This document shows positions 1 to 64,000 of a stretch of DNA of 64,000 nucleotides, piece by piece; the first letter of the stretch is position 1; each line of letters begins with the position of its first letter. The notes below the pieces were generated by a model. It was given only the letters and a program-made list of their open reading frames with translations, searched no databases and had not been told where the DNA came from. The position numbers and the translations under genes were made by a program. The DNA lies in assembly GCF_027213645.1 (NCBI RefSeq), contig NZ_JAPWGL010000003.1:682001-746000 (forward strand). The letters are read 5' to 3'. Origin of the DNA: Pedobacter rhodius. Its GTDB lineage: Bacteria; Bacteroidota; Bacteroidia; Sphingobacteriales; Sphingobacteriaceae.

Positions 1-133
1 TTTGCTTCAATAAAGCAATTGTTGCCCGGCTATAAACCCGATAAAGCGAAAAGCCCGGAGCCCGATGTTTCTTCGGGCGAGGACTTGCAGCGGTAGCGGG
101 GCTTTCGACAGCCATAGTAACAGAACTGTTCAT
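1..133. repeat. GC-rich hairpin repeat element (possible REP-like)
   Basis: The stretch is much richer in GC than its surroundings and is full of nested complementarity. GCCCGA at about 59-64 pairs with TCGGGC at about 72-77, and outer AAAGCCC and GGGCTTT segments flank this hairpin. The minus strand is open from an ATG at 133 to the window edge, but the codons follow the hairpins and read like no protein I know. I read it as a dispersed intergenic repeat rather than a gene. A truncated minus-strand gene entering from the left cannot be fully excluded. Confidence 0.45.
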
Positions 134-203
134 TTCCAAAAAATGAAATTAATTTATCTTTTCCTCTAATTTTCTTGTCTCAAACAAATTCAGCTTTTTT
201 GCT

Positions 204-211
204 TATTTTTG
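204..211 (+). promoter_or_regulatory. Putative prfA promoter, -7 element
   Basis: TATTTTTG fits the Bacteroidota -7 consensus TAnnTTTG and lies about 54 nt before the prfA start. I see no TTTG at the usual -33 spacing, so support is partial. Confidence 0.35.
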
Positions 212-264
212 CGATTCTTATTTTTTGATGAACCAATCGATAAGAAAATCAATTTTTTAATTAT

Positions 265-1338
265 ATGTTAGATAAATTAGAAGCGATAAAGCAGCGTTGG
301 GAAGATGTAGAAGAACAATTGAGTAACCCTGATGTAATTCAGGATATGAAACGTTTTGCAGCTTTAAACAAAGAATATAAAGATTTAGGCAAGATTGTAG
401 ATGAATACAAAATCTACAAAAATGTGATGAGTAATATCGATGCAAACAAGGAGATTTTAACAATTGAAAAAGATCCTGAAATGCGTGATATGGCAAAAGA
501 AGAGCTCGATTTGCTTTTGAAACAACAGGAAGAAATGGAAAGCAATATCCGTTTGATGTTGATTCCTAAAGACCCTGAAGATGCTAAAAATGCTGTGTTT
601 GAAATTCGTGGCGGTACCGGCGGAGATGAAGCTGCATTATTTGCCGGCGATTTATACCGCATGTATACCCGTTATTTTGAAACCAAAGGCTGGCGGGTAG
701 AAACAGTAGATGTTACTGAAGGAACTGCAGGTGGTTATAAAGAGGTTATCTTGAAAGTTAGCGGAGATGATGTTTATGGTCAGCTCAAGTATGAAAGTGG
801 CGTACATCGCGTTCAAAGGGTTCCTGATACAGAAACACAAGGCCGCGTGCATACCTCTGCCGCTTCCGTAGCCGTTTTACCTGAAGCAGAAGAAATAGAT
901 TTATATATTAATCCGGCCGATATCGAATTGCAGACCTCACGTTCAGGTGGTGCAGGCGGACAAAACGTTAACAAGGTTGAAACAAAAGTACAGTTAACGC
1001 ATAAACCGTCGGGCATTGTTGTGGTTTGCCAGCAGGAACGGTCTCAATTGGGTAACCGGGTTATTGCTATGGAGATGCTGCGCAGCAAATTATATGATAT
1101 TGAATTGCAAAAGAAGAATGGCGATATTGCCGCTAAACGTAAAACAATGGTATCAACCGGCGACCGTTCGGCGAAAATCAGAACTTACAATTATCCTCAA
1201 GGGCGGGTAACCGAACACCGTATCGGATTAACGATGTATAACCTTCCAGCCATTATGGATGGCGACATTCAGGAGATCATCGATGCGCTTCAATTTGCAG
1301 AAAATGCAGAGAAGATGCAAGAAGGTGCTGTGAGCTAA
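265..1338 (+). CDS. prfA: Peptide chain release factor 1 (RF1)
   Basis: RF1 recognises UAA and UAG stop codons in the ribosomal A site and triggers hydrolysis of peptidyl-tRNA in the cytoplasm. The 357-residue length is normal for the family. The catalytic GGQ loop is visible as [14 protein letters not shown] in the second half. The region just before it, [19 protein letters not shown], is the RF1-type anticodon-like region (P-x-T, here PDT) and not the SPF of RF2. The N-terminal third is helical and charged, as expected for domain 1. It starts with ATG and has no strong Shine-Dalgarno sequence. It appears monocistronic: the tRNA gene downstream has its own promoter. Confidence 0.97.
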
Positions 1339-1364
1339 TGACTTATAATTATTTGAAAAAAAAG

Positions 1365-1395
1365 TTTGCGAATAACGATTTTGTCTCTATATTTG
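1365..1395 (+). promoter_or_regulatory. Promoter of the tRNA-Asp gene
   Basis: TTTG (1365-1368), 19 nt, then TATATTTG (1388-1395) is a near-ideal Bacteroidota sigma-A promoter. Transcription would start near 1402, leaving a leader of about 40 nt before the tRNA. Confidence 0.7.
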
Positions 1396-1443
1396 CAACC
1401 TCGAAAGGGGAAAGAGGTTTAAACTTTTAAAAAGCAAACAAAC

Positions 1444-1517
1444 GGAGTGGTAGTTCAGCTGGTTAGAATGCCTGCCTGTCACGCAGGAGGTCGCGGGTTC
1501 GAGTCCCGTCCATTCCG
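1444..1517 (+). tRNA. tRNA-Asp (anticodon GUC)
   Basis: A complete cloverleaf can be drawn. The acceptor arm GGAGTGG pairs with CCATTCC with one G-U pair. The anticodon stem CCTGC/GCAGG closes the loop CTGTCAC with anticodon GTC, and the T arm is GCGGG/CCCGT with loop TTCGAGT. The discriminator base is G, as usual for tRNA-Asp. The following bases are CAA, so the CCA end is not encoded and must be added enzymatically. Confidence 0.96.
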
Positions 1518-1521
1518 CAAG

Positions 1522-1555
1522 AAAAGCCTTAACTTGAAAAAGTTGAGGCTTTTTT
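1522..1555. terminator. Intrinsic terminator, probably bidirectional
   Basis: AAAAGCCTTAACTT pairs with AAGTTGAGGCTTTT over about 14 positions and is followed by a T run. It ends the tRNA transcript. Because the DUF1543 gene converges from the right and stops at 1560, its complement may also end that transcript. Confidence 0.8.
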
Positions 1556-1559
1556 GCTT

Positions 1560-2138
1560 TTACAGCTTATCCAACTTAAAATAGCCAAGGTGAATTTCGT
1601 CTTCTGGTAAATCAAAACCCTGCTCTATGGAAATATGGTATTTTTCTTTTAGATGAGCTTCTAAAATATCTTCTACCTTGTAAATATCATCTACATCAAT
1701 TCCATATTTTTCATCCACATGTGAGTTGGCTCCTTTTATGGAATTCGTTTTAAAGAAAACCGTTTTCTTCGAATCCTGTACCGCATTTGCCCGGTTATCC
1801 TGAACAGTTAAAACGATGTAATGCTGTTCTTCGAGTTTACCGGATTGATAACCACCGAGGTTGATAAAAAACAATTTTCTGTCTGATGTATTCTTATTTG
1901 CTTCCTTTGGAATAACTTTTACCTGATATCCATTAACATTGTTCACTTCCCGCCAGCCGTCTATATGGATGCTGTTGCCGGCTTCAGGCCAAAATGCTTT
2001 AATTTGAGGAACGAGTTCTTTCAAAGAATTTGCAATCCCGAAAAAATAATCGTGCTGTTCTACATTTCTTTTTGGCGCTTTAGAACCTAGTAAAAGCATA
2101 AAAAGTTTAGGGCTGTAATTTTCTTGTTCATTTACCAT
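1560..2138 (-). CDS. DUF1543 domain-containing protein
   Basis: Small cytoplasmic protein of unknown biochemical role. After a short N-terminal tail, KLFMLLLG followed by EQHD and the later HIDGWREV segment match what I remember of the DUF1543 family. I see no signal peptide or membrane segment. The reading frame extends upstream to a TTG at 2171, but the ATG at 2138 (MVNEQ...) leads directly into the family core and is preferred, giving 192 residues. The gene converges on the tRNA-Asp gene and has no operon partner; a non-coding stretch lies upstream. No function is inferred. Confidence 0.8.
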   Translation of the reverse strand: MVNEQENYSPKLFMLLLGSKAPKRNVEQHDYFFGIANSLKELVPQIKAFWPEAGNSIHIDGWREVNNVNGYQVKVIPKEANKNTSDRKLFFINLGGYQSGKLEEQHYIVLTVQDNRANAVQDSKKTVFFKTNSIKGANSHVDEKYGIDVDDIYKVEDILEAHLKEKYHISIEQGFDLPEDEIHLGYFKLDKL

Positions 2139-2171
2139 AGCTAATCTCTTAAACCAATATCTTTTTAACAA

Positions 2172-2951
2172 GTTTTGACAAACAGCCTTAAAAACGTTAA
2201 TTTTTTTAAACTCATGTAGGATTTACAATTCTACAAAATCAGCGGGACGCATAAATTAAACCGCCACGGAAATACTGATTTTCATAGAAAGGTGCTTAAA
2301 GAACCATAATCTGCGTTAACCTGCGAAATCAGCAGAAAAAACACCTTGCCATGAAAACGATATTAAACAATCATAATTTGCGTTTATCTGCAAAATTCGC
2401 GAGAACAATAAATAATTATGTTTTTTCTTAACCGTCATCGAAAACCTGTTTATCTAGAAAAATATTATCAAAGTTTAGGAAAAGCCTTAATTATATCTTA
2501 AAAACAACCTATTTCTCGAATCCATCTTTGTTTAAAAGGATAGTTACGAATTAATTGAGTGCATCGGCTGTATCAGATTTACTCAATTATAGAATATTTG
2601 TGATAACTAAATTAGAGAAGCAGGTTGTTAGCGATTTTTAAATAGTGCCAAAGGTTAATCAAAAACTTTTGAAATTGTCATTAAAATGTAAATTATAATA
2701 TTTTTTTAAGTGTGATATAATGTTAAAAATTAATTATACACAAGCTTTTGTGTACTTTCGGCGCGAAGAAAAAAAGCTATTAACACAGGTTGTTAATAAA
2801 ACCAAAGTACACCTAAGCTTGAGCGTATATTTTTCAGCTTAAATGTATTACAAACAAACGATTATCCTCTGGTATTAATATTTCATGAAGCTCCGTAACT
2901 GGCGCATTGAAGATTTTATGCTTAGCCTTTGGTTAAACCATAAATGAATTT
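2172..2951. other. Long intergenic stretch with degenerate repeats and palindromes
   Basis: No convincing gene is seen on either strand. Two degenerate copies of a unit lie at about 2303-2340 (CCATAATCTGCGTTAACCTG...) and 2369-2407 (TCATAATTTGCGTTTATCTG...). AATTGAGT and ACTCAATT form an 8-bp inverted repeat at about 2550-2590. TACACAA-GCTT-TTGTGTA at 2737-2754 is a perfect 7-bp-arm palindrome and could be an operator. A 20-codon ORF (2885-2947) ends just before the next gene and could be a leader peptide, but nothing else supports it. Confidence 0.5.
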
Positions 2952-3257
2952 ATGTTTAAAAAAGTTTGTATTTTATCACTCCTGATTCTAATGGGGTTAA
3001 ATGTAGCTGCACAATTAGCAGCGCCCTCCCCTGTAACAAAAAATAAAAATTCTGTTCCCTTTCGTCATTGGTTTTCTGTTTTGCATGCAGTTATGCTAAC
3101 CGCCTATGCTCCATTTAATGCCGGGAAGTATTTAAGTAGGTCAGGGTTAGATTTCGAATATGAAGGTTATATTCAAATGCAGTCCAATATTTTAAGGGGC
3201 ACTGTATCTGCCGCAGCATTTCTCAGCACTCAAATCGATTCCATAAATATTCAATAA
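2952..3257 (+). CDS. Small secreted hypothetical protein
   Basis: I do not recognise this 101-residue protein. It starts with a typical signal peptide: MFKK, a hydrophobic stretch SLLILMGLNVAAQ, and a probable cleavage site after about residue 20. The mature part of about 80 residues has no cysteine or obvious motif. It lies 87 nt before the hybrid histidine kinase gene in the same direction, so it may be co-transcribed and act in the periplasm with the kinase's sensor region. That link is inference from position only. Confidence 0.55.
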   Translation: MFKKVCILSLLILMGLNVAAQLAAPSPVTKNKNSVPFRHWFSVLHAVMLTAYAPFNAGKYLSRSGLDFEYEGYIQMQSNILRGTVSAAAFLSTQIDSINIQ

Positions 3258-3344
3258 CGAACGCAATTGCTAAAATGAATGCCTTATGAACAGCACGTTA
3301 ATTATTTTAAGTTTCAGTAGAAACCTGTAAATACACATAAAAAT

Positions 3345-5759
3345 TTGAAAAAATTATTAACCTCGTTCCTTCTTCTTTTTTTAATCACTTCATCTGGTGC
3401 GCAGTATCGGTTTGAGGTCGGTAAACTGCCTAAAAAAGTGTCTCTTAAAAAATTTGCATCTATTCTTGATGTCGAAAACAGGGAACTTTCAATTGACCAG
3501 GTTATTATGAAAAGCGACCAGCTTCAATTTAAACCTTTAATTACAATGAAGAATGGTTTGGGCTACACGAACCAAAATTATTGGGTAAAGTTTGACTTAT
3601 ATAATGCCTCAAATACGCCCTTGCTCTATTACCTGGAGGCCGCAGATCCTGCAACCAATAATGTAGACCTTTACCTGATTAGTGAAAACAAACCTACAGG
3701 TGTTCAAAGAAGCGGAGATAATTTAGACTTTACTCAAAAAAGTGTTGCAAACCGGAAAAATATCTTTAAAATAGAACTGGCCGCAGGAGAAAAAAAAAGG
3801 GCATATATTTCGATTAAAACTGATGGTCAAATAAATAAATTGCCGCTGGTATTGAAAGATGAGCAGACGTTTTTTAATAAATTGTACCATGAGCAATTTT
3901 TATTAGGCATCTTTTATGGGTTGCTTACCATCATCATTATCACCTACTTTTTCTTTTTTATTGCATTAAAAGAAATAGTTTTTTTATACTACGCTGCTTA
4001 TGTATTTTTTGCAGGTTTATCTCAATTTGCAAGTGATGGCCTGTATCACCAGTATTTGGGTACGAGTAATTCATGGCTAAACCTGCATGTAGAAATTCTT
4101 ACCATAATATTTGCCAGTTTTTGTTTTGCAGGATACAGTGAGATTATGCTGAATATTAGGGAAAGAAATCTGATAATAAACCGCTGTTTTAAATTTATTT
4201 ACATCCTTTTAAGCATAATATTTTTAAGCATAATTTTCTTTCCCGGATCTCTGAAGTATGCCTATCCGACAGTCAGTACAATTACTGTATTTGGAATGCT
4301 TTTAATTTTATTATTTGTTGTAATCTCATTATATAAAAAACAAAGTTTAGATGGGTTTTATGTAGCAGGAATTTCCATTCTTTTTGTGACCCTGATATTG
4401 GTTATACTCATGAATTTAGAAATCTTACCGCAAAATTTCTTAATTCATAATATCGTTAAACCCGTGTTTGCCTTAGAAATAATAGCACTATCCTTATCTA
4501 TGGCCAACCGTATTCGTTTGTTAAAAAGTAAGGAGCAGGAACACCAGGCTGTGGCATTGCAGAAAGCGGAAGAACTTAATAATATAAAATCGTACTTCCT
4601 TTCTAATATGAGCCATGAGCTCAGAACACCATTGAACGTAATTTTAGGCTTGGCCGCGATTATGGAAAATGAGAGTAACGATGCCAGGTTGAGGGCAAAC
4701 TGTGAAGTAATCAAATATACGTCTAAAGGATTACTCTCTTCTGTTAGTGATATCCTGGATTTTTCGAGAATTGAGGAAGGTGAACTTAAACTCGATAAAA
4801 GTGAATTCAGTTTGTATGAAACCTTATACGAACTGGCTTCAAGTGCCGGAAAACAAAGCCGGGATAAAGGGATTACGTTTGATTTCAACAGCGCTGTCAA
4901 AAAAGACGTTTATGTTATTGGCGACCGCACGAGACTTGAACAAATTATTTATAATATTTTGGGTAACGCAATAAAATTTACGTCAAAAGGCAATATAATT
5001 TTTGAGATAAAAGCAACCAGTACAGTCGATACGATACAATTGAATATTATGGTGAAGGATACGGGTGTGGGAATACCTAAAGAAAAACTGGCCACGATAT
5101 TCGAACTTTTTTCACAAACCAACTTCGACAATAAAAGAAGATATGGCGGTTTTGGAATCGGCCTGAGCATTGTAAAGGCCTTAACAGATTTGCATAACGG
5201 TAGCATTAAAATTAATAGCGAACCTGATCAGGGAACTACCTGCGAAATTGTGATAACTTATCCGTTACAGCAACCTAAAGAAGCCGAAATCAATATATAT
5301 TCTTTAGTTGATTACGATTTAATGGGTAAGCATATTCTTATTGTTGAGGATAACCCAATGAACCAGATGATTATTCAATTGATGATGAGCGACTGGAAAA
5401 ACACGAAGGTGAGCCTGGCGAATGATGGTGCTGAATGCCTGGAGCTTATAAAAAAGGAATCTGTAGATTTAATATTAATGGACTTGCAAATGCCTGTTAT
5501 GGATGGCTATGAAGCGATTTCGGCCATAAAAAAAGGTGATGCCGGTGCATCGAATATTAATATACCTATAATTGTGATTACCGCTGACATTACCAAAGCG
5601 ACTAAAGAACGCCTTTCTAAATTAGGCGTGGCCGGTTATATGTATAAGCCGATAGATGAAAAAATACTTTATCAAAAAATAACTACGGCGTTTTCGAAAG
5701 AAAAGATATTATTTTCCGGAAGCGATCCAAACCTTTTGAATACGGACACTGGTATTTAA
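3345..5759 (+). CDS. 7TMR-DISM hybrid sensor histidine kinase/response regulator
   Basis: Inner-membrane two-component sensor of 804 residues. The order is: a signal peptide (residues 1-19, ending SSGAQ), a periplasmic 7TMR-DISM-type sensor domain to about residue 180, about seven hydrophobic segments (roughly 185-390), a HisKA domain with H-box SNMSHELRTPLN (His424), a HATPase domain with GVGIPKEKL and GGFGIGLSIVKAL, and a C-terminal receiver with phosphoacceptor Asp713 in LILMDLQMPVMDG. No DNA-binding output domain is present, so a separate phosphotransfer or regulator partner is needed; none is adjacent. The start is TTG at 3345, directly before the signal peptide. The ligand is unknown; sensor domains of this kind are often linked to carbohydrates. 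Confidence 0.9.
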   Translation: MKKLLTSFLLLFLITSSGAQYRFEVGKLPKKVSLKKFASILDVENRELSIDQVIMKSDQLQFKPLITMKNGLGYTNQNYWVKFDLYNASNTPLLYYLEAADPATNNVDLYLISENKPTGVQRSGDNLDFTQKSVANRKNIFKIELAAGEKKRAYISIKTDGQINKLPLVLKDEQTFFNKLYHEQFLLGIFYGLLTIIIITYFFFFIALKEIVFLYYAAYVFFAGLSQFASDGLYHQYLGTSNSWLNLHVEILTIIFASFCFAGYSEIMLNIRERNLIINRCFKFIYILLSIIFLSIIFFPGSLKYAYPTVSTITVFGMLLILLFVVISLYKKQSLDGFYVAGISILFVTLILVILMNLEILPQNFLIHNIVKPVFALEIIALSLSMANRIRLLKSKEQEHQAVALQKAEELNNIKSYFLSNMSHELRTPLNVILGLAAIMENESNDARLRANCEVIKYTSKGLLSSVSDILDFSRIEEGELKLDKSEFSLYETLYELASSAGKQSRDKGITFDFNSAVKKDVYVIGDRTRLEQIIYNILGNAIKFTSKGNIIFEIKATSTVDTIQLNIMVKDTGVGIPKEKLATIFELFSQTNFDNKRRYGGFGIGLSIVKALTDLHNGSIKINSEPDQGTTCEIVITYPLQQPKEAEINIYSLVDYDLMGKHILIVEDNPMNQMIIQLMMSDWKNTKVSLANDGAECLELIKKESVDLILMDLQMPVMDGYEAISAIKKGDAGASNINIPIIVITADITKATKERLSKLGVAGYMYKPIDEKILYQKITTAFSKEKILFSGSDPNLLNTDTGI

Positions 5760-5842
5760 AAGGTCTGGCAATAACTCCTTCATTTCGAAGAAAATTACCG
5801 GAAGAGTAATATATTAATTTTAATATGTTATAATTCTTGATG

Positions 5843-7555
5843 CTAATTGGTTTTTAAAAGCGCATTTACTATTCGCTCTGACGCCGCTTCACAAAAATCA
5901 AGACCTGAATAATCAGGATTATAGCCACCAATGTAAGGTACAGCCATCATATAAATCCGATCATTTAGTGCATTGTAATTATTAATGACCTGGAAATTGT
6001 CGTTAATGGTTATGCCTGGAACATTCAGATAATAACAACCGTCAATACCTTTTTCTACCTTATCATTTGTTTTACTAGCCTCCATTCCGGCTTTATTATC
6101 TTTAAACTTTATTTTTGCCGGGCTAACTGTTTTTTTGCTGATAAGACTTGGGTATGGAAGATCCTGATAAGATAAATGCGGTTGGCCAACACAATCTATA
6201 AATGTATCATATTGGTTTGACTGCCTTTGCCCATCTTCATCAGTATAGTGGTAAATAGCACCTCCTTCAGGTTGTGCCTCTTCTGCACCATCTTCACCTA
6301 CAGAAACGATTTCCAATACGCCGGCCTCATTTAACGCCAGTATTTCCTCTACTGAACTTTGCGGAACAAAAGCAATAACGATTGAAATTAATGGCATCAG
6401 CGTCTTTTGAAGCCTCAGCATATCTTCCGCGGAGAAATATTTTGCCGGGTAATTCATGGCAAAACTTAATACAGCCAATAGTTCTTTCCAGTAAACTGAT
6501 TCTTCTTTTTTTATGGATTCTTCGGCCTCAAAATATTCAGTTTTAAACAGCTGAAAAGGTTCATAACGTTCTCTTTTATTCATTACAATGGTCACAAAAT
6601 CTTCCATTGAAAGGTCTTTTATAATCGCATAGAATTCAGGCCTTTTCTCTTTAAACATTTCTTTAAAGTTTTTTTCGAAAACGAAATCAAGCGCTAAAAA
6701 GCCGTCATTTTCTGCTTTATTCTGTGCTACTTCTGCTTTACTTAAAATAGAATCTTTTAAAAGATGCGGGTCTTCCAAATGAAACCTGATGGCGGGCAGC
6801 ATTCCATTTCTTGAATGCATAACAATTTTAAAATCTTCACTTCCAGGCGCTGGTTCAAATAATAATTTGTCATTCTGATCCAGTTTAAATTCACCATTAT
6901 GCCTGGCGAGGGTCCTTATCCCATCAATTGCTGTTAATGATGAACCTTTTATAGCAACACGGTGATTAACCTTAAATTCTAATTTTGATGGTGGATAAGG
7001 CGAATCGAAATAGCCGGGAATTTTACCTTCAAACTTCTTAGGCCAGCGATGGCCTGTGCAGATAATGACATTGTCGTATTCAAATTCTGATTGATCTGCT
7101 AGTTTTACCCTTACTTTGTTCTGCTCAGGGTAATCGATAATATCTGTAACTTCTTTGCCAAGATAAGTTTCCACTAATATCCCGGATAGCGCTGCCTGGT
7201 TTTTCAATAAATCAAACTGTGCAGTCAAATATTTACCGAAAAGCAGGCGTGGCATAACTTTATAATCATTAAACTTGTCCGGATTTATTCTAAAGCGCGT
7301 TAATAAATCCGCAGGAAGTGTTTGTATCCAGTCATTAACGGATGTAACGAGATCGGGAATTTCGTTGCCGGATACATTAGTAATGTGCTCGTCGTTTGCC
7401 CCGGCCTTGCTATAAGGCATGCCTGAACCCAGCTTATCGCTTTTCTCGAAAATTTCTATACTGATATCAGTTCTTTCTGATTCTACCAGGCGTTTAAATA
7501 TGAAAAGCGCACTCGGGCCACCGCCTAAAATGGCTATTTTTTTAAAGGTTTTCAA
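5843..7555 (-). CDS. FAD/NAD(P)-binding oxidoreductase-like protein
   Basis: A 570-residue flavoprotein of the FAD-NAD(P)-binding (NAD_binding_9-like) type. The N-terminus IAILGGGPSALFIFKRL is a classical dinucleotide-binding fold (GxGxxA-like, here GGGPSA), and NVIICTGHRWPK is the second typical flavoprotein segment. I see no signal peptide, so it is probably cytoplasmic. The substrate is unknown; related proteins include HI0933-like and adenylate-oxidising types, and I cannot choose among them. The start appears to be TTG, because no ATG lies before the Rossmann motif. The gene is monocistronic and converges with the histidine kinase gene. Confidence 0.8.
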   Translation of the reverse strand: MKTFKKIAILGGGPSALFIFKRLVESERTDISIEIFEKSDKLGSGMPYSKAGANDEHITNVSGNEIPDLVTSVNDWIQTLPADLLTRFRINPDKFNDYKVMPRLLFGKYLTAQFDLLKNQAALSGILVETYLGKEVTDIIDYPEQNKVRVKLADQSEFEYDNVIICTGHRWPKKFEGKIPGYFDSPYPPSKLEFKVNHRVAIKGSSLTAIDGIRTLARHNGEFKLDQNDKLLFEPAPGSEDFKIVMHSRNGMLPAIRFHLEDPHLLKDSILSKAEVAQNKAENDGFLALDFVFEKNFKEMFKEKRPEFYAIIKDLSMEDFVTIVMNKRERYEPFQLFKTEYFEAEESIKKEESVYWKELLAVLSFAMNYPAKYFSAEDMLRLQKTLMPLISIVIAFVPQSSVEEILALNEAGVLEIVSVGEDGAEEAQPEGGAIYHYTDEDGQRQSNQYDTFIDCVGQPHLSYQDLPYPSLISKKTVSPAKIKFKDNKAGMEASKTNDKVEKGIDGCYYLNVPGITINDNFQVINNYNALNDRIYMMAVPYIGGYNPDYSGLDFCEAASERIVNALLKTN

Positions 7556-7700
7556 TTATTTTTTTAAAGTTATTAGGGTTGATTGAAATAACCTTTTCCG
7601 TGAAATAAAGTTTTGAATTAATTACACACGAGTTTTGCTGAGGAGATGCATTCGTAATGAACTAAAACGTTTTATAAATGTTTAATTGCCTTATTAATTA

Positions 7701-7708
7701 TATATTTG
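7701..7708 (+). promoter_or_regulatory. Putative promoter -7 element of the GH97 gene
   Basis: TATATTTG matches TAnnTTTG and lies about 63 nt before the ATG. No well-spaced -33 TTTG is seen. Confidence 0.35.
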
Positions 7709-7770
7709 TTTAGTAACTACGCCGCATTTACGTTATTGTTATTTAAAACTTAATTAATTTATCCGATTTT

Positions 7771-9720
7771 ATGAAGTTCAAATTATCATTAGCTATTTTA
7801 ATATTTTTAACCTCATTTAAACTTTTTAGTGCACCAATCGAGCTTTATTCACCCGACAGGAAAATAAAAATTACGGTAAACTTAGGTCGTAAAATAGCTT
7901 ATTCGGTTGACATGAATGCGGATAAGGTGCTTTCCAATGCCTTCTTAAATTTAAATTTGGGTAAGGAGCAGTTAGGTGAAAATCCACAGCTTTTAAAAAA
8001 AGTAATTTCTGCTCATGCTACTATTTCTCAACCCGTGGTTCCGCTGAAAAATAGCACTGTAGAAAATAAATATAATTTACTTCGTCTCGATTTCAAGAAA
8101 GATTATAGCGTGGAATTTAGGGCCTATAACGATGGCTTTGCTTATCGGTTTATAACAAATAAAAAAGACTCAGTACTTGTTTTGAATGAAGATGTTCATT
8201 TAGAATTTGCTGAAGATGTGACAACGGCTTATCTGGAGACAAAGAGCTTTATGACTTCTTATGAAATTCTGTATCAAAACAAAAAACTCAGCGAAGTTGA
8301 TGCACAAAATATGAGCGTATTGCCAATTCTTTTTAAGGATAAGAAATATAAAATCCTGCTTTCCGAGGCAGACCTATACGATTACCCGGCAATGTTTGTA
8401 AAGGTAAAAAATGGAAGAGCAGTAGATGCAATTTTTCCGAAAGTCCCGGAAATTTATGCACCGAATGGTGATAGAAACCTGAAGATTGTTAAAGAATACG
8501 ACTACATCGCAAAAACCTCCGGAAAGCGTTCTTATCCATGGCGGTTTATGGTAATTTCTGATAAAGATGAGGTTTTACCCGAGAATCAAATGGTGTACAA
8601 ACTCTCGACGCCAAATCAAATTAAAGATTTTTCATGGATAAAGCCAGGACAGGTAACCTGGGAATGGTGGCATAATGCCTATGTTTATGGTGTAGATTTT
8701 AAATCAGGTTATAATCAGGATACTTATAAATATTATATCGATTTCGCATCGAAATTTAAAATTCCATATATAATTATGGATGAAGGTTGGGCGAAAACAA
8801 CATTAAACCCTTACGAGCCAAATCCAACAATTAACCTCCGGGAATTAATCGCTTATGGCAAACAGAAAAACGTAAAAATAATTTTATGGTTTACCTGGCT
8901 TGCAGTTGAACAAAATCCTGATGTTTTTAAAAAACTGGAAGAGTGGGGCATTGCCGGTGTTAAGGTGGATTTTATGGATAGAAGCGACCAATGGATGGTA
9001 AACTATTATACAAAAATTGCAAAAGAAGCGGCAAGGTACCACATATTAGTTGATTTTCATGGCGCTTTTAAACCCGCTGGTTTAGAGGTGGCTTATCCGA
9101 ATGTACTTTCTTACGAAGGTGTAATCGGTATGGAGCAGAACATCGGCGGTGGTTTAGCTACCCCAAAAAATAATTTATTTCTTCCTTTTTTAAGAAATGC
9201 AGTCGGGCCGATGGATTATACACCCGGTGCAATGCGTTCAGGACATCCGAAAGATTATAAGGCGAATTGGATAAATGTGATGAGCATTGGTACCAGGGCA
9301 CACCAAATTGCAATGTATATCGTATTCGAAAGTGGCTTTCAGATGTTGGCTGATAATCCCTTTAATTACCTTCGGGAACCTGAAACAACTTCTTTTATTA
9401 CTGGTATTCCTGTAACATGGGACGAAACTAAAATAATTAAAGCTGAAATTGGAGAATATATTGTTACGGCAAAAAGAAAAGGGCAGGAGTGGTTTGTAGG
9501 GGCAATGACAAACAGTACAGAACGTAAAATAATGATAGACACCGACTTTCTGTCGAAAGATAAAAGTTATGAATTAACATTGATCAAAGATGGTATCAAC
9601 GCAGATTTTCAAGCAATGGATTTCAAACGATTAAACATGAAAATTAAATCAGGCGATAAAATAAATATAGATATGGTTAAGGATGGTGGCTATGCAGCTC
9701 ATCTGGTTCCTTTAAACTAA
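7771..9720 (+). CDS. Glycoside hydrolase family 97 protein (alpha-glycosidase)
   Basis: Periplasmic alpha-glycosidase of the GH97 (SusB-like) family, 649 residues, normal length. A signal peptide (residues 1-21, ending FKLFSA) precedes an N-terminal beta-rich domain, a TIM barrel (about 290-550) and a C-terminal beta domain. The motif VKVDFMD places Asp400 where the retaining GH97 enzymes have their nucleophile, and Glu455 in GMEQN lies 55 residues later. As I recall, the same spacing occurs between nucleophile and acid/base in the retaining alpha-galactosidase BT1871. This favours a retaining, alpha-galactosidase-like activity over the inverting SusB type, but the substrate is not proven. 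No SusC/SusD pair is adjacent, so it is not in a classical PUL here. Confidence 0.9.
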   Translation: MKFKLSLAILIFLTSFKLFSAPIELYSPDRKIKITVNLGRKIAYSVDMNADKVLSNAFLNLNLGKEQLGENPQLLKKVISAHATISQPVVPLKNSTVENKYNLLRLDFKKDYSVEFRAYNDGFAYRFITNKKDSVLVLNEDVHLEFAEDVTTAYLETKSFMTSYEILYQNKKLSEVDAQNMSVLPILFKDKKYKILLSEADLYDYPAMFVKVKNGRAVDAIFPKVPEIYAPNGDRNLKIVKEYDYIAKTSGKRSYPWRFMVISDKDEVLPENQMVYKLSTPNQIKDFSWIKPGQVTWEWWHNAYVYGVDFKSGYNQDTYKYYIDFASKFKIPYIIMDEGWAKTTLNPYEPNPTINLRELIAYGKQKNVKIILWFTWLAVEQNPDVFKKLEEWGIAGVKVDFMDRSDQWMVNYYTKIAKEAARYHILVDFHGAFKPAGLEVAYPNVLSYEGVIGMEQNIGGGLATPKNNLFLPFLRNAVGPMDYTPGAMRSGHPKDYKANWINVMSIGTRAHQIAMYIVFESGFQMLADNPFNYLREPETTSFITGIPVTWDETKIIKAEIGEYIVTAKRKGQEWFVGAMTNSTERKIMIDTDFLSKDKSYELTLIKDGINADFQAMDFKRLNMKIKSGDKINIDMVKDGGYAAHLVPLN

Positions 9721-10031
9721 CAACATGATGAATTAATGCTATTTAATATCGTGGCCGGAGAATGCATCAGTTAAACGGATGAACAATTGATATAAAGATT
9801 ACTACCGGAATTTGTTCTTTGAGTATTTAAAAAGATGGAAAATAAGCAATCTCTGATTTGAAATAAATTATTTTCACAGCTTTTGTTGGTGAGAAGATTA
9901 TTTATGCCACCTTTTTAAGTCATTTTCGCACTTTTCGAAAAATCTTAAAACAAATTGGATTTATTAGGGTTTTCTTGCCTGTAGTTAAGGTTAGCTGTCA
10001 GGCTTGCTCAAATCATTAAAAATATATTGTT
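9721..10031. other. Intergenic region without recognised elements
   Basis: About 310 nt of AT-rich sequence after the GH97 gene. I see no gene, no clear terminator and no full promoter match. A weak self-complementary segment around 9935-9945 (TTTTCG...CGAAAA) is the only structure. Confidence 0.4.
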
Positions 10032-10202
10032 ATGGGTCAGGGAAGAACACAAAATCAAATTGAAACAACAAACAAAATGATGGTAACATTTCTTATCGCC
10101 ATCTTCATGTTTATTTTTTTTACTTATACCTTTTCATGGATAGACACCAAAACCGTATGGGTAAAAGAGATACAGAAAGGATTTTCAGCTGAAATTAAAT
10201 AA
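10032..10202 (+). CDS. Small single-pass membrane protein (56 aa)
   Basis: I do not recognise this short protein. It reads MGQGRTQNQIETTNK, then one strongly hydrophobic segment (about residues 17-35, containing VTFLIAIFMFIFF), then a charged C-terminal tail with KTVWVKEIQK. The layout suggests a single inner-membrane helix. Support comes from the clean ATG-to-TAA frame, the sharp polar/hydrophobic/polar pattern and its isolated position between longer genes. There is no obvious partner; the neighbouring genes are unrelated. Confidence 0.5.
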   Translation: MGQGRTQNQIETTNKMMVTFLIAIFMFIFFTYTFSWIDTKTVWVKEIQKGFSAEIK

Positions 10203-10234
10203 ATACAGGAATTTTTATTATTGTATTGTTAAAT

Positions 10235-10265
10235 AATAGCAGCATGGATTTTCCACGCCGCTATT
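10235..10265 (-). terminator. Hairpin downstream of the 114-aa gene
   Basis: Read on the minus strand, AATAGCGGCGTGG pairs with CCATGCTGCTATT over 13 positions, with G-U wobbles. On the plus strand these become A-C mismatches, so the minus strand is the likelier direction. The following T run is weak, which lowers confidence in a true intrinsic terminator. Confidence 0.45.
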
Positions 10266-10288
10266 TCATAATTTAATTTACCAGCTGC

Positions 10289-10633
10289 TTAACAGAATAA
10301 TTCTTGTTCATCTCTATTTTCAGTTGGTATTTTTTTAAGGAAATCATCAAAAGATGGGCCATCATTATCTGAGTAAATGCCATAAGCATCTAAAATATAA
10401 CCAATTTCTTTATCCTTATCTTCAGTAAGGTAAAGTACTGAATTATCTGCCGGGTCAGAATCACCTTCAAAACGATATGTTTTAACGATCGTTAAATCTT
10501 CAGGCTTATAAATTTTACCATTTTGGCTTTGCATTTTGCCATGATCGGTCATTTTTAATTCGTTATCTTTTCCTTTCAGCCTCAATTTCTCTAAAATTTG
10601 ACTCAAAGTGTTCATTGCAATTGGCTGTTCCAT
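10289..10633 (-). CDS. Conserved small protein of Bacteroidota, function unknown
   Basis: A 114-residue cytoplasmic protein rich in charged residues. The central part KTYRFEGDSDPADNSVLYL followed by GYILDAYGIYSD resembles a family widespread in Bacteroidota that databases sometimes label 'phosphoribosylpyrophosphate synthetase'. That label has no visible support here: the protein is far too short and has no PRPP-binding motif. An internal Met at residue 7 is a possible alternative start. It is transcribed alone, divergently from the orphan ExbD gene. Confidence 0.65.
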   Translation of the reverse strand: MEQPIAMNTLSQILEKLRLKGKDNELKMTDHGKMQSQNGKIYKPEDLTIVKTYRFEGDSDPADNSVLYLTEDKDKEIGYILDAYGIYSDNDGPSFDDFLKKIPTENRDEQELFC

Positions 10634-10812
10634 AGTTATAAGATTTTAGTATTAATTAAACACGTGGTATGGTAAATGGTTTTGTCCTTTTATTAATAAC
10701 GAAACCCGATAATCATTGGTTATTGGTATTTCTTAATCGGTAACAAAATTTATTAAACCATTTTTATGTAAAATGAACTTGGTTTTCATCTTGTTTAAAA
10801 AACCTAAACAAT

Positions 10813-11340
10813 ATGGCAAATCTCGAAATCTCCAACAGCAGCAAGGCTGAAAAAGGAAGACCAAAAAAAGCAGCACCTAAAGTAGATTTAACCGCAATGG
10901 TCGATCTGATGTTTCTGCTTACAACTTTTTTCATGCTTACAACAACGCTATCTGAACTGAAAGCAGCAGATATTTCCAAACCAGTTCCTAATGATGTAAA
11001 AGGCCCATATCCGGCATCGCGTACAATGACAATTTTGCTGGGTAAAAATGGACAAGCAGCCTATTACATGGGCGAAACAGAAAAAGCGAAGCTGGAAACC
11101 TGCAATCTTTCGCAAATTGAAAGTAAGATTACGGCAAACAAATTAGTCGCTGCAAAGAGGCATGCTAATAAACCTGAAAAGTTTATGATGGTAATTATTA
11201 AACCAACAAAGGCGGCTACTTATAAAGATTTTATTGATGTGATAGATGAAATGAAAATTGCAGCAATAAAATCTTATGCCATTGATGATGAAAACATTTC
11301 TGCGAAGGAAATAGATTTCATGAAATTGAAAGGCATATAA
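10813..11340 (+). CDS. exbD: ExbD/TolR family proton-channel protein (orphan copy)
   Basis: Inner-membrane protein with one N-terminal helix and a periplasmic domain, 175 residues. The motif KVDLTAMVDLMFLLTTFFML carries the membrane Asp (in MVDLMF) that ExbD/TolR proteins use for proton translocation. The sequence is closest to the second ExbD of the exbB operon in this window: both share a conserved MTxLLGKN segment followed by a YMGE box. No ExbB partner is adjacent, so it must either join the ExbB encoded at 16.2 kb or use one encoded elsewhere. It is flanked by a terminator shared with the convergent metK gene. Confidence 0.88.
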   Translation: MANLEISNSSKAEKGRPKKAAPKVDLTAMVDLMFLLTTFFMLTTTLSELKAADISKPVPNDVKGPYPASRTMTILLGKNGQAAYYMGETEKAKLETCNLSQIESKITANKLVAAKRHANKPEKFMMVIIKPTKAATYKDFIDVIDEMKIAAIKSYAIDDENISAKEIDFMKLKGI

Positions 11341-11342
11341 CC

Positions 11343-11373
11343 AAAAAAGCCCCGATTTTGTCGGGGCTTTTTC
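11343..11373. terminator. Bidirectional terminator between exbD and metK
   Basis: AAAAAGCCCCGA, loop TTTTG, TCGGGGCTTTTT: a perfect stem with an A run on one side and a T run on the other, so it can serve both converging genes. Confidence 0.88.
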
Positions 11374-11388
11374 TGTTGTATTAATTAA

Positions 11389-12639
11389 TTAAATGCTGAA
11401 AGCAGCTTTAACTTTATCTACGAAGTCTAATTTTTCCCAGGTAAATAATTCTACGGTTACGCTTTTTTCTTCACCATTTGGCGTTCTGAAAGTTTTGGTC
11501 ACCGTTGCCGGTGTACGGCCCATGTGTCCATAAGCAGCAGTTTCACTATAGATTGGGTTTCTAAGTTTTAAGCGTTGCTCAATAAAGTAGGGGCGCATAT
11601 CGAAAATGGACTCTACGATTTTAGCGATTTCACCATCTGTTTTATTTACTTTACCTGTGCCATAAGTGTTAATGTAAATACCCATTGGTTTTGCAACACC
11701 GATGGCGTAAGAAACCTGAACCAGGATTTCATCAGCAATGCCGGCAGCAACCAGGTTTTTAGCAATGTGGCGGGTTGCATAAGCCGCACTTCTGTCTACT
11801 TTACTCGGGTCTTTACCTGAAAAAGCACCACCACCATGTGCACCTTTACCTCCATAAGTATCCACAATGATTTTACGGCCGGTTAAACCGGTATCCCCAT
11901 GCGGGCCACCAATTACGAACTTACCGGTTGGGTTAATATGGTATTCAATTTTATCGTTGAATAAGTGTGCGTATTGAGGGTTGTTCTTAATAATTCTGGG
12001 AATTAAAATTTCAACCAAATCTTTTTTGATTTTAGCAAGCATTGTCGCTTCTTCATCAAAATCATCATGCTGGGTGGAAATTACAATCGCATCAATACGA
12101 ACAGGTTTATTATTGTCGTCGTACTCTAAAGTAACCTGGCTTTTCGCATCCGGGCGTAAATAGGTAATTTCATTATTTTCACGGCGTAAAACCGCAAGTT
12201 CCTGTAATAATTTATGTGATAAATCTAATGCCAGGGGCATATAATCTTCCGTTTCGTTTGTTGCATAACCAAACATCATACCCTGGTCGCCTGCGCCCTG
12301 CTCTTCTTTGTTCGTTCGGTCTACACCCTGGTTAATATCCTGCGATTGTTCATGAATAGCAGATAGAATACCGCAAGAATTCGCTTCGAACATGTATTCA
12401 CTTTTGGTGTAACCGATTTTCTTGATTACATCACGGGCAATTTGCTGAACATCGAGATAAGTTTTAGATTTTACTTCTCCGGCTAAAATAACCTGACCTG
12501 TTGTAACTAAAGTTTCGCAAGCCACCTTCGATTCGGCATCGAAAGCTAAAAAGTTATCAATTAAAGCATCCGAAATTTGATCGGCAATTTTATCAGGATG
12601 GCCTTCAGATACAGATTCTGATGTAAATAAATACGACAT
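11389..12639 (-). CDS. metK: S-adenosylmethionine synthase
   Basis: Makes S-adenosylmethionine from methionine and ATP in the cytoplasm; normally a homotetramer. At 416 residues it is somewhat longer than the E. coli enzyme. Landmarks are [20 protein letters not shown] at the N-terminus, [12 protein letters not shown] in the middle, and [20 protein letters not shown] with [19 protein letters not shown], which carry the ATP, phosphate and metal ligands. The 5' leader of about 150 nt contains a SAM-II-type riboswitch, so expression is probably repressed when SAM is plentiful. The gene is transcribed alone. Confidence 0.98.
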
Positions 12640-12678
12640 GTATTAAATAATTAAGATGAAATTAAAACAATTTAACAG

Positions 12679-12790
12679 GTGCTAATGTTCCCTGAAACCA
12701 GGTTCATTTGTGTGTAGGAAGGTATTAGCACTTTTTTTTGAGTGGTTGCAATCCCGTTCCGGTTATCGAAACATCGCAAATCAATCCACT
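12679..12790 (-). promoter_or_regulatory. SAM-II-type (long-loop) riboswitch in the metK leader
   Basis: Read on the minus strand the order is GTGG, ATTGATTTG, a long loop of about 25 nt, TTGCAA, CCAC, an A-rich linker, GTGCTAATACC. This follows the SAM-II layout: a P1 stem enclosing a GAUUU...UUGCAA pair of conserved segments, then a linker and a GCUAA pseudoknot strand. The long loop fits the variant named SAM-II_long_loops in Rfam. The 3' GTGCTAAT of the aptamer can pair perfectly with ATTAGCAC 37 nt further on, enclosing a CCTG-GTTT-CAGG hairpin. I take this as the alternative structure. No U run follows, so control may be translational. Recognition is by eye only. Confidence 0.75.
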
Positions 12791-12800
12791 TTTAACGCTG

Positions 12801-12829
12801 CAAAATTAGCATATTTTCTTTATTTCAAA
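12801..12829 (-). promoter_or_regulatory. metK promoter
   Basis: On the minus strand TTTG is followed after 17 nt by TAATTTTG, a match to the Bacteroidota consensus. The predicted start lies only a few bases before the riboswitch P1 stem, which is the expected arrangement. Confidence 0.6.
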
Positions 12830-12864
12830 AATTATAGATTATTTTGTGTCCTCATTCTAAAGCC

Positions 12865-13746
12865 TTGCAGATCAAAACCAATATTTTATTCGTAATTAAC
12901 CCAATATCGGGGGGTAAGGCAAAATTGCGCATCCCTGCCCTTATAGATAAGTATTTGGATAAAGAAAAGTTTAATGCAAACTTCCTTTTAACTGAATATG
13001 CCGGCCATGCAACCGAAATAGTTGAAGAAGCAATAGCCAAGGATTTTGACATAATTGTGGCAGCCGGAGGCGATGGAACTATAAATGAAGTTGCATCAAA
13101 AGTTCTTGAACATCGGAAAATACTTGGGATTTTACCTTTAGGCTCTGGAAATGGTTTAGCCAGGTTCTTAAATATCCCTCAAAATTTAAAAGCAGCTATC
13201 TTATTAATTAATCAACTTAAAACTGAAAAAATCGATTCCGCTACTTTTAATAACAAATGTTTCTTCAATTTGGCAGGAATGGGTTTTGATGCCCATTTAA
13301 GTTCTGCTTTTTCCAAGGATAAAAAAAGAGGTTTGGCCGGATACATTAAACTAAGTCTTAAAGAAGTTTTCAGCTATAAAGACGAAGTGTACAGTATTAA
13401 CATTGATGGGGTCAACTATAAAAGAAAAGCTTTTGCCGTAACCATTGCCAATTCATCTCAGTATGGCAATGACGTTTACATTGCACCTGATGCTTCAGTG
13501 AAAGATGGCTTGCTTGATGTTTGTATCATAAAACCATTTTCTATACTAAAATTACCGGTTTTAAGCTATGTTTTATTGAAAGGCACAGCGGAAACATCCG
13601 GAATGATAGAAATTATTAAAGGAAAAAACATTAAAATCTCCAGGTTAAAAGATGGCCCGGTGCATGTTGATGGCGAGCCTTTAAAAATGGGTAAAGAAAT
13701 ACAAGTTACCGTAAACCCTTTATCTTTAGAAGTAATAGTACCTTAA
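12865..13746 (+). CDS. Diacylglycerol kinase family lipid kinase (YegS/DgkB-like)
   Basis: ATP-dependent lipid kinase with a DAGK catalytic domain, about 293 residues. Landmarks are FVINPISGGKAK at the N-terminus, the nucleotide-binding motif AAGGDGTINEVASK, LPLGSGNGLARFL, and the C-terminal VHVDGEPL. It probably phosphorylates diacylglycerol or a related lipid at the inner membrane face. No ATG precedes the first motif: the frame opens at a TTG at 12844, and a second TTG at 12865 fits the usual family N-terminus better. The start overlaps the divergent metK promoter region, so the two genes share regulatory DNA. Confidence 0.88.
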   Translation: MQIKTNILFVINPISGGKAKLRIPALIDKYLDKEKFNANFLLTEYAGHATEIVEEAIAKDFDIIVAAGGDGTINEVASKVLEHRKILGILPLGSGNGLARFLNIPQNLKAAILLINQLKTEKIDSATFNNKCFFNLAGMGFDAHLSSAFSKDKKRGLAGYIKLSLKEVFSYKDEVYSINIDGVNYKRKAFAVTIANSSQYGNDVYIAPDASVKDGLLDVCIIKPFSILKLPVLSYVLLKGTAETSGMIEIIKGKNIKISRLKDGPVHVDGEPLKMGKEIQVTVNPLSLEVIVP

Positions 13747-13797
13747 TTTGTTTTTTACATCTTACTTTCTTCATTTTACATCTCCCGTTATACATCC

Positions 13798-13805
13798 TAC
13801 ATTTG
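13798..13805 (+). promoter_or_regulatory. Putative promoter -7 element close to the SUI1 start
   Basis: TACATTTG matches TAnnTTTG and ends only 4 nt before the ATG. It would give a leaderless or almost leaderless mRNA. Three TTACATC-like direct repeats precede it. No clear -33 TTTG is present. Confidence 0.35.
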
Positions 13806-13809
13806 TGTT

Positions 13810-14160
13810 ATGAAACCGAAAAAAAATAGCTTAAGCGATTTAGGTGGAATTATGTATTCTACAAATCCTGAATTTGAGTATGAACAAGAAATAGATGATG
13901 CGGTTACAGTACCAAATCAACAGCAGGATTTGCGGGTTATGCTCGACAAAAAGAATCGTGGCGGTAAAGCGGTAACGCTGATAACAGGCTTTAAAGGGAA
14001 AACGGAAGATTTAGAGATTTTAGGCAAAATGCTTAAAAATAAATGTGGTGTTGGTGGTTCGGTTAAAGATGGTGAAATCCTTATCCAGGGCGATGTAAAA
14101 GATAAGGTTATGCTAATACTCCAAAAAGACGGTTTTAAAGCAAAGAAAGCAGGGGGCTGA
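13810..14160 (+). CDS. Translation initiation factor SUI1/eIF1 family (YciH-like)
   Basis: A 116-residue protein of the SUI1/eIF1 fold, known in bacteria as YciH and thought to influence start-codon selection on the 30S subunit. The SUI1 core is visible as [14 protein letters not shown], followed by [17 protein letters not shown] and [17 protein letters not shown]. The N-terminal tail [14 protein letters not shown] is typical of bacterial members. It is separated from the upstream kinase gene by about 60 nt that may hold its own promoter. Confidence 0.9.
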
Positions 14161-14282
14161 TCAGCGGCTTAGTGTATTTTTTTGATTTTTTTTAATCTTG
14201 TTTTTTATAATTAAAGTTCTGATTATCAGTTTTTTAAATCATAGTGTATAAGCTACAATATGTAAAAAAAGCCTTTAAAAAA

Positions 14283-14315
14283 TTTGATTCTTCCGTAAAA
14301 ATCTATTTACATTTG
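14283..14315 (+). promoter_or_regulatory. pckA promoter
   Basis: TTTG (14283-14286), 21 nt, TACATTTG (14308-14315). The predicted start near 14322 leaves a leader of only about 16 nt. Confidence 0.65.
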
Positions 14316-14337
14316 CTCCACTAACTAACTTATTGTT

Positions 14338-15933
14338 ATGAGCAAAATGGAACTGCAAATGCCGGATTTAAGCTATTTAAATCTACAGGCTGGTTTATGT
14401 TTAAAATATCAGTTATCTGCTGCCGAATTGGTTAAAGAAGCACTTCAAAATCAGGAAGGTGTTTTGGCCTCTTCAGGTGCTTTGGCTGTCGATACAGGGA
14501 AATTTACCGGACGTTCGCCTAAAGATAGATTTATCGTTTGCGACGAGGTTACGGAAAACAGCGTTTGGTGGGGTGATGTTAATATCAAATTCAGTTCAGA
14601 AAATTTTAATGCGCTGTTCAATAAAATCACAGATTATCTGAATAATAAGGTAATTTATGTAAGGGATGCATCAGCTTGTGCAAATCCGGATTATTCAATA
14701 TCAATCAGGGTAGTTACTGAAACTGCATACCAAAATCTTTTTGCAAGTAATTTATTTATCCGGCCTGCAGAAAAGGATTTGGGTACCACACCTGAATGGA
14801 CCATTATTGCAGCACCCGGTTTTTTGGCTAATCCGCTGGTTGACGGTACAAGGCAGGAAAATTTTTCCGTCATTAATTTCAAAAGGAAAATGATTTTGAT
14901 AGGCGGAACAGGCTATACCGGGGAAATTAAAAAAGGAATATTCTCTGTTTTAAATTTTCTGTTACCTATTTATAAGGATACACTGTCGATGCACTGTTCC
15001 GCAAATGTTGGGGTGGATGGCGATACCGCTATATTTTTCGGATTATCGGGAACCGGAAAGACGACATTATCAGCAGATCCTCAGCGAGCCTTAATTGGTG
15101 ATGATGAACATGGCTGGGGCGCAGATTCAATTTTTAATTTCGAAGGGGGTTGTTATGCAAAATGCGTAGATCTAACCCTGGAAAAAGAGCCTCAAATATA
15201 TAAAGCAATTAAATTTGGCGCTTTATTGGAAAACATAAACTTCTATCCGGATAGCCATGATGTAGATTTCTCGAACATCGAAAAAACTGAAAATACAAGG
15301 GTTGCCTATCCGATAGATTACATCGATAATTCTATTATACCATCAGTGGCTTCAGTCCCTAAAAATATCTTTTTCTTAACCGCTGATGCTTTCGGCGTGC
15401 TTCCTCCGATATCGAAATTAACAGCCGAACAGGCTATGTTTCACTTTATGAGCGGTTACACAGCCAAAGTTGCAGGAACAGAAACCGGCGTAACCGAACC
15501 GCAGCTAACTTTTTCAGCCTGTTTTGGAAAAGCATTTTTGCCTTTGCATCCATCAAAATACGCGGATTTATTAGGTAAAAAGATTAGAGAAAATAACGTG
15601 GATGTTTGGCTGGTAAATACCGGCTGGACCGGCGGGCCTTATGGTGTTGGCAAAAGAATGAAATTGAATTATACAAGAGCCATGATCACTGCTGCATTGA
15701 ATGGAGATTTGGCGCATAATAATTATAAACTGCATCATGTATTTAAATTAATGATGCCTTTATATTGCCCTAATGTTCCAAGTGAAGTTTTAGATCCTGC
15801 TAAAACCTGGGATAATCAGGAAGAATATTTTTTAAAAGCGTACGAGCTGAATAATGCATTCAAAGAAAATTTCAGGCAATTTGAACAGGTCAAAACATCA
15901 AAACTTGCTGAAGAAGCGTTAAAAATGTGTTAA
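14338..15933 (+). CDS. pckA: Phosphoenolpyruvate carboxykinase (ATP)
   Basis: Converts oxaloacetate and ATP to phosphoenolpyruvate, CO2 and ADP, the first committed step of gluconeogenesis. The 531-residue length is normal for the ATP-dependent family. Landmarks are TGRSPKDRFIV, the P-loop FGLSGTGKTTLS (about residue 235), GDDEHGW with metal-binding Asp residues, and NTGWTGGPYGVGKRM near the C-terminus. It is cytoplasmic. It has its own promoter and a downstream terminator, so it is monocistronic. Confidence 0.98.
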   Translation: MSKMELQMPDLSYLNLQAGLCLKYQLSAAELVKEALQNQEGVLASSGALAVDTGKFTGRSPKDRFIVCDEVTENSVWWGDVNIKFSSENFNALFNKITDYLNNKVIYVRDASACANPDYSISIRVVTETAYQNLFASNLFIRPAEKDLGTTPEWTIIAAPGFLANPLVDGTRQENFSVINFKRKMILIGGTGYTGEIKKGIFSVLNFLLPIYKDTLSMHCSANVGVDGDTAIFFGLSGTGKTTLSADPQRALIGDDEHGWGADSIFNFEGGCYAKCVDLTLEKEPQIYKAIKFGALLENINFYPDSHDVDFSNIEKTENTRVAYPIDYIDNSIIPSVASVPKNIFFLTADAFGVLPPISKLTAEQAMFHFMSGYTAKVAGTETGVTEPQLTFSACFGKAFLPLHPSKYADLLGKKIRENNVDVWLVNTGWTGGPYGVGKRMKLNYTRAMITAALNGDLAHNNYKLHHVFKLMMPLYCPNVPSEVLDPAKTWDNQEEYFLKAYELNNAFKENFRQFEQVKTSKLAEEALKMC

Positions 15934-16004
15934 ATGTCGGTTTAAATGCATTTTTTACGCAAAAAATTTGCAATTCGATTTTTTTTTAGTTTTTATTGTG
16001 GAAG

Positions 16005-16032
16005 AATTGCCTCCGGCTGAGGCAATTTTTTT
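16005..16032 (+). terminator. pckA terminator
   Basis: AATTGCCTC, loop CCGGCT-like, GAGGCAATT, followed by seven or more T residues. Confidence 0.85.
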
Positions 16033-16103
16033 GTTATATACCCAACGGATAAATGGTGAACTAAAAAGTTAAGTAACGATTTAATTGTTTATTGATTTAT
16101 TAA

Positions 16104-16133
16104 TTTGTAATTTAAAATCAATTTATAAATTTG
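16104..16133 (+). promoter_or_regulatory. Promoter of the exbB-exbD-tonB operon
   Basis: TTTG (16104-16107), 18 nt, TAAATTTG (16126-16133). The leader would be about 90 nt. Confidence 0.65.
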
Positions 16134-16231
16134 TTTTCGCAACAAAATCAGGTAAACTTACGTTGTGTGTAATACAATATAAAAAAACAGCTAAAAATTA
16201 AAAACAAGAACTAAAACTAAAAATTAAAAAA

Positions 16232-17062
16232 ATGGCAAACGCACCAAAACCAACAACTGTTAAAACTGAAAGCTCTTCAAGTGCATCGAATGTATTTGCA
16301 ACATTTGTTATTCCAATTTGTATCGTTATCGGATTTATCATCTGGAGATTCGTATTGGGTGCTTCTGATAACTTTATCGGAGGAGACAACAATAATTTAC
16401 CATTACCTAACAACTATCCTGGTACAGCTTATAAAGGTGGTCCGATTGTAGCTATCTTAATCGGCTTGCTTTTAGTCGTTATCGTTTTCTCTATCGAGCG
16501 TTTAATCGTTATTGGTAAAGCAAGTGGTAAATCAAGCTTAGATACTTTTATCATCAAAGTAAAAGGTTTCTTAAATTCGGGTAACATCGAAGCTGCAAAA
16601 GCAGAATGCGATAAACAACAAGGTTCTGTTGCAGCTGTAATTAAATCAGGTTTAAAAAAATACAGCGAAGTTGAAGCTGACACAAATATGGACGTTGAGC
16701 AATCAATCGTTGCTATTCAAAAAGAAGTGGAAGAAGCTACAGCTTTAGAAATGCCGATGTTAGAGCAAAACTTAACTGTAATTGCAACTTTAGTATCAAT
16801 CGGTACATTAATCGGTTTATTAGGCACGGTAACAGGTATGATTCGTGCATTCGCGGGTTTAGCTAACTCTGGTGCTCCGGATCAATCAGCATTAGCGGTA
16901 GGTATCTCTGAGGCGTTAATTAATACAATGACTGGTATTGCTGTATCTACTTTAGCAATTATTATGTATAATATCTTAACTTCTAAAATTGATAAGTTAA
17001 CTTATGCAATTGATGAAGCAGGATTTAGCATCGTTCAAACTTACGCTAGTTCGCATAAATAA
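16232..17062 (+). CDS. exbB: MotA/TolQ/ExbB proton channel family protein
   Basis: Inner-membrane component of the TonB energising complex, 276 residues. An N-terminal hydrophobic helix (about 23-45) is followed by a second one (about 70-90), a cytoplasmic region with EKEVEEATALEMP, and two further helices. The C-terminal pair contains the family core TLVSIGTLIGLLGTVTGMI. The extra N-terminal helix is common in Bacteroidota ExbB. It is the first gene of a seven-gene operon that supplies proton-motive force to outer-membrane TonB-dependent receptors. Confidence 0.94.
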   Translation: MANAPKPTTVKTESSSSASNVFATFVIPICIVIGFIIWRFVLGASDNFIGGDNNNLPLPNNYPGTAYKGGPIVAILIGLLLVVIVFSIERLIVIGKASGKSSLDTFIIKVKGFLNSGNIEAAKAECDKQQGSVAAVIKSGLKKYSEVEADTNMDVEQSIVAIQKEVEEATALEMPMLEQNLTVIATLVSIGTLIGLLGTVTGMIRAFAGLANSGAPDQSALAVGISEALINTMTGIAVSTLAIIMYNILTSKIDKLTYAIDEAGFSIVQTYASSHK

Positions 17063-17140
17063 GAATTTTGAAAAAATTTTTACCGGCTTTATGGAAAACC
17101 GGAAAAAAGATCATCATTATTAAAAACTAGTAAAAATATT

Positions 17141-17758
17141 ATGCCTAGAATTAAAGTTAAAAGAACAAGTACGGTAACAGATATGACGGCCATGTGTGAT
17201 GTGGCATCATTGTTACTTACTTTCTTCATTTTGACTGCTACGGCAAGACAACCGGAACCCCTAGCTGTTTCTACACCCTCATCTACTTATGAGTTTAAGG
17301 TGCCTGTAGAAAACAACGCAATTTTAACAATTGGGCAGGGAAAGGTTTTCTTCGAAGTTGCAGGTCAGAAAGTAAGAGCAAGAACATTAGAGCTGATGGG
17401 CGAGCAATACAAAATTACCTTCACACCTGAAGAGATTAACCGGTTCTCCGGAATATCAAGTTTTGGAGTTCCGATTCAGAACCTGAAATCATTAATCGCA
17501 ATGAATGGTGCTGATCGTATGAAGCCTGGTGTTCAGCCAGGTATCCCTGCAGATTCAACCGATAATCAGTTGAATTCGTGGGTGCTAAATGCTCGTAAAG
17601 CCACTAAAGAGTTGAATAATATGGATATGCGACTAAGCATCAAGGGCGATGCTAAAGAAGAATATCCTGTTGTGAAAAAGGTTGTTGATATCCTTCAGAA
17701 ACAAAGTATTAACAAGTTTTTGTTAGTTACAAATGCTGAAGCTAAAAAGAAGAAATAA
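17141..17758 (+). CDS. exbD: ExbD/TolR family protein, first copy
   Basis: Inner-membrane ExbD-type protein of 205 residues. The N-terminal helix contains TAMCDVASLLLTFFILTAT, with the conserved membrane Asp after Cys. The periplasmic part is longer than in the second copy, and it is clearly divergent from it. Bacteroidota commonly carry two unlike ExbD genes behind exbB, and this pair follows that pattern. Only 3 nt separate it from the next gene, which indicates co-transcription and perhaps translational coupling. Confidence 0.92.
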   Translation: MPRIKVKRTSTVTDMTAMCDVASLLLTFFILTATARQPEPLAVSTPSSTYEFKVPVENNAILTIGQGKVFFEVAGQKVRARTLELMGEQYKITFTPEEINRFSGISSFGVPIQNLKSLIAMNGADRMKPGVQPGIPADSTDNQLNSWVLNARKATKELNNMDMRLSIKGDAKEEYPVVKKVVDILQKQSINKFLLVTNAEAKKKK

Positions 17759-17761
17759 GAA

Positions 17762-18268
17762 ATGGCAGAATTAAACACAGGCGGGAAGAAAGCCACGCCA
17801 AGGGTCGATATGACTCCAATGGTGGATTTGATGTTTCTTTTGGTAACATTCTTTATCTTAACCACTGTAATATCTACGCCTCAGGCAATGGATATTGCTA
17901 AACCGGATAAAAATGAAAAAATGCCGGAAAACAGATTGGAGCTTAAAGCGACCAAAACCATGACTGTTTTATTAGGTAAAAATAATAAAGTTGCATGGTA
18001 CATGGGTGAAGCAGGTAAAAGTGCTCCAACAATTGAATCTTTAAATCAGATCGAAAAATCAATTGAAGAAAATAGAACAAAAGCTAATAATTCCGGTGTT
18101 TCCGGAGAGTTTACAGTTCTTGTAAAACCAACTTCAGGTTCTACTTTCCAAAACTTTGTTGATATGATGGATGAGTTAGAGATTATGAAAGTGAAATCCC
18201 GTCAGATTGATGATGATAACATTCTTGATAGTGAGAAAGATTTCATGAAAGAACAAGGTATTTTATAA
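17762..18268 (+). CDS. exbD: ExbD/TolR family protein, second copy
   Basis: ExbD-type inner-membrane protein of 168 residues with the core VDMTPMVDLMFLLVTFFIL and the conserved Asp in MVDLMF. It resembles the orphan ExbD at 10.8 kb much more than the preceding copy, sharing a YMGE box and an MTVLLGKN-type segment. It probably forms the proton channel with ExbB, possibly as a heteromer with the first ExbD. Confidence 0.92.
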   Translation: MAELNTGGKKATPRVDMTPMVDLMFLLVTFFILTTVISTPQAMDIAKPDKNEKMPENRLELKATKTMTVLLGKNNKVAWYMGEAGKSAPTIESLNQIEKSIEENRTKANNSGVSGEFTVLVKPTSGSTFQNFVDMMDELEIMKVKSRQIDDDNILDSEKDFMKEQGIL

Positions 18269-18286
18269 TTAATAAAATCAGGAATT

Positions 18287-19102
18287 ATGTCGAAGTTAGA
18301 TATATTTAGAAAAGAATGGCTGGAAGTCGTTTTTGCTGATAAAAACAAAGCTTATGGTGCTTATCAATTAAGAAAAGGTAGCGCCAACAATACAACGAAA
18401 GCACTTTTATACGGTTCAGTTGTATTCTTGATTTTGTTTTTCTCACCAAAAATCTACAGCCTTATAAAGGGTGCTATTCCGGAAGAGGAAAAATTGAAGG
18501 CACAGGAAGTTGTGCTAAGCCCACCTCCTCCTGTTAACCCTGAAACACCGCCACCACCGCCGGTAGAGCCACCGCCACCAAAAGTGGATCAGGTAAAAAT
18601 GCCACCTCCGATTGTAAAACCGGATATTGAAGTGCAGGACGAACCACCTACAGTTGAAAAATTGAAAGAGGCAGATCCAGGACAAAAAGATATTAAAGGT
18701 GACCCTACTGCAGATATTGTTATTGCTGAACCAGTTGGTGAAGGACCTAAGCGTGAAGCTGCAGTTGCTGTAGATGATAATAAAGTTTATGACTTTGTTA
18801 GTATCGAAAAAGTTCCTGAATTCCCGGGCGGTATGTCGAAGTTTTATGCTTTCTTGCAAAAAACAATGAAGTATCCACCGATGGCTCAGGAAAACAATGT
18901 TCAGGGTAAAGTTTGGTTATCTTTCGTTGTGGAGCGTAATGGTGAACTAACTGATATCGTAGTAACACGCGGTTTAGGTAGCGGTACTGACGAAGAAGCT
19001 AAACGTGTACTAAAAGCTAGTCCGCGTTGGGTTCCGGGTATTCAGAACGGTAAACCTGTACGTGTAAAATACAACATCAACATTAACTTTACACTTCAAT
19101 AG
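18287..19102 (+). CDS. tonB: TonB family energy transducer
   Basis: Transduces energy from ExbB/ExbD to outer-membrane receptors. The 271 residues comprise a cytoplasmic N-terminus with KNKAYGAYQLRK, typical of Bacteroidota TonB, one membrane helix (about 40-60), a proline-rich periplasm-spanning region (about 80-115, several PPPP runs), an acidic linker and a C-terminal TonB domain ending in VKYNININFTL. The C-terminal signature YPPMAQENNVQGKVWLSFVV is clear. It is 18 nt behind the second exbD. Confidence 0.94.
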   Translation: MSKLDIFRKEWLEVVFADKNKAYGAYQLRKGSANNTTKALLYGSVVFLILFFSPKIYSLIKGAIPEEEKLKAQEVVLSPPPPVNPETPPPPPVEPPPPKVDQVKMPPPIVKPDIEVQDEPPTVEKLKEADPGQKDIKGDPTADIVIAEPVGEGPKREAAVAVDDNKVYDFVSIEKVPEFPGGMSKFYAFLQKTMKYPPMAQENNVQGKVWLSFVVERNGELTDIVVTRGLGSGTDEEAKRVLKASPRWVPGIQNGKPVRVKYNININFTLQ

Positions 19103-19106
19103 TAGA

Positions 19107-19325
19107 ATGTTAAATTTTGATATTTTTAAGCAAAAATCGCCTAAACAGCGGTTTTTGCTCATTTTAGGCCTAATCATGTTTGTATTTTATTTAGGCATCG
19201 GCCTGGCATGTATTTTCTGGGCAGATTTACCTTTAAATATCGGAAGGCCTTATAAAATAGGTATCGGGATATTTCTAATTATTTATGCTTTTGTAAGATT
19301 ACTAAGCCTCGGAAGGCGTGACTAA
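19107..19325 (+). CDS. Small two-helix membrane protein
   Basis: A 72-residue protein I do not recognise by name. Two hydrophobic segments (about residues 17-39 and 46-64) flank a short loop with LPLNIGRPYKIG. It sits 4 nt after tonB and 6 nt before the PstS-like gene, so it is firmly inside the operon. Small proteins at this position are common in related operons. A structural role in the ExbB/ExbD/TonB complex is possible but unproven. Confidence 0.75.
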   Translation: MLNFDIFKQKSPKQRFLLILGLIMFVFYLGIGLACIFWADLPLNIGRPYKIGIGIFLIIYAFVRLLSLGRRD

Positions 19326-19331
19326 TTATTA

Positions 19332-20231
19332 ATGAGAAACATTCTTTTATTATTTATTGTATTATCACTTTTTTCTTGTAAACGCAAAGAAAAAAGTGGC
19401 GGCATTGAAGAAACCCGCACCAGCGGAACTTTAAAAATGCTTGTTGATGAAAGTGTTGGGCCAATTGTTCAGCAGGAAATTGACATATTTAAATTGGATT
19501 ATCCTCAGGCAACTTTTTTAACAACTTTTAAGCCGGAATTGAAATTGCTACCGGCATTTTTAAATGATACCGCCCGTGTGATTGTTTTACCAAGAATGCT
19601 GACTAAAGCGGAGGAAAAATTTTATAATCAGAGAAGCATAAAAATTAACACATCTCGATTTGCAGTTGATGGACTTGCATTAATTACAAATAAGGGCAAT
19701 ATTGACAGTACAATTAACGTTAAAGATGTAGTAGATATATTACAGGGAAAAGGGTCGGGAAAACAATTGGTATTTGATAACGCTTATTCCAGCACATTTC
19801 AGTATTTTAAGCAATTGGCTAAGCTTAGCCAATTTCCTTCAAAAGACGTTTATTCGAAAAATTCTAGTAATGAGGTAATTAAACTTATTGCAGAAGATAA
19901 AAAATTTATTGGTATTTTAGGCGTTAATTGGCTTTCAGACCGAAACCCTGAATGGCTGAAATACCAGGATAAGGTTAAAATACTGGGCGTAAAAAATTAT
20001 AAGGGTGAACCGGGCGCTGATAAATATTATCAGCCTACGCAAATTAACCTGATAAATGGCGATTACCCTTTTTTAAGAAACATTAATATTATCGACTGTG
20101 AGGGCAGAGATGGTTTAGGCACGGGGTTTGCAGTATGGTTAAGGAGTCAAAGAGGACAGTTAATCGTACTTAAATCTGCATTGGCACCTCATAAATTAAT
20201 GCCACGGGAATTGAACATAACAAAAAAATAA
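19332..20231 (+). CDS. PstS-like phosphate-binding lipoprotein
   Basis: A 299-residue periplasmic substrate-binding-protein fold with a lipoprotein signal peptide (LFIVLSLFSCKRK; lipid anchor on Cys16). The sequence is related to the phosphate ABC transporter substrate-binding family: LVDESVGPIVQQEI near the start, and FVQ-like lobes later. No ABC transporter genes are present; the gene lies inside the TonB operon instead. This context suggests a role tied to TonB-dependent uptake or envelope sensing rather than classical Pst transport. That role is inference. Confidence 0.8.
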   Translation: MRNILLLFIVLSLFSCKRKEKSGGIEETRTSGTLKMLVDESVGPIVQQEIDIFKLDYPQATFLTTFKPELKLLPAFLNDTARVIVLPRMLTKAEEKFYNQRSIKINTSRFAVDGLALITNKGNIDSTINVKDVVDILQGKGSGKQLVFDNAYSSTFQYFKQLAKLSQFPSKDVYSKNSSNEVIKLIAEDKKFIGILGVNWLSDRNPEWLKYQDKVKILGVKNYKGEPGADKYYQPTQINLINGDYPFLRNINIIDCEGRDGLGTGFAVWLRSQRGQLIVLKSALAPHKLMPRELNITKK

Positions 20232-20344
20232 TAAATTGAACCAGGATTGTTTTAAACAATCAAAAATTAGAAAATAGAATATCAGATGAAGGTTGCATGG
20301 CTTATGTAAACTTTATAACCATTAAAAAAACATATTAAAGAACT

Positions 20345-22057
20345 ATGAAAATTTCAAAGAAAGCAATAACCTTAAATGTAGGTTTGGTGTTGATGGGTTC
20401 TGCAGTTTTTGCTCAAAGTTTAACCGACGCGAAAAAAGCGATTGATGCTGAACAATATCAAAAGGCATCTTCAATGCTTAAATCCTTAACAACCTCCCAA
20501 GCGTCTAATGGTGATAATTTTTATAACCTTGGCTTGGTTTATTTAAAGACCGGATATATTGATTCGGCCAGAGTTGTTTTTAACAAAGGTATCGCAGCAG
20601 ATGCTAAAAATGCATCAAATTATGCCGGACTGGGAGAGGCAGATTTATTATCAAATAATCCAACGTCTGCAAAAACAAATTTTGATAAAGCGGTTGCAGC
20701 GGCTCCAAAAGATTACAAAACGTATTTAGCAATTGGGAAAGCGTATTTGGCGCAAGACAAACCAGGTGATGTTGCTTCTAAACCGGATTTCGCAAATGCG
20801 ATTGCAAATCTGACTAAAGCAGATGAATTAGATGCTAAAGATAAAGATGCAGAAGTATTTATTGGTTTAGGTGATGCTTATGCATTGCAAAAGAAAAACT
20901 CTGAGGCAATTGGTCCTTATTTCCGCGTCGCTGATATTGACCCAACAAATAGAAGAGCAACAACGCAGGTAGGTAAAATGTACAAAGAATCCCGTGCATT
21001 TGCTGAAGGCGAAGAGGAATTAAAAAAGGTAATCGCAGCAGATGCCAATTATGGTCCTGCATACCGTGAACTGGGTGAGCTTTACTTACAGTGGAGTAGT
21101 TTTGGTACCGATAAAGAAAAAGCAGCTAAAGGTGTAGAATATTACAAAAAGTATTTAGACCTGACTGATAAATCTTTAGAATCTCAATTGCGTTACATGC
21201 AATTTTTATTCTATGCAAAAGATTTCCAGACACTGGAGCAAGTTGCTTCTACTATTCAGGTTCCTGCTAATGATCCTAAAGGTATTATCGTTTCGAGATT
21301 GAAAGGTTGGTCAGCCTATGAGAATAAAAATTATCCTCAGGCGTTGACTTATTTAACTGATTACTTTGCAAAGCAAAAAGATAAATCTAAAATTTTAGGT
21401 AATGATTATTTGTATTTAGGTAAAGCACAATTAAAAGCAGGTCAGGATAGTTTGGCCGTTGGCAATATCATAGAAGCGACTAAAATTGATTCCAATAACG
21501 CTGATGCTTTAGCAGAAGCTGGCTTAGCGTTAATGAAAGCAAAAAAATACGGTAAAGCAGGTGATTTGTACCAAATGGCAATTAAGTATAATCCCAACGG
21601 GAAAGGTTCACTCACAAATTATTATTATTTAGGTCAGACAAGGTTCTATGAGGCTTACACTGCTCAAAAAGAAAAAAAACCTGTTAATACTGCGCTATTG
21701 GTTGAAGCTGATTCAGCATTGAGTCATTTAAATAAAGTTTCTCCTGAATTTGCACTTGGTTATTTTATTAGGGGAAGAATTGCAAACTTTATGGATGATA
21801 AAACTAGTCCAAAAGGCGCTTGGGTGCCTTATTTCGAGAAATACATTGGTTTAGTTAAGCCCGAAGAAATTTCGGCTAACAAAGCAAATTTATCTGAATC
21901 TTACAACAATCTGGGTTCGTGGTATGCAGAGAAGGATAAGCCTAAAGCGATAGATTACTTCACTAAAAGTTTAGCGCTTGATCCAGCAGATACTTACGCC
22001 GCAGCCAGACTTAAGGAATTACAATCTCCAGCCCCGGCAAAAGGAAAAGGTAAATAA
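20345..22057 (+). CDS. Tetratricopeptide repeat protein
   Basis: A secreted or periplasmic 570-residue protein with a signal peptide (ending AVFAQ) and about ten TPR-like helical repeats. Examples are the repeat around FYNLGLVYLKTGYIDSARVV and the last one near YNNLGSWYAEKDKPKAIDYF. The C-terminus is a short Ala/Pro/Lys tail. It closes the exbB operon and is followed by a strong terminator. TPR proteins usually act as scaffolds, so it may organise the TonB-linked complex in the periplasm; this is inference from position. Confidence 0.85.
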   Translation: MKISKKAITLNVGLVLMGSAVFAQSLTDAKKAIDAEQYQKASSMLKSLTTSQASNGDNFYNLGLVYLKTGYIDSARVVFNKGIAADAKNASNYAGLGEADLLSNNPTSAKTNFDKAVAAAPKDYKTYLAIGKAYLAQDKPGDVASKPDFANAIANLTKADELDAKDKDAEVFIGLGDAYALQKKNSEAIGPYFRVADIDPTNRRATTQVGKMYKESRAFAEGEEELKKVIAADANYGPAYRELGELYLQWSSFGTDKEKAAKGVEYYKKYLDLTDKSLESQLRYMQFLFYAKDFQTLEQVASTIQVPANDPKGIIVSRLKGWSAYENKNYPQALTYLTDYFAKQKDKSKILGNDYLYLGKAQLKAGQDSLAVGNIIEATKIDSNNADALAEAGLALMKAKKYGKAGDLYQMAIKYNPNGKGSLTNYYYLGQTRFYEAYTAQKEKKPVNTALLVEADSALSHLNKVSPEFALGYFIRGRIANFMDDKTSPKGAWVPYFEKYIGLVKPEEISANKANLSESYNNLGSWYAEKDKPKAIDYFTKSLALDPADTYAAARLKELQSPAPAKGKGK

Positions 22058-22078
22058 ATTTTAATTGAATAATTTAGG

Positions 22079-22110
22079 AAAGGCAGAGTTGGTTACTCTG
22101 CCTTTTTTTA
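22079..22110 (+). terminator. Terminator of the exbB operon
   Basis: AAAGGCAGAG, loop TTGGTTA, CTCTGCCTTTTTTT. The hairpin is closely similar to the one at 23024-23055 on the other side of the small XRE/peptide module. Confidence 0.88.
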
Positions 22111-22128
22111 TGAATTAAGTTTAACTAA

Positions 22129-22500
22129 CTATTTGATATTTATGATTTTTTTTAACTCATCAATTTTTAGATTCTTCCGATTAACTTTTGCTTCCAATTC
22201 CACGATCCTTTTTTCTTGCTGAGAAATTATTTTTTTCATCAATTCTATCTCATTGATTGATTCATTTTCTTGTTCTGAAAATGATTGAATAGGTTTTTTA
22301 AAAATTGCTGCTAATTTTATCAACCTATCCATAGTGATTTTGATTCTTCCTGATTCAATTCTTTGATAAGTACTTTGTTCTACGTTGAGTAGTTTTGCTA
22401 TATATTCTTGGCTATAACATTTTTCATCTCTGAATTTCCGAAGGTTTTCATAACTAAAAACTTGTTTCATTTCGAGCCTAGTTAATTTTTTTGATTTCAT
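22129..22500 (-). CDS. XRE-family HTH regulator with leader-like N-terminus and coiled coil
   Basis: A 123-residue DNA-binding protein. The helix-turn-helix covers about residues 18-72 (SQEYIAKLLNVEQSTYQRIE is the core), and a C-terminal charged helix (about 80-123) with heptad-like spacing could dimerise. Before the HTH there is a 15-residue extension containing KKLTRLEMKQVF. This resembles the double-glycine leader of the peptide encoded divergently next door (KILTRKEVKEIF), with 7 of 12 positions identical. The gene is AT-rich, unlike its neighbours. It probably controls the divergent peptide gene and itself through the palindrome at 22541; this is inference. Confidence 0.85.
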   Translation of the reverse strand: MKSKKLTRLEMKQVFSYENLRKFRDEKCYSQEYIAKLLNVEQSTYQRIESGRIKITMDRLIKLAAIFKKPIQSFSEQENESINEIELMKKIISQQEKRIVELEAKVNRKNLKIDELKKIINIK

Positions 22501-22540
22501 AATTAAAAAATTAATATATTAAAAATGCTACCTAATTAAA

Positions 22541-22554
22541 GCATAAGTTTATGC
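22541..22554. promoter_or_regulatory. Palindromic candidate operator between regulator and peptide genes
   Basis: GCATAA-GT-TTATGC is a perfect 6-bp-arm inverted repeat in the 144-nt divergent intergenic region. Its position, about 40 nt from the regulator start and 90 nt from the peptide start, is suitable for an XRE dimer. A TATAAATTTTG segment near 22597-22611 may be part of the peptide promoter. Confidence 0.4.
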
Positions 22555-22644
22555 ATATACTGCTTAATTATATGTTCATTATATTTTACTATGTATAAAT
22601 TTTGCCATAAATTCAAACAAGATTTAATAATTAACTAAGATAAT

Positions 22645-22857
22645 ATGAAAAAATTTGGATTCGGTAATGGAAAAATTTTAACCAGAAAAGAGGTAAAAGA
22701 AATATTTGGTGGTGTAGTGAAATCAGACAATCCAGCATGTCTAGACCAGTGTCAAGATGCAGAAACAGATTGTAATGGTGGAGAAGTGTGTTGGACTGTT
22801 GAAACTGCGGGATGCGAATATCCTTATATGCCCAAAAAATGCGTTCGTATCATCTAA
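22645..22857 (+). CDS. Cys-rich peptide with Bacteroidota double-glycine leader (bacteriocin-like)
   Basis: A 70-residue precursor. Residues 1-23 form a leader of the Bacteroidota double-glycine type, with LTRKEVKEIFGG; cleavage is expected after Gly23. The remaining 47 residues contain six cysteines spaced 3, 6, 5, 7 and 8 residues apart, and are acidic overall. The even cysteine number fits a disulfide-bonded or otherwise modified secreted peptide. No peptidase-containing ABC transporter, immunity gene or modification enzyme is adjacent, so export machinery must be encoded elsewhere. The role (antimicrobial, signal or other) is unknown. Confidence 0.75.
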   Translation: MKKFGFGNGKILTRKEVKEIFGGVVKSDNPACLDQCQDAETDCNGGEVCWTVETAGCEYPYMPKKCVRII

Positions 22858-23023
22858 TTCAATTAGAATATATTTTTAAAATATGTAAGCAGGTAACTGT
22901 AATTAATTTATTCAAATATTCTGAACTTAGTTATAAGTCATGAGTTTTTTGCAAATTAATTAGCTAGTTAAGTTTATATATTGCTTGTTTCATTAGAAAA
23001 CATTAATTATAAAGTTAATTAAT

Positions 23024-23055
23024 AAAAAGGCAGGGTTTTGTTACTCTGCCTTTTT
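23024..23055 (+). terminator. Terminator-like hairpin in front of nuoA
   Basis: AAAAAGGCAG pairs with CTGCCTTTTT around a GGTTTTGTTACT loop. It ends transcription coming from the peptide gene. Its loop carries the TTTG that serves as -33 element of the nuoA promoter. Confidence 0.8.
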
Positions 23056-23067
23056 CTTTTACTTTTG
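23037..23067 (+). promoter_or_regulatory. nuo operon promoter
   Basis: TTTG (23037-23040), 19 nt, TACTTTTG (23060-23067), an excellent consensus match. The predicted transcription start near 23074 leaves a leader of about 12 nt before the chosen nuoA ATG. Confidence 0.7.
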
Positions 23068-23085
23068 CATCAGAAAATAGATGTT

Positions 23086-23457
23086 ATGCAAGCACAAAGT
23101 ACCGCAATAGATTTTTTACCAATTATTTTTCAAGTAGTTGTTGCCCTGGGTTTTGTTGTTACTACCCTGGTTGCTACACACTTTTTAGGACCTAAACGTA
23201 AAACAAGCGATAAACTTGAAACTTTTGAGGCAGGTGTTAAGTCTGTTGGTAATGCCCGTCAACCATTCTCTATCAAATATTTCGTAGTGGCTATCTTATT
23301 CGTGCTGTTTGACGTAGAGGTTATTTTCATGTATCCATGGGCAGTAAATTTCAGAGCCCTAAAAATGGATGGAATGATAGAAATGTTCATCTTCATGGGC
23401 ACATTATTATTAGGATTTATCTATGTTATCAAGAAAAAAGTATTAGACTGGAATTAA
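23086..23457 (+). CDS. nuoA: NADH-quinone oxidoreductase subunit A
   Basis: Inner-membrane subunit of complex I, 123 residues with three helices. Landmarks are KRKTSDKLETFEAGVKSVG in the loop and LFDVEVIFMYPWAV in helix 2, both typical of NuoA. The reading frame extends upstream to 23038, but that part lies in the terminator hairpin and promoter; the ATG at 23086 (MQAQS) gives a normal length. It is the first gene of the nuo operon. Confidence 0.95.
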   Translation: MQAQSTAIDFLPIIFQVVVALGFVVTTLVATHFLGPKRKTSDKLETFEAGVKSVGNARQPFSIKYFVVAILFVLFDVEVIFMYPWAVNFRALKMDGMIEMFIFMGTLLLGFIYVIKKKVLDWN

Positions 23458-23590
23458 TTCTGGTTGCGTGTTTAAGGTTACGAATTGCAGGTTGGATGCC
23501 CTGTCTATATGAAGTATAACCTAAAATTGGCTACTAATTTAGAAAGGTTCTAAATCAAGCCGAACTGGTTTAATTGCCTTTAAAATATTG

Positions 23591-23632
23591 TAAATTTGTT
23601 GCTCATTCTGCAAAGGGATGAGCATTTTTTGT
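23591..23632 (+). promoter_or_regulatory. Possible internal promoter and hairpin between nuoA and nuoB
   Basis: TAAATTTG (23591-23598) matches the -7 consensus and is followed at once by TGCTCAT (23600-23606), an 11-nt loop, ATGAGCA (23618-23624) and six T residues. The hairpin is shaped like an intrinsic terminator or attenuator, 9 nt before the nuoB start. Confidence 0.5.
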
Positions 23633-23640
23633 TTATAAAC

Positions 23641-24183
23641 ATGAGTGAAATTAATATAGTTGATGCGCCTCCAGGAACCGAAGGACCTGGCTATTTTGCC
23701 ACTTCTTTAGATAAAGTGATTGGTTTGGCTCGTTCAAATTCATTATGGCCTCTACCGTTTGCCACTTCCTGTTGTGGAATAGAGTTTATGGCAACTATGG
23801 GTTCTCACTACGATTTAGGTCGTTTTGGTGCGGAGCGCCTTAGTTTTTCTCCCCGTCAGGCTGATGTTTTAATGGTTATGGGTACCATTGCTAAAAAGAT
23901 GGCTCCGGTATTAAAGCAGGTTTATATCCAAATGGCTGAGCCACGTTGGGTGATGGCTGTTGGTGCTTGCGCAAGTAGTGGCGGTATTTTTGATACTTAT
24001 TCTGTTTTACAAGGTATTGATGAGGTTATTCCTGTGGATGTTTACGTTCCGGGCTGCCCGCCAAGACCAGAAGCTATCTTGGATGGTTTCCAGCGTATTC
24101 AGGATTTGGTAAAAAACGAATCCGGAAGGAGAAGAAATTCTGATTATTATAAAGAACTTTTAGGTCAATACGGCATTAAATAA
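23641..24183 (+). CDS. nuoB: NADH-quinone oxidoreductase subunit B
   Basis: Peripheral-arm subunit that carries the N2 [4Fe-4S] cluster next to the quinone site. The 180 residues contain PFATSCCGIEFMA (tandem Cys), GACASSGGIFDTYSVLQG and VPGCPPRPEAILDG, which supply the cluster ligands. The frame is open further upstream, but the ATG at 23641 (MSEIN) gives the family N-terminus. It overlaps nuoC by one base. Confidence 0.97.
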   Translation: MSEINIVDAPPGTEGPGYFATSLDKVIGLARSNSLWPLPFATSCCGIEFMATMGSHYDLGRFGAERLSFSPRQADVLMVMGTIAKKMAPVLKQVYIQMAEPRWVMAVGACASSGGIFDTYSVLQGIDEVIPVDVYVPGCPPRPEAILDGFQRIQDLVKNESGRRRNSDYYKELLGQYGIK

Positions 24184-24683
24184 TGGAAGAAACGACACTA
24201 AATAACAGCATTCACGTCAAACTGACTGAGAAGTTTGGTGAAAAAGTTACTGCCGTTTCTGAGCCTTATGGTTTATTAACTTTTGTAACTTATAAAGATG
24301 TTATCATCAATGTGCTGTCACATCTTAAAGAGGAATTAAAATTTAATTTCCTTACGGATATTACTGCGGTTCATTATCCTGGTAAAGAACACGGTATTGC
24401 CGTTGTTTACCATCTGCATAATATGGTTGAAAAGATTAGAATTAGAATAAAGGTTTTTATTTCTGAACAAAATCCAACTATCCCTACGGCAACAACGGTT
24501 TGGAAAGGTGCAAACTGGATGGAACGCGAAACTTACGATTTGTTCGGGGTTAAATTTGAAGGCCACCCGGATTTACGCCGTATTTTAAATATGGATGATT
24601 TAGGTGTCCACCCGATGTTGAAGCAATATCCATTGGAAGACCCAAACAGAGTTGATAAAAAAGACGAATTTTTTGGAAGGTAA
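24183..24683 (+). CDS. nuoC: NADH-quinone oxidoreductase subunit C
   Basis: Peripheral-arm subunit (30-kDa family), 166 residues, separate from NuoD here, unlike the fused NuoCD of E. coli. The signature is in ERETYDLFGVKFEGHPDLRR followed by PLEDPNR. It is translationally coupled to nuoB (one-base overlap) and is 5 nt before nuoD. Confidence 0.95.
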   Translation: MEETTLNNSIHVKLTEKFGEKVTAVSEPYGLLTFVTYKDVIINVLSHLKEELKFNFLTDITAVHYPGKEHGIAVVYHLHNMVEKIRIRIKVFISEQNPTIPTATTVWKGANWMERETYDLFGVKFEGHPDLRRILNMDDLGVHPMLKQYPLEDPNRVDKKDEFFGR

Positions 24684-24688
24684 TTTAT

Positions 24689-25903
24689 ATGAATCATAAC
24701 CATCCGGTATTTACAGATAACGATCCGCAAAGTGAGCTGGTAACCTTAAACTTAGGTCCAACGCACCCTGCAACTCACGGCGTTTTTCAAAACGTTTTGC
24801 AACTAGACGGCGAGCGTATTGTAAGCGGCGTTTCTACAATTGGGTATATACACCGCGCTTTCGAAAAGATTGCCGAACACCGCCCTTTTTATCAAATCAC
24901 ACCGCTTACCGACCGTTTAAACTATTGTTCTTCGCCGATTAACAATATGGGCTGGCACATGACGGTTGAGAAATTACTGAATATCCAGATGCCAAAACGT
25001 GTTGATTATCTTCGGGTAATTATCATGGAACTTTCCCGTATCGCAGACCACATTATCTGTAATACGATTATTGGTCAGGATACCGGTGCAACAACAACTT
25101 TTCTTTACCTTTTTCAATTTCGTGAGCATATTTACGAAATTTTCGAAGAGGTTTGTGGTGCCCGTTTAACCACAAACATTGGCCGTATTGGCGGTTTCGA
25201 AAGAGATTTCAATGAGATTGCCTTTATGAAAATCAATAAATTTTTGAAAGAGTTTCCTGTTGCTTTAAAAGAATTTGAAAACCTTTTAACACGTAACCGT
25301 ATTTTCATCGATAGAACAGCCGGCGTTGCGGAGGTTACTAAAGAAACAGCGTTGGAATACAGCTGGACAGGGCCGCTTCTACGTGCTACCGGTGTAGATT
25401 ATGATGTTCGTGTAAGCGACCCATATTCTTCTTATCAGGATTTTGATTTCGAAGTTCCGGTTGGGACCAGTGGCGACATTTACGACAGGTATTTAGTTCG
25501 TAACGAGGAAATGTGGCAAAGTTTACGCATTATCGAACAAGCGGTTGTAAAGTTAAAAACAGAACCGAAAGGTATTTTTCATGCTGATGTTCCTGAATTT
25601 TATCTTCCTCCAAAACAAGAAGTTTACAATAATATGGAAGCATTAATCTATCACTTCAAAATTGTGATGGGCGAAATTGATGCGCCAAAAGCAGAAGTTT
25701 ATCATGCTGTAGAAGGTGGAAATGGTGAGTTGGGATTCTATTTAATTAATGATGGCGGGCGTACACCATATCGTTTACACTTCCGCAGACCAAGTTTTGT
25801 AAATTACCAAATGTTTGCACCAATGAGCGAGGGCATGTTATTGTCAGATGCCATTATCAACATGAGTAGTATGAATATTATTGCAGGAGAATTAGATGCT
25901 TAA
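24689..25903 (+). CDS. nuoD: NADH-quinone oxidoreductase subunit D
   Basis: Peripheral-arm 49-kDa subunit that forms the quinone-binding cavity with NuoB, 404 residues. Landmarks are LNLGPTHPATHGVFQNVLQL near the N-terminus, IGYIHRAFEKIAE, and IIGQDTGATTTF. The C-terminus MLLSDAIINMSSMNIIAGELD is typical. Its last 8 bases overlap the start of nuoE. Confidence 0.97.
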   Translation: MNHNHPVFTDNDPQSELVTLNLGPTHPATHGVFQNVLQLDGERIVSGVSTIGYIHRAFEKIAEHRPFYQITPLTDRLNYCSSPINNMGWHMTVEKLLNIQMPKRVDYLRVIIMELSRIADHIICNTIIGQDTGATTTFLYLFQFREHIYEIFEEVCGARLTTNIGRIGGFERDFNEIAFMKINKFLKEFPVALKEFENLLTRNRIFIDRTAGVAEVTKETALEYSWTGPLLRATGVDYDVRVSDPYSSYQDFDFEVPVGTSGDIYDRYLVRNEEMWQSLRIIEQAVVKLKTEPKGIFHADVPEFYLPPKQEVYNNMEALIYHFKIVMGEIDAPKAEVYHAVEGGNGELGFYLINDGGRTPYRLHFRRPSFVNYQMFAPMSEGMLLSDAIINMSSMNIIAGELDA

Positions 25904-26408
25904 AGTAGAAGAACAAACACCTGTACAATTTTCGTCAGAATTGCTTGCCAAATTTGACGATGTTAAAAGTCGTTATCCTGAAGGAAAACAAAAGTCAGCA
26001 TTGTTGCCATTGTTACACCTGGTGCAAGCGGAATTTCTTTGGGTGCCAACATCTGCAATGGATAAGATTGCTGAATATTTAAACATTCAACCAATTGAAG
26101 TTTATGAGGTAGCAACATTTTACACCATGTACTTTTTAAAACCCCAAGGTAAATTTGCTCTTGAGGTTTGCCGTACCGGTCCTTGTTGCCTGGTTGGCGC
26201 AGAAAAAATATTAGATCACTTAGAAAATAAGTTGGGTATTAAAGAAGGTGAAGTTACTGCCGACGGTTTGTTCAGCTTCAGAGGAGTTGAATGTTTGGCC
26301 GCCTGCGGATTTGGTCCGGTATTGCAAATTAGCCCGGAGTATACTTTCTATGAGAACCTAACCACCGAAAGTGTAGATAAATTGATTGAAGATTTAAAAA
26401 ATAAATAA
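25896..26408 (+). CDS. nuoE: NADH-quinone oxidoreductase subunit E
   Basis: Thioredoxin-like subunit of the NADH module, 170 residues, binding one [2Fe-2S] cluster. The ligands appear as CRTGPC and, later, CLAAC within FRGVECLAACGFGPV. N-terminal helices precede the ferredoxin-like domain. It overlaps nuoD; a repeat element separates it from nuoF. Confidence 0.95.
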   Translation: MLKVEEQTPVQFSSELLAKFDDVKSRYPEGKQKSALLPLLHLVQAEFLWVPTSAMDKIAEYLNIQPIEVYEVATFYTMYFLKPQGKFALEVCRTGPCCLVGAEKILDHLENKLGIKEGEVTADGLFSFRGVECLAACGFGPVLQISPEYTFYENLTTESVDKLIEDLKNK

Positions 26409-26484
26409 ACCCCCCGGCTTCCTGAAGGGGGAGTTTAATAAAAGAGGGGAAAATTTCCCTTCAGGGGATTTAGGGGTATATAAA
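26409..26484. repeat. Bacteroidota intergenic repeat between nuoE and nuoF
   Basis: Short C and G runs form nested inverted repeats (CCCCC...GGGGG near 26410-26433, and GGGGAAAATTT CCC... TTCAGGGG near 26447-26468). The phrase with CTTCAGGGGATTTAGGGG is a dispersed type common in this phylum. It fills the whole gap between the two coding regions. Confidence 0.65.
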
Positions 26485-27852
26485 ATGAGTCGCAAATTAT
26501 TACTTGAGCATATAAACGTACCAGGCATCAACACACTTGAAGTCTATCGCCAAAAAGGCGGGTACCGTGCCGTGGAAAAAGCCCTTAAAACTTTAACACC
26601 TGAAGAGGTTGTTGAAGAAGTTAAGAAGTCTGGCTTACGCGGGCGTGGTGGTGCGGGTTTCCCAACGGGGATGAAATGGAGCTTTCTTGCCAAGCCGGAA
26701 GGTGTTGCCCGTTATTTGGTTTGCAATGCCGACGAGTCTGAGCCAGGAACTTTTAAAGATCGTTACCTGATGACTTACATTCCTCATGCTTTAATTGAGG
26801 GAATGATTGTTTCCAGTTTTGCCTTGGGCGCAAAGGTTTCATACATCTATGTTCGTGGAGAAATGATGCCTCAAATCCGTATTCTGGAAAAAGCAATTGC
26901 TGAAGCTAAAGCGGCCGGATGGTTAGGAAAAAATATTTTAGGAACAGGTTACGATTTAGAATTATATGTTCAGCCGGGCGGCGGCGCTTATATTTGCGGA
27001 GAGGAAACTGCTTTGTTGGAATCGCTTGAAGGCAAAAGAGGTAATCCAAGAATTAAACCTCCATTTCCTGCAATTGCAGGCCTATATGGATGTCCAACAG
27101 TAGTAAATAACGTTGAGTCTATTGCTGCAGTTGTGCCGATTATCAATGATGGTGGTGAAGAATATGCAAAAATTGGTATCGGTAGAAGTACAGGTACAAA
27201 ATTAATATCAGCATCCGGTAACTTAGTTAAACCAGGTGTATATGAAATCGAATTAGGTTTGCCGGTAGAAGAATTTATCTATTCTGATGAATATTGTGGC
27301 GGTATTGCTAATGGTAAAAAATTAAAAGCAACGGTTGCAGGCGGTTCCTCGGTTCCAATTTTACCGGCCAACTTAACTTTAAAATATGCAAATGGCGAAC
27401 CTCGTTTAATGAGTTACGAATCTTTATCCGAAGGTGGATTTGCTACAGGAACGATGATGGGTTCGGGTGGTTTTATCGCTTTTGATGAAGATCAGTGTAT
27501 CGTTCGTAATACCTGGAATTTCGCTCGTTTTTACCATCACGAAAGTTGCGGACAATGCTCACCTTGTCGTGAAGGTACCGGATGGATGGAAAAAATTCTT
27601 CACAAAATTGAGCATGGACATGGAACAATAGAAGATGTTGATTTATTATGGGACGTTCAACGTAAAATTGAAGGAAATACCATTTGTCCTTTAGGTGACG
27701 CAGCAGCCTGGCCGGTAGCTAGTGCGATACGCCACTTTAGAGATGAATTTGAATGGCACATTAAAGAGCCAATTAAGAGCCAGAGTCAAAATTATGGTTT
27801 AGCAAATTATGCTACTCCTATAGAAAAAGCTCCTGTAACGGAAGAGAAATAA
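26485..27852 (+). CDS. nuoF: NADH-quinone oxidoreductase subunit F
   Basis: The 51-kDa subunit that binds NADH, FMN and the N3 [4Fe-4S] cluster, 455 residues. Visible motifs are [16 protein letters not shown] (nucleotide), [17 protein letters not shown] (FMN), [20 protein letters not shown], and the cluster ligands [13 protein letters not shown] with a fourth Cys in NTICPLGDA. It is the electron entry point of complex I. It is followed by an unrelated ORF6N gene instead of nuoG. Confidence 0.97.
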
Positions 27853-27913
27853 CGTGATTTATTATAGGATACAATAAAGATTAAAATTCAACTAAATAAA
27901 GAAATATATGTAA

Positions 27914-28456
27914 ATGAAAGAAGAAATATCACCAGCTATCATCCCCAACGAAGTAATAGTTAATAAAATATATCTTTTTAGAGGAGTGAAGGTGATGTTG
28001 GATTCTGATTTGGCAGAACTCTTTGGCGTTGAGAATAGACATTTAAAACAGCAAGTTAGACGAAATATAGAGCGTTTTCCAGAAAACTTTATGTTTGAGT
28101 TAACTAAAGAAGAAAACGAGGTTCTAAGATCACAATTTGTGATCTTAGAACAGGGAAAATACTCAAAATATCTACCTTTCGCATTTAGTGAACATGGTAT
28201 TTTGCAACTATCAAATGTTTTAAAAAGTAAACAGGCGGTAGAAGTAAGTATAAAAATTATAGATGTATTTGTACAGCTTAGGACGATGGTTTTAAGTAAT
28301 GCCGAGATAAGAATAGAAGTAGAAAAGATTAAAAAGAAAGTAGATAATCAGGATAAAAACATCGAAGTGATATTCAGATATTTTGATGAACTACTAGAAC
28401 AGAAAGCACAACCAAGGAAAGAAATTGGTTATAAAATCTCGGAAGAGAAAAAATAA
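27914..28456 (+). CDS. ORF6N domain-containing DNA-binding protein inside the nuo operon
   Basis: A 180-residue protein with an ORF6N domain at about residues 12-100 (family core: VMLDSDLAELFGVENRHLKQ, then RNIERFPENFMFELTKEE, LRSQFV and LPFAFSEHG). A C-terminal helical region follows (about 120-165). ORF6N domains occur in phage antirepressors and mobile elements and are thought to bind DNA. The gene sits between nuoF and nuoG on the same strand with short gaps, so it is probably transcribed with the operon. It has no known role in complex I and is best seen as an insertion. A 31-nt palindrome lies in its coding sequence. Confidence 0.88.
   Translation: MKEEISPAIIPNEVIVNKIYLFRGVKVMLDSDLAELFGVENRHLKQQVRRNIERFPENFMFELTKEENEVLRSQFVILEQGKYSKYLPFAFSEHGILQLSNVLKSKQAVEVSIKIIDVFVQLRTMVLSNAEIRIEVEKIKKKVDNQDKNIEVIFRYFDELLEQKAQPRKEIGYKISEEKK
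28121..28151. repeat. 31-nt palindrome inside the ORF6N gene
   Basis: GTTCTAAGATCACAA, one central T, TTGTGATCTTAGAAC: two 15-nt arms that are perfect reverse complements. It encodes the conserved LRSQFVIL part of the ORF6N protein. Confidence 0.9.
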
Positions 28457-28467
28457 AATAAAAAAAG

Positions 28468-28515
28468 ATTGCTTCGTGCTTCGTATCCGATAGCTATCGA
28501 ATGACGGCATAAAGC
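28468..28515. repeat. Degenerate repeat with CGATAG-CTATCG palindrome
   Basis: GATTGCTTCGTGCTTCG...AATGACG resembles one arm of the 25-bp inverted repeat at 53042-53116. A 12-bp perfect palindrome CGATAGCTATCG (28488-28499) is embedded in it. It lies between the ORF6N gene and nuoG. Confidence 0.55.
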
Positions 28516-28541
28516 ATAAAAAATAAAGATTATCATTAACC

Positions 28542-29552
28542 ATGAGTGAAAAAGTTAAGGTTACGATAGATGGAATAACAGTAGAGGTTGATAACGGAAC
28601 CACTATCCTAAATGCCGCAAGGCAAATTGGAGGTGATATCGTTCCGCCGGCAATGTGCTATTATTCTAAGTTAGAAGGCAGTGGTGGTAAATGCCGTACC
28701 TGTATTGTTAAGGTAACAAAAGGTTCGGAAAAAGATCCACGCCCGATGCCAAAATTGGTTGCATCTTGCCGTACAACAGTGATGGACGGTATGGAGGTGC
28801 TTAATATTACTTCGCCAGAGGTTTTAGAAGCACGCGCAGGTGTGGTGGAGATTTTATTGATTAACCACCCATTGGATTGCCCGGTTTGCGACCAGGCAGG
28901 TGAATGTGATTTACAAAACTTAGGTTACGAACACGGCTTGCAAAAAACGCGTTATGAGTTTGAGCGCCGTACTTTCGAACGTATTGATATTGGCGATAAA
29001 ATTCAATTACATATGAATCGTTGTATTCTGTGTTATCGTTGTGTTTTCACGGCTGACCAGATTACAAACAAACGTGTTCATGGTATCCTAAATCGTGGCG
29101 ACCACTCAGAGATTTCGACTTATATCCAGCAAGCAGTTGATAACGATTTCTCCGGAAACGTGATTGATGTTTGCCCTGTTGGTGCCTTAACCGATAAAAC
29201 CTTCCGCTTCAAAAACCGTGTTTGGTTTACCAAACCAGTTGACGCGCACCGCAACTGCGATCATGAAAAATGCAATGGTAAGGTAACGCTCTGGTATAAA
29301 GGAGAAGATGTTCTACGTGTTACGGCTCGTAAAGATCAGTTCGGAGAAGTAGAGGCGTTTATCTGTAACACCTGCCGTTTTGATAAGAAGGCAACTTCTG
29401 ACTGGGTTATTGAACATCCGACACATATTGATGATACTTCGGTAATCGCATCAAATCATTATGAAACATTAAAACCTTTGCACGTTATTCAGCCGAATCA
29501 GGCGTTACAAGCTGCAAATGAAATTGAATTACATAAAACAGTAAAATACTAA
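28542..29552 (+). CDS. nuoG: NADH-quinone oxidoreductase subunit G, short form
   Basis: Iron-sulfur subunit of the NADH module, 336 residues, compared with about 900 in E. coli. The N-terminal [2Fe-2S] ferredoxin domain (CYYSKLEGSGGKCRTC and a later Cys), the His-Cys cluster site (HPLDCPVCDQAGECDLQ) and a third cluster region (RCILCYRC...VCPVGALTDK) are all present. After them only the start of the molybdopterin-oxidoreductase-like part remains (HRNCDHEKC, then ICNTC), and its large catalytic-like domain is absent. Short NuoG proteins appear to be usual in this bacterial group. It shares one base with nuoH. Confidence 0.93.
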   Translation: MSEKVKVTIDGITVEVDNGTTILNAARQIGGDIVPPAMCYYSKLEGSGGKCRTCIVKVTKGSEKDPRPMPKLVASCRTTVMDGMEVLNITSPEVLEARAGVVEILLINHPLDCPVCDQAGECDLQNLGYEHGLQKTRYEFERRTFERIDIGDKIQLHMNRCILCYRCVFTADQITNKRVHGILNRGDHSEISTYIQQAVDNDFSGNVIDVCPVGALTDKTFRFKNRVWFTKPVDAHRNCDHEKCNGKVTLWYKGEDVLRVTARKDQFGEVEAFICNTCRFDKKATSDWVIEHPTHIDDTSVIASNHYETLKPLHVIQPNQALQAANEIELHKTVKY

Positions 29553-30589
29553 TGGATACAGGTTTTATCATAGAAAAATTTATTCTGGTAGCCGTAATTT
29601 TCGGTATCAGTTTGGTAATTGCCATGTATTCTACTTATGCGGAGCGCAAGGTTGCAGCTTATCTTCAAGACCGTTTAGGTCCGGATAGAGCTGGTCCTTT
29701 TGGTATTTTACAACCACTTGCCGACGGTGTAAAGATGTTTATGAAAGAGGAAATCATTCCTACCACATCAAATAAATGGTTATTTATCGTTGGCCCGGGT
29801 TTAGCATTACTTTGTGCCTGTATTGGTACGGCCGTTATTCCATGGGGCAGTCCGATGGTTATCGGTGATAAAGTTATTCCTTTACAGGTTTCTGATATCA
29901 ATGTAGGCGTTTTATATATCTTTGGTGTCGTTTCACTTGGTGTTTATGGGGTAATGATTGGCGGTTGGGCGTCGAATAACAAATACTCTTTATTGAGTGC
30001 AATTCGTGCAGCGTCGCAAAATATCAGTTATGAAATCGCAATGGGATTATCCATCATCGCTTTGCTTTTAATGACGAATACTTTAAGCTTAAAAACAATT
30101 GTTGAACAACAGCATGGCTGGCATTGGAATGTTTTATACCAGCCGTTAGGATTTTTAATCTTTATGGTATGTTCTTTTGCTGAAACCAACCGTGCGCCAT
30201 TCGACTTACCTGAATGCGAAACGGAATTAATCGGTGGTTACCATACAGAGTATTCATCAATGAAATTAGGTTTTTACCTTTTCGCTGAATACATCAACAT
30301 GTTTGTTTCATCGGCAGTAATGGCAACTTTATATTTCGGGGGCTACAACTATCCGGGTATGGATTATATGGCTACATTGCTAGGGCCAACCTGGGCACCT
30401 TTATTTGGAACAGCGATTTTATTTGCTAAAATATTTTTCTTCATCTTTTTCTTTATGTGGGTACGCTGGACAATCCCTCGTTTCCGTTATGACCAATTGA
30501 TGAATTTAGGTTGGAAAGGTTTAATACCTCTGGCCATTGCCAACATTATAATAACCGGTGTTGTGATTGCGATTATTGAGAAGTTTTAA
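29552..30589 (+). CDS. nuoH: NADH-quinone oxidoreductase subunit H
   Basis: Membrane subunit at the junction of the two arms, 345 residues with about eight helices. The signatures are AAYLQDRLGPDRAGPFG, ILQPLADGVKMFMKEE and NRAPFDLPECETELIGGYH, which line the quinone entry channel. Its start overlaps the nuoG stop by one base. Confidence 0.97.
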   Translation: MDTGFIIEKFILVAVIFGISLVIAMYSTYAERKVAAYLQDRLGPDRAGPFGILQPLADGVKMFMKEEIIPTTSNKWLFIVGPGLALLCACIGTAVIPWGSPMVIGDKVIPLQVSDINVGVLYIFGVVSLGVYGVMIGGWASNNKYSLLSAIRAASQNISYEIAMGLSIIALLLMTNTLSLKTIVEQQHGWHWNVLYQPLGFLIFMVCSFAETNRAPFDLPECETELIGGYHTEYSSMKLGFYLFAEYINMFVSSAVMATLYFGGYNYPGMDYMATLLGPTWAPLFGTAILFAKIFFFIFFFMWVRWTIPRFRYDQLMNLGWKGLIPLAIANIIITGVVIAIIEKF

Positions 30590-30591
30590 TT

Positions 30592-31095
30592 ATGGAATCA
30601 TTAAGTAATAAGAAAAAAGTACTGGAACAAAAGCCTTTGAGCTTTATGGAACGTATGTACCTGCCTGCAATTGCAAAAGGCATGGGCATCACCATCAGCC
30701 ACTTATTCAAAAAAGAGGCGACAGTAAGATATCCGGAGGTAGAACGCGAATTCTCGGCAAACTTTAGAGGGATGCACTCCCTTAAACGTGATGAGAACGG
30801 AAAGGAACGTTGTACAGCTTGTGGTTTATGTGCCTTATCTTGCCCGGCTGAAGCGATTACTATGATTGCCGCTGAACGTAAGCCGGAAGAAAAACATTTA
30901 TACCGTGAGGAAAAATATGCGGCAACTTATGAAATTAATATGTTGCGTTGTATTTTCTGCGGATTATGTGAGGAGGCTTGTCCGAAGGAGGCAATTTATT
31001 TAGACGGACCAATTGTACCAGCGGATTATCTACGTAAAGATTTTATTTACGGGAAAGATAAATTAGTTGAGGCTCCGTTGGAAATGAAAAAATAA
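30592..31095 (+). CDS. nuoI: NADH-quinone oxidoreductase subunit I
   Basis: Ferredoxin-like subunit with two [4Fe-4S] clusters (N6a and N6b), 167 residues. Both binding motifs are intact: CTACGLCALSCP and CIFCGLCEEACP. It lies 2 nt behind nuoH. A series of small hairpins separates it from nuoJ. Confidence 0.96.
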   Translation: MESLSNKKKVLEQKPLSFMERMYLPAIAKGMGITISHLFKKEATVRYPEVEREFSANFRGMHSLKRDENGKERCTACGLCALSCPAEAITMIAAERKPEEKHLYREEKYAATYEINMLRCIFCGLCEEACPKEAIYLDGPIVPADYLRKDFIYGKDKLVEAPLEMKK

Positions 31096-31098
31096 ATT

Positions 31099-31198
31099 AT
31101 GGTTCGTGAAGACACGAACCATGGCAATAGACATAAAGCCTCGGTTCGTCTTGTGACGAAAAGAAATACAAATAATGGTTTGTGGTGACACAAACCAT
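31099..31198. repeat. Three tandem short hairpins between nuoI and nuoJ
   Basis: Hairpin 1 (31099-31122): ATGGTTCGTG, AAGA, CACGAACCAT. Hairpin 2 (31145-31160): TTCGTC, TTGT, GACGAA. Hairpin 3 (31175-31198): ATGGTTTGTG, GTGA, CACAAACCAT. Stems 1 and 3 are perfect 10-bp stems that differ by compensating changes, and all loops are 4 nt. Confidence 0.85.
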
Positions 31199-31221
31199 GG
31201 ACATAAACAAATAACAAATTA

Positions 31222-31725
31222 ATGAGTACACAAGTATTCTATTTCGTAGCTACATTAAGTATCATCTTTTCGCTGATGGTGATTTTTGCAAAAAATCCTA
31301 TTCATAGCGTTCTGTACTTAATCCTTACCTTTTTCACATTTACGGTACATTATGTATTGTTGAATGCTCAATTTCTGGCGGTGGTAAACTTCATTGTTTA
31401 TATGGGTGCCATCATGGTATTATTTTTATTCGTACTGATGCTCCTCAACCTGAACAAGGAAACCGAGCCGGTAAAATCGCCGTTGATTAAAATTGTAGGC
31501 GTAATTGCAGGTTGTTGTTTAATTGTAACCTTAGTAGGTTCATTTAAGGCGGCTACGATTACAAGTCCTTTAATTTTGAAAAACCCGGGACTGGGTTTGG
31601 TCGAAAACTTAGGTAAAGAGCTTTTCGGGCCATTCTTATTACCATTCGAATTATCATCTCTATTACTATTGGCAGCAATGGTTGGAGCCGTTTTATTATC
31701 TAAAAGAGATGAGGTAGAGGCATAA
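31222..31725 (+). CDS. nuoJ: NADH-quinone oxidoreductase subunit J
   Basis: Membrane subunit of complex I, 167 residues with five hydrophobic segments. The region NAQFLAVVNFIVYMGAIMVL matches the conserved NuoJ helix 3. It shares one base with nuoK. Confidence 0.95.
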   Translation: MSTQVFYFVATLSIIFSLMVIFAKNPIHSVLYLILTFFTFTVHYVLLNAQFLAVVNFIVYMGAIMVLFLFVLMLLNLNKETEPVKSPLIKIVGVIAGCCLIVTLVGSFKAATITSPLILKNPGLGLVENLGKELFGPFLLPFELSSLLLLAAMVGAVLLSKRDEVEA

Positions 31726-32054
31726 TGGAAAATTTAACTATACAAATGGCAGGCGTTCCGCTAAATCACTACATCTATTTATGTGCGATTATTTTCACAA
31801 TCGGTGTAATTGGTGTGCTAACCCGCAGAAATGCAATCGTAATTTTTATGTCGGTTGAGTTGATGTTGAATGCAGTAAACCTGCTTTTAACAGCTTTTTC
31901 AGTTCATAGTAACGACCCATCAGGACAGGTTTTCGTATTCTTTATTATGGCGCTTGCTGCTGCAGAGGTTGCAGTTGGTTTAGCGATTATTGTAATGGTT
32001 TACAGAAATACGAAATCGATAGATATTAATGTTTTAAATCGCCTTAAGTGGTAA
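31725..32054 (+). CDS. nuoK: NADH-quinone oxidoreductase subunit K
   Basis: Small membrane subunit of 109 residues with three helices. Conserved carboxylates for proton transfer are in MSVELMLNAVNLLL and ALAAAEVAVGLAI. It overlaps nuoJ by one base and is 13 nt before nuoL. Confidence 0.96.
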   Translation: MENLTIQMAGVPLNHYIYLCAIIFTIGVIGVLTRRNAIVIFMSVELMLNAVNLLLTAFSVHSNDPSGQVFVFFIMALAAAEVAVGLAIIVMVYRNTKSIDINVLNRLKW

Positions 32055-32067
32055 ATATATATTAAGA

Positions 32068-33966
32068 ATGACAATAGAACAATTGATTTGGTTGGTTCCG
32101 TTACTTCCTTTTTTAGGGTTTGTAATTAATGGACTGGGCAGAAAATCTTTATCTAAAGGACTTGTTGGTATCATCGGAAGTGGTGTAATCTTAGCCTCTT
32201 TCATCATCAGCGTAGTTATTTTCTTTAGCTTGCAAGGCGATACACAAAAATCTCATGAAGTATTTTTATTCGATTGGATTAGCGCAGGAACTTTGCATAT
32301 TCCACTTTCATTCCTGGTTGACCCTTTGAGTTCAATCATGCTCTTGATTATCACGGGAATTGGTTTCTTAATCCATTTATATTCCACGGGCTACATGCAT
32401 GATGATGAGGGATTCGGTAAGTTCTTCTCCTACCTGAACCTGTTTGTGTTCTTCATGCTATTATTAGTACTGGGTTCAAACTACATCGTGATGTTTATCG
32501 GATGGGAGGGCGTAGGTTTATGCTCATACCTTTTAATCGGTTTCTGGTACACCAATACCGCTTATGCATCAGCAGCAAAAAAAGCTTTCGTAATGAACCG
32601 TATTGGCGATTTAGGTTTCCTGCTAGGTGTATTCTTACTATTCAATTTCTTCGGAAGTGTTGAATTCTCGAAAATTTTCCCTCAGGCAGCGAATATGTTG
32701 CCGGGAAATAATACTTTGGTTTTAATTACCATTTTATTATTTATCGGTGCCTGCGGTAAATCGGCACAATTGCCATTATTTACCTGGTTGCCGGATGCAA
32801 TGGCCGGACCAACACCGGTTTCTGCGTTAATTCACGCAGCAACGATGGTAACAGCAGGTATCTATATGATTGCCCGTTCAAGTGTGCTGTTCGATTTAGC
32901 GCCGCTTACGCAACACATCATTGCAATTGTAGGTATTACAACTGCTTTAGTGGCAGCTATCATCGCTTTAACTCAGACTGATATTAAAAAAGTATTGGCG
33001 TATTCAACCGTATCTCAACTGGGCTACATGTTTTTAGGCTTGGGTGTGGGCGCTTATACAGGTTCTTTCTTTCATGTTTTAACGCACGCATTCTTTAAAG
33101 CATTATTATTCCTGGGCGCCGGCTCGGTTATTCACGCCATGCACCACGAACAGGATATGCGCCATATGGGTGGATTAAGAAAAAAACTTCCGGTTACTTT
33201 CTTAACCATGATGATTGGTACAATCGCAATTGCAGGCTTACCGCCGTTTTCAGGCTTCTTCTCAAAAGATGAAATCTTGGCAAATGCCTATCAATACAGT
33301 CCTATTCTTTGGGGAGTTGGTGTGTTAACTGCATTCTTAACTTCTTTCTATATGTTCAGGATGATGTTCCTGACTTTCTCCGGTAAATACAGGGGTACGC
33401 ATCATGAAGAAAGTCATGTACACGAATCGCCAAAAGCGATGACGATTCCATTAATTATTTTGGCGATTTTGGCTGCGATAGGCGGCGCAATTAACATTCC
33501 TCATGTTTTCGGTGGCAACGAGTGGCTGGCACATTGGTTATCACCTGTAGTTGCACAACACGAATTAGAGTTAAGTCATTCAACTGAATTTATCTTGATG
33601 GCCGTTTCAGTTGTTGCTGCTATTATCGCTTTGTTTTATGCTTACACAAGATATGTAAAAAGTGCCCGTGTTCCTGTTGCGGATGAGGCACCACGTTCTG
33701 CACTTGCGAAATTATCTTACCATAAATTCTATTTAGATGAGATTTACGATTTCATCATTACAAAACCTTTGGATGCTTTTTCAAGATTCTTCTACAGAAT
33801 TATCGATACAAAATTCATTGATGGAATTGTAAACGGATTGGGTTGGAGTACAAGCGAGGCCAGTAAAGGCGTTCGTTTATTACAAAGTGGAAATGTAGGT
33901 TTCTATATTTTTATGATGGTTATTGGTATCATCGCATTGCTTGCTTATACATTTTATTACATCTAA
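32068..33966 (+). CDS. nuoL: NADH-quinone oxidoreductase subunit L
   Basis: Antiporter-like proton-pumping subunit, 632 residues with about 16 helices. Landmarks are NYIVMFIGWEGVGLCSYLLI, LFTWLPDAMAGPTPVSALIH, and KVLAYSTVSQLGYMFLGLG, which contain the key Glu and Lys residues of the proton channel. The long C-terminal amphipathic region is present. Confidence 0.97.
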   Translation: MTIEQLIWLVPLLPFLGFVINGLGRKSLSKGLVGIIGSGVILASFIISVVIFFSLQGDTQKSHEVFLFDWISAGTLHIPLSFLVDPLSSIMLLIITGIGFLIHLYSTGYMHDDEGFGKFFSYLNLFVFFMLLLVLGSNYIVMFIGWEGVGLCSYLLIGFWYTNTAYASAAKKAFVMNRIGDLGFLLGVFLLFNFFGSVEFSKIFPQAANMLPGNNTLVLITILLFIGACGKSAQLPLFTWLPDAMAGPTPVSALIHAATMVTAGIYMIARSSVLFDLAPLTQHIIAIVGITTALVAAIIALTQTDIKKVLAYSTVSQLGYMFLGLGVGAYTGSFFHVLTHAFFKALLFLGAGSVIHAMHHEQDMRHMGGLRKKLPVTFLTMMIGTIAIAGLPPFSGFFSKDEILANAYQYSPILWGVGVLTAFLTSFYMFRMMFLTFSGKYRGTHHEESHVHESPKAMTIPLIILAILAAIGGAINIPHVFGGNEWLAHWLSPVVAQHELELSHSTEFILMAVSVVAAIIALFYAYTRYVKSARVPVADEAPRSALAKLSYHKFYLDEIYDFIITKPLDAFSRFFYRIIDTKFIDGIVNGLGWSTSEASKGVRLLQSGNVGFYIFMMVIGIIALLAYTFYYI

Positions 33967-33986
33967 AAAGGGTTCAAAAATAAATA

Positions 33987-35450
33987 ATGGAACAACTTTT
34001 ACTACTTATATTTCTTCCGCTTGCAGGTGCTCTAATTACAGCGTTTGCAGGTAAGTCGGCTAAAATCGTTTCGACCGTAATTTCGGTTGTCTCTTTGGGC
34101 CTGGCTTTGTTCATCGCGTGTAACTTCATTCCAAATGCAAGTACACAATTTGAAGCAAACTTACCATGGATTGCAGATTTGGGCATTCGTTTTCACGCAG
34201 GTATTGATGGTATCAGTATGCTTGTGGTTTTGCTTACTAATTTGTTAATTCCGATTATCATTTTATCAAGCTACAGACACGATTATAAAAATCCATCTGC
34301 TTTTTATGCATTAATTCTATTTATGCAAGCTGGTTTATTGCTGGTATTTACCGCGATGGATGCTTTCTTATTCTACATTGGATGGGAAGCCGCATTAATT
34401 CCAATCTATTTCATCTGCGCATTCTGGGGCGGAAAAGACAGGGTTCGCATTAACATGAAGTTTTTCGTTTATACGATTGCAGGTTCATTATTTATGTTGA
34501 TGGGAATCATCTATCTGTATTTACAAAATCCTGCACACAATTTTGATATTCAGGCATTTTATGCCTTAAACTTAGATAGCGCGCAACAGGGTTGGATTTT
34601 CTGGGCTTTCTTTATTGCCTTTGCGATTAAAATGCCGATTTTTCCTTTCCATACCTGGCAACCCGATACTTATACAGCAGCGCCAACTCAGGGCACCATG
34701 TTGTTATCAGGTATCATGTTGAAAATGGGTATTTACGGTGTCATCAGGTGGTTGTTGCCAATTGTACCAACAGGTGTTCAGGATTGGTCTTGTTTGGCAA
34801 TGGTGCTTTCTATCATAGGAATTGTTTACGCATCGCTAATAGCTTTTACGCAGAAAGACGCTAAACGTTTAGTTGCTTATTCCTCTATTGCTCACGTTGG
34901 TTTAATATCGGCAGGTATTTTTGCATTGAACCAACAAGGTTTACAAGGCGCAATGGTTCAAATGTTAAGTCACGGAATTAATGTAGTTGGTTTGTTCTTC
35001 GTTTTAGATATCATCTTTTCTCGTACAAAAACCAATAAAATTGAAGAATTGGGTGGTATTGCTAAATCAGCGCCACAACTGGCAATTGTTTTCTTAATCA
35101 TTGTTTTAGGAACAGTAGCTTTACCAGGAACAAATGGTTTTATTGGAGAATTCTTGTTGTTAATGGGCGTTTACAATTACGGCATCTGGGCTGCAGCTAT
35201 TGCCGGCTTAACCATCATTTTCGGAGCCGTTTACATGTTGCGCATGTACCAAAACGTAATGCTTGGCAAAACCAATGAATTAACGATTACTTTCACCGAT
35301 ATTCAGGGAACTGAAAAATTGGTTCTTTATATCATTTGTGCATTAATCATCATTTTGGGTGTGTATCCAAAACCATTGTTGCATTTAACAGAGGCATCTG
35401 TACAACATTTATTAGAACAGGTAAATCAAAAATTAACATCAGTAAAATAA
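33987..35450 (+). CDS. nuoM: NADH-quinone oxidoreductase subunit M
   Basis: Second antiporter-like pumping subunit, 487 residues with about 14 helices. Landmarks are FLFYIGWEAALIPIYFICAF, PIFPFHTWQPDTYTAAPTQG and DAKRLVAYSSIAHVGLI. The gap to nuoL is 20 nt and to nuoN 3 nt. Confidence 0.97.
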   Translation: MEQLLLLIFLPLAGALITAFAGKSAKIVSTVISVVSLGLALFIACNFIPNASTQFEANLPWIADLGIRFHAGIDGISMLVVLLTNLLIPIIILSSYRHDYKNPSAFYALILFMQAGLLLVFTAMDAFLFYIGWEAALIPIYFICAFWGGKDRVRINMKFFVYTIAGSLFMLMGIIYLYLQNPAHNFDIQAFYALNLDSAQQGWIFWAFFIAFAIKMPIFPFHTWQPDTYTAAPTQGTMLLSGIMLKMGIYGVIRWLLPIVPTGVQDWSCLAMVLSIIGIVYASLIAFTQKDAKRLVAYSSIAHVGLISAGIFALNQQGLQGAMVQMLSHGINVVGLFFVLDIIFSRTKTNKIEELGGIAKSAPQLAIVFLIIVLGTVALPGTNGFIGEFLLLMGVYNYGIWAAAIAGLTIIFGAVYMLRMYQNVMLGKTNELTITFTDIQGTEKLVLYIICALIIILGVYPKPLLHLTEASVQHLLEQVNQKLTSVK

Positions 35451-35453
35451 GCA

Positions 35454-36827
35454 ATGAATATTATAATAACCATTAGTATAACAGCTTTTATTGTGCTTTA
35501 TGCAGGTTTGTTTAAAGCAAATAAGGCATTATTACCGCTTACCGTTGTTGGCTTACTTACTGCGTTAGGATTTACTTTTTCGGCATGGAATGGCAATGCT
35601 GTTCACTTCGGAATGATGCAGACTGATAATTTTGCCCTTGCATTTTCAGGCGTATGTATTATTGGTACCCTTTTGATTTTCCTTTTAACACAAAACTATT
35701 TTCACGCAAAAAGTGATAACATAGCCGAATACTATACCTTAATTCTTTTTGCCCTTGCAGGGATGATTATGATGGTTTCGTACAAAAATATGGCCATGTT
35801 GTTTGTTGGTCTGGAAATCATGTCTGTAAGTTTATATATCCTTGCCGGTATTCGTAAAAAAGATTTTGCATCTAACGAAGCCTCATTGAAATATTTCCTG
35901 ATGGGTGCTTTTTCTACAGGTTTCTTATTGTTCGGTATCACTTTAATTTATGGTGCTACAGGTTCATTCGATTTAGATAAAATCCAGGCTTATTTAGTAG
36001 ATAACAGTAAAGCGATTTCTCCAATCTTTTATCCCGGCGTAATCCTGATGATGATTGGCTTAAGCTTTAAAGTTGGTGCAGCCCCCTTCCATTTCTGGAC
36101 ACCGGATGTATATGAAGGTTCGCCAACCTTAATTACAACGTTCATGAGTACCGTCGTTAAAACGGCTGGTTTTGCTGCTTTTTTAAGGTTATTCGCCGGA
36201 GCATTTGAGCCACTTCACGATTTCTGGGCTGCGCCCTTAATTGTTATCGTTTGTTTAACTCTATTTATTGGTAACGTTACGGCTTTATTTCAAAAGAACT
36301 TCAAACGTATGCTGGCTTACTCCAGTATTTCTCATGCTGGTTATTTATTGTTCTCTTTGGTTGTAGTTGGCGCTAACTCACAAAATAGTGTGTTGGTTTA
36401 TGCAACAGCTTATACTTTTGCATCAATCATCGCTTTTGCAGTTTTAATTTTAGTAAAACAAAAAACAGGGAACGATAGCTTTGATAGCTTCAATGGCTTA
36501 GGTAAGAAGAATCCTTTGGTTGCCTTATCGCTAACTATTGCTATGCTATCATTGGCAGGTATTCCTCTAACAGCTGGTTTTATCGGTAAATATTTAATGT
36601 TCCTGAACGTAATGGGTGAATACCACACCATTTTAGTTGCTTTTGCAATCCTAAATGCATTAATTGGTTTCTATTACTATTTCAGGGTTATTGTAGCGGT
36701 TTGGTTTAGAGAAGGAGCGGAAACAGAACTTTCAACACCTGCTCAGTACAAAGTTGTTTTACTGGTTTCGGTTGCCATTACGCTAATTTTGGGTATTTAT
36801 CCGGCAATTATTTTAAACCTGATATAG
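35454..36827 (+). CDS. nuoN: NADH-quinone oxidoreductase subunit N
   Basis: Third antiporter-like pumping subunit, 457 residues. Landmarks are MAMLFVGLEIMSVSLYILAG, AAPFHFWTPDVYEGSPT and FKRMLAYSSISHAGYLLFSL. It is the last gene of the nuo operon. No terminator is evident in the 48 nt before the DedA gene, so read-through into the next genes is possible. Confidence 0.97.
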   Translation: MNIIITISITAFIVLYAGLFKANKALLPLTVVGLLTALGFTFSAWNGNAVHFGMMQTDNFALAFSGVCIIGTLLIFLLTQNYFHAKSDNIAEYYTLILFALAGMIMMVSYKNMAMLFVGLEIMSVSLYILAGIRKKDFASNEASLKYFLMGAFSTGFLLFGITLIYGATGSFDLDKIQAYLVDNSKAISPIFYPGVILMMIGLSFKVGAAPFHFWTPDVYEGSPTLITTFMSTVVKTAGFAAFLRLFAGAFEPLHDFWAAPLIVIVCLTLFIGNVTALFQKNFKRMLAYSSISHAGYLLFSLVVVGANSQNSVLVYATAYTFASIIAFAVLILVKQKTGNDSFDSFNGLGKKNPLVALSLTIAMLSLAGIPLTAGFIGKYLMFLNVMGEYHTILVAFAILNALIGFYYYFRVIVAVWFREGAETELSTPAQYKVVLLVSVAITLILGIYPAIILNLI

Positions 36828-36875
36828 GTATACACTTGTTTGATAATTATTTGTAGTTTTACGAATAATTGAAAT

Positions 36876-37526
36876 ATGCACGATTTTTGGACTAACCTGC
36901 ATCAGCTAATTGACCCCGAGAAATTATTGAGGGAGGGCGGTTTCTATCTCGTTATATTCGTGATTTATGCTGAGACAGGATTATTCTTCGGCTTTTTTCT
37001 CCCGGGCGATTATTTATTGTTTTTAGCCGGAATGTTTGTTGCAACAGGCAAACTTGATGTAAATATTGCAGTTCTTTTAGCCGGTTTATGTATAGCCGCT
37101 ATTTCGGGTAACTTTACAGGTTATTGGTTCGGGCGGAAAACAGGCCCAGTGTTATATACCAGGAAAGACAGTTTCTTTTTTAAAAAAAAGTATCTTAAAG
37201 CAGCCGAAGATTATTATAACAAACAAGGTGCCTTTGCATTAATTATGGGCAGATTTGTTCCGATAGTCAGAACTTTTGCACCGATTTTTGCTGGAGTCGT
37301 AAAACTAGACTTTAAAAAATTTGCTTTTTATAATATCATAGGCGGTGTGCTTTGGATTTGCTCCCTCACATTATTAGGTTATTTTTTGGGCAAAAGATTT
37401 GAGAAAGAGATAAATCATTATTTATTATATATTATTATTGGCTTTATCGTGATAACAACTATCCCTTTATTGATTACCTTTGTAAAAAGTAAAGTAAAAA
37501 GCCCTGAAGAGGAAAAGACAGATTAA
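36876..37526 (+). CDS. DedA family membrane protein
   Basis: Inner-membrane protein of 216 residues in the DedA/SNARE-associated family, thought to act as lipid flippase or in membrane homeostasis. Landmarks are FGFFLPGDYLLFLAGMFVA, GNFTGYWFGRKTG and the conserved GRFVPIVRTFAPIFAGV. About five hydrophobic segments are present. It is 6 nt before the pyrophosphatase gene and probably starts a run of co-transcribed housekeeping genes. Confidence 0.92.
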   Translation: MHDFWTNLHQLIDPEKLLREGGFYLVIFVIYAETGLFFGFFLPGDYLLFLAGMFVATGKLDVNIAVLLAGLCIAAISGNFTGYWFGRKTGPVLYTRKDSFFFKKKYLKAAEDYYNKQGAFALIMGRFVPIVRTFAPIFAGVVKLDFKKFAFYNIIGGVLWICSLTLLGYFLGKRFEKEINHYLLYIIIGFIVITTIPLLITFVKSKVKSPEEEKTD

Positions 37527-37532
37527 ATTAAA

Positions 37533-38084
37533 ATGGCAAAAGACGATCACCACGCATGGCATAGCGTATCTCCCGGTAAAAACGTTCCGGAAATTGTAAA
37601 TGCAATTATAGAAATTCCAAAAGGCTCAAAAGCCAAATATGAAATAGATAAAGAATCTGGTTTAATTAAGTTAGACAGGGTTCTTTTTTCATCAGTAATG
37701 TACCCGGCTAATTATGGATTTATCCCGCAAACGTATTGCGACGATAAAGACCCTTTAGATATATTAGTGCTTTGCTCTGTTGATGTGTACCCAATGACAT
37801 TAATTGAAGCAAAAGTTGTAGGGGTAATGCATATGGTTGATAATGGTGAACAAGATGATAAAATTATAGCTGTTGCAGCACATGACATGTCAGTTAACTA
37901 TATTAATGATTTAGATGAGTTACCACCTCACCAGATGAAAGAAATTGTTCGCTTCTTTCAGGATTATAAAGCATTAGAAGAGAAAAACGTAACTATCGAA
38001 CATTTATTAGGTGTTCGTTATGCACATAAAGTTATCAGAGAAAGTATAGAACTTTACAATACAACATTTAGAGAATTAGCTTAA
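37533..38084 (+). CDS. ppa: Inorganic pyrophosphatase (family I)
   Basis: Hydrolyses pyrophosphate to two phosphates and so drives biosynthetic reactions in the cytoplasm. The 183-residue length is typical. The family signature [12 protein letters not shown] is present, with [17 protein letters not shown] before it and metal-binding Asp residues in [10 protein letters not shown]. It overlaps the next gene by one base. Confidence 0.96.
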
Positions 38085-39508
38085 TGGATTTACCCACGGT
38101 CTGTTTGTTTTTCAATTTAGAGCTAAGTGCAATTCTACCGGCAAACGTAGTATTGGTTGCCCTGCAAGATCCTGATACGGGTTCTGTGGGATGGAGGTTG
38201 TTCTTCGCATTATTTTTGGTGCTTTTAAACGGATTTTTTGTTGCTGCAGAATTTGCAATTGTAAAAGTTCGTGCATCTCAAATAGAAATTAAAGCAAAAT
38301 CAGGAAGCCGTGTCGGTAAAATGGCTAAGGGAATCATCCACAACCTTGATGGATACCTGGCCGCCACTCAATTGGGTATAACGCTTGCCTCACTTGGTTT
38401 GGGTTGGGTAGGGGAAGGCGTTATGCATACCATCTTTAAAAATCTTTTTGACAGTTTACACTGGGGTTTCAGCGATACATTTATCCATTCAGCATCAACG
38501 GTCGTTGCTTTTTCAGTAATTACAATAATGCATATCGTTTTTGGCGAATTGGCTCCGAAATCTTTTGCAATACAAAGACCAGTAGCAACTACTTTATTTG
38601 TTGCCATTCCGCTACAGATTTTTTACATCGTTTTCAGGCCGTTTATATGGACATTAAATAGTTTAGCTGCGGTTATTTTAAAACCTTTTGGCATCGATAC
38701 TTCGGGCGGCCATGAATCCCTGCACAGTACTGAAGAACTTCAATATCTGTTAGACCAGGGAAAAGAAAGTGGGGCTTTGGATAATAATGAACATGAACTG
38801 ATTAAAAACGTTTTCGACTTTAATGAACGCGTGGTTAAAAATATCATGGTGCCGAGAACAAAAATCTCCGGTATCGAATTAACTTCTCCAAAAGAAGAGG
38901 TAGTTGACACCATTATAAAAGAAGGCTATTCCCGTTTACCGGTTTATGATGAGATTATGGATAAAATTGTTGGCATTATCCATGCGAAAGACATTTTACC
39001 GCTGGTTGCATCCGGCAATCAAAACTGGACGGTAAATGACATTATCCGTAAGCCTTATTTCGTTACAGAAACTAAGAAAATCAATGATTTGATGAGCGAG
39101 CTGCAAAGCAATCGCATTCAAATCGCAATTGTTTTAGATGAATTTGGTGGAACTGCAGGTATGGTTACCTTAGAAGACATTGTTGAGGAACTGGTTGGTG
39201 AAATTCAGGATGAGTATGATGAAGAAAAACCATTGGTTGAAAAAATATCTGATAATGAGTTTATTGTAAATGCTTTTGCAACCGTTTATGATGTGAATGA
39301 ATATTTGCCTCACGATTTGCCGGAAGATGAAGATTTTGATACCATTGGTGGTTTAGTATCTCATGTATTTGAACGTATCCCCGAGGTTGGTGAAAGTAAT
39401 GAATCTTACGGCTATCTGTTTACTATTTTAAAGAAGACAGAACAAAACATCGAAACAATTAAATTAGAGTTGGTTATAAATAAAGGAGATATGGTTGATA
39501 ATCATTAA
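38084..39508 (+). CDS. CorC/HlyC family (CNNM plus CBS) transporter-like protein
   Basis: Membrane protein of 474 residues. The order is a CNNM/DUF21 domain with about four helices (roughly 30-205, containing NGFFVAAEFAIVKVRASQIE), a CBS-domain pair (about 225-345, with MVPRTKISGIEL and IAIVLDEFGGTAGMVTLEDI), and a C-terminal CorC_HlyC domain (about 360-470). Family members are linked to magnesium and cobalt handling. Despite the family name, a role in haemolysis is not implied. It starts within the ppa stop codon. Confidence 0.92.
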   Translation: MDLPTVCLFFNLELSAILPANVVLVALQDPDTGSVGWRLFFALFLVLLNGFFVAAEFAIVKVRASQIEIKAKSGSRVGKMAKGIIHNLDGYLAATQLGITLASLGLGWVGEGVMHTIFKNLFDSLHWGFSDTFIHSASTVVAFSVITIMHIVFGELAPKSFAIQRPVATTLFVAIPLQIFYIVFRPFIWTLNSLAAVILKPFGIDTSGGHESLHSTEELQYLLDQGKESGALDNNEHELIKNVFDFNERVVKNIMVPRTKISGIELTSPKEEVVDTIIKEGYSRLPVYDEIMDKIVGIIHAKDILPLVASGNQNWTVNDIIRKPYFVTETKKINDLMSELQSNRIQIAIVLDEFGGTAGMVTLEDIVEELVGEIQDEYDEEKPLVEKISDNEFIVNAFATVYDVNEYLPHDLPEDEDFDTIGGLVSHVFERIPEVGESNESYGYLFTILKKTEQNIETIKLELVINKGDMVDNH

Positions 39509-39516
39509 TTTCAACT

Positions 39517-40221
39517 ATGCATATTTTTTATACACCTGATATAAATCAAAATTCATATACCCTTAACGAAGAAGAAAGCAAACATTGCGTAAGGGTTTTA
39601 CGCTTACCTATCGGTTCGCTGGTAAATCTTGTTGATGGTAAAGGTGGATTTTATACCGCTGAAATCACATCAGATAACCCTAAAAAAGTAAGCCTGTCTG
39701 TTTTAAAGGTTGAAAAAGAATTTCATAAAAGAAATCACTACCTGCATATTGCCGTTGCACCAACAAAAAATATAGATAGAATTGAATGGTTTTTAGAAAA
39801 GGCAACTGAGCTTGGAATTGATGAAATTACACCTATCATTACGAATAGATCGGAACGTCGGATTGTAAAAGAAGACAGGTTAAATAAAGTGATTACTTCT
39901 GCGGTTAAACAATCTATTAAAGCCTATCACCCCAAATTGAATGATGCGATTTCTTACGAGGCCTTCATGAAAACTTCTTTTGAAGGAGATAAGCTAATTG
40001 CACATTGTATTGATAATGAAGAGAAGAAGTATATCTCAGATTTAGTAGCGCCACATCAAAAATATTTAATCCTTATTGGTCCTGAAGGCGATTTTACGCC
40101 GGAAGAAGTTGATTTAGCTTTGAATAAAGACTTCAAAGCTTTAACTTTAGGAGAAAACAGGTTGCGCACAGAAACCGCTGCACTGGCTGTTTGTTTTGAA
40201 GTAAATTACCTTAACCGATAA
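39517..40221 (+). CDS. rsmE: 16S rRNA (uracil-1498-N3)-methyltransferase
   Basis: Methylates U1498 of 16S rRNA using S-adenosylmethionine, 234 residues. It has an N-terminal PUA-like domain (SKHCVRVLRL) and a C-terminal SPOUT knot fold. The knot motifs are LIGPEGDFTPEEV and LTLGENRLRTETAAL, which form the cofactor site. It is 8 nt behind the CorC-like gene. Confidence 0.95.
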   Translation: MHIFYTPDINQNSYTLNEEESKHCVRVLRLPIGSLVNLVDGKGGFYTAEITSDNPKKVSLSVLKVEKEFHKRNHYLHIAVAPTKNIDRIEWFLEKATELGIDEITPIITNRSERRIVKEDRLNKVITSAVKQSIKAYHPKLNDAISYEAFMKTSFEGDKLIAHCIDNEEKKYISDLVAPHQKYLILIGPEGDFTPEEVDLALNKDFKALTLGENRLRTETAALAVCFEVNYLNR

Positions 40222-40226
40222 TCAAT

Positions 40227-40928
40227 TTGAAGTTTCCAAGCATCAATTTTCAGTTTTCTAAAGTAAGGTTATTACTGTCTAGCTTTGGCCTTTTGGCCTT
40301 AGTCTTTATTCTTTATGCTTTCAGCGCTGTTCCCTCTTACCGAATGGCCAAGCTAAAATATAATGGCGGAGGCGATTGGTATGCCGATAGGACAGCACTT
40401 CCGAATTTAATTGCTTTTTGCAATACAAATCTTAAAACAAATTTTTATCCTGAAGAAAGTATTGTTGAAGTTGGTTCGAAAGAATTGTTTAGTTATCCTT
40501 TTGTTTACATGACGGGGCATGGAAATGTTATTTTCAGCGACCAGGAAGTTAAAAATTTGAGGCAATATTTAACCGGAGGGGGTTTTGTGCATATTGATGA
40601 TAACTATGGTTTGGATAAATTTATCAGGCCGCAGATGAAAAAAGTATTTCCTGAACTGGAATTTGTGGAGTTACCTGCCAATCATGTCTTGTATAATCAA
40701 AAATTTAAATTTCCGAACGGTTTGCCTAAAATTCATGAGCACGATAATAAACGACCTCAGGGATTCGCTTTAATATATAAAGGCAGAGTCGTTTGTTATT
40801 ACACATTTGAATGCGATTTGGGAAACGGCTGGGAGGATTTCGGCACTTATCCCGAAGATACGCAGGAAACACGTTCAAAAGCGCTTAAAATGGGCGCTAA
40901 TTTAGTTCAGTACGCTTTAACACAATAA
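40227..40928 (+). CDS. DUF4159 domain-containing membrane-anchored protein
   Basis: A 233-residue protein of the DUF4159 family, function unknown. An N-terminal membrane helix (about residues 13-33) anchors a periplasmic domain. The family motifs are YPFVYMTGHGNVIFS, LTGGGFVHIDDNYG and NHVLYNQKF. In other Bacteroidota the domain also occurs in larger membrane proteins near MoxR-type ATPases; none is present here. The start is TTG at 40227, 5 nt after rsmE. It is 1 nt before the biotin-carrier gene. Confidence 0.9.
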   Translation: MKFPSINFQFSKVRLLLSSFGLLALVFILYAFSAVPSYRMAKLKYNGGGDWYADRTALPNLIAFCNTNLKTNFYPEESIVEVGSKELFSYPFVYMTGHGNVIFSDQEVKNLRQYLTGGGFVHIDDNYGLDKFIRPQMKKVFPELEFVELPANHVLYNQKFKFPNGLPKIHEHDNKRPQGFALIYKGRVVCYYTFECDLGNGWEDFGTYPEDTQETRSKALKMGANLVQYALTQ

Positions 40929-40929
40929 T

Positions 40930-41430
40930 ATGTACAAAGTAAAAGTTAATGATAAATTCCATTATAATGTGGATACAAAGGGCGCAGAAGTTTTATTAAA
41001 CAGCGAGCCTCTACATATTGATGTAAGTGATTTAGGAAATAATCTTTCCAATATAATTTATAACAACAAATCATTTAACACAGAAGTTGTAGAACTGAAT
41101 AAGGCAGAGAAATTCTGCATTATAAAGGTTAATGGAAACACTTATAAAGTCGATGTAGAAGATCAGTTTGATCAATTATTAAAGCAATTGGGGCTTGATA
41201 AATTAGCTTTAAATAAAGTAGCAGAAATAAAAGCACCTATGCCCGGGCTGGTTTTGAATGTTAAGGTAACTGAAGGCGAGGAGATTAAAAAAGGGGATAA
41301 TTTGTTGATACTGGAAGCAATGAAAATGGAGAACATCTTAAAATCCCCATCAGATGGCATCATAAAGAAAATATTAGTAAAACAAAACGATAAGGTTGAA
41401 AAGAATCAGGTCCTTATTCAATTTAAATAG
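40930..41430 (+). CDS. Biotin carboxyl carrier domain protein
   Basis: A 166-residue protein with a C-terminal biotinyl/lipoyl domain (about residues 95-166). The biotin-accepting lysine is in LEAMKMEN, preceded by APMPGLVLNVKV. The N-terminal half is a small beta-rich domain like that of propionyl/acyl-CoA or oxaloacetate decarboxylase carrier subunits. It probably carries CO2 for an acyl-CoA carboxylase whose other subunits are not in this window. It is the last gene before a terminator. Confidence 0.9.
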   Translation: MYKVKVNDKFHYNVDTKGAEVLLNSEPLHIDVSDLGNNLSNIIYNNKSFNTEVVELNKAEKFCIIKVNGNTYKVDVEDQFDQLLKQLGLDKLALNKVAEIKAPMPGLVLNVKVTEGEEIKKGDNLLILEAMKMENILKSPSDGIIKKILVKQNDKVEKNQVLIQFK

Positions 41431-41448
41431 CTGTTTAAGTTTTTAGCA

Positions 41449-41481
41449 AAAAAAAGTCCCGATTTTGTCGGGACTTTTTTT
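41449..41481. terminator. Bidirectional terminator between biotin-carrier gene and gldJ
   Basis: AAAAAGTCCCGA, loop TTTTG, TCGGGACTTTTTTT. A-rich and T-rich flanks allow use by both converging genes. It resembles the exbD/metK terminator in loop and length. Confidence 0.88.
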
Positions 41482-41485
41482 GTTT

Positions 41486-43144
41486 TTATCGTCTAGGATT
41501 AAACGGCTTTTCTTTGATCTGTTTAAAGTTTCTTTTGCCTGCTGTACTAATTTCCGGAGCACCAAGCATTGTCATTGCGCAACGAAACCCGATTTCAGCT
41601 GATGCTTCATCCTGTTGAAGGAAACGGCGGGTTGCCGGATTTAACCAGTAAGCCATATCATTCCATGAACCGCCTTTATAAACCCTTGATTTATCATTAA
41701 CCAGAGAAACACCTTCTTCATTTAACAGTTTATTCTGTCTATCGCGATAGCCTCTTTCATCCGCCTGATAAGAAGTTACCATGGCTTTCGGATCAGGTGA
41801 TTTTGCAATTGAATCTGCACGTTTTGCTAACGCCTGCTTTTCTGCCCAGGTTAATTTTTTTCCGGAATAAGCATTTTCCTTAATAGGCTTACCATATTTG
41901 TCTAAAGCAATTTTACCATTAGCGGCATCTGCAAGTTGCTTATCCTGAAACTGGTTACCACGGTATGGATTAAACGCTTCAGCATCGGTAAATGTTCCCG
42001 TACGATAAACATCATTTACCCATTCATTAACATTACCTGCCATGTTATATAAACCAAAATCGTTTGGAGCATAATAACGAACCGGGGCTGTTAAATCTGC
42101 TTTATCATTTAATGAACCGCCAACACCCATGTAATCGCCAGGCGCTCTTTTAAAGTTAGCCTGCACCAAACCTCTGGTTTTTTTTGCAGCAGAACTAACA
42201 CCAAGGCCGTTCCATGGATAAATTTTATTCTGGTTGATGTTTTCGTATTCAGTATTGCCAATTAAGCCTAAAGCAGCATATTCCCATTCGGCTTCTGTTG
42301 GTAAACGATAAGGCTGCATAATTACACCATCTTCCAGAGTCGCATTTCTTGTTGGAACAGCATTACCACCTCTTCCGCCTGCAGCGCCAACAGATGCGCC
42401 TGCTTTTGCATTATAATCTTTTGGTGCATTTCTACCCTTATCGTCATATTGGCCATTCAGATAAGCATCAGTATTAAAAGGTTTATCTGGTCTTGCAGCG
42501 GTTGTGGTGCCGGTTGTTGTGTTACCACCGCCAGATTTATTTGAAGCGGCTAAAGTTTTATAATCCGTTAAAATACCCTTCTGACGTAAAATATATTCAT
42601 TGGCTTGCGAAGTTCTCCATTCACAGAAACGAGACGCTTGTTCCCAACTTACACCTACTACAGGATAGTCTCTGTAAGCGGGGTGTCTTAAATAATTATC
42701 TACATAAGGTTCATTGTATGATAACGCCCGGCGCCAAACTAATGTATCGGGTAGTTCATTATAATAATATTCGCGATCTTCAGGATAGCTTGTTCTAATC
42801 CAGTGTAAATATTCCAACCAGTCTGTATTCGAAACCTCTGTTTCGTCCATATAAAACGAAGGAACAGTAACCTGTCTTTTATAGTTATAGATATTCGGTT
42901 CAACACCCGGAACTTCAATTGCACTGCCGCCTACAACCAAAACACCACCTTCAATCGGGATTAAGCCCGGTCCGGGAGCGCGTTTGTATTTGCTTGCTAC
43001 AGCGAAACTGCCATAAGTTTTATTATTCTTATCAGCATAAGGAATCCCTGTCTTACTGGAAACACCTCCTTTATTACTTCCACAAGAAGAAAGTAATAAA
43101 GCGATGGCAAAACAAGAAAAAGAATATAGTAATTGTTTTTTCAT
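41486..43144 (-). CDS. gldJ: Gliding motility/type IX secretion lipoprotein GldJ
   Basis: Outer-envelope lipoprotein of the type IX secretion/gliding machinery, 552 residues. A lipoprotein signal peptide ends in ALLLSSCGSN (lipid Cys near 21). The rest is a formylglycine-generating-enzyme-like (SUMF1) fold split by a low-complexity Gly/Thr/Asn insert (about 205-270). Landmarks are SFYMDETEVSNTDWLEYLHW, MAGNVNEWVNDVYR and YKGGSWNDMAYWLNPATRR. GldJ and GldK share this fold; length, signal and proximity to porV favour GldJ. It is transcribed alone and is divergent from porV. Confidence 0.88.
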   Translation of the reverse strand: MKKQLLYSFSCFAIALLLSSCGSNKGGVSSKTGIPYADKNNKTYGSFAVASKYKRAPGPGLIPIEGGVLVVGGSAIEVPGVEPNIYNYKRQVTVPSFYMDETEVSNTDWLEYLHWIRTSYPEDREYYYNELPDTLVWRRALSYNEPYVDNYLRHPAYRDYPVVGVSWEQASRFCEWRTSQANEYILRQKGILTDYKTLAASNKSGGGNTTTGTTTAARPDKPFNTDAYLNGQYDDKGRNAPKDYNAKAGASVGAAGGRGGNAVPTRNATLEDGVIMQPYRLPTEAEWEYAALGLIGNTEYENINQNKIYPWNGLGVSSAAKKTRGLVQANFKRAPGDYMGVGGSLNDKADLTAPVRYYAPNDFGLYNMAGNVNEWVNDVYRTGTFTDAEAFNPYRGNQFQDKQLADAANGKIALDKYGKPIKENAYSGKKLTWAEKQALAKRADSIAKSPDPKAMVTSYQADERGYRDRQNKLLNEEGVSLVNDKSRVYKGGSWNDMAYWLNPATRRFLQQDEASAEIGFRCAMTMLGAPEISTAGKRNFKQIKEKPFNPRR

Positions 43145-43532
43145 AAAATGCTGTATAATATGAACCAGGGCTCATTTAAATGATAAAATTACGGAAATTT
43201 AAATGATTTAATAAATTTTGTACCAATAAATGTTTTGAATGTGTTTTTTTAAGCAAAACGTATTAACTATCAATGTATTGTATATTTGTTAAAATACTTT
43301 AATAAAACCTCAAAATACGATTTTTAAGCGACAGTTTTAATATAGTATTCAGGATAATTTGATTGGTCATTTAACGTTCATAAATATCTGATAGAAAAGT
43401 CGTAGTTTTAGTTAGTGAAAAATTCAAAATGCGTAAGTTTACTGTAAAATATAATTTTGAACTTTACGTTTGATAATAAATATATTCGGCAAAAATATTA
43501 ACTTACAAAAATCTTATTTACGTACCTTAAGA
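43145..43532. promoter_or_regulatory. Divergent regulatory region gldJ/porV
   Basis: This AT-rich gap of about 390 nt must hold promoters for both genes. Candidate -7 elements on the plus strand are TATATTTG (43281-43288), TAATTTTG (43452-43459) and TACGTTTG (43465-43472); none has a clear -33 TTTG at standard spacing. No gene is visible. Confidence 0.4.
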
Positions 43533-44720
43533 ATGAATTTCAAGTACATCAGTAAACTTGCTTTTTCTGCATTGTCTTTTGCTTTAATTTTTGGAAAAGC
43601 AAATGCGCAGGCAACTATTTCAGGTACCCAAACTAATGGGAGCGAATCCAATAATATCGTTACTGCGGTGCCGTTTTTGCTGATAGTGCCTGATGCGCGT
43701 GCAGGAGCGATGGGTGATGCAGGTGTTGCTGTGCCGGGTGATGTAAACTCAGCAAGTATAAATCCGGCTAAACTTGCCTTCCTGGATAAACCTTATGGAT
43801 TTGCCCTTTCGTACAGTCCATGGCTTAAAAGTCTGGTTCCGGATATCAATCTTGCTTATCTGGGTGGTTTTTATAAACTTGATGAAAGAAATACAATTGG
43901 TGCTTCCTTAAGGTATTTTTCTTTAGGGCAAATTCAGCTAACAGATATTAATCAGCAGGATTTAGGTATTTCTAATCCCAATGAACTTGCATTAGATGTG
44001 ACATTCGCACGTTCTTTCGGTAAAGAATTTTCATTAGGAAGCTCATTGCGGTACATTTATTCCAACCTGGCTTCCGGCCAATTCTCTTCAAGCGGACAGG
44101 TTCGCGGTGGAAATGCCGTTGCCGTAGATATTGCAGGTTTATATAAAACATCGACAACTCTTTTTGATAAGAACACAATTTTTTCTGCCGGCGCAAATAT
44201 TTCGAATATCGGCACGAAGATGAGTTATTCTGATGGCGGCCAAAGTTATTTTCTTCCTACGAATTTTAAACTGGGTGGTGCAGGAACGATTGCGATTGAT
44301 GATTTTAATACATTCACTTTAGCTTTAGACTTTAATAAATTACTGGTTCCAACCCAACCGATTTATGATTCAAATAATAATATTGTGAGTGGGAAAGATC
44401 CTAATCGTTCAGTGCCTGCCGCAATATTTGGTTCATTTTCTGATGCACCGGGAGGTTTCAGTGAAGAGTTAAAGGAAGTTGGGATTTCTACAGGTTTTGA
44501 ATACTGGTATAATCAACAATTTGCCATTCGGGGAGGTTATAATTACCAGAGCCCCCAAAAAGGAGACAGCCGTTATTTCACTTTAGGCGCCGGGTTGAAA
44601 TATAATGTTTTTAACATTGATTTCGCCTATCTGATTGCAAGCGCACAATCAAGCCCGTTAGCAAATACCTTGCGCTTTAGTCTTTTATTCAACTTTGGAG
44701 AGAAAAAAGGCTTAAAATAA
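43533..44720 (+). CDS. porV: Type IX secretion system outer-membrane protein PorV
   Basis: Outer-membrane beta-barrel of the FadL/PorV type, 395 residues, which shuttles type IX substrates from the translocon to the PorU/PorZ attachment complex. A signal peptide (ending FGKANA, then QATIS) is followed by VPFLLIVPDARAGAMGDAGV, a strong PorV landmark, and SINPAKLAFLDKPYGFALSY. Alternating beta strands continue to the C-terminal LRFSLLFNFG. The frame is open from a TTG at 43470, but the ATG at 43533 directly precedes the signal peptide and is preferred. porU, which adjoins porV in Flavobacterium, is absent here. Confidence 0.9.
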   Translation: MNFKYISKLAFSALSFALIFGKANAQATISGTQTNGSESNNIVTAVPFLLIVPDARAGAMGDAGVAVPGDVNSASINPAKLAFLDKPYGFALSYSPWLKSLVPDINLAYLGGFYKLDERNTIGASLRYFSLGQIQLTDINQQDLGISNPNELALDVTFARSFGKEFSLGSSLRYIYSNLASGQFSSSGQVRGGNAVAVDIAGLYKTSTTLFDKNTIFSAGANISNIGTKMSYSDGGQSYFLPTNFKLGGAGTIAIDDFNTFTLALDFNKLLVPTQPIYDSNNNIVSGKDPNRSVPAAIFGSFSDAPGGFSEELKEVGISTGFEYWYNQQFAIRGGYNYQSPQKGDSRYFTLGAGLKYNVFNIDFAYLIASAQSSPLANTLRFSLLFNFGEKKGLK

Positions 44721-44769
44721 ACGCAATGCTATTTTAGCAATTTCGTGCCCGTATTTTTAATGTATTTTT

Positions 44770-45249
44770 ATGAAAATCAGAGTAGGATTTGGATTTGACG
44801 TCCATCAATTAAAAGATCAGCATCCTTTTGTGGTTGGCGGCGTTACGCTCGAACATCATAAAGGCGCCTTCGGGCATTCTGATGCCGATGTTTTATTACA
44901 TGCCATTTGTGATGCGCTTTTAGGCGCTGCAAACCTGCGTGATATTGGCTTTCATTTTAAAAATACAGATGACAGATGGAAAGGCATCAGTAGCCTGATT
45001 CTGTTAAAAGAAACCGTTAAGCTATTAACTGAAAAAGGCTGGCAAGTTGGAAATATTGATGCGATGCTTTGTTTAGAAGCACCAAAAATCAACCCTCATA
45101 TTCCGGCCATGCAGGAAAATATCGCCGCTGCGATTGGAATATCTACTGAAGATATTTCGATAAAGGCAACAACAAATGAAATGATGGGCTTTGTGGGGAG
45201 GGAAGAAGGGGTAGTTGCTTATGCAGTTTGTTTAATTGAGAAAATATAA
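44770..45249 (+). CDS. ispF: 2-C-methyl-D-erythritol 2,4-cyclodiphosphate synthase
   Basis: Forms the cyclic diphosphate intermediate of the MEP isoprenoid pathway in the cytoplasm, with loss of CMP. The 159-residue length is normal. Metal-binding and active-site motifs are GFGFDVHQL, HSDADVLLHAICDALLGA and DIGFHFKNTD. The C-terminal KATTNEMMGFVGREEGV is typical. It follows porV by 49 nt on the same strand. Confidence 0.96.
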   Translation: MKIRVGFGFDVHQLKDQHPFVVGGVTLEHHKGAFGHSDADVLLHAICDALLGAANLRDIGFHFKNTDDRWKGISSLILLKETVKLLTEKGWQVGNIDAMLCLEAPKINPHIPAMQENIAAAIGISTEDISIKATTNEMMGFVGREEGVVAYAVCLIEKI

Positions 45250-45365
45250 TATCAAATCTTATTCAATTATTGGTATTGTTAGCGATTTAACTTAGGCTTG
45301 TAGGCTGCAGGCGGGGTGTAAGGTTGGTGGGCCACCAAACTTGTGGTTGCAAAACTCTGGTTAGG

Positions 45366-45391
45366 CATTTCGACAAGCTCAATGTGACAAA
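45366..45391. repeat. Copy of a dispersed 26-nt repeat segment
   Basis: CATTTCGACAAGCTCAATGT followed by GACAAA. It differs by one base from 59538-59563. Just upstream, TTGGTGG-G-CCACCAA near 45327-45341 is a palindrome within a GC-richer patch. Confidence 0.65.
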
Positions 45392-45421
45392 ATTTATAAA
45401 TAAACGTCGTATAGCTGATTA

Positions 45422-48400
45422 CTAAGTCGTTGCTTCCTTTACATTACCGGTCCTTTTAAGCGTTCCCCAGGTTTCTAATTCACCTTTTATCGCTTTTCGA
45501 AAAGAACGGAACAAAACCAGGTACATTAATTGCCGCCAGAAAAAACGCTGTGGGAAGATGTACAATAGATTTTTGAATTTTTCATTTTCCATTTTAAAGG
45601 CGATAGCTGCAAAAATCATATCTACAAAAATGAAAATCAGGTAATAAAATAAAACCTGGCCAAAACCATTATGTAAACTTAATATTCCGGAAAAACCGGT
45701 AAGCGTCAGGTTATTTATAGCACTTAAAGAAAATAATCCGCTGATTAAAGATATGACCATAAACAAATCTGCCAATGGTGAAAATAGTGGCAGGATGATT
45801 TGATAGATCAGGATATTTGGCATCCCAACCATTCCAAAGTAACCATATTTTTTGTTCAGCAAAGTTTTTCTGTTTTTCCAAAAACTCTGCATTACACCAA
45901 AGCTCCAGCGGAAGCGCTGCTTTAGCAGCATATTTACTGTTTCAGGCGCTTCTGTATAGGCAATTGCCGTATCACAATTTTTAACTTTATAACCGGCTTT
46001 TAAAATCCGCATGGTTAAATCACAATCTTCCGCAAGCGTATCAACCGTAAAAGCGCCGACTTCCAGAACGGCATCTTTACGAAATGCACCAATTGCACCC
46101 GGAACAACTGTAATCGTATTTAATAAATCGAAAGCACGACGATCCATATTTTGAGCCGTAATGTACTCAATGGATTGCCATTTTGTAATCAGGTTATGTG
46201 CATTACCAACTTTTACGGTTCCGGCAACTGCGGCTATTTTAGGGCTGTAGAAATAACGCATCAACTCTGTTACCGCATTGGTTTTCAGCTGGGTGTCTGC
46301 ATCAATACAAATTATATAGTCGGCATTCGCTTTTGTAATACCGTAATTAAGTGCAGATGCCTTACCGCCATTTTCTTTACGGTAAATTTTAACCTGCGGA
46401 TGATTTCCAAAAGCTTCACTTATAATATCGAAGGTCTTATCCTTCGAGCCATCGTCAACAAAAATTAATTCAAAATTCGGATAGTTTGTTTTTAAAAGAC
46501 TATTAATCGTTTGTATTGCGGTAATTTCTTCATTATATGCCGGAATAATGATGCTAACTTTTTCTGAAGGGTTTTTTATCAGCTTATGGATATTTCTCCC
46601 CGATCTTTTTCGTTGTCTGATGGCCAGGTAGGTAATAAAAATTGTTCTTAAAATTGCTAAAACAATGGCAACGCTGAAAACGATGTTCAGGATAAGGTTT
46701 CCATAATAAAAGAAATTGATAAAGAAATAATCTCCTGAGCCGAGGAAACCACTATTCGCACTGGATTTTACTGCAGGCATGAGTTCAGATCTTTTCTTTC
46801 CCATTAAATCGCCGACAGTCGTAAACTTATAACCCTTTTGCTTAAAATATTTTATAATTCTGGGTAATGCGGCAACTGTTGCTTCCCGGTTTCCGCCAGC
46901 ATCGTGCAATAAAAGAATATTTCCATTGTCTTGCTGTTTTACAACAGCATTAAAAATCTGTTCAGCGGTTTTACCGGGTTCCCAGTCTTCGGGATCGATT
47001 AGTTCGCCAACATTAATGTAATTTTCCTTGCGGCTTTGCGCAACCGGTAAAATTTCAGAAGTGTTCTGAGGTTCGGCATCGGCATTAAAAGGAGCCCTGA
47101 ATAATATAGTGCTGTGCCCGGTAACTGCTTCAATTAAACGCCGGGTTGCATTCAATTCAAATTTAACCCTTCTTGGCCCAACTGATGACATATCGGGATG
47201 AAAAAACGTGTGGTTTCCGATTTCATAGCCATCATCATATTCCTGCTTTAAAAGTTCCATGTTTTTTTCGGCCATAATACCAACTACAAAAAAACAGCCC
47301 GGAACATGTTCTTCCTTTAAGATACTTAATATTTGGGGTGTGTAAACCGGATCGGGGCCATCATCAAAAGTCAAAGCTATTTTTTTATCTGCTTCACCAA
47401 ATCTTTTAATCACATATTGCGTTGGTAAACGCATATATTGCTGATTGGCAATCGTAAAATCGTCTTTATTAAGCGTAAATCTAACGGCGCCCGGATTTGG
47501 AGTGGATATTAGATCAAGAATTTCGCCATCTCCAAGATAGGCAATCCCGCCCATGGTTAAAGGTGATACCTTACGTAAATCGAGTGGTTTTTTCTTTAAA
47601 GAATCTAAGCTCAAATCTTTTGAAATGAATTGCCATAAGCGTTTATCTTCCGAACCTAACCGCCATAAGGCGATACCCGCAATATCCCAGTCGTCCGCTT
47701 TGCGGATTAAATTAAAATTTGTTGCTGCATCGGTAAAATATACTTTATGGTTTATGCCGCTGCCATCTTTATAAGTAAAATTCAGATTTGCCGAAGCGGT
47801 ATCGAAATTTACCCTGCTTTTGTAATTAACGGCTAAGGTCATTGCAGTTTCATAAGTAACCGGAGTTCCTATACTTTTTTCAGGCCAGTCGTAACCGTAA
47901 CAGGCCAATGCCAGAATTACCTTTCCGGCATCCATTTTACTGCAGATATCATCGAGCTTTTCTTCTACCCATTCCTGATGGCAAATATCGCCGGCGTTAC
48001 TATCTTCCGAATGCTGATCATATGCCATTAATACTATGTAATCATTATAATGCTGTAAAATTTCAGGATTATAATCATCATTTTCAGGAGAAATATCCTG
48101 AGAAACCAGCAGCTTTTCGGCATGAAACTGACTATAAAGATTTTTCATGAAAGCATTGAAGCTGTCTCGGTTGTTAAGATTCAGTTCTTCAAAATCGATA
48201 TTTATACCTTTGTAACCATATTTTTTGGTTATGCTTATAAGGTTATAAATTAGTTTTTGCTGAGCAGGTATATCATTTAATAGTCTTTTAACCGCGGCGC
48301 CATCCCAATGATCTTTATTAAAATTAGAAACCACGGCGATTGCCGATTTCTTACCTTCATGAATTACGCGTAAAGCAGCGGTGTCTGCCTTATCCACAAT

Positions 48401-48826
48401 CGAATCGCCATTCAGGAAAAAAGATTCTGTAGCAACCATATCCAGATGACCTATATTTCTTTTTAAATCAGGTAAAGATTTTCCAACAGTTCCTGCCCAG
48501 CTCACATAAAAAGCCATATTAATGCGTTTATTGTCGCCATGTCGGGTCAGAATTCTTTGCTCGCGATCTTTTTTTATTTTTTGCAATCTGGATTTTGCAA
48601 TCGAAAAATTTTTGTATTGCTGCGATTTTTTCAGCTTTTCTAATTGCTTCTCAGTTAAAGGCCCATTTGTATTTATATAGGGTAAATTTGGATACTGAAC
48701 TGATGAAAGTGTGAAGGCCACGCAAATTATGGCGCCTATAAAAACTAAAAAAAATGAACGGCTTACCCAGGTGAAAGCATTCCATCGTCTTTTAGTCTCA
48801 GTTTGAAATATTTGTTTTCCGGACAT
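45422..48826 (-). CDS. GH18-like/NodB deacetylase/GT2 trifunctional fusion protein
   Basis: A very large inner-membrane protein, 1134 residues. Order: one N-terminal helix (about 24-48); a GH18-like barrel (about 95-420) with YKGINIDFEELN, where the catalytic Glu is kept but one Asp of the DxxDxDxE motif is Asn; a NodB polysaccharide deacetylase domain (about 480-680) with LTFDDGPDP and GNHTFFHPD; a helix near 705; a processive GT2 domain (about 750-975) with IIIPAYNEE, ICIDADTQ, EDCDLTM and QRFRW; then several C-terminal helices. These functions suggest polymerisation, deacetylation and trimming of a beta-GlcNAc-type exopolysaccharide, as PgaC and PgaB do separately. It is monocistronic. Confidence 0.9.
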   Translation of the reverse strand: MSGKQIFQTETKRRWNAFTWVSRSFFLVFIGAIICVAFTLSSVQYPNLPYINTNGPLTEKQLEKLKKSQQYKNFSIAKSRLQKIKKDREQRILTRHGDNKRINMAFYVSWAGTVGKSLPDLKRNIGHLDMVATESFFLNGDSIVDKADTAALRVIHEGKKSAIAVVSNFNKDHWDGAAVKRLLNDIPAQQKLIYNLISITKKYGYKGINIDFEELNLNNRDSFNAFMKNLYSQFHAEKLLVSQDISPENDDYNPEILQHYNDYIVLMAYDQHSEDSNAGDICHQEWVEEKLDDICSKMDAGKVILALACYGYDWPEKSIGTPVTYETAMTLAVNYKSRVNFDTASANLNFTYKDGSGINHKVYFTDAATNFNLIRKADDWDIAGIALWRLGSEDKRLWQFISKDLSLDSLKKKPLDLRKVSPLTMGGIAYLGDGEILDLISTPNPGAVRFTLNKDDFTIANQQYMRLPTQYVIKRFGEADKKIALTFDDGPDPVYTPQILSILKEEHVPGCFFVVGIMAEKNMELLKQEYDDGYEIGNHTFFHPDMSSVGPRRVKFELNATRRLIEAVTGHSTILFRAPFNADAEPQNTSEILPVAQSRKENYINVGELIDPEDWEPGKTAEQIFNAVVKQQDNGNILLLHDAGGNREATVAALPRIIKYFKQKGYKFTTVGDLMGKKRSELMPAVKSSANSGFLGSGDYFFINFFYYGNLILNIVFSVAIVLAILRTIFITYLAIRQRKRSGRNIHKLIKNPSEKVSIIIPAYNEEITAIQTINSLLKTNYPNFELIFVDDGSKDKTFDIISEAFGNHPQVKIYRKENGGKASALNYGITKANADYIICIDADTQLKTNAVTELMRYFYSPKIAAVAGTVKVGNAHNLITKWQSIEYITAQNMDRRAFDLLNTITVVPGAIGAFRKDAVLEVGAFTVDTLAEDCDLTMRILKAGYKVKNCDTAIAYTEAPETVNMLLKQRFRWSFGVMQSFWKNRKTLLNKKYGYFGMVGMPNILIYQIILPLFSPLADLFMVISLISGLFSLSAINNLTLTGFSGILSLHNGFGQVLFYYLIFIFVDMIFAAIAFKMENEKFKNLLYIFPQRFFWRQLMYLVLFRSFRKAIKGELETWGTLKRTGNVKEATT

Positions 48827-48952
48827 TTTTCTGTTCTGATTTATGTAACAAATATGATGATGATAAATGAAGATTGTATGAATGAGTAATGAGTTGCTGT
48901 GTTCGTGATCTACCTGCTGTTTTTTCTTTTGGAAAGTGGTATTAAAGCTTAA

Positions 48953-48987
48953 TAAAAAAAGCCGGCAACTTTTGAAGGATGCCGGCT
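48953..48987 (-). terminator. Terminator of the pirin gene
   Basis: On the minus strand AGCCGGCA, a 12-nt loop, TGCCGGCT, then seven T residues. Confidence 0.85.
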
Positions 48988-49010
48988 CAAAATATAAATT
49001 ATAAACCTGT

Positions 49011-49880
49011 TTATTCTTCTAAATAACCGAATTTGCCTTGATTGTAATCTGAAATGGCTTCGCTTATTTCTTTTTCTGTATTCATTAAAAAAGGGCCGTA
49101 TTGTGCAATTGGTTCGTTAATCGGTTCCCCGCTTAAAATTAGAACTATACTATTTTCCAGGGCTTCAATACTAATTTCGGTTCCCTCATTTTTAAAATGA
49201 ACGAAGTTATTGGCCGTTGTCGTTTCTTTGCCATTTATTTTAACCGAACCTTCAATTATCATAAAACCGGTATTATAGTTTGCAGGAAAGCTAAAACCAG
49301 CTTTTCCACCTTTATTTAACCTTGCATTGTATAATTCAATATGGGTAAAGGTACTTGCGTTGCCTTTTATGCTTTGATAGTTACCAGCTATAATTTCTAT
49401 TTTACCGCCATTTTCAGGCAGGACAAAATTCGCCATATCAGCTTGTTTTACTGCCTGATATTTTGGTTTGCTCATTTTAAATTTTGCGGGTAAATTAACC
49501 CAAAGCTGAACCATTTGAAATGGTCCACCTTGTAAGCTGTAATTTTGCTCGTGATATTCTTTATGTAGAATTCCGCTGGCTGCAGTCATCCATTGTACAT
49601 CACCCGGATAAATCTTGCCACTATTGCCTGAACTATCATGATGTGCAATGGCACCATGGTAAGCAATGGTAACGGTTTCGAAACCACGATGCGGATGTAC
49701 ACCAACACCACGAGGTTCTTTTCTTGCCGAAAATTCTATTCGAGAGCCATAATCCATCAAGAAAAACGGACTCATGTTTATTTTATACCCACCCGGGAAA
49801 AAATTGTGTACCCTAAAGCCATCGCCAACCATATGTGGCGCAGGTGCTTTTAATACACCGGCTATTTCTTTTGTTTCCAT
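49011..49880 (-). CDS. Pirin family protein
   Basis: A 289-residue bicupin of the pirin family. The N-terminal cupin contains PHRGFETVTIAYHGAIAHHD, with the His residues that bind iron, and an additional Glu near QWMTAASGILHKEYHE. The C-terminal cupin is less conserved, as usual. Some pirins are quercetin dioxygenases and others act in redox or stress responses; the activity here is unknown. It lies 68 nt downstream of a YceI gene on the same strand, so the two may be co-transcribed. Confidence 0.93.
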   Translation of the reverse strand: METKEIAGVLKAPAPHMVGDGFRVHNFFPGGYKINMSPFFLMDYGSRIEFSARKEPRGVGVHPHRGFETVTIAYHGAIAHHDSSGNSGKIYPGDVQWMTAASGILHKEYHEQNYSLQGGPFQMVQLWVNLPAKFKMSKPKYQAVKQADMANFVLPENGGKIEIIAGNYQSIKGNASTFTHIELYNARLNKGGKAGFSFPANYNTGFMIIEGSVKINGKETTTANNFVHFKNEGTEISIEALENSIVLILSGEPINEPIAQYGPFLMNTEKEISEAISDYNQGKFGYLEE

Positions 49881-49948
49881 TACCTTTTAAATAATTAAGG
49901 CATGGGGCCTTGAGCATAACGGTCCTTTGCCCAAAGCTCTATGCTGTA

Positions 49949-50479
49949 TTATGCTTGTTTCACAAACTGCAGTTCGCCTAAAATGCGTACTTCCTCGCTA
50001 ACCATAACACCCCCGGTTTCTAAAGCAGCATTCCAGGTTAAACCGAAATCAGAACGGTTAATTTTTCCGCTCAAGGTGAAACCTGCTTTCGTATTGCCCC
50101 ATGGATCGGTTGCAATACCGCCAAATTCTGCCGTCAATTTTACGGGTTTGGTTTCACCTTTAATGGTTAAATCACCTTTAATAAGATAATCATTACCATC
50201 TTTTTCAACAGATGAAGATTTGAATTCAATGTGTGCAAATTTCTCAGCATCAAAGAAATCAGCACTTTTTAAGTGGTTATCACGATCTTTATTTCCGGTA
50301 TCGATCGAATCGATATCTCCTTTGAAAGAAATTTGTCCATTTTCAAATTCATCACCTTCAGAAGTTAAGTCTGCCGTGAAAGATTTTAAACTACCTGTTA
50401 CGGTAGTAATCATTAAGTGTTTTACTTTAAATTGTAATTCGCTGTGGGTTGGATCTAAAGTCCATTTTGTAGTTGCCAT
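49949..50479 (-). CDS. YceI family protein
   Basis: A 176-residue lipocalin-like protein of the YceI family, which binds isoprenoid-type lipids in characterised members. Motifs are TKWTLDPTHSELQFKVKHL at the N-terminus, FDAEKFAHIEFKS and TIKGETKPVKL. No signal peptide is seen, so it is probably cytoplasmic, unlike the periplasmic E. coli YceI. A TACTTTTG -7 candidate on the minus strand lies at 50516-50523. Confidence 0.93.
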   Translation of the reverse strand: MATTKWTLDPTHSELQFKVKHLMITTVTGSLKSFTADLTSEGDEFENGQISFKGDIDSIDTGNKDRDNHLKSADFFDAEKFAHIEFKSSSVEKDGNDYLIKGDLTIKGETKPVKLTAEFGGIATDPWGNTKAGFTLSGKINRSDFGLTWNAALETGGVMVSEEVRILGELQFVKQA

Positions 50480-50574
50480 ATCTTTTTGTTTTTAAGGTAT
50501 TTAATATATACAATACAAAAGTACAGCGCAGTTTTCTTACCGGGATTGATGTATGATAAGAAACCAGGATTAAT

Positions 50575-50748
50575 AACCGGGATTTAAGGATTATAGGATT
50601 AACGTGCTTATTTAACCGGGATTTAAGGATTGTAAGATTTTCAGGATTAAAATATTTTATTAAACAGTTTCGAGCTAAGAACTAGTAAATAAAAATTATT
50701 TGCTTTTCTACATCTTATCATACAAAGCCCCCTGTCCTTAAAATCCTG
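50575..50748. repeat. Tandem AACCGGGATTTAAGGATT repeat block
   Basis: Two copies of AACCGGGATTTAAGGATT start at about 50575 and 50614. Both continue with (T/A)GGATTA-like tails, and an inverted fragment (CCTTAAAATCCTGGTCC) follows near 50733. Repeats of this kind are common between genes of Bacteroidota. The stretch 50480-50751 contains no gene. Confidence 0.7.
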
Positions 50749-50751
50749 GTC

Positions 50752-51339
50752 CTATGGGCGGAAATGCTTGTGCGCTAATTCTTTTCTTACACGGCTTAAC
50801 GATTCAGGCGTAATACCCAAATATGATGCTATCATCCATTGAGGAACACGTAAAGTTAAATTCGGATATAGTTTTATAAAATCCAGGTAGCGCTCTTCAG
50901 CGGTTGCACTTAAAAGCATATTTATTCTTTTCTGCATAAAGCGGATAGAATTATGAAGTATGGTTACATTTAAAGCTAAGAGGCATGGTACCTTTCTGGA
51001 TGCTTCACTCATAAAATTGTCTGGAACAATAACACTTTCTGTAGCTTCTATGGCTTCAATAAAAAACTCCGATGGTTCTTCATGCATTTGATTTCGATCG
51101 GAAATAAACCAGTTTTCAGGCGCAAACTGAATAATATGTTCTTTACCTTTTGCATCAATGGAATAAGATCTTAATAAACCCTTTCCAACAAAGAAGCCGT
51201 ACTTCAGCATATCGCCCTTGTACTGTAAAATTTCGTTTTTATCGAATTTTTTTACCCTTAGTGTGGAGGAGATGCTATCAAATTGTTCGTCAGTTAATTC
51301 TATTTTAGACTGAAAATAATGCTTAAACTGATCAATCAT
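50752..51339 (-). CDS. Crp/Fnr family transcriptional regulator
   Basis: A 195-residue regulator with an N-terminal cyclic-nucleotide-binding-like beta roll (about 25-115, with FFVGKGLLRSY) and a C-terminal winged helix (about 150-190) with VPQWMIASYLGITPESLSRV. The effector is unknown; no Fe-S cysteine cluster of the Fnr type is seen. It sits 10 nt downstream of the small Cys-rich membrane peptide gene, on the same strand. Confidence 0.92.
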   Translation of the reverse strand: MIDQFKHYFQSKIELTDEQFDSISSTLRVKKFDKNEILQYKGDMLKYGFFVGKGLLRSYSIDAKGKEHIIQFAPENWFISDRNQMHEEPSEFFIEAIEATESVIVPDNFMSEASRKVPCLLALNVTILHNSIRFMQKRINMLLSATAEERYLDFIKLYPNLTLRVPQWMIASYLGITPESLSRVRKELAHKHFRP

Positions 51340-51349
51340 ACGGGGTGCG

Positions 51350-51508
51350 TTATTTTTTTATAGGTTTGATATCAGAAAAATCAACACCACATTTGCAATT
51401 GCCTCCGCAGCCATCTTTTTTAACCTGCAAAGATTTGTAAACCAAACGGCCTACATATACCAATGCAACGGCAAAGAGTAAAAAGACTAAAATCGTTTGC
51501 GTATTCAT
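51350..51508 (-). CDS. FeoB-associated Cys-rich membrane protein (52 aa)
   Basis: A very short protein: a hydrophobic helix (about residues 5-22, ILVFLLFAVALVYVG), a basic stretch, and a CGGNCKCG cluster followed by a short polar tail. This layout matches small proteins that accompany FeoB iron transporters and are thought to bind metal in the membrane. No feoA or feoB is in this window. It is 10 nt upstream of the Crp-type regulator gene, so they may be co-transcribed. Confidence 0.8.
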   Translation of the reverse strand: MNTQTILVFLLFAVALVYVGRLVYKSLQVKKDGCGGNCKCGVDFSDIKPIKK

Positions 51509-51839
51509 AATACAAATATAAGTCGCTTTTGGTATTTTGAATTCAGTTGAATGTAAATTATTGGCGCAAAGAAATTACCACAGAGACTCAAAGGCGTCAA
51601 AATTTTCCTTTGTGCTTTTTTACTGCACCCAAACCCTGTTAAAGTTTTGTAAGTTATTAACCCCACTAATTTGATTTGCCAAGGAAACACAGATTTGCGC
51701 GGAATTAATATCAATAATTTTCTGTGATTCAGTATTTCAAATAGCTACATTCTTTAAATAAATTTTTTTCTATACGGCTGTGGTGAAAACGCTTTGTGTG
51801 CTTTGCGTAAAACGCTGCGTAATTTGCGGTTAAAAAAAG
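51509..51839. other. Intergenic region with decayed repeat sequence
   Basis: No gene is supported. Segments such as ACCACAGAGACTCAAAGG...CCTTTGTGC (about 51577-51616) and GTGTGCTTTGCGTAAAACGC resemble decayed copies of a dispersed Bacteroidota repeat. A minus-strand ORF of 69 codons overlaps this region, but it has no recognisable protein character. Confidence 0.45.
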
Positions 51840-53027
51840 TTATTCTTCCATAAAGCCAACCGTGCCGCCAACCCAATCGAAGTCTGCATTATAACGAACG
51901 CCAATCATTTTGCCCCGGCTTAATCTGGCCAGGTTAATACAAAGCTGAGGTTCGCCGCCGTCCGGCCATAAATACATCATTCTGATTTCTGCTTTTACGC
52001 CACCGTCAGGCGCCTGAACGGCAGGCTCATAGTTTACTTTTCGCTGCAAAATCCAATTTTCCGGGTCAGGAATATTTTTAATATCAGCTTCTGTAACATC
52101 TATTATTACGCCCATGCCGGCAAAAGAAAAAAGTGGCTTTAAAACGAAATTTTCCAAATCTGCAGGTATACTGTCTACCTGATTTAAAAACCGGGTTTGC
52201 GGAACAAACTCACTATTTAAAAAAGGCATTGTATACTTACTGATCCTGTAAAACCAGTTTGGGTGCGTTACCCATTCAATGTCGAGTTCTTCTCTGGGGT
52301 CGAAACTGTTTTTGAAGATTTCGGCATTGTCGGCAACTTCATCGAATATTAACCGGTTATAAATTCTTTTTAATTGAATTTGCTTTCCGTCTTTTTCGTA
52401 AAATAACTGCTTGCCGATTTTCCTGATTTCGTCTAAAGCCAGAATTTTAATACCGAGCATTTTTTGGGTTACAAAAAAGTCTATCGCCGTTTTCTGATTG
52501 GGCGCATCAACATCCATTAAAGCGACTTCATGAGGCTGATGATTCCCGATAATGACCTCTTTAAAGAGTTTAATGTATTGTTCTTCGTCAAAACCATTTA
52601 AGAAATGATTGGTTGATGTATCAATTTCGAAGCATTTACGAAAAGTATTGGAAAGATGTACCTGAAAACCGTAAAGCGATGGAAAGCCCTGCATTTCAAT
52701 AAGCATGGGTGTTAATTCACCGGTATTATTTTTGCAGATGCCAAAATCAAAAGTTAAAAAATGCGGCTGTTCGTTTTCGTTTGGAACATTCCAATTAGAA
52801 GGGATTGAGTTTTGAGTTAACGCTTTAAAATTTGGCTGTTTAATCAGATTGATAATTTCTTCACCTGCGATAATTAACTTTTCTTTTAAAGCCTTAGGTA
52901 CAAAAACAGGTGTTTCTGCTACCCGGAAAGGAATTTCGGGGAAGCCTGTTTCCAGTTCGAGCATGAAGTTTTTATACTTTTCTTCAGAAAACTGTTGGTT
53001 GTATTTTTGGCGTTGCGCAGGTATCAT
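51840..53027 (-). CDS. ATP-grasp-like protein of an amidoligase cluster
   Basis: About 395 residues, cytoplasmic. I do not recognise an exact family. The C-terminal half looks like an ATP-grasp fold: FVLKPLFSFAGMGV (Lys plus Gly-rich loop), WILQRKVNYEPA, and KAEIRMMYLWPDGG (metal ligand Glu). The N-terminal part contains HFLTFDFGICKN and EMQGFPSLYGFQVHL. It is the last gene of a minus-strand cluster with a glutamine amidotransferase, a YbdK-like ligase and a RimK-like ATP-grasp protein. The frame is open to an ATG at 53048, but that codon lies in a repeat arm; the ATG at 53027 (MIPAQ) is preferred. Confidence 0.75.
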   Translation of the reverse strand: MIPAQRQKYNQQFSEEKYKNFMLELETGFPEIPFRVAETPVFVPKALKEKLIIAGEEIINLIKQPNFKALTQNSIPSNWNVPNENEQPHFLTFDFGICKNNTGELTPMLIEMQGFPSLYGFQVHLSNTFRKCFEIDTSTNHFLNGFDEEQYIKLFKEVIIGNHQPHEVALMDVDAPNQKTAIDFFVTQKMLGIKILALDEIRKIGKQLFYEKDGKQIQLKRIYNRLIFDEVADNAEIFKNSFDPREELDIEWVTHPNWFYRISKYTMPFLNSEFVPQTRFLNQVDSIPADLENFVLKPLFSFAGMGVIIDVTEADIKNIPDPENWILQRKVNYEPAVQAPDGGVKAEIRMMYLWPDGGEPQLCINLARLSRGKMIGVRYNADFDWVGGTVGFMEE

Positions 53028-53041
53028 AGTTTTGAGTGTTT

Positions 53042-53116
53042 TCGTCATTGCGAGGCACGAAGCAATTCTACAACCATCGCTAAAGCATAAGATTGCTTCG
53101 TGCCTCGCAATGACGA
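53042..53116. repeat. Perfect 25-bp inverted repeat
   Basis: The arms 53042-53066 and 53092-53116 are exact reverse complements (TCGTCATTGCGAGGCACGAA..., ending AGCAAT), separated by 25 nt. It lies between the amidotransferase stop and the ATP-grasp-like start. A degenerate half copy is at 28468-28515. Confidence 0.92.
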
Positions 53117-53125
53117 CCGTTTTAT

Positions 53126-53953
53126 TCAGGCCTCCTGTAAATTTCCTATCGCTTTATTTAAGAAGTTAGGTAGAATAACACTTTGGGTTAATACAATTCT
53201 GGCCGGGTCATCTAAACTGTTAAGCATATCTAGATATTTTTGTTCTCCATGTAAATCGATAATGGCTTTTTTCTTTTCTTCCTGAAGCAGATACATCTTC
53301 ATACCAACAGGGTCTGCCTCCGGGTGAAACTGGGTGCCAATAATCTCATCAGAAAAACGAATCGACATCATGCATCTTTCTAAATTAATATGCTTGCGTT
53401 CTTTTTCTATGGCCAGAAGTTTAGCCCCTTTTGTTTCAAAGGCAGCAAAATCCGGTTCAATTACTTGCCAGTCTCTGCTGTCCACTGAGAAAAATGGATT
53501 TGTGATGCCATCGAATACCTCATCTTTTTCGCCATCTTCAGTTAAAGTGATTGGAAAAATTCCAAAAGCATTCGAGCGCCTTTCGGTTACGTTCCCCAAT
53601 TTGTATTTCCTGCAAGCCAACTGGAAGGAGTGGCAAATAAGAAAGGCGTATTTTTTTTTATCTGCACTTTTTGCATTGAAAGCTTCAATTTGATCCAACA
53701 GTTTAAAAAAATCATCTTCCCATTTTTCACCTTTACTTTCGATGGGGCTACCCGGACCTCCGCTGGAAATATAAGCATCGTATTCGATACCCGGTATTTC
53801 GCCTTTCTGTCTTAAGTCGAAAATATCGAAAGAAACGTTGATGGCGTTCTCATTTTTAAATCGGGATAAAATTTCCTGAATTCCCCGCATACCCTGATTG
53901 GGTGCACCGTTATTCATGTCAATAACGGCGACCTTTAAATCTCTTTTATCCAT
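53126..53953 (-). CDS. Class I glutamine amidotransferase-like protein
   Basis: A 275-residue protein with a class I (triad) glutamine amidotransferase fold. The nucleophile elbow is FLICHSFQLA (Cys107), the SSGGPGSP segment forms the oxyanion region, and TQFHPEADP supplies the catalytic His and Glu. It may release ammonia from glutamine or act as a peptidase-like hydrolase. Its genes on either side encode ligases, which suggests that it supplies or removes an amine group in the same pathway. The ATG at 53953 (MDKRD) is chosen; the frame is open to a TTG at 53974 that overlaps the upstream gene. Confidence 0.87.
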   Translation of the reverse strand: MDKRDLKVAVIDMNNGAPNQGMRGIQEILSRFKNENAINVSFDIFDLRQKGEIPGIEYDAYISSGGPGSPIESKGEKWEDDFFKLLDQIEAFNAKSADKKKYAFLICHSFQLACRKYKLGNVTERRSNAFGIFPITLTEDGEKDEVFDGITNPFFSVDSRDWQVIEPDFAAFETKGAKLLAIEKERKHINLERCMMSIRFSDEIIGTQFHPEADPVGMKMYLLQEEKKKAIIDLHGEQKYLDMLNSLDDPARIVLTQSVILPNFLNKAIGNLQEA

Positions 53954-53960
53954 TGTAAAA

Positions 53961-55067
53961 TTACTTTGCGCCAATAAGTGTTTGAGTGGTAATGTAGTCT
54001 ACCACCGATTCAAAGTTACCGGTGTGCTGGTAAACTGCCAATTGCCTGTCTGCGCCTGTACCATGTTCCAATATTTTATGAACGTAATTTAAGTCGTTTC
54101 TACAGCCCAAACCATCCACAACATCATCCACAAAATCTAACAATTCTAAAATCAGGTTACGGCAATTGACTTCCATTTCCTTGCCGAAATCGATTAGGTT
54201 TCCATCGATTCCGTAGCGGGCAGCCCGCCATTTATTTTCGTTAATCAAGGCTCTCGAGTAACTGATAAACTCCATGTTTTGCAACCGAAGTTTATACAGT
54301 TTCGCACACAAAGCCTGGAATAAAGCGGTAAAGGCCATCGTTTCGTCAATTAACATAGGACAATCGCAAATACGGAACTCAACGGTATCGAAGAAAGGAT
54401 GTACACGGATATCCCACCAGATTTTCTTTGCGTTATCCATGCAATTGGTTTTGATAAGTAGTTTTACATAATTATCATAATCTTCAATGCTGTTAAAAAT
54501 ATCAGGAATTCCGGTGCGTGGAAACTTATCGAAAATTTTTGTCCGAAAAGATTTATAACCTGTATTTCTGGCTTCCCAAAAAGGAGAGTTGGTTGACAGG
54601 GCAAATACATGCGGCAGGAAATATCTGACCTGATTTGCAATGTGAATGGCCAGTTCACGGGATTGAAAACCGACGTGGACATGCAGGCCGAAAATTAAAT
54701 TTGACCGGGCTGCTTCCTGCAATTCATTAACAATTTCATTATAACGCGGGTGCTCTGTTATTAATTGTTTTTCCCAGTGGGAAAACGGATGCGTTCCGGC
54801 AGCACCTATTCTTAAACCTTGCTCACCTGCAAGTTGCGAAACGGTATATCTGAGCTGCGAAATTTCTTTACGGGCCTCTTCTGTTGTTCTGCAAATGCCG
54901 GTTCCAACTTCTACAACAGCCTGGTGCATTTCTGCTTTAACCTGGTCTTTATGTATTTTTTGAGCGGCCTCAACAATTTTTTGGTCATGCGACGTAAGTT
55001 CCCTGGTAACGGGATCAATTACCATATATTCTTCCTCTATGCCCAGCGTAAATTCATTCATTGTCAT
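53961..55067 (-). CDS. YbdK-like carboxylate-amine ligase (GCS2 family)
   Basis: A 368-residue ligase related to glutamate-cysteine ligase type 2 (E. coli YbdK). Landmarks are FTLGIEEEYMVIDP near the start, GLHVHVGFQSRE, and RAARYGIDGNLIDFG. It joins a carboxylate to an amine at the cost of ATP. The true substrates are unknown, and YbdK itself has only weak glutamate-cysteine ligase activity. It is 7 nt from the amidotransferase gene and 21 nt from the ATP-grasp gene. Confidence 0.9.
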   Translation of the reverse strand: MTMNEFTLGIEEEYMVIDPVTRELTSHDQKIVEAAQKIHKDQVKAEMHQAVVEVGTGICRTTEEARKEISQLRYTVSQLAGEQGLRIGAAGTHPFSHWEKQLITEHPRYNEIVNELQEAARSNLIFGLHVHVGFQSRELAIHIANQVRYFLPHVFALSTNSPFWEARNTGYKSFRTKIFDKFPRTGIPDIFNSIEDYDNYVKLLIKTNCMDNAKKIWWDIRVHPFFDTVEFRICDCPMLIDETMAFTALFQALCAKLYKLRLQNMEFISYSRALINENKWRAARYGIDGNLIDFGKEMEVNCRNLILELLDFVDDVVDGLGCRNDLNYVHKILEHGTGADRQLAVYQHTGNFESVVDYITTQTLIGAK

Positions 55068-55088
55068 AATATTTGGTTAAAATCCCTT

Positions 55089-56117
55089 TTATTTTTTTGG
55101 AGCAGCCTTTTTAGCTGCCGCCGCTTTAGGTTTTGCAGGCGCTTTTGGTGCAGCCGGTTTAGCAATTAGCGGTTTACCCGCAACTGATGCTTTAATGTAT
55201 TCACCCCAGGTTAAATTATCCTGTCCGGGTTTTTGTGCTTTTGCTCTTTCAATTGCGTAATTGGCCGTTGTTTCTACTACCCAGTCAAAATTTTCCTGTC
55301 CAACACTTTTAATATCCGCATCGGGTGCAGGGTTACAGAAATCGATAGCAATAGGCACACCGTCGCGAACAGCAAACTCTACGGTATTAAAATCGTAACC
55401 CAGATAATTACACAATTTCAACGTATATTCTTCAACGGTTTTAAGCAATTTTGCATCAGGCGCTTTACCATCAATAGCGTAACGCAAATGATGCGGATTA
55501 CGGGGTTCGTATTGCATAATGCGTACATGTTTGCCACCGATGCAGTAACATCTGAAGTATTCATCAAAAATGATTTCTTCCTGTAAAAGCATAACCAGCT
55601 GATCGGTTCCGCTGTGTTTATCGAAAAAATCTTCCTTGTCATGGAGCTTGTAAACATCTCTCCATCCACCACCATCATAAGGTTTCATATATGCCGGAAA
55701 GCCTACATAATCAAAAATCGCATCCCAGTTCAAGGGCATGGTTAGGTTCGAAAAGGATTCGCCGGTTGTTCCCGTAGGATGTTGACGCGAAGGAATTAAA
55801 GCTGTTTTTGGAACCGGAACACCAATTTGTTCAGCTAATGCATTGTTAAAAAACTTTTCATCTGCACTCCACCAGAACGGATTGTTAATTACAGCGGTTC
55901 CGGTAATGGCAGCGTTTTTTAAAGAAGCACGATAAAAAGGAACATCCTGCGAAATACGATCGATAATTACCGCATAATCCAACGGGCTATTCTGAAGTAT
56001 TTTTTCTATTTTAACTGGCTCAGCAGTAATGCCTTTTTCTGCTTTCTGATTAATTCTTTCTACAACGGCCTCCGGAAAAGAACGTTCCTGGCCAAATAAT
56101 ATTCCTATTTTTTTCAT
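55089..56117 (-). CDS. RimK-like ATP-grasp protein with Ala/Lys/Pro-rich tail
   Basis: A 342-residue ATP-grasp protein. Landmarks are IGILFGQERSFPEAVVERIN at the N-terminus, YMKPYDGGGWRDVYKL (nucleotide-binding loop), and VEFAVRDGVPIAIDFCNPAP (metal-binding region). It probably forms an amide or peptide-like bond. The C-terminus (about residues 318-342) is a run of Ala, Lys and Pro like a histone H1 tail, which is unusual for the family. The reading frame is open upstream to 56288, but that region is a low-complexity spacer; the ATG at 56117 (MKKIG) is the family start. Confidence 0.88.
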   Translation of the reverse strand: MKKIGILFGQERSFPEAVVERINQKAEKGITAEPVKIEKILQNSPLDYAVIIDRISQDVPFYRASLKNAAITGTAVINNPFWWSADEKFFNNALAEQIGVPVPKTALIPSRQHPTGTTGESFSNLTMPLNWDAIFDYVGFPAYMKPYDGGGWRDVYKLHDKEDFFDKHSGTDQLVMLLQEEIIFDEYFRCYCIGGKHVRIMQYEPRNPHHLRYAIDGKAPDAKLLKTVEEYTLKLCNYLGYDFNTVEFAVRDGVPIAIDFCNPAPDADIKSVGQENFDWVVETTANYAIERAKAQKPGQDNLTWGEYIKASVAGKPLIAKPAAPKAPAKPKAAAAKKAAPKK

Positions 56118-56226
56118 TGATTTTGATGTTTTTTCTTTCGTTGTTCGTCCTTCGTTATTTGCAATTCGTCTTTCGTTTTTGTTGTTCGTTTTTTTGAATA
56201 GTGAGCAACTAAAAAAATTTAATTTT
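56118..56226. repeat. Low-complexity ACGAA-type spacer
   Basis: On the minus strand the sequence repeats ACGAA-like units (CGAACAACAAAAACGAAAGAC, then ACGAAGGACGAACAACGAAAG). It fills the gap between the esterase gene and the ATP-grasp gene. The in-frame translation of this part is not considered protein. Confidence 0.6.
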
Positions 56227-56934
56227 TTAAAGCTGAGCAATGTAATTCGGAAACATTTCCCTCCAGATTGGCCAGTCATGGTCGGCATTCTGGCGGATAT
56301 CCAACCAGTGATCTATTCCTTTACGGGCTAAAATATGTGATAAACGTTCATTATCTGGCTTACACATGTCTCTATCGGTTGTGCCTAAAACAATTTTCAT
56401 GTAATGTAATTCCGGGTTACTATTATTCAGCAAGTAATCAACCGGGTTATTGAAATAAACATCATCATTGTAAAAACCATCCAGCTGGCCGCTGATATCA
56501 AAAGCGCCGCTCATGCTGAACATATGGCTAACCAACCATGGGTGCCTGAACGCAAAGTTAGCTGCGTGGTAGCCGCCGAAGCTGCAACCTGCTGTAATAA
56601 TTTTGCTGTGTCCGGTTTCATGTCTGGCTAAAGGTGCTAATTCTTCCAGTAGATATTTGTCGTACCAAATGTGATTTTTAACTCTGTCTGCAGGATGTAT
56701 GCTTTTGTTGTACCAGCTTAACTTATCTATGCCATCAGGACAATAAACCTTAATTTTTCCTTCATTAATAAAGCCTTCAACAGCATCTATTAATTTGAAG
56801 TCTTTATTTTCGAAATACCGCCCCATGCTCGTCGGGAACAACAGCACAGGGATACCACTGTGACCAAAGATGAGCATGTCTATTTCGGCGCTTAAATTAG
56901 GGCTGTACCATTTTTTATGTTCTTCTTTAACCAT
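56227..56934 (-). CDS. Alpha/beta-hydrolase (esterase family) protein
   Basis: A 235-residue esterase of the putative-esterase (EstD-like) type. The nucleophile elbow is ITAGCSFGGYHAANFA; an Asp in LGTTDRDMC and a His in NADHDWPIW complete a likely triad. No signal peptide is seen. It is the first gene of the minus-strand amidoligase cluster. A second esterase starts divergently about 165 nt away. It may hydrolyse a product or a protected precursor of the ligases; this is inference. Confidence 0.88.
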   Translation of the reverse strand: MVKEEHKKWYSPNLSAEIDMLIFGHSGIPVLLFPTSMGRYFENKDFKLIDAVEGFINEGKIKVYCPDGIDKLSWYNKSIHPADRVKNHIWYDKYLLEELAPLARHETGHSKIITAGCSFGGYHAANFAFRHPWLVSHMFSMSGAFDISGQLDGFYNDDVYFNNPVDYLLNNSNPELHYMKIVLGTTDRDMCKPDNERLSHILARKGIDHWLDIRQNADHDWPIWREMFPNYIAQL

Positions 56935-57022
56935 ATATAAAATTGAATGTTTTAAGATAGAGATTTAATTCTATAAAATGAATTGAATTACCTTAAAATA
57001 AAGCGTATTGTAAAAATTGTTC

Positions 57023-57059
57023 CCTGATAATTAATAATTTATCAGGATTTGTACCTTTG
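57023..57059 (+). promoter_or_regulatory. Candidate operator and promoter of the divergent esterase gene
   Basis: CCTGATAA, TTAATAAT, TTATCAGG (57023-57046) is a perfect 8-bp-arm inverted repeat. Six nucleotides later TACCTTTG (57052-57059) matches the -7 consensus, so a protein bound to the repeat would cover the -33 region. Confidence 0.5.
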
Positions 57060-57099
57060 CCGAAATTCTGAGGCATTGCCGGTGATAGGGGGTTTGAAT

Positions 57100-57912
57100 A
57101 TGATGTACACTACAATTTTATCAGTAAAAGTTAATTCCAGTAATTTTAAGATTCCTTCTGCTTACTTAAAGCGTGAAGTTGAAATAGATATTTATGCACC
57201 CGAAGGAATATTGGGTAACGAAAAAATAGAACTTCTTTTATTAAACGACGGACAGGATGTGGCTAAAATGAATTTCAAAGAAATTTTAGAAGAAGCACAT
57301 CATAACAAAAGAAACCACAGGTTAATTGTTGTGGCCATTAAAGCATCGGCAGACAGGTTAATGGAATATGGTGTTGCAGGTGAACCTGATTTTAAGGGCC
57401 GTGGCGCAAAGGCTGATTTATATACCGACTTTGTAATTAAAGAATTATTACCATTTGTAAAGAAGAAAATAGCCATGCCGATAACCGGTAAGGTTGCTTT
57501 CGGAGGATTTTCGTTGGGCGGCCTATCTGCTTTTGATATCGCCTGGAATAATCCGGCAATTTTTGACGCTATCGGCGTTTTCTCGGGGGCATTCTGGTGG
57601 CGTAAAAAGGATTTGGCAGATGGTTATACCGATGCGGATAGAATTATGCATACCGTAATCGATTCAACGTCCACAAAACCGGATATGAAATTCTGGTTGA
57701 TGACCGGGACTGAGGATGAAAAAGCAGACCGTAATAAAAACTTAATTATCGATTCTATTGATGATACCATAGATGTCGTAAAATCGCTGTTAAATAAGGG
57801 GTATAGACGGCCCGATAATCTTTTTTATTATGAAAAAGTAGGTGGTAAACATGATGTGCCAACCTGGGAAAGCGTTATGCCGGCTTTTTTAAACTGGGCT
57901 TTTGAGGTTTAG
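57100..57912 (+). CDS. Alpha/beta-hydrolase-fold (esterase) protein
   Basis: About 270 residues with an esterase D-like fold: REVEIDIYAPEG early, LLLLNDGQDV, and the nucleophile elbow VAFGGFSLGGLSAFDIAW. A conserved Asp appears in LMTGTEDEKADRN and a His in KVGGKHDVPTWE. It is a second, distinct esterase next to the amidoligase cluster, transcribed in the opposite direction. The frame is open from a TTG at 57049, but this would overlap the -7 element; the ATG at 57100 is preferred. Confidence 0.88.
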   Translation: MMYTTILSVKVNSSNFKIPSAYLKREVEIDIYAPEGILGNEKIELLLLNDGQDVAKMNFKEILEEAHHNKRNHRLIVVAIKASADRLMEYGVAGEPDFKGRGAKADLYTDFVIKELLPFVKKKIAMPITGKVAFGGFSLGGLSAFDIAWNNPAIFDAIGVFSGAFWWRKKDLADGYTDADRIMHTVIDSTSTKPDMKFWLMTGTEDEKADRNKNLIIDSIDDTIDVVKSLLNKGYRRPDNLFYYEKVGGKHDVPTWESVMPAFLNWAFEV

Positions 57913-58393
57913 GACGCTCCTAATTTGCGGTCATTTCGAGCGGAGTGTTACGTAGTCGAGAAATTTATCTTGAGATAGATCGCTCTCCAGAATATTCGGG
58001 ATGTTTCAGTCTAGTTAATGTTTATTTATCTGTAGCTTGGTGTCACACCAACCGAAATTCTCATTGATTTTTTTGCCTTACTGCACAATTTTTGCCTAGG
58101 TTCGCCGCCGCCGAAGGGCTCTTTCTTTTTGACATCAAAAAGAAACAAAAAATGCCGGCTGAAAATTTTTCTTTGAAAGTTAGTGAATTGGCCGGGTCAG
58201 TGGAGTCCGAAAAATTTGTTAGGCCGGAATTAAGCAGAACGGAGATGTTGTGCTGTGGCCAAGCTGGGCGGTAATGCAAATAGCCGTAGGTGATTTACAA
58301 CAAATAATTACAAAATACCGCCAATGGTAGTCTTTATCGCAGGAAAGATGCTAGTTCCGAAGCTTCGGGACAGCATGGAGATTTTATGTAAAA
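57913..58393. repeat. Repeat-rich intergenic region
   Basis: Contains pieces of several dispersed elements: GTCATTTCGAGCGGAGTGTT...GTCGAGAAATTTATC (about 57929-57971); CCGCCGAAGGGCTCTTTCTT with an internal TCTTTTTGAC/ATCAAAAAGA hairpin (about 58108-58145); and CCGAAGCTTCGG near 58357-58368. Short ORFs exist on both strands at 58061-58279 but coincide with the repeat and are not supported as genes. Confidence 0.65.
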
Positions 58394-59071
58394 TTACTCA
58401 TATTTCATAAAAATACCCGTATCAAAAATCGTCCATAAGCAACTGCGCTGACCGCATTTTTTTAATGCGCCATTGGCCCAGGTATTACAGGTTTTAAAAA
58501 TACTGTAGCTGCCTTTGGCTTCGTAAAAAGCATCGCCAATATCGTAATGGATACCTGATCTAACCCTGATCAGGTGCCCCGTTTCGTTCTTTTTAAAAGC
58601 ACTTAAAATATAATCGATCAATAGAATGTATTGTGCCTTACTGATCATAATTTTTTTACAGTTGGCATCTTCCCTGATGTTTTTATAATAGGTTGTGTGC
58701 ATTGCAGATGTACTTAGCCCAGAAATCGCCCTTAAACCATTACTGAGTTTCAGATCGGAAAATTCAGGAGTTTCTAAGTAGAATTTTTTATCGCCCCAGC
58801 CCATGGCCAGGTATCGGAATGTACTGTCGGCCTCAAGCGTATTTTGATACCTGATTTCTTTCGTCCAGTTTATTTGCTGGGTAACAGCAGGCACCACAAT
58901 ATCGGTGTGTATGCCATTAGTCATGATGTAAATGGTAATTTCTTTTGGGTTTGCAGGATTGGGGTTTACAGTTATCCGTGAGCAGCAAAAGGCGGTGAGG
59001 AAATAAATCCCGATCAAAGCGATAAAAAAGATTAAAAATCTCGCAGTATATTTTAAGAGCCTTTTGTTCAT
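58394..59071 (-). CDS. TIGR02117/DUF2459 family protein
   Basis: A 225-residue protein with an N-terminal membrane helix (about residues 10-30, ending in a CC pair) and a periplasmic domain. The pattern NGIHTDIVVP, then AMGWGDKKFYLETPEFSD and TCNTWANGALKKCGQRSCLW match what I recall of this conserved family of unknown function. A periplasmic Cys/His hydrolase-like role is sometimes suggested, but nothing here proves it. No operon partner is present. Confidence 0.85.
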   Translation of the reverse strand: MNKRLLKYTARFLIFFIALIGIYFLTAFCCSRITVNPNPANPKEITIYIMTNGIHTDIVVPAVTQQINWTKEIRYQNTLEADSTFRYLAMGWGDKKFYLETPEFSDLKLSNGLRAISGLSTSAMHTTYYKNIREDANCKKIMISKAQYILLIDYILSAFKKNETGHLIRVRSGIHYDIGDAFYEAKGSYSIFKTCNTWANGALKKCGQRSCLWTIFDTGIFMKYE

Positions 59072-59254
59072 GCTATCCTGGTTATTTTAGCTTTAATACA
59101 ATATGGGTGTTTTAGGTAACCCTTTCCTGTTGCATATCGATTTTATTGATACAAGTATAGAAAACATGATTTTTTGCGGGCATAACTTATTCCCACTTTC
59201 ACAGCATGATAAAAGGACTATTTGAAACGTATATTTACGTAGAGATGTGGATGA

Positions 59255-59425
59255 TACATTGGAAAATCGGTTCAATTTCTCAAATCTAAGCAACTTCAGC
59301 CTTATAATTTTCTTAAAAGCGGCGATCACGGGCCCATAGTGCCTGCTTTAGCCATTTATTTTAACGATCCGGATGGGCATGCACTCGAATTTATCGCCAT
59401 TTTAGAAGGCGAGGCCCGGGCCTGA
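59255..59425 (+). pseudogene. Remnant of a VOC (glyoxalase-like) protein gene
   Basis: An open frame reads IYFNDPDGHALEFIAIL near its end, the hallmark C-terminal strand of VOC-family proteins with its metal-binding Glu. The frame has a stop at 59252-59254 and no start codon, and the preceding sequence does not supply the N-terminal two thirds of the domain in any one frame. It is therefore a decayed gene fragment. Confidence 0.75.
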
Positions 59426-59484
59426 TTTGGGTGTGATTTCTAATCAGGACTGGTTGGATAGAGGTATTTAGGGTTTAGCCTGAA

Positions 59485-59563
59485 TACGGAATTGTCATCC
59501 TGAGCTTGTGGAAGGATTTATGAAGTATTGCTTAAAGCATTTCGATAAGCTCAATGTGACAAA
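59485..59563. repeat. Dispersed inverted-repeat element
   Basis: TGTCATCCTGAGCTTGTGGA at the left and CATTTCGATAAGCTCAATGTGACAAA (59538-59563) at the right are imperfect inverted copies (TGTCA...TGACA, GAGCTT...AAGCTC). The right half differs by one base from 45366-45391. Confidence 0.7.
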
Positions 59564-59576
59564 TTGAGCAAATGAT

Positions 59577-59936
59577 TTAACCAGCAAATTTCTGCAAGGC
59601 CTCGGCTGTTGATGCCAGAAAATTGATGTGTTTGCCTTTATTGCTTTCATAAATAAAATCTTTAATGCTTCGGCTCTGGTACGTGCTAAAGTCGCCTACT
59701 ATGGCCAGGCTTACGCGATAATTCGAAAATTTTTGAAGAATTTCACCTGCAATTCCATTTTTGAGGTCGAAGAAATCAGGTGTAATATTTTGTTTATCAA
59801 TAATAACTTTGTCAAACCCCTGGTAATATAAATTCCCTAACAAATCCAATCCGTCTTCAGTGTTATTTATGATTACATCTGTTGAAATAATTTCGGCGAT
59901 ATCGGTATTATTTATGGTATGTTTTTCGATTTTCAT
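59577..59936 (-). CDS. DUF4180 domain-containing protein
   Basis: A 119-residue cytoplasmic protein whose whole length matches the DUF4180 pattern: NNTEDGLDLLGNLYYQGFDK, DFFDLKNGIAGEILQKFSNY, and DFIYESNKGKHINFL. Function unknown; such genes are usually solitary, as here. It lies between a repeat element and the divergent typA gene. Confidence 0.92.
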   Translation of the reverse strand: MKIEKHTINNTDIAEIISTDVIINNTEDGLDLLGNLYYQGFDKVIIDKQNITPDFFDLKNGIAGEILQKFSNYRVSLAIVGDFSTYQSRSIKDFIYESNKGKHINFLASTAEALQKFAG

Positions 59937-60145
59937 CTTTGCTTTAAACGGGGATGTAAGGTCTTAATGTATATTTTTTATTCTGGCTAATTTAAACATT
60001 ATGTTTTTGAGTAGAGTCACTGTTCAAATCGGTTGATAGGTCGAAAAATGAAGCACATTGCTTTTCTAATTAAAAATGAGACAATTAGAACATTATCATA
60101 GCATTAAATAGTGACCTATATAGTAGAAAATCCATTTCTAAACAC

Positions 60146-60153
60146 TATCTTTG
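60146..60153 (+). promoter_or_regulatory. Putative typA promoter -7 element
   Basis: TATCTTTG fits TAnnTTTG and lies 22 nt before the ATG. No good -33 element is seen. Confidence 0.4.
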
Positions 60154-60175
60154 CGCCAAATTTGAGGCGCATTTT

Positions 60176-61981
60176 ATGCAAAAGATTAGAAATATAGCTA
60201 TTATAGCACACGTTGACCATGGTAAAACCACGTTGGTTGATAAGATTTTACATTCTTGTTCTATTTTTCGTGACAACGAACAAACAGGAGATTTGATATT
60301 GGATAATAATGATTTAGAGCGCGAGCGTGGCATCACAATTGTATCTAAAAACGTTTCTGTTCAATATAAAGACGTAAAAATTAACATTATTGATACACCT
60401 GGTCACGCGGATTTCGGCGGTGAGGTAGAGCGTGTTTTAAAAATGGCCGATGGTGTACTTTTACTTTGCGATGCTTTTGAAGGTGCAATGCCTCAAACGC
60501 GTTTCGTAACGCAAAAAGCTTTAGCCCTTGGTTTAAAACCGATTGTGGTTGTAAACAAAGTGGATAAAGAAAACTGTCGCCCTGAAGAGGTTTATGAGCA
60601 AATCTTCGAATTGTTCTTTAACCTTGAAGCGACTGAAGATCAGTTAGACTTCCCGGTAATTTATGGTTCATCAAAACAAGGATGGATGAGTACAGATTGG
60701 AAAGTTCCAACGACCGATATTTTCGCTTTATTAGATGCTGTTGTGGCAAACATTCCGCCAGCGCCAATTAATGAAGGTACTTTACAAATGCAGATTACCT
60801 CTTTAGATTATTCATCTTTCGTAGGTCGTATTGCAATTGGTCGTGTGCACCGTGGCACCATTAAAGAAAACCAACCGGTTACTTTAATTAAACGTGATGG
60901 CAAAATTGTTAAATCAAGAGTAAAAGAACTTTATACTTTCGAAGGTCTAGGAAAAATCCGTACCACAGAAGTAAGTTCAGGTGATATTTGTGCTGTTGTA
61001 GGTATTGATGGTTTTGATATTGGTGATACCATCGCTGATTTTGAGGCACCAGAACAATTACCGGTAATCAGCATCGATGAACCAACAATGAACATGTTGT
61101 TCACAATTAACAACTCTCCATTTTTTGGTAAAGAAGGTAAATTAGTAACCTCTCAACGTATTAAAGAACGTTTATACAAGGAGATGGAGAAAAATTTGGC
61201 TTTAAAAGTTGTTGAAACAGCTTCTCCTGATGCATGGTTGGTTTACGGTCGTGGTATTCTCCATTTATCTGTATTAATTGAGACGATGCGTCGTGAAGGT
61301 TATGAGATTCAGGTTGGTCAGCCACAGGTTATCATTAAAGAAATTGATGGTAAAAAACATGAGCCAATTGAAACTTTAATCGTTGATGTACCGGGAGAGG
61401 TTTCGGGTAAAGTAATCGAATTGGTAACTCAACGTAAAGGTGAGTTGTTAATTATGGAGCCAAAAGGCGATTTACAGCACTTAGAATTTGAGATTCCGGC
61501 ACGTGGAATTATTGGCTTGCGTAATAATGTACTAACAGCTACTGCTGGTGAGGCCATTATGGCACACCGTTTCAAAGCTTACGAGCCTTGGAAAGGTACA
61601 ATTCCAGGCCGTTTAAATGGTGTGTTGGTTTCAATGGAAAAAGGACAAACTACTGCATATTCAATCGATAAGTTACAAGATAGAGGTCGTTTCTTTATTG
61701 ATCCGGGAACGGATGTTTATGAAGGTCAGATTATGGGCGAGCATATCCGTGACAATGATTTAGTTGTAAACGTTGTTAAAGGAAAAGCATTAACCAACAT
61801 GCGTGCATCTGGTACTGATGATAATACTCGTATAGCACCTGCAATTAAATTCTCGTTAGAAGAGGCAATGGAGTACATCCAGGCTGATGAATATATTGAG
61901 GTTACACCGCAAAGCATGCGTTTACGTAAAATCTTCTTAACAGAGCAAGAACGTAAAGTTAAAGGAAAGCAATTTGCTTAA
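60176..61981 (+). CDS. typA: Translational GTPase TypA/BipA
   Basis: Ribosome-binding GTPase that helps 50S assembly, especially in cold or stress. At 601 residues it has the normal length. GTPase motifs: AHVDHGKTTLVDKIL (G1), ERGITI (G2), DTPGHADFGGEVERV (G3) and VVNKVDKE (G4). Domains II, III and V follow, and the C-terminal TypA-specific domain includes GTDDNTRIAPAIKFSLEEAM. It is monocistronic with its own terminator. Confidence 0.98.
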   Translation: MQKIRNIAIIAHVDHGKTTLVDKILHSCSIFRDNEQTGDLILDNNDLERERGITIVSKNVSVQYKDVKINIIDTPGHADFGGEVERVLKMADGVLLLCDAFEGAMPQTRFVTQKALALGLKPIVVVNKVDKENCRPEEVYEQIFELFFNLEATEDQLDFPVIYGSSKQGWMSTDWKVPTTDIFALLDAVVANIPPAPINEGTLQMQITSLDYSSFVGRIAIGRVHRGTIKENQPVTLIKRDGKIVKSRVKELYTFEGLGKIRTTEVSSGDICAVVGIDGFDIGDTIADFEAPEQLPVISIDEPTMNMLFTINNSPFFGKEGKLVTSQRIKERLYKEMEKNLALKVVETASPDAWLVYGRGILHLSVLIETMRREGYEIQVGQPQVIIKEIDGKKHEPIETLIVDVPGEVSGKVIELVTQRKGELLIMEPKGDLQHLEFEIPARGIIGLRNNVLTATAGEAIMAHRFKAYEPWKGTIPGRLNGVLVSMEKGQTTAYSIDKLQDRGRFFIDPGTDVYEGQIMGEHIRDNDLVVNVVKGKALTNMRASGTDDNTRIAPAIKFSLEEAMEYIQADEYIEVTPQSMRLRKIFLTEQERKVKGKQFA

Positions 61982-62015
61982 ACATTTAAGTCCCTTAAAG
62001 GGAATTAAAATACCT

Positions 62016-62045
62016 AAGCCCCGATGTAAATCGGGGCTTTTTTTG
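62016..62045 (+). terminator. typA terminator
   Basis: AAGCCCCGAT, loop GTAA, ATCGGGGCTT, followed by a T run. Confidence 0.9.
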
Positions 62046-62371
62046 GTTTCAGATTTTTTCTATTATAATATAAAGTATCTGAGAAGTACCTAAGCCTGGT
62101 GCCGGTTTGGAATTAGTGAAAAACATGATAATTGGCTGTCTTCCCAAGTGTTCTGATGTCTTAGCGCTAATATCTTGTCAGTAATAAATTTCTGCAACAG
62201 ATTAATGTGTTATTCGTTAATGCTTGCCCGGTATTAAACCGATTAAAGTTAATCAATCAATTATTTTTCTGTCAGGTAAAAATCAAAACAGGCAGGAATA
62301 TAAAATTCTAACAGTTTTATGGCAATTGGTTTTTACGGCACATATAAATTTGTGTTTGTAACTAATCTACC
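62046..62371. other. Intergenic region with acyltransferase promoter
   Basis: No gene is seen. TAAATTTG at 62345-62352 is a good -7 element for the acyltransferase gene, preceded by TTG at 62326-62328 (16 nt away, slightly short). Confidence 0.45.
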
Positions 62372-63250
62372 ATGTTAAAGAAGGCAATTTCCAACGTCGG
62401 GTTATTTCTTTTATCGGCATTATCATTACTTCCTTTATCAATTCTTTATGTATTAGCTGATGTGGTTTATCTGTTAATTTATTATGTTTTTGGTTATCGC
62501 AGAAAGGTTGTTCGGGAAAATCTTTTAAAAGCATTACCCGAAAAAAACCTTGCGGAAATCATCATTATTGAAAAACGATTTTATAAATACCTGGCCGATT
62601 TGATTTTTGAAATCGTGAAAATGAATAACATTTCGAGATCTGAGATAAGAAAACGATTTATATTTCATAACAAGGCACAAATAGAAGCCTATTTTGCTGA
62701 TGGTAAAAGTGTTTTAATTTGTTCGGCACATTATGGTAACTGGGAATGGGGTACGCTGGGTATAGGCTTAAATTTTTCTGCCGATCATTATCCGATTTAT
62801 AAACCTTTAAGCAATGCTGTTTTCGATGGCTGGTTTAGAAAAGTCCGCAGCCGTTTTGGCAATAAGCTTATCGCCATGCGACAGACCTTGAGGGCATTAC
62901 AGGCAAGTAAGAACACATCAAGTCTGTTTAGTTTTGGTAATGATCAGGCACCATCAAAAGATGAATCTCATTATTGGACGAGTTTCTTGCATCAGCAAAC
63001 ATCTGTTCAGCTTGGCATTGAAAAAATTGCAAAAAAAACAAACCAGCCGATTTTCTATTTAAAAGTTAACTATATTAAAAGAGGTTATTACGAGGTTGAT
63101 TGTATTCCGCTATGCCTGAATCCGGCGGAAACGGCAGCATTTGAAATTACTGAAATGCATACCAGGTTTTTAGAAAAAATTATCAGAGCCGAGCCCGCTT
63201 ATTGGTTATGGAGCCATAAACGGTGGAAATATCAACCAAAATTTAATTAG
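62372..63250 (+). CDS. Lysophospholipid acyltransferase family protein (LpxL/HtrB-like)
   Basis: Inner-membrane acyltransferase of 292 residues that probably adds a secondary acyl chain to lipid A. An N-terminal hydrophobic helix (about 8-38) anchors it. The catalytic motif HYGNWEW (H-x4-E type) follows CSAHYGN near residue 120, and a later FGNDQAPSKDE segment is typical for LpxL. The C-terminus YWLWSHKRWK matches the family. It has its own promoter and is followed by a serine hydrolase gene. Confidence 0.93.
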   Translation: MLKKAISNVGLFLLSALSLLPLSILYVLADVVYLLIYYVFGYRRKVVRENLLKALPEKNLAEIIIIEKRFYKYLADLIFEIVKMNNISRSEIRKRFIFHNKAQIEAYFADGKSVLICSAHYGNWEWGTLGIGLNFSADHYPIYKPLSNAVFDGWFRKVRSRFGNKLIAMRQTLRALQASKNTSSLFSFGNDQAPSKDESHYWTSFLHQQTSVQLGIEKIAKKTNQPIFYLKVNYIKRGYYEVDCIPLCLNPAETAAFEITEMHTRFLEKIIRAEPAYWLWSHKRWKYQPKFN

Positions 63251-63292
63251 CAACCTTGTATTTAGCAAATCTGGTTATCGGGCTTAATGTTT

Positions 63293-63300
63293 TATATTTG
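63293..63300 (+). promoter_or_regulatory. Putative promoter -7 element of the serine hydrolase gene
   Basis: TATATTTG matches TAnnTTTG and lies 18 nt before the ATG at 63319. The -33 region is not convincing. Confidence 0.4.
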
Positions 63301-63318
63301 TAAGTCTAATCAGCATCA

Positions 63319-64000
63319 ATGCGAATACTAAAAAAAGCGATATTTTATTTTTTTCTGACAGTCACCCTTTTCTTTGCCGGATTATTTATCTGGCATCCAT
63401 ACTTATTCAGGGTCTTAAAATACCGAACGCCAGGTGCTGTAACCTACAAGCAATTTCCTCAGGCAATAGTGCAAAAAAGTGATTCCGTTTTCCATTTTTA
63501 TCACCCCGCAAAAATGAGAAATGATGTCGATACCCTTCGTGTGGAGGATGGTAACAATCAATCTGTTCCATTTACACAGTATTTTAAACAGGGAAGGTTA
63601 AATGCTTTTATAGTTATCAGAAACGATAGTGTACTCTATGAAAAATATAGTTCCGGATATACAGATAGTACGCTAACGACAATTTTTTCCGGTGCAAAAA
63701 GCATGGTTTCGATTATGTTAGGTAAAGCACTGGCAGATGGGAAAATTAAAAGCTTAAACGATAAGGTAACCCGATATGTTCCCGAACTTAAAGCAAATGC
63801 GGCTTTCCGTAACGTCACCATTAAAAATCTTTTAGATATGAAGTCGGGGCTTGAATTTCAGGATGCTTTGGGCGGTATTATTCAGGCGTTTTTTTCTGAT
63901 GAGGCGAAATATTACTATACACACGATATGAAAGCTGAGCTAATGAAGGTTAAGCTTGTTAATAAGCCCGGAACAGTTTGGAAATACAAAAGCATCGATC
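63319..64000 (+). CDS. Serine hydrolase (beta-lactamase-related), partial
   Basis: The start of a gene cut by the window end; 227 residues are visible. An N-terminal hydrophobic helix (about residues 8-28) is followed by a periplasmic domain of the class C beta-lactamase/penicillin-binding family. The nucleophile motif is SGAK (S-x-x-K) in IFSGAKSMVSIMLG. ADGKIKSLNDKVTRYVPEL and TIKNLLDMKSGLEF are typical of the family. The Tyr-x-Asn and His-x-Gly boxes would lie beyond the edge. The substrate is unknown. Confidence 0.9.
   Translation, partial: MRILKKAIFYFFLTVTLFFAGLFIWHPYLFRVLKYRTPGAVTYKQFPQAIVQKSDSVFHFYHPAKMRNDVDTLRVEDGNNQSVPFTQYFKQGRLNAFIVIRNDSVLYEKYSSGYTDSTLTTIFSGAKSMVSIMLGKALADGKIKSLNDKVTRYVPELKANAAFRNVTIKNLLDMKSGLEFQDALGGIIQAFFSDEAKYYYTHDMKAELMKVKLVNKPGTVWKYKSID

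What the first reader, a model, noticed from the sequence alone, without database searches (positions are those of the whole stretch)
22129..22857. Regulator whose N-terminus mimics the double-glycine leader of the adjacent Cys-rich peptide
The divergent gene pair encodes an XRE regulator and a bacteriocin-like precursor. The regulator begins with KKLTRLEMKQVF before its HTH; the peptide leader has KILTRKEVKEIFGG. Seven of twelve positions are identical and most others are conservative. An HTH protein has no need for this segment. Possibilities: the regulator senses the leader, its processing peptidase or the transporter; it arose by fusion with a leader; or it competes for the same peptidase. 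The regulator lacks the GG, so it should not itself be cleaved. I know of no described system of this kind.
Basis: partly seen in the sequence, partly recalled or inferred. Interest (0 to 1): 0.78.

Follow-up and report, generated by a model that had tools for sequence, protein, structure and literature searches.

The report
Gene regulator wearing an export tag
In soil bacteria of the genus Pedobacter, a small DNA-binding protein carries at its front end a copy-cat of the export tag on the peptide encoded next to it, which suggests that the cell senses its peptide-export machine with a counterfeit cargo label.

Summary
I found 21 regulator loci of this family in 14 Pedobacter-genus genomes. 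All 21 have a divergent double-glycine (GG) peptide gene; 20 regulators have a leader-like N-terminus, and five of these keep a full GG. The tails carry the C39-peptidase determinants: hydrophobic at -12 (20 of 20), -7 (16 of 20) and -4 (19 of 20). They match their own neighbour's leader better than other leaders (permutation p about 1e-4; within clades p=0.0003), at the protein level and not through recent DNA copying. Control XRE proteins have no GG peptide beside them and at most a weak likeness. The window pair itself shows no pair-specific match; that evidence comes from relatives. All 20 loci carry a palindromic site between the genes; its exact pattern occurs at only two places in the window's genome. 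Best reading: an autoregulated two-gene module whose regulator carries a decoy leader, probably docking on a C39 exporter to tie peptide transcription to export capacity. Docking, DNA binding and the sign of regulation are inferred. Limited literature searches found no such system. Side finding: a co-varying RNA element precedes many Pedobacter GG peptides, though not the window's.

The parts
22129..22500 (-). XRE/HTH_3 regulator, 123 aa, with a GG-leader-like N-terminus
   Evidence: family alignment
22450..22485 (-). leader mimic, residues 6-17 LTRLEMKQVFSY (= leader positions -12 to -1; GG replaced by SY)
   Evidence: predicted as a loose tail with a short helix 8-12
22279..22446 (-). helix-turn-helix domain (residues 19-74), recognition helix near EQSTYQRIE
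   Evidence: Pfam HTH_3; AlphaFold2 model
22135..22260 (-). C-terminal long helix, probably a dimerising coiled coil (residues 81-122)
   Evidence: AlphaFold2 model; dimerisation is inference
22541..22554 (.). putative operator O1, GCATAAGTTTATGC, imperfect palindrome
   Evidence: a like site in 20 of 20 leader-bearing loci; exact pattern GCATAANTTTATGC at two places in the window's genome; binding not tested
22562..22575 (.). possible second, degenerate copy O2, 21 bp from O1 (10 of 14 matches)
   Evidence: a copy with 9 or more of 14 matches lies 21 bp away in 16 of 20 loci
22645..22857 (+). GG-leader Cys-rich peptide precursor, 70 aa, 6 Cys, all in the core
22678..22713 (+). leader motif of the peptide, LTRKEVKEIFGG

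Best explanation
The pair is a self-contained autoregulated module. The regulator binds palindromic sites between the two genes, as a dimer, and so controls both divergent promoters (the site is supported by conservation and co-variation; binding and dimer are inferred). Its N-terminal tail is a counterfeit double-glycine leader (shown at sequence level). Most likely the tail docks, mostly without being cut because the GG is usually damaged, in the leader groove of the C39 peptidase domain of a peptidase-containing ABC exporter, where it competes with precursor peptide (inferred). Tail docked and tail free would differ in DNA occupancy, so transcription of the peptide follows free export capacity (inferred; if the regulator is a repressor: exporter free, repressor held, peptide made; exporter saturated or absent, repressor released, peptide off).
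For: GG peptide gene divergent from 21 of 21 family loci, against 0 of 66 control XRE entries with about 1.5 kb flanks and 0 of 6 distant relatives in the DNA held. Leader determinants in the tails: -12 hydrophobic 20 of 20, -7 16 of 20, -4 19 of 20 plus one Tyr, K or R at -6 20 of 20, G/S/C/A at -2 19 of 20; C39 pockets for -4, -7, -12 are in PMC10885120 (passages). Own-neighbour matching p about 1e-4, within clades p=0.0003, pair contrasts p=0.020 and 0.031. In L107 the match runs up to -18 (FEGAKELTRAEQKNVYG beside FAGAKELTRAEMKNVMG), next to the -22 to -18 region that governs choice of exporter in pneumococcal RtgAB (PMC7018657, section 13). Synonymous sites near saturation: 76 of 148 codons differ, 83.4 expected. 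Four C39 exporters in the window's own genome; exporter clusters with a peptide of the same leader style in 10 of the 12 family genomes that have exporters. Tail predicted loose. Palindromic site in 20 of 20.
Against: No binding evidence. 4 of 20 tails have no hydrophobic residue at -7 (L055 K, L107a/b Q, L045 S), and an acidic or basic residue there blocked processing by LahT (PMC6363468, passages). In G150 and G161 the exporter regions fetched held no peptide of this leader style. C39 exporters occur in 124 of 145 genus genomes, so 12 of 14 family genomes is no enrichment; the two without (G367, G372) are metagenome assemblies, 95% and 84% complete. Some tails are poor leaders (L111 -3.1, L061 4.2, L062 5.9). 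The window pair shows no pair-specific match. Promoter positions could not be fixed, so repressor or activator is open.
Confidence: 0.4

Rival explanations
1. The tail is an internal pseudo-ligand: free leader (left in the cell after cutting) or uncut precursor competes with it for a site on the regulator itself or on a partner protein, so the regulator reads export flux from leader fragments and does not touch the exporter.
For: Same sequence facts as the main reading. A leader remnant acting on a transcriptional regulator has been proposed as a working model for HetC (PMC10986499, passages of the Discussion).
Against: The tail keeps the C39 pocket residues, which a different receptor would not require; the model shows the tail detached from the HTH (low confidence there).
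Confidence: 0.21
2. The tail is an ordinary N-terminal arm or helix inherited from a wider XRE family, used for DNA contact or stability; its likeness to a leader is ancestry plus coincidence.
For: A sibling XRE family in the same bacteria has 'KLRLEMKEVA' N-termini; the best of 13 non-family XRE N-termini scored 9.5 with the leader matrix. Arms that touch DNA are known in lambda repressor (recalled).
Against: None of 66 control XRE entries reaches 8, against 17 of 20 family members; no such control has a GG peptide beside it; co-variation with the neighbour's leader and full GG in five members are not expected.
Confidence: 0.13
3. The regulator is itself a substrate: the C39 peptidase cuts it at GG and so frees or inactivates the DNA-binding part.
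For: Five of 20 tails keep GG at or just before the start of the HTH (L054, L058, L060, L061, L113).
Against: 15 of 20, the window included, lack GG; -1 is D, E, N, H or Y in 11 of 20. Two of the five GG-bearing regulators (L060, L113) are broken genes.
Confidence: 0.08
4. The likeness is a relic of an inverted duplication or gene conversion of the divergent gene starts, without function.
For: Divergent layout; weak DNA likeness of the two starts (29 of 51 bases in the window).
Against: Identical residues use different codons almost as often as independent draws would (76 observed, 83.4 expected of 148), so amino acids are kept while DNA has drifted; matching to the own neighbour persists within clades.
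Confidence: 0.08

Closest known systems
CylR2 and the enterococcal cytolysin operon (PMC3709268, passages read)
   Same: Small protein of the same HTH fold (Foldseek hit) encoded divergently from a peptide operon whose products are trimmed and exported by CylB; binds between overlapping promoters.
   Different: No leader-like tail is described in the passages read; the signal is thought to come through the membrane protein CylR1; the operon carries its own modification and export genes.
Controller proteins of restriction-modification systems (C.BclI, C.AhdI)
   Same: Among the best fold matches; autoregulation from tandem operator sites (recalled).
   Different: No peptide; the match covers 57 columns, so the tail and most of the long C-terminal helix of the window regulator lie outside it.
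Double-glycine leaders and C39 peptidase exporters (PCATs)
   Same: Tail has the recognition pattern -12, -7, -4.
   Different: The tail sits on a DNA-binding protein and mostly lacks GG.
Transcription factors held by transporters (MalT-MalK, Mlc-PtsG; recalled)
   Same: Would share the logic of a regulator reading transporter state.
   Different: As far as I recall, none uses a counterfeit secretion signal.
HetC model in Nostoc (PMC10986499, abstract and passages)
   Same: Links a C39 exporter's leader remnant to a transcriptional regulator.
   Different: A proposal only; no leader-like sequence on the regulator is described in the passages read.

Membership tests
XRE / HTH_3 regulator | HTH_3 domain above the curated cut-off | tested here: met
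   PF01381 46.8 bits against cut-off 23
Double-glycine peptide precursor (the peptide gene) | leader with hydrophobic -12, -7, -4 and GG, then a short core | tested here: met
   LTRKEVKEIFGG, 47-residue core with 6 Cys
Double-glycine peptide precursor (the peptide gene) | match to a curated leader model | tested here: not met
   no NCBIfam match for the window peptide; four relatives matched leader models only below the cut-offs
C39 substrate (the regulator) | GG, GA or GS at -2/-1 | tested here: not met
   window has S-Y; 5 of 20 relatives have GG
C39 substrate (the regulator) | hydrophobic residues at -12, -7, -4 | tested here: met
   L, M, V in the window
C39 substrate (the regulator) | bound or cut by a C39 peptidase | not testable with these tools
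   needs purified proteins
CylR2-type regulator | HTH_3 protein divergent from a GG-peptide gene with a palindromic site between them | tested here: met
   binding to the site not tested
CylR2-type regulator | membrane partner CylR1 encoded beside it | tested here: inconclusive
   none recognised among ORFs beside the window pair; not searched by family
RRNPP / Rgg quorum regulator | C-terminal TPR-like peptide-binding domain | tested here: not met
   123 aa, no such Pfam match; one long helix after the HTH
R-M controller protein | linked restriction-modification genes | tested here: not met
   none recognised by eye among ORFs of window 14000-32000; neighbours look like a TPR protein and NADH dehydrogenase subunits

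The most novel reading that the evidence does not exclude
A transcription factor uses a counterfeit secretion leader as its sensor: it occupies the cargo dock of the exporter and so reports, directly and without a second messenger, how much export capacity is free. Sensor and cargo signal evolve together because they must fit the same dock.
Probability: 0.38. Interest if true: 0.87.

Novelty: new variant of a known kind. Interest (0 to 1): 0.77.

Why it matters
How bacteria match production of secreted peptides to the capacity of their exporters is, to my knowledge, poorly understood. A regulator that carries a copy of the cargo's address label would be a simple and direct answer, is testable with two small proteins and one exporter domain, and gives a handle (the site plus the tail) for finding orphan peptide genes. 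The co-variation between tail and leader also offers a natural mutagenesis of exporter specificity.

Tried and rejected
Chance: rejected. Wrong start codon (start at M11, which would remove the tail from the protein): rejected because the tail is conserved as protein, with codon changes, in relatives. DNA duplication relic: weakened. Ancestral XRE helix: the best of 13 non-family N-termini scores 9.5 and none of the 66 control entries reaches 8; kept as a rival. Enrichment of C39 exporters in family genomes: none. Promoter mapping with a recalled Bacteroidota -33/-7 consensus: inconsistent between loci, so no claim on activation or repression. Family beyond Pedobacter: in 400 genomes of the order only 13 of the genus plus G058 matched at E 1e-19, and the G058 homologue has no tail and no GG peptide in 9 kb; in 395 genomes of the class no match outside the genus was better than 1.7e-20, and none of the fetched loci had a tail scoring 8 or a GG peptide. 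These searches draw a sample of genomes, not all. Literature: eight searches, open-licence PMC papers only, showed no such system in their listings; my negative statement goes no further. Of PMC7018657 I saw the outline with abstract and section 13; of PMC6363468, PMC10885120 and PMC3709268 passages; of PMC10986499 the abstract and passages; the rest in search listings only. Of the window I read ORFs from 14 to 32 kb only.

Full report
What is there. The window lies in a genome of the genus Pedobacter (relatives named; same genus). At 22129-22500 (minus) is a 123-residue HTH_3 regulator and at 22645-22857 (plus) a 70-residue precursor with a double-glycine leader and a core with six cysteines.

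A family, not a coincidence. A search of 145 genomes of the genus gave 18 matches at E 1e-35 or better, then a gap to 1e-22. With two decayed copies in the window's own genome (L045, L046) and one frameshifted duplicate (L050b) this makes 21 loci in 14 genomes. All 21 have a GG-peptide gene divergent from the regulator (found with a pattern); two of those peptides have very short cores (L055, L113). 20 of the 21 regulators have a leader-like N-terminus. The exception, L059, has none on its first HTH protein (about -16), but a tandem second HTH protein reads 'LLSANEMKAF' (2.1 and 7.8 with the two matrices). Of the 20, 15 are open through the HTH and long helix (aligned; L057 seems to stop early at its C-terminus) and 5 are broken (L045, L046, L050b, L060, L113).

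Controls. Six distant relatives from the genome-contig scan have no GG peptide in the DNA held. 66 fetched XRE entries outside the family (some the same gene twice, flanks about 1.5 kb) reach at most 7.2 with the leader matrix and none has a GG peptide, while 17 of 20 family members score 8 or more there. Thirteen hand-picked non-family XRE N-termini reach 9.5 (L042). Against the N-termini of 280 other long ORFs (maximum 8.2), 16 of 20 family members exceed that maximum with the neighbour-leader matrix and 13 of 20 with the independent matrix. The weakest are L111 (-3.1), L061 (4.2) and L062 (5.9).

Anatomy of the mimic. In leader numbering the tails read L(-12) S/T R/K x E(-8) M/L(-7) K(-6) x V/I(-4) x small(-2) x(-1). 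Counts: -12 hydrophobic 20 of 20, -7 16 of 20, -4 19 of 20 plus one Tyr, K or R at -6 20 of 20, G/S/C/A at -2 19 of 20, G at -1 8 of 20, GG 5 of 20. The motif was placed by a regular expression written after seeing the sequences; MAFFT alignments made without it show the same register. The GG position falls at or just before the start of the HTH. AlphaFold2 gives the first 20 residues as a poorly confident tail (pLDDT about 60) with a short helix at 8-12, then the HTH (19-74) and one long helix (81-122).

Co-variation. Mean local alignment score of tail against own neighbour's leader is 39.45 against 32.55 (sd 1.35) in permutations, p=5e-5, n=20; without L107a, L107b and L050b p=1.5e-4, n=17. 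It holds for five parameter sets (n=18, p 5e-5 to 1.5e-4) and within clades (n=18, p=0.0003). Two sets of contrasts between pairs of loci give 7 positive and 1 negative (p=0.020) and 6 and 1 (p=0.031). I chose clades and pairs with the tree, which is weakly resolved and lacks L045, L046 and L050b; not all pairs are true sisters. The clearest case is G317 (L107): FEGAKELTRAEQKNVYG beside FAGAKELTRAEMKNVMG, while its close relative L055 has a short leader and a short tail. Against: L050, L053, L050b and L045 rank their own leader 17th, 15th, 13th and 10th of 20, and the window's contrasts are negative.

Not a recent DNA copy. Where tail and leader share residues, codons differ at 76 of 148 positions; 83.4 are expected if codons are drawn independently.

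The site between the genes. 20 of 20 leader-bearing loci have a 14-bp palindrome-like site, GCATAAATTTATGC or GAATAAATTTATTC with small variations, found with the looser of two patterns. A second copy with 9 or more of 14 matches lies 21 bp nearer the peptide in 16 of 20; L058, L060, L061 and L113 have none. Reading the proteins against the sites, the six regulators with QSTYQR face GCAT sites and the thirteen with K at that place face GAAT sites (19 of 19; L050b not scored). The first group is a weakly supported branch that could be a single change. In the window's 4.68-Mb genome the exact pattern GCATAANTTTATGC occurs only at this pair and at the decayed paralogue L045; with one mismatch there are 23 matches against 15 for the reversed control pattern. 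A looser pattern with one mismatch is no more frequent in the window than in shuffles. So the regulator probably acts on its own locus (inference).

Exporters. The window's genome has four C39 exporters; two of the four clusters hold a peptide with the same leader style (NLLSRAEMKNVMGG; GEVLSRNEMRMIKGG), and one cluster was typed as exporter, HlyD protein and a VKOR/thioredoxin/C39-like protein. 12 of 14 family genomes have an exporter, but so do 124 of 145 genomes of the genus: compatibility, not association. In 10 of those 12 a peptide of this leader style lies at an exporter; in G150 and G161 none was found in the regions fetched. In P. polaris (L058) the pair lies about 6 kb from an exporter cluster whose own peptide has the leader NILSKNEMKNVFGG.

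How it most likely works. Shown: a conserved two-gene module, a leader-like tail that is kept and follows the neighbour's leader, and a conserved site between the genes. Inferred: the regulator binds that site, the tail docks on a C39 domain, and docking changes transcription. The C39 reading is preferred because the kept residues are those the peptidase pockets bind (PMC10885120) and because the likeness runs towards positions that decide exporter choice elsewhere (PMC7018657). Four tails without a hydrophobic -7 speak against it for those members.

Known and new. The layout resembles CylR2 and the cytolysin operon (PMC3709268), and the fold that of C.BclI, C.AhdI, lambda repressor and CylR2. 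The leader-like tail is the new part; I saw no description of it in the listings, which cover open-licence papers only.

Side finding. GG peptides of this genus, at exporter clusters and in some regulator pairs, have a structured 5' UTR of about 100 nt with two strongly co-varying hairpins (13 of 16 pairs with double changes; 0 of 500 shuffles as good). It was found in 45 of 145 genomes of the genus and in no other genus among 301 genomes of the family. The 25 hits fetched, about a third of them used to build the model, end 13-24 nt before the ATG of a peptide with this leader type (24 with GG; L248 has AG there). Among other hits, L058:18791 precedes an exporter gene, and L107:7877, L107:10639, L055:10393 and L190:9309 precede no peptide that I could see. 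No Rfam family matched at the element in ten loci scanned. The window peptide lacks it.

Noticed in passing
L170:7096-7195, L177, L179, L180, L181, L182, L190, L196, L060, L113 and others; not in the window: Conserved structured RNA element (about 100 nt, two co-varying hairpins plus an upstream arm) just before the start codon of many Pedobacter double-glycine peptides; no Rfam match at the element in ten loci scanned; 45 of 145 genus genomes.
   Followed up: partly
L107:7877-7973, L107:10639-10733, L055:10393-10488 (minus): An extra copy of that RNA element lies just past the regulator's stop codon on the opposite strand, as if the regulator had been set in between the element and a peptide gene.
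   Followed up: no
L045 (G000:C8) and L046 (G000:C5:788 kb): Two more regulator-peptide pairs in the window's own genome, with frameshifted or split regulators and open peptide genes.
   Followed up: partly
L059:9956-10650: The regulator without a tail is followed by a second, overlapping HTH protein that carries a leader-like segment (LLSANEMKAF); the mimic may have moved to a partner.
   Followed up: partly
L042, L019, L021, L043, L044, L047: A sibling XRE family has N-termini such as KLRLEMKEVA that resemble leaders weakly; no GG peptide was seen near L019 and L021, the others were not checked for one.
   Followed up: partly
L054:1-19692 and window 14338-32054: The pair of Pedobacter UBA4863 lies at the same place as in the window (between a TPR gene and NADH dehydrogenase genes, by eye) but with an unlike peptide core: same address, different cargo.
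   Followed up: no
L170:5465-7039, L172:4846-6429: Proteins beside the exporters; the L170 one joins a degenerate C39 domain with VKOR and thioredoxin domains, the L172 one gave a weak C39 match and looks alike; possibly disulfide formation in the Cys-rich peptides.
   Followed up: no
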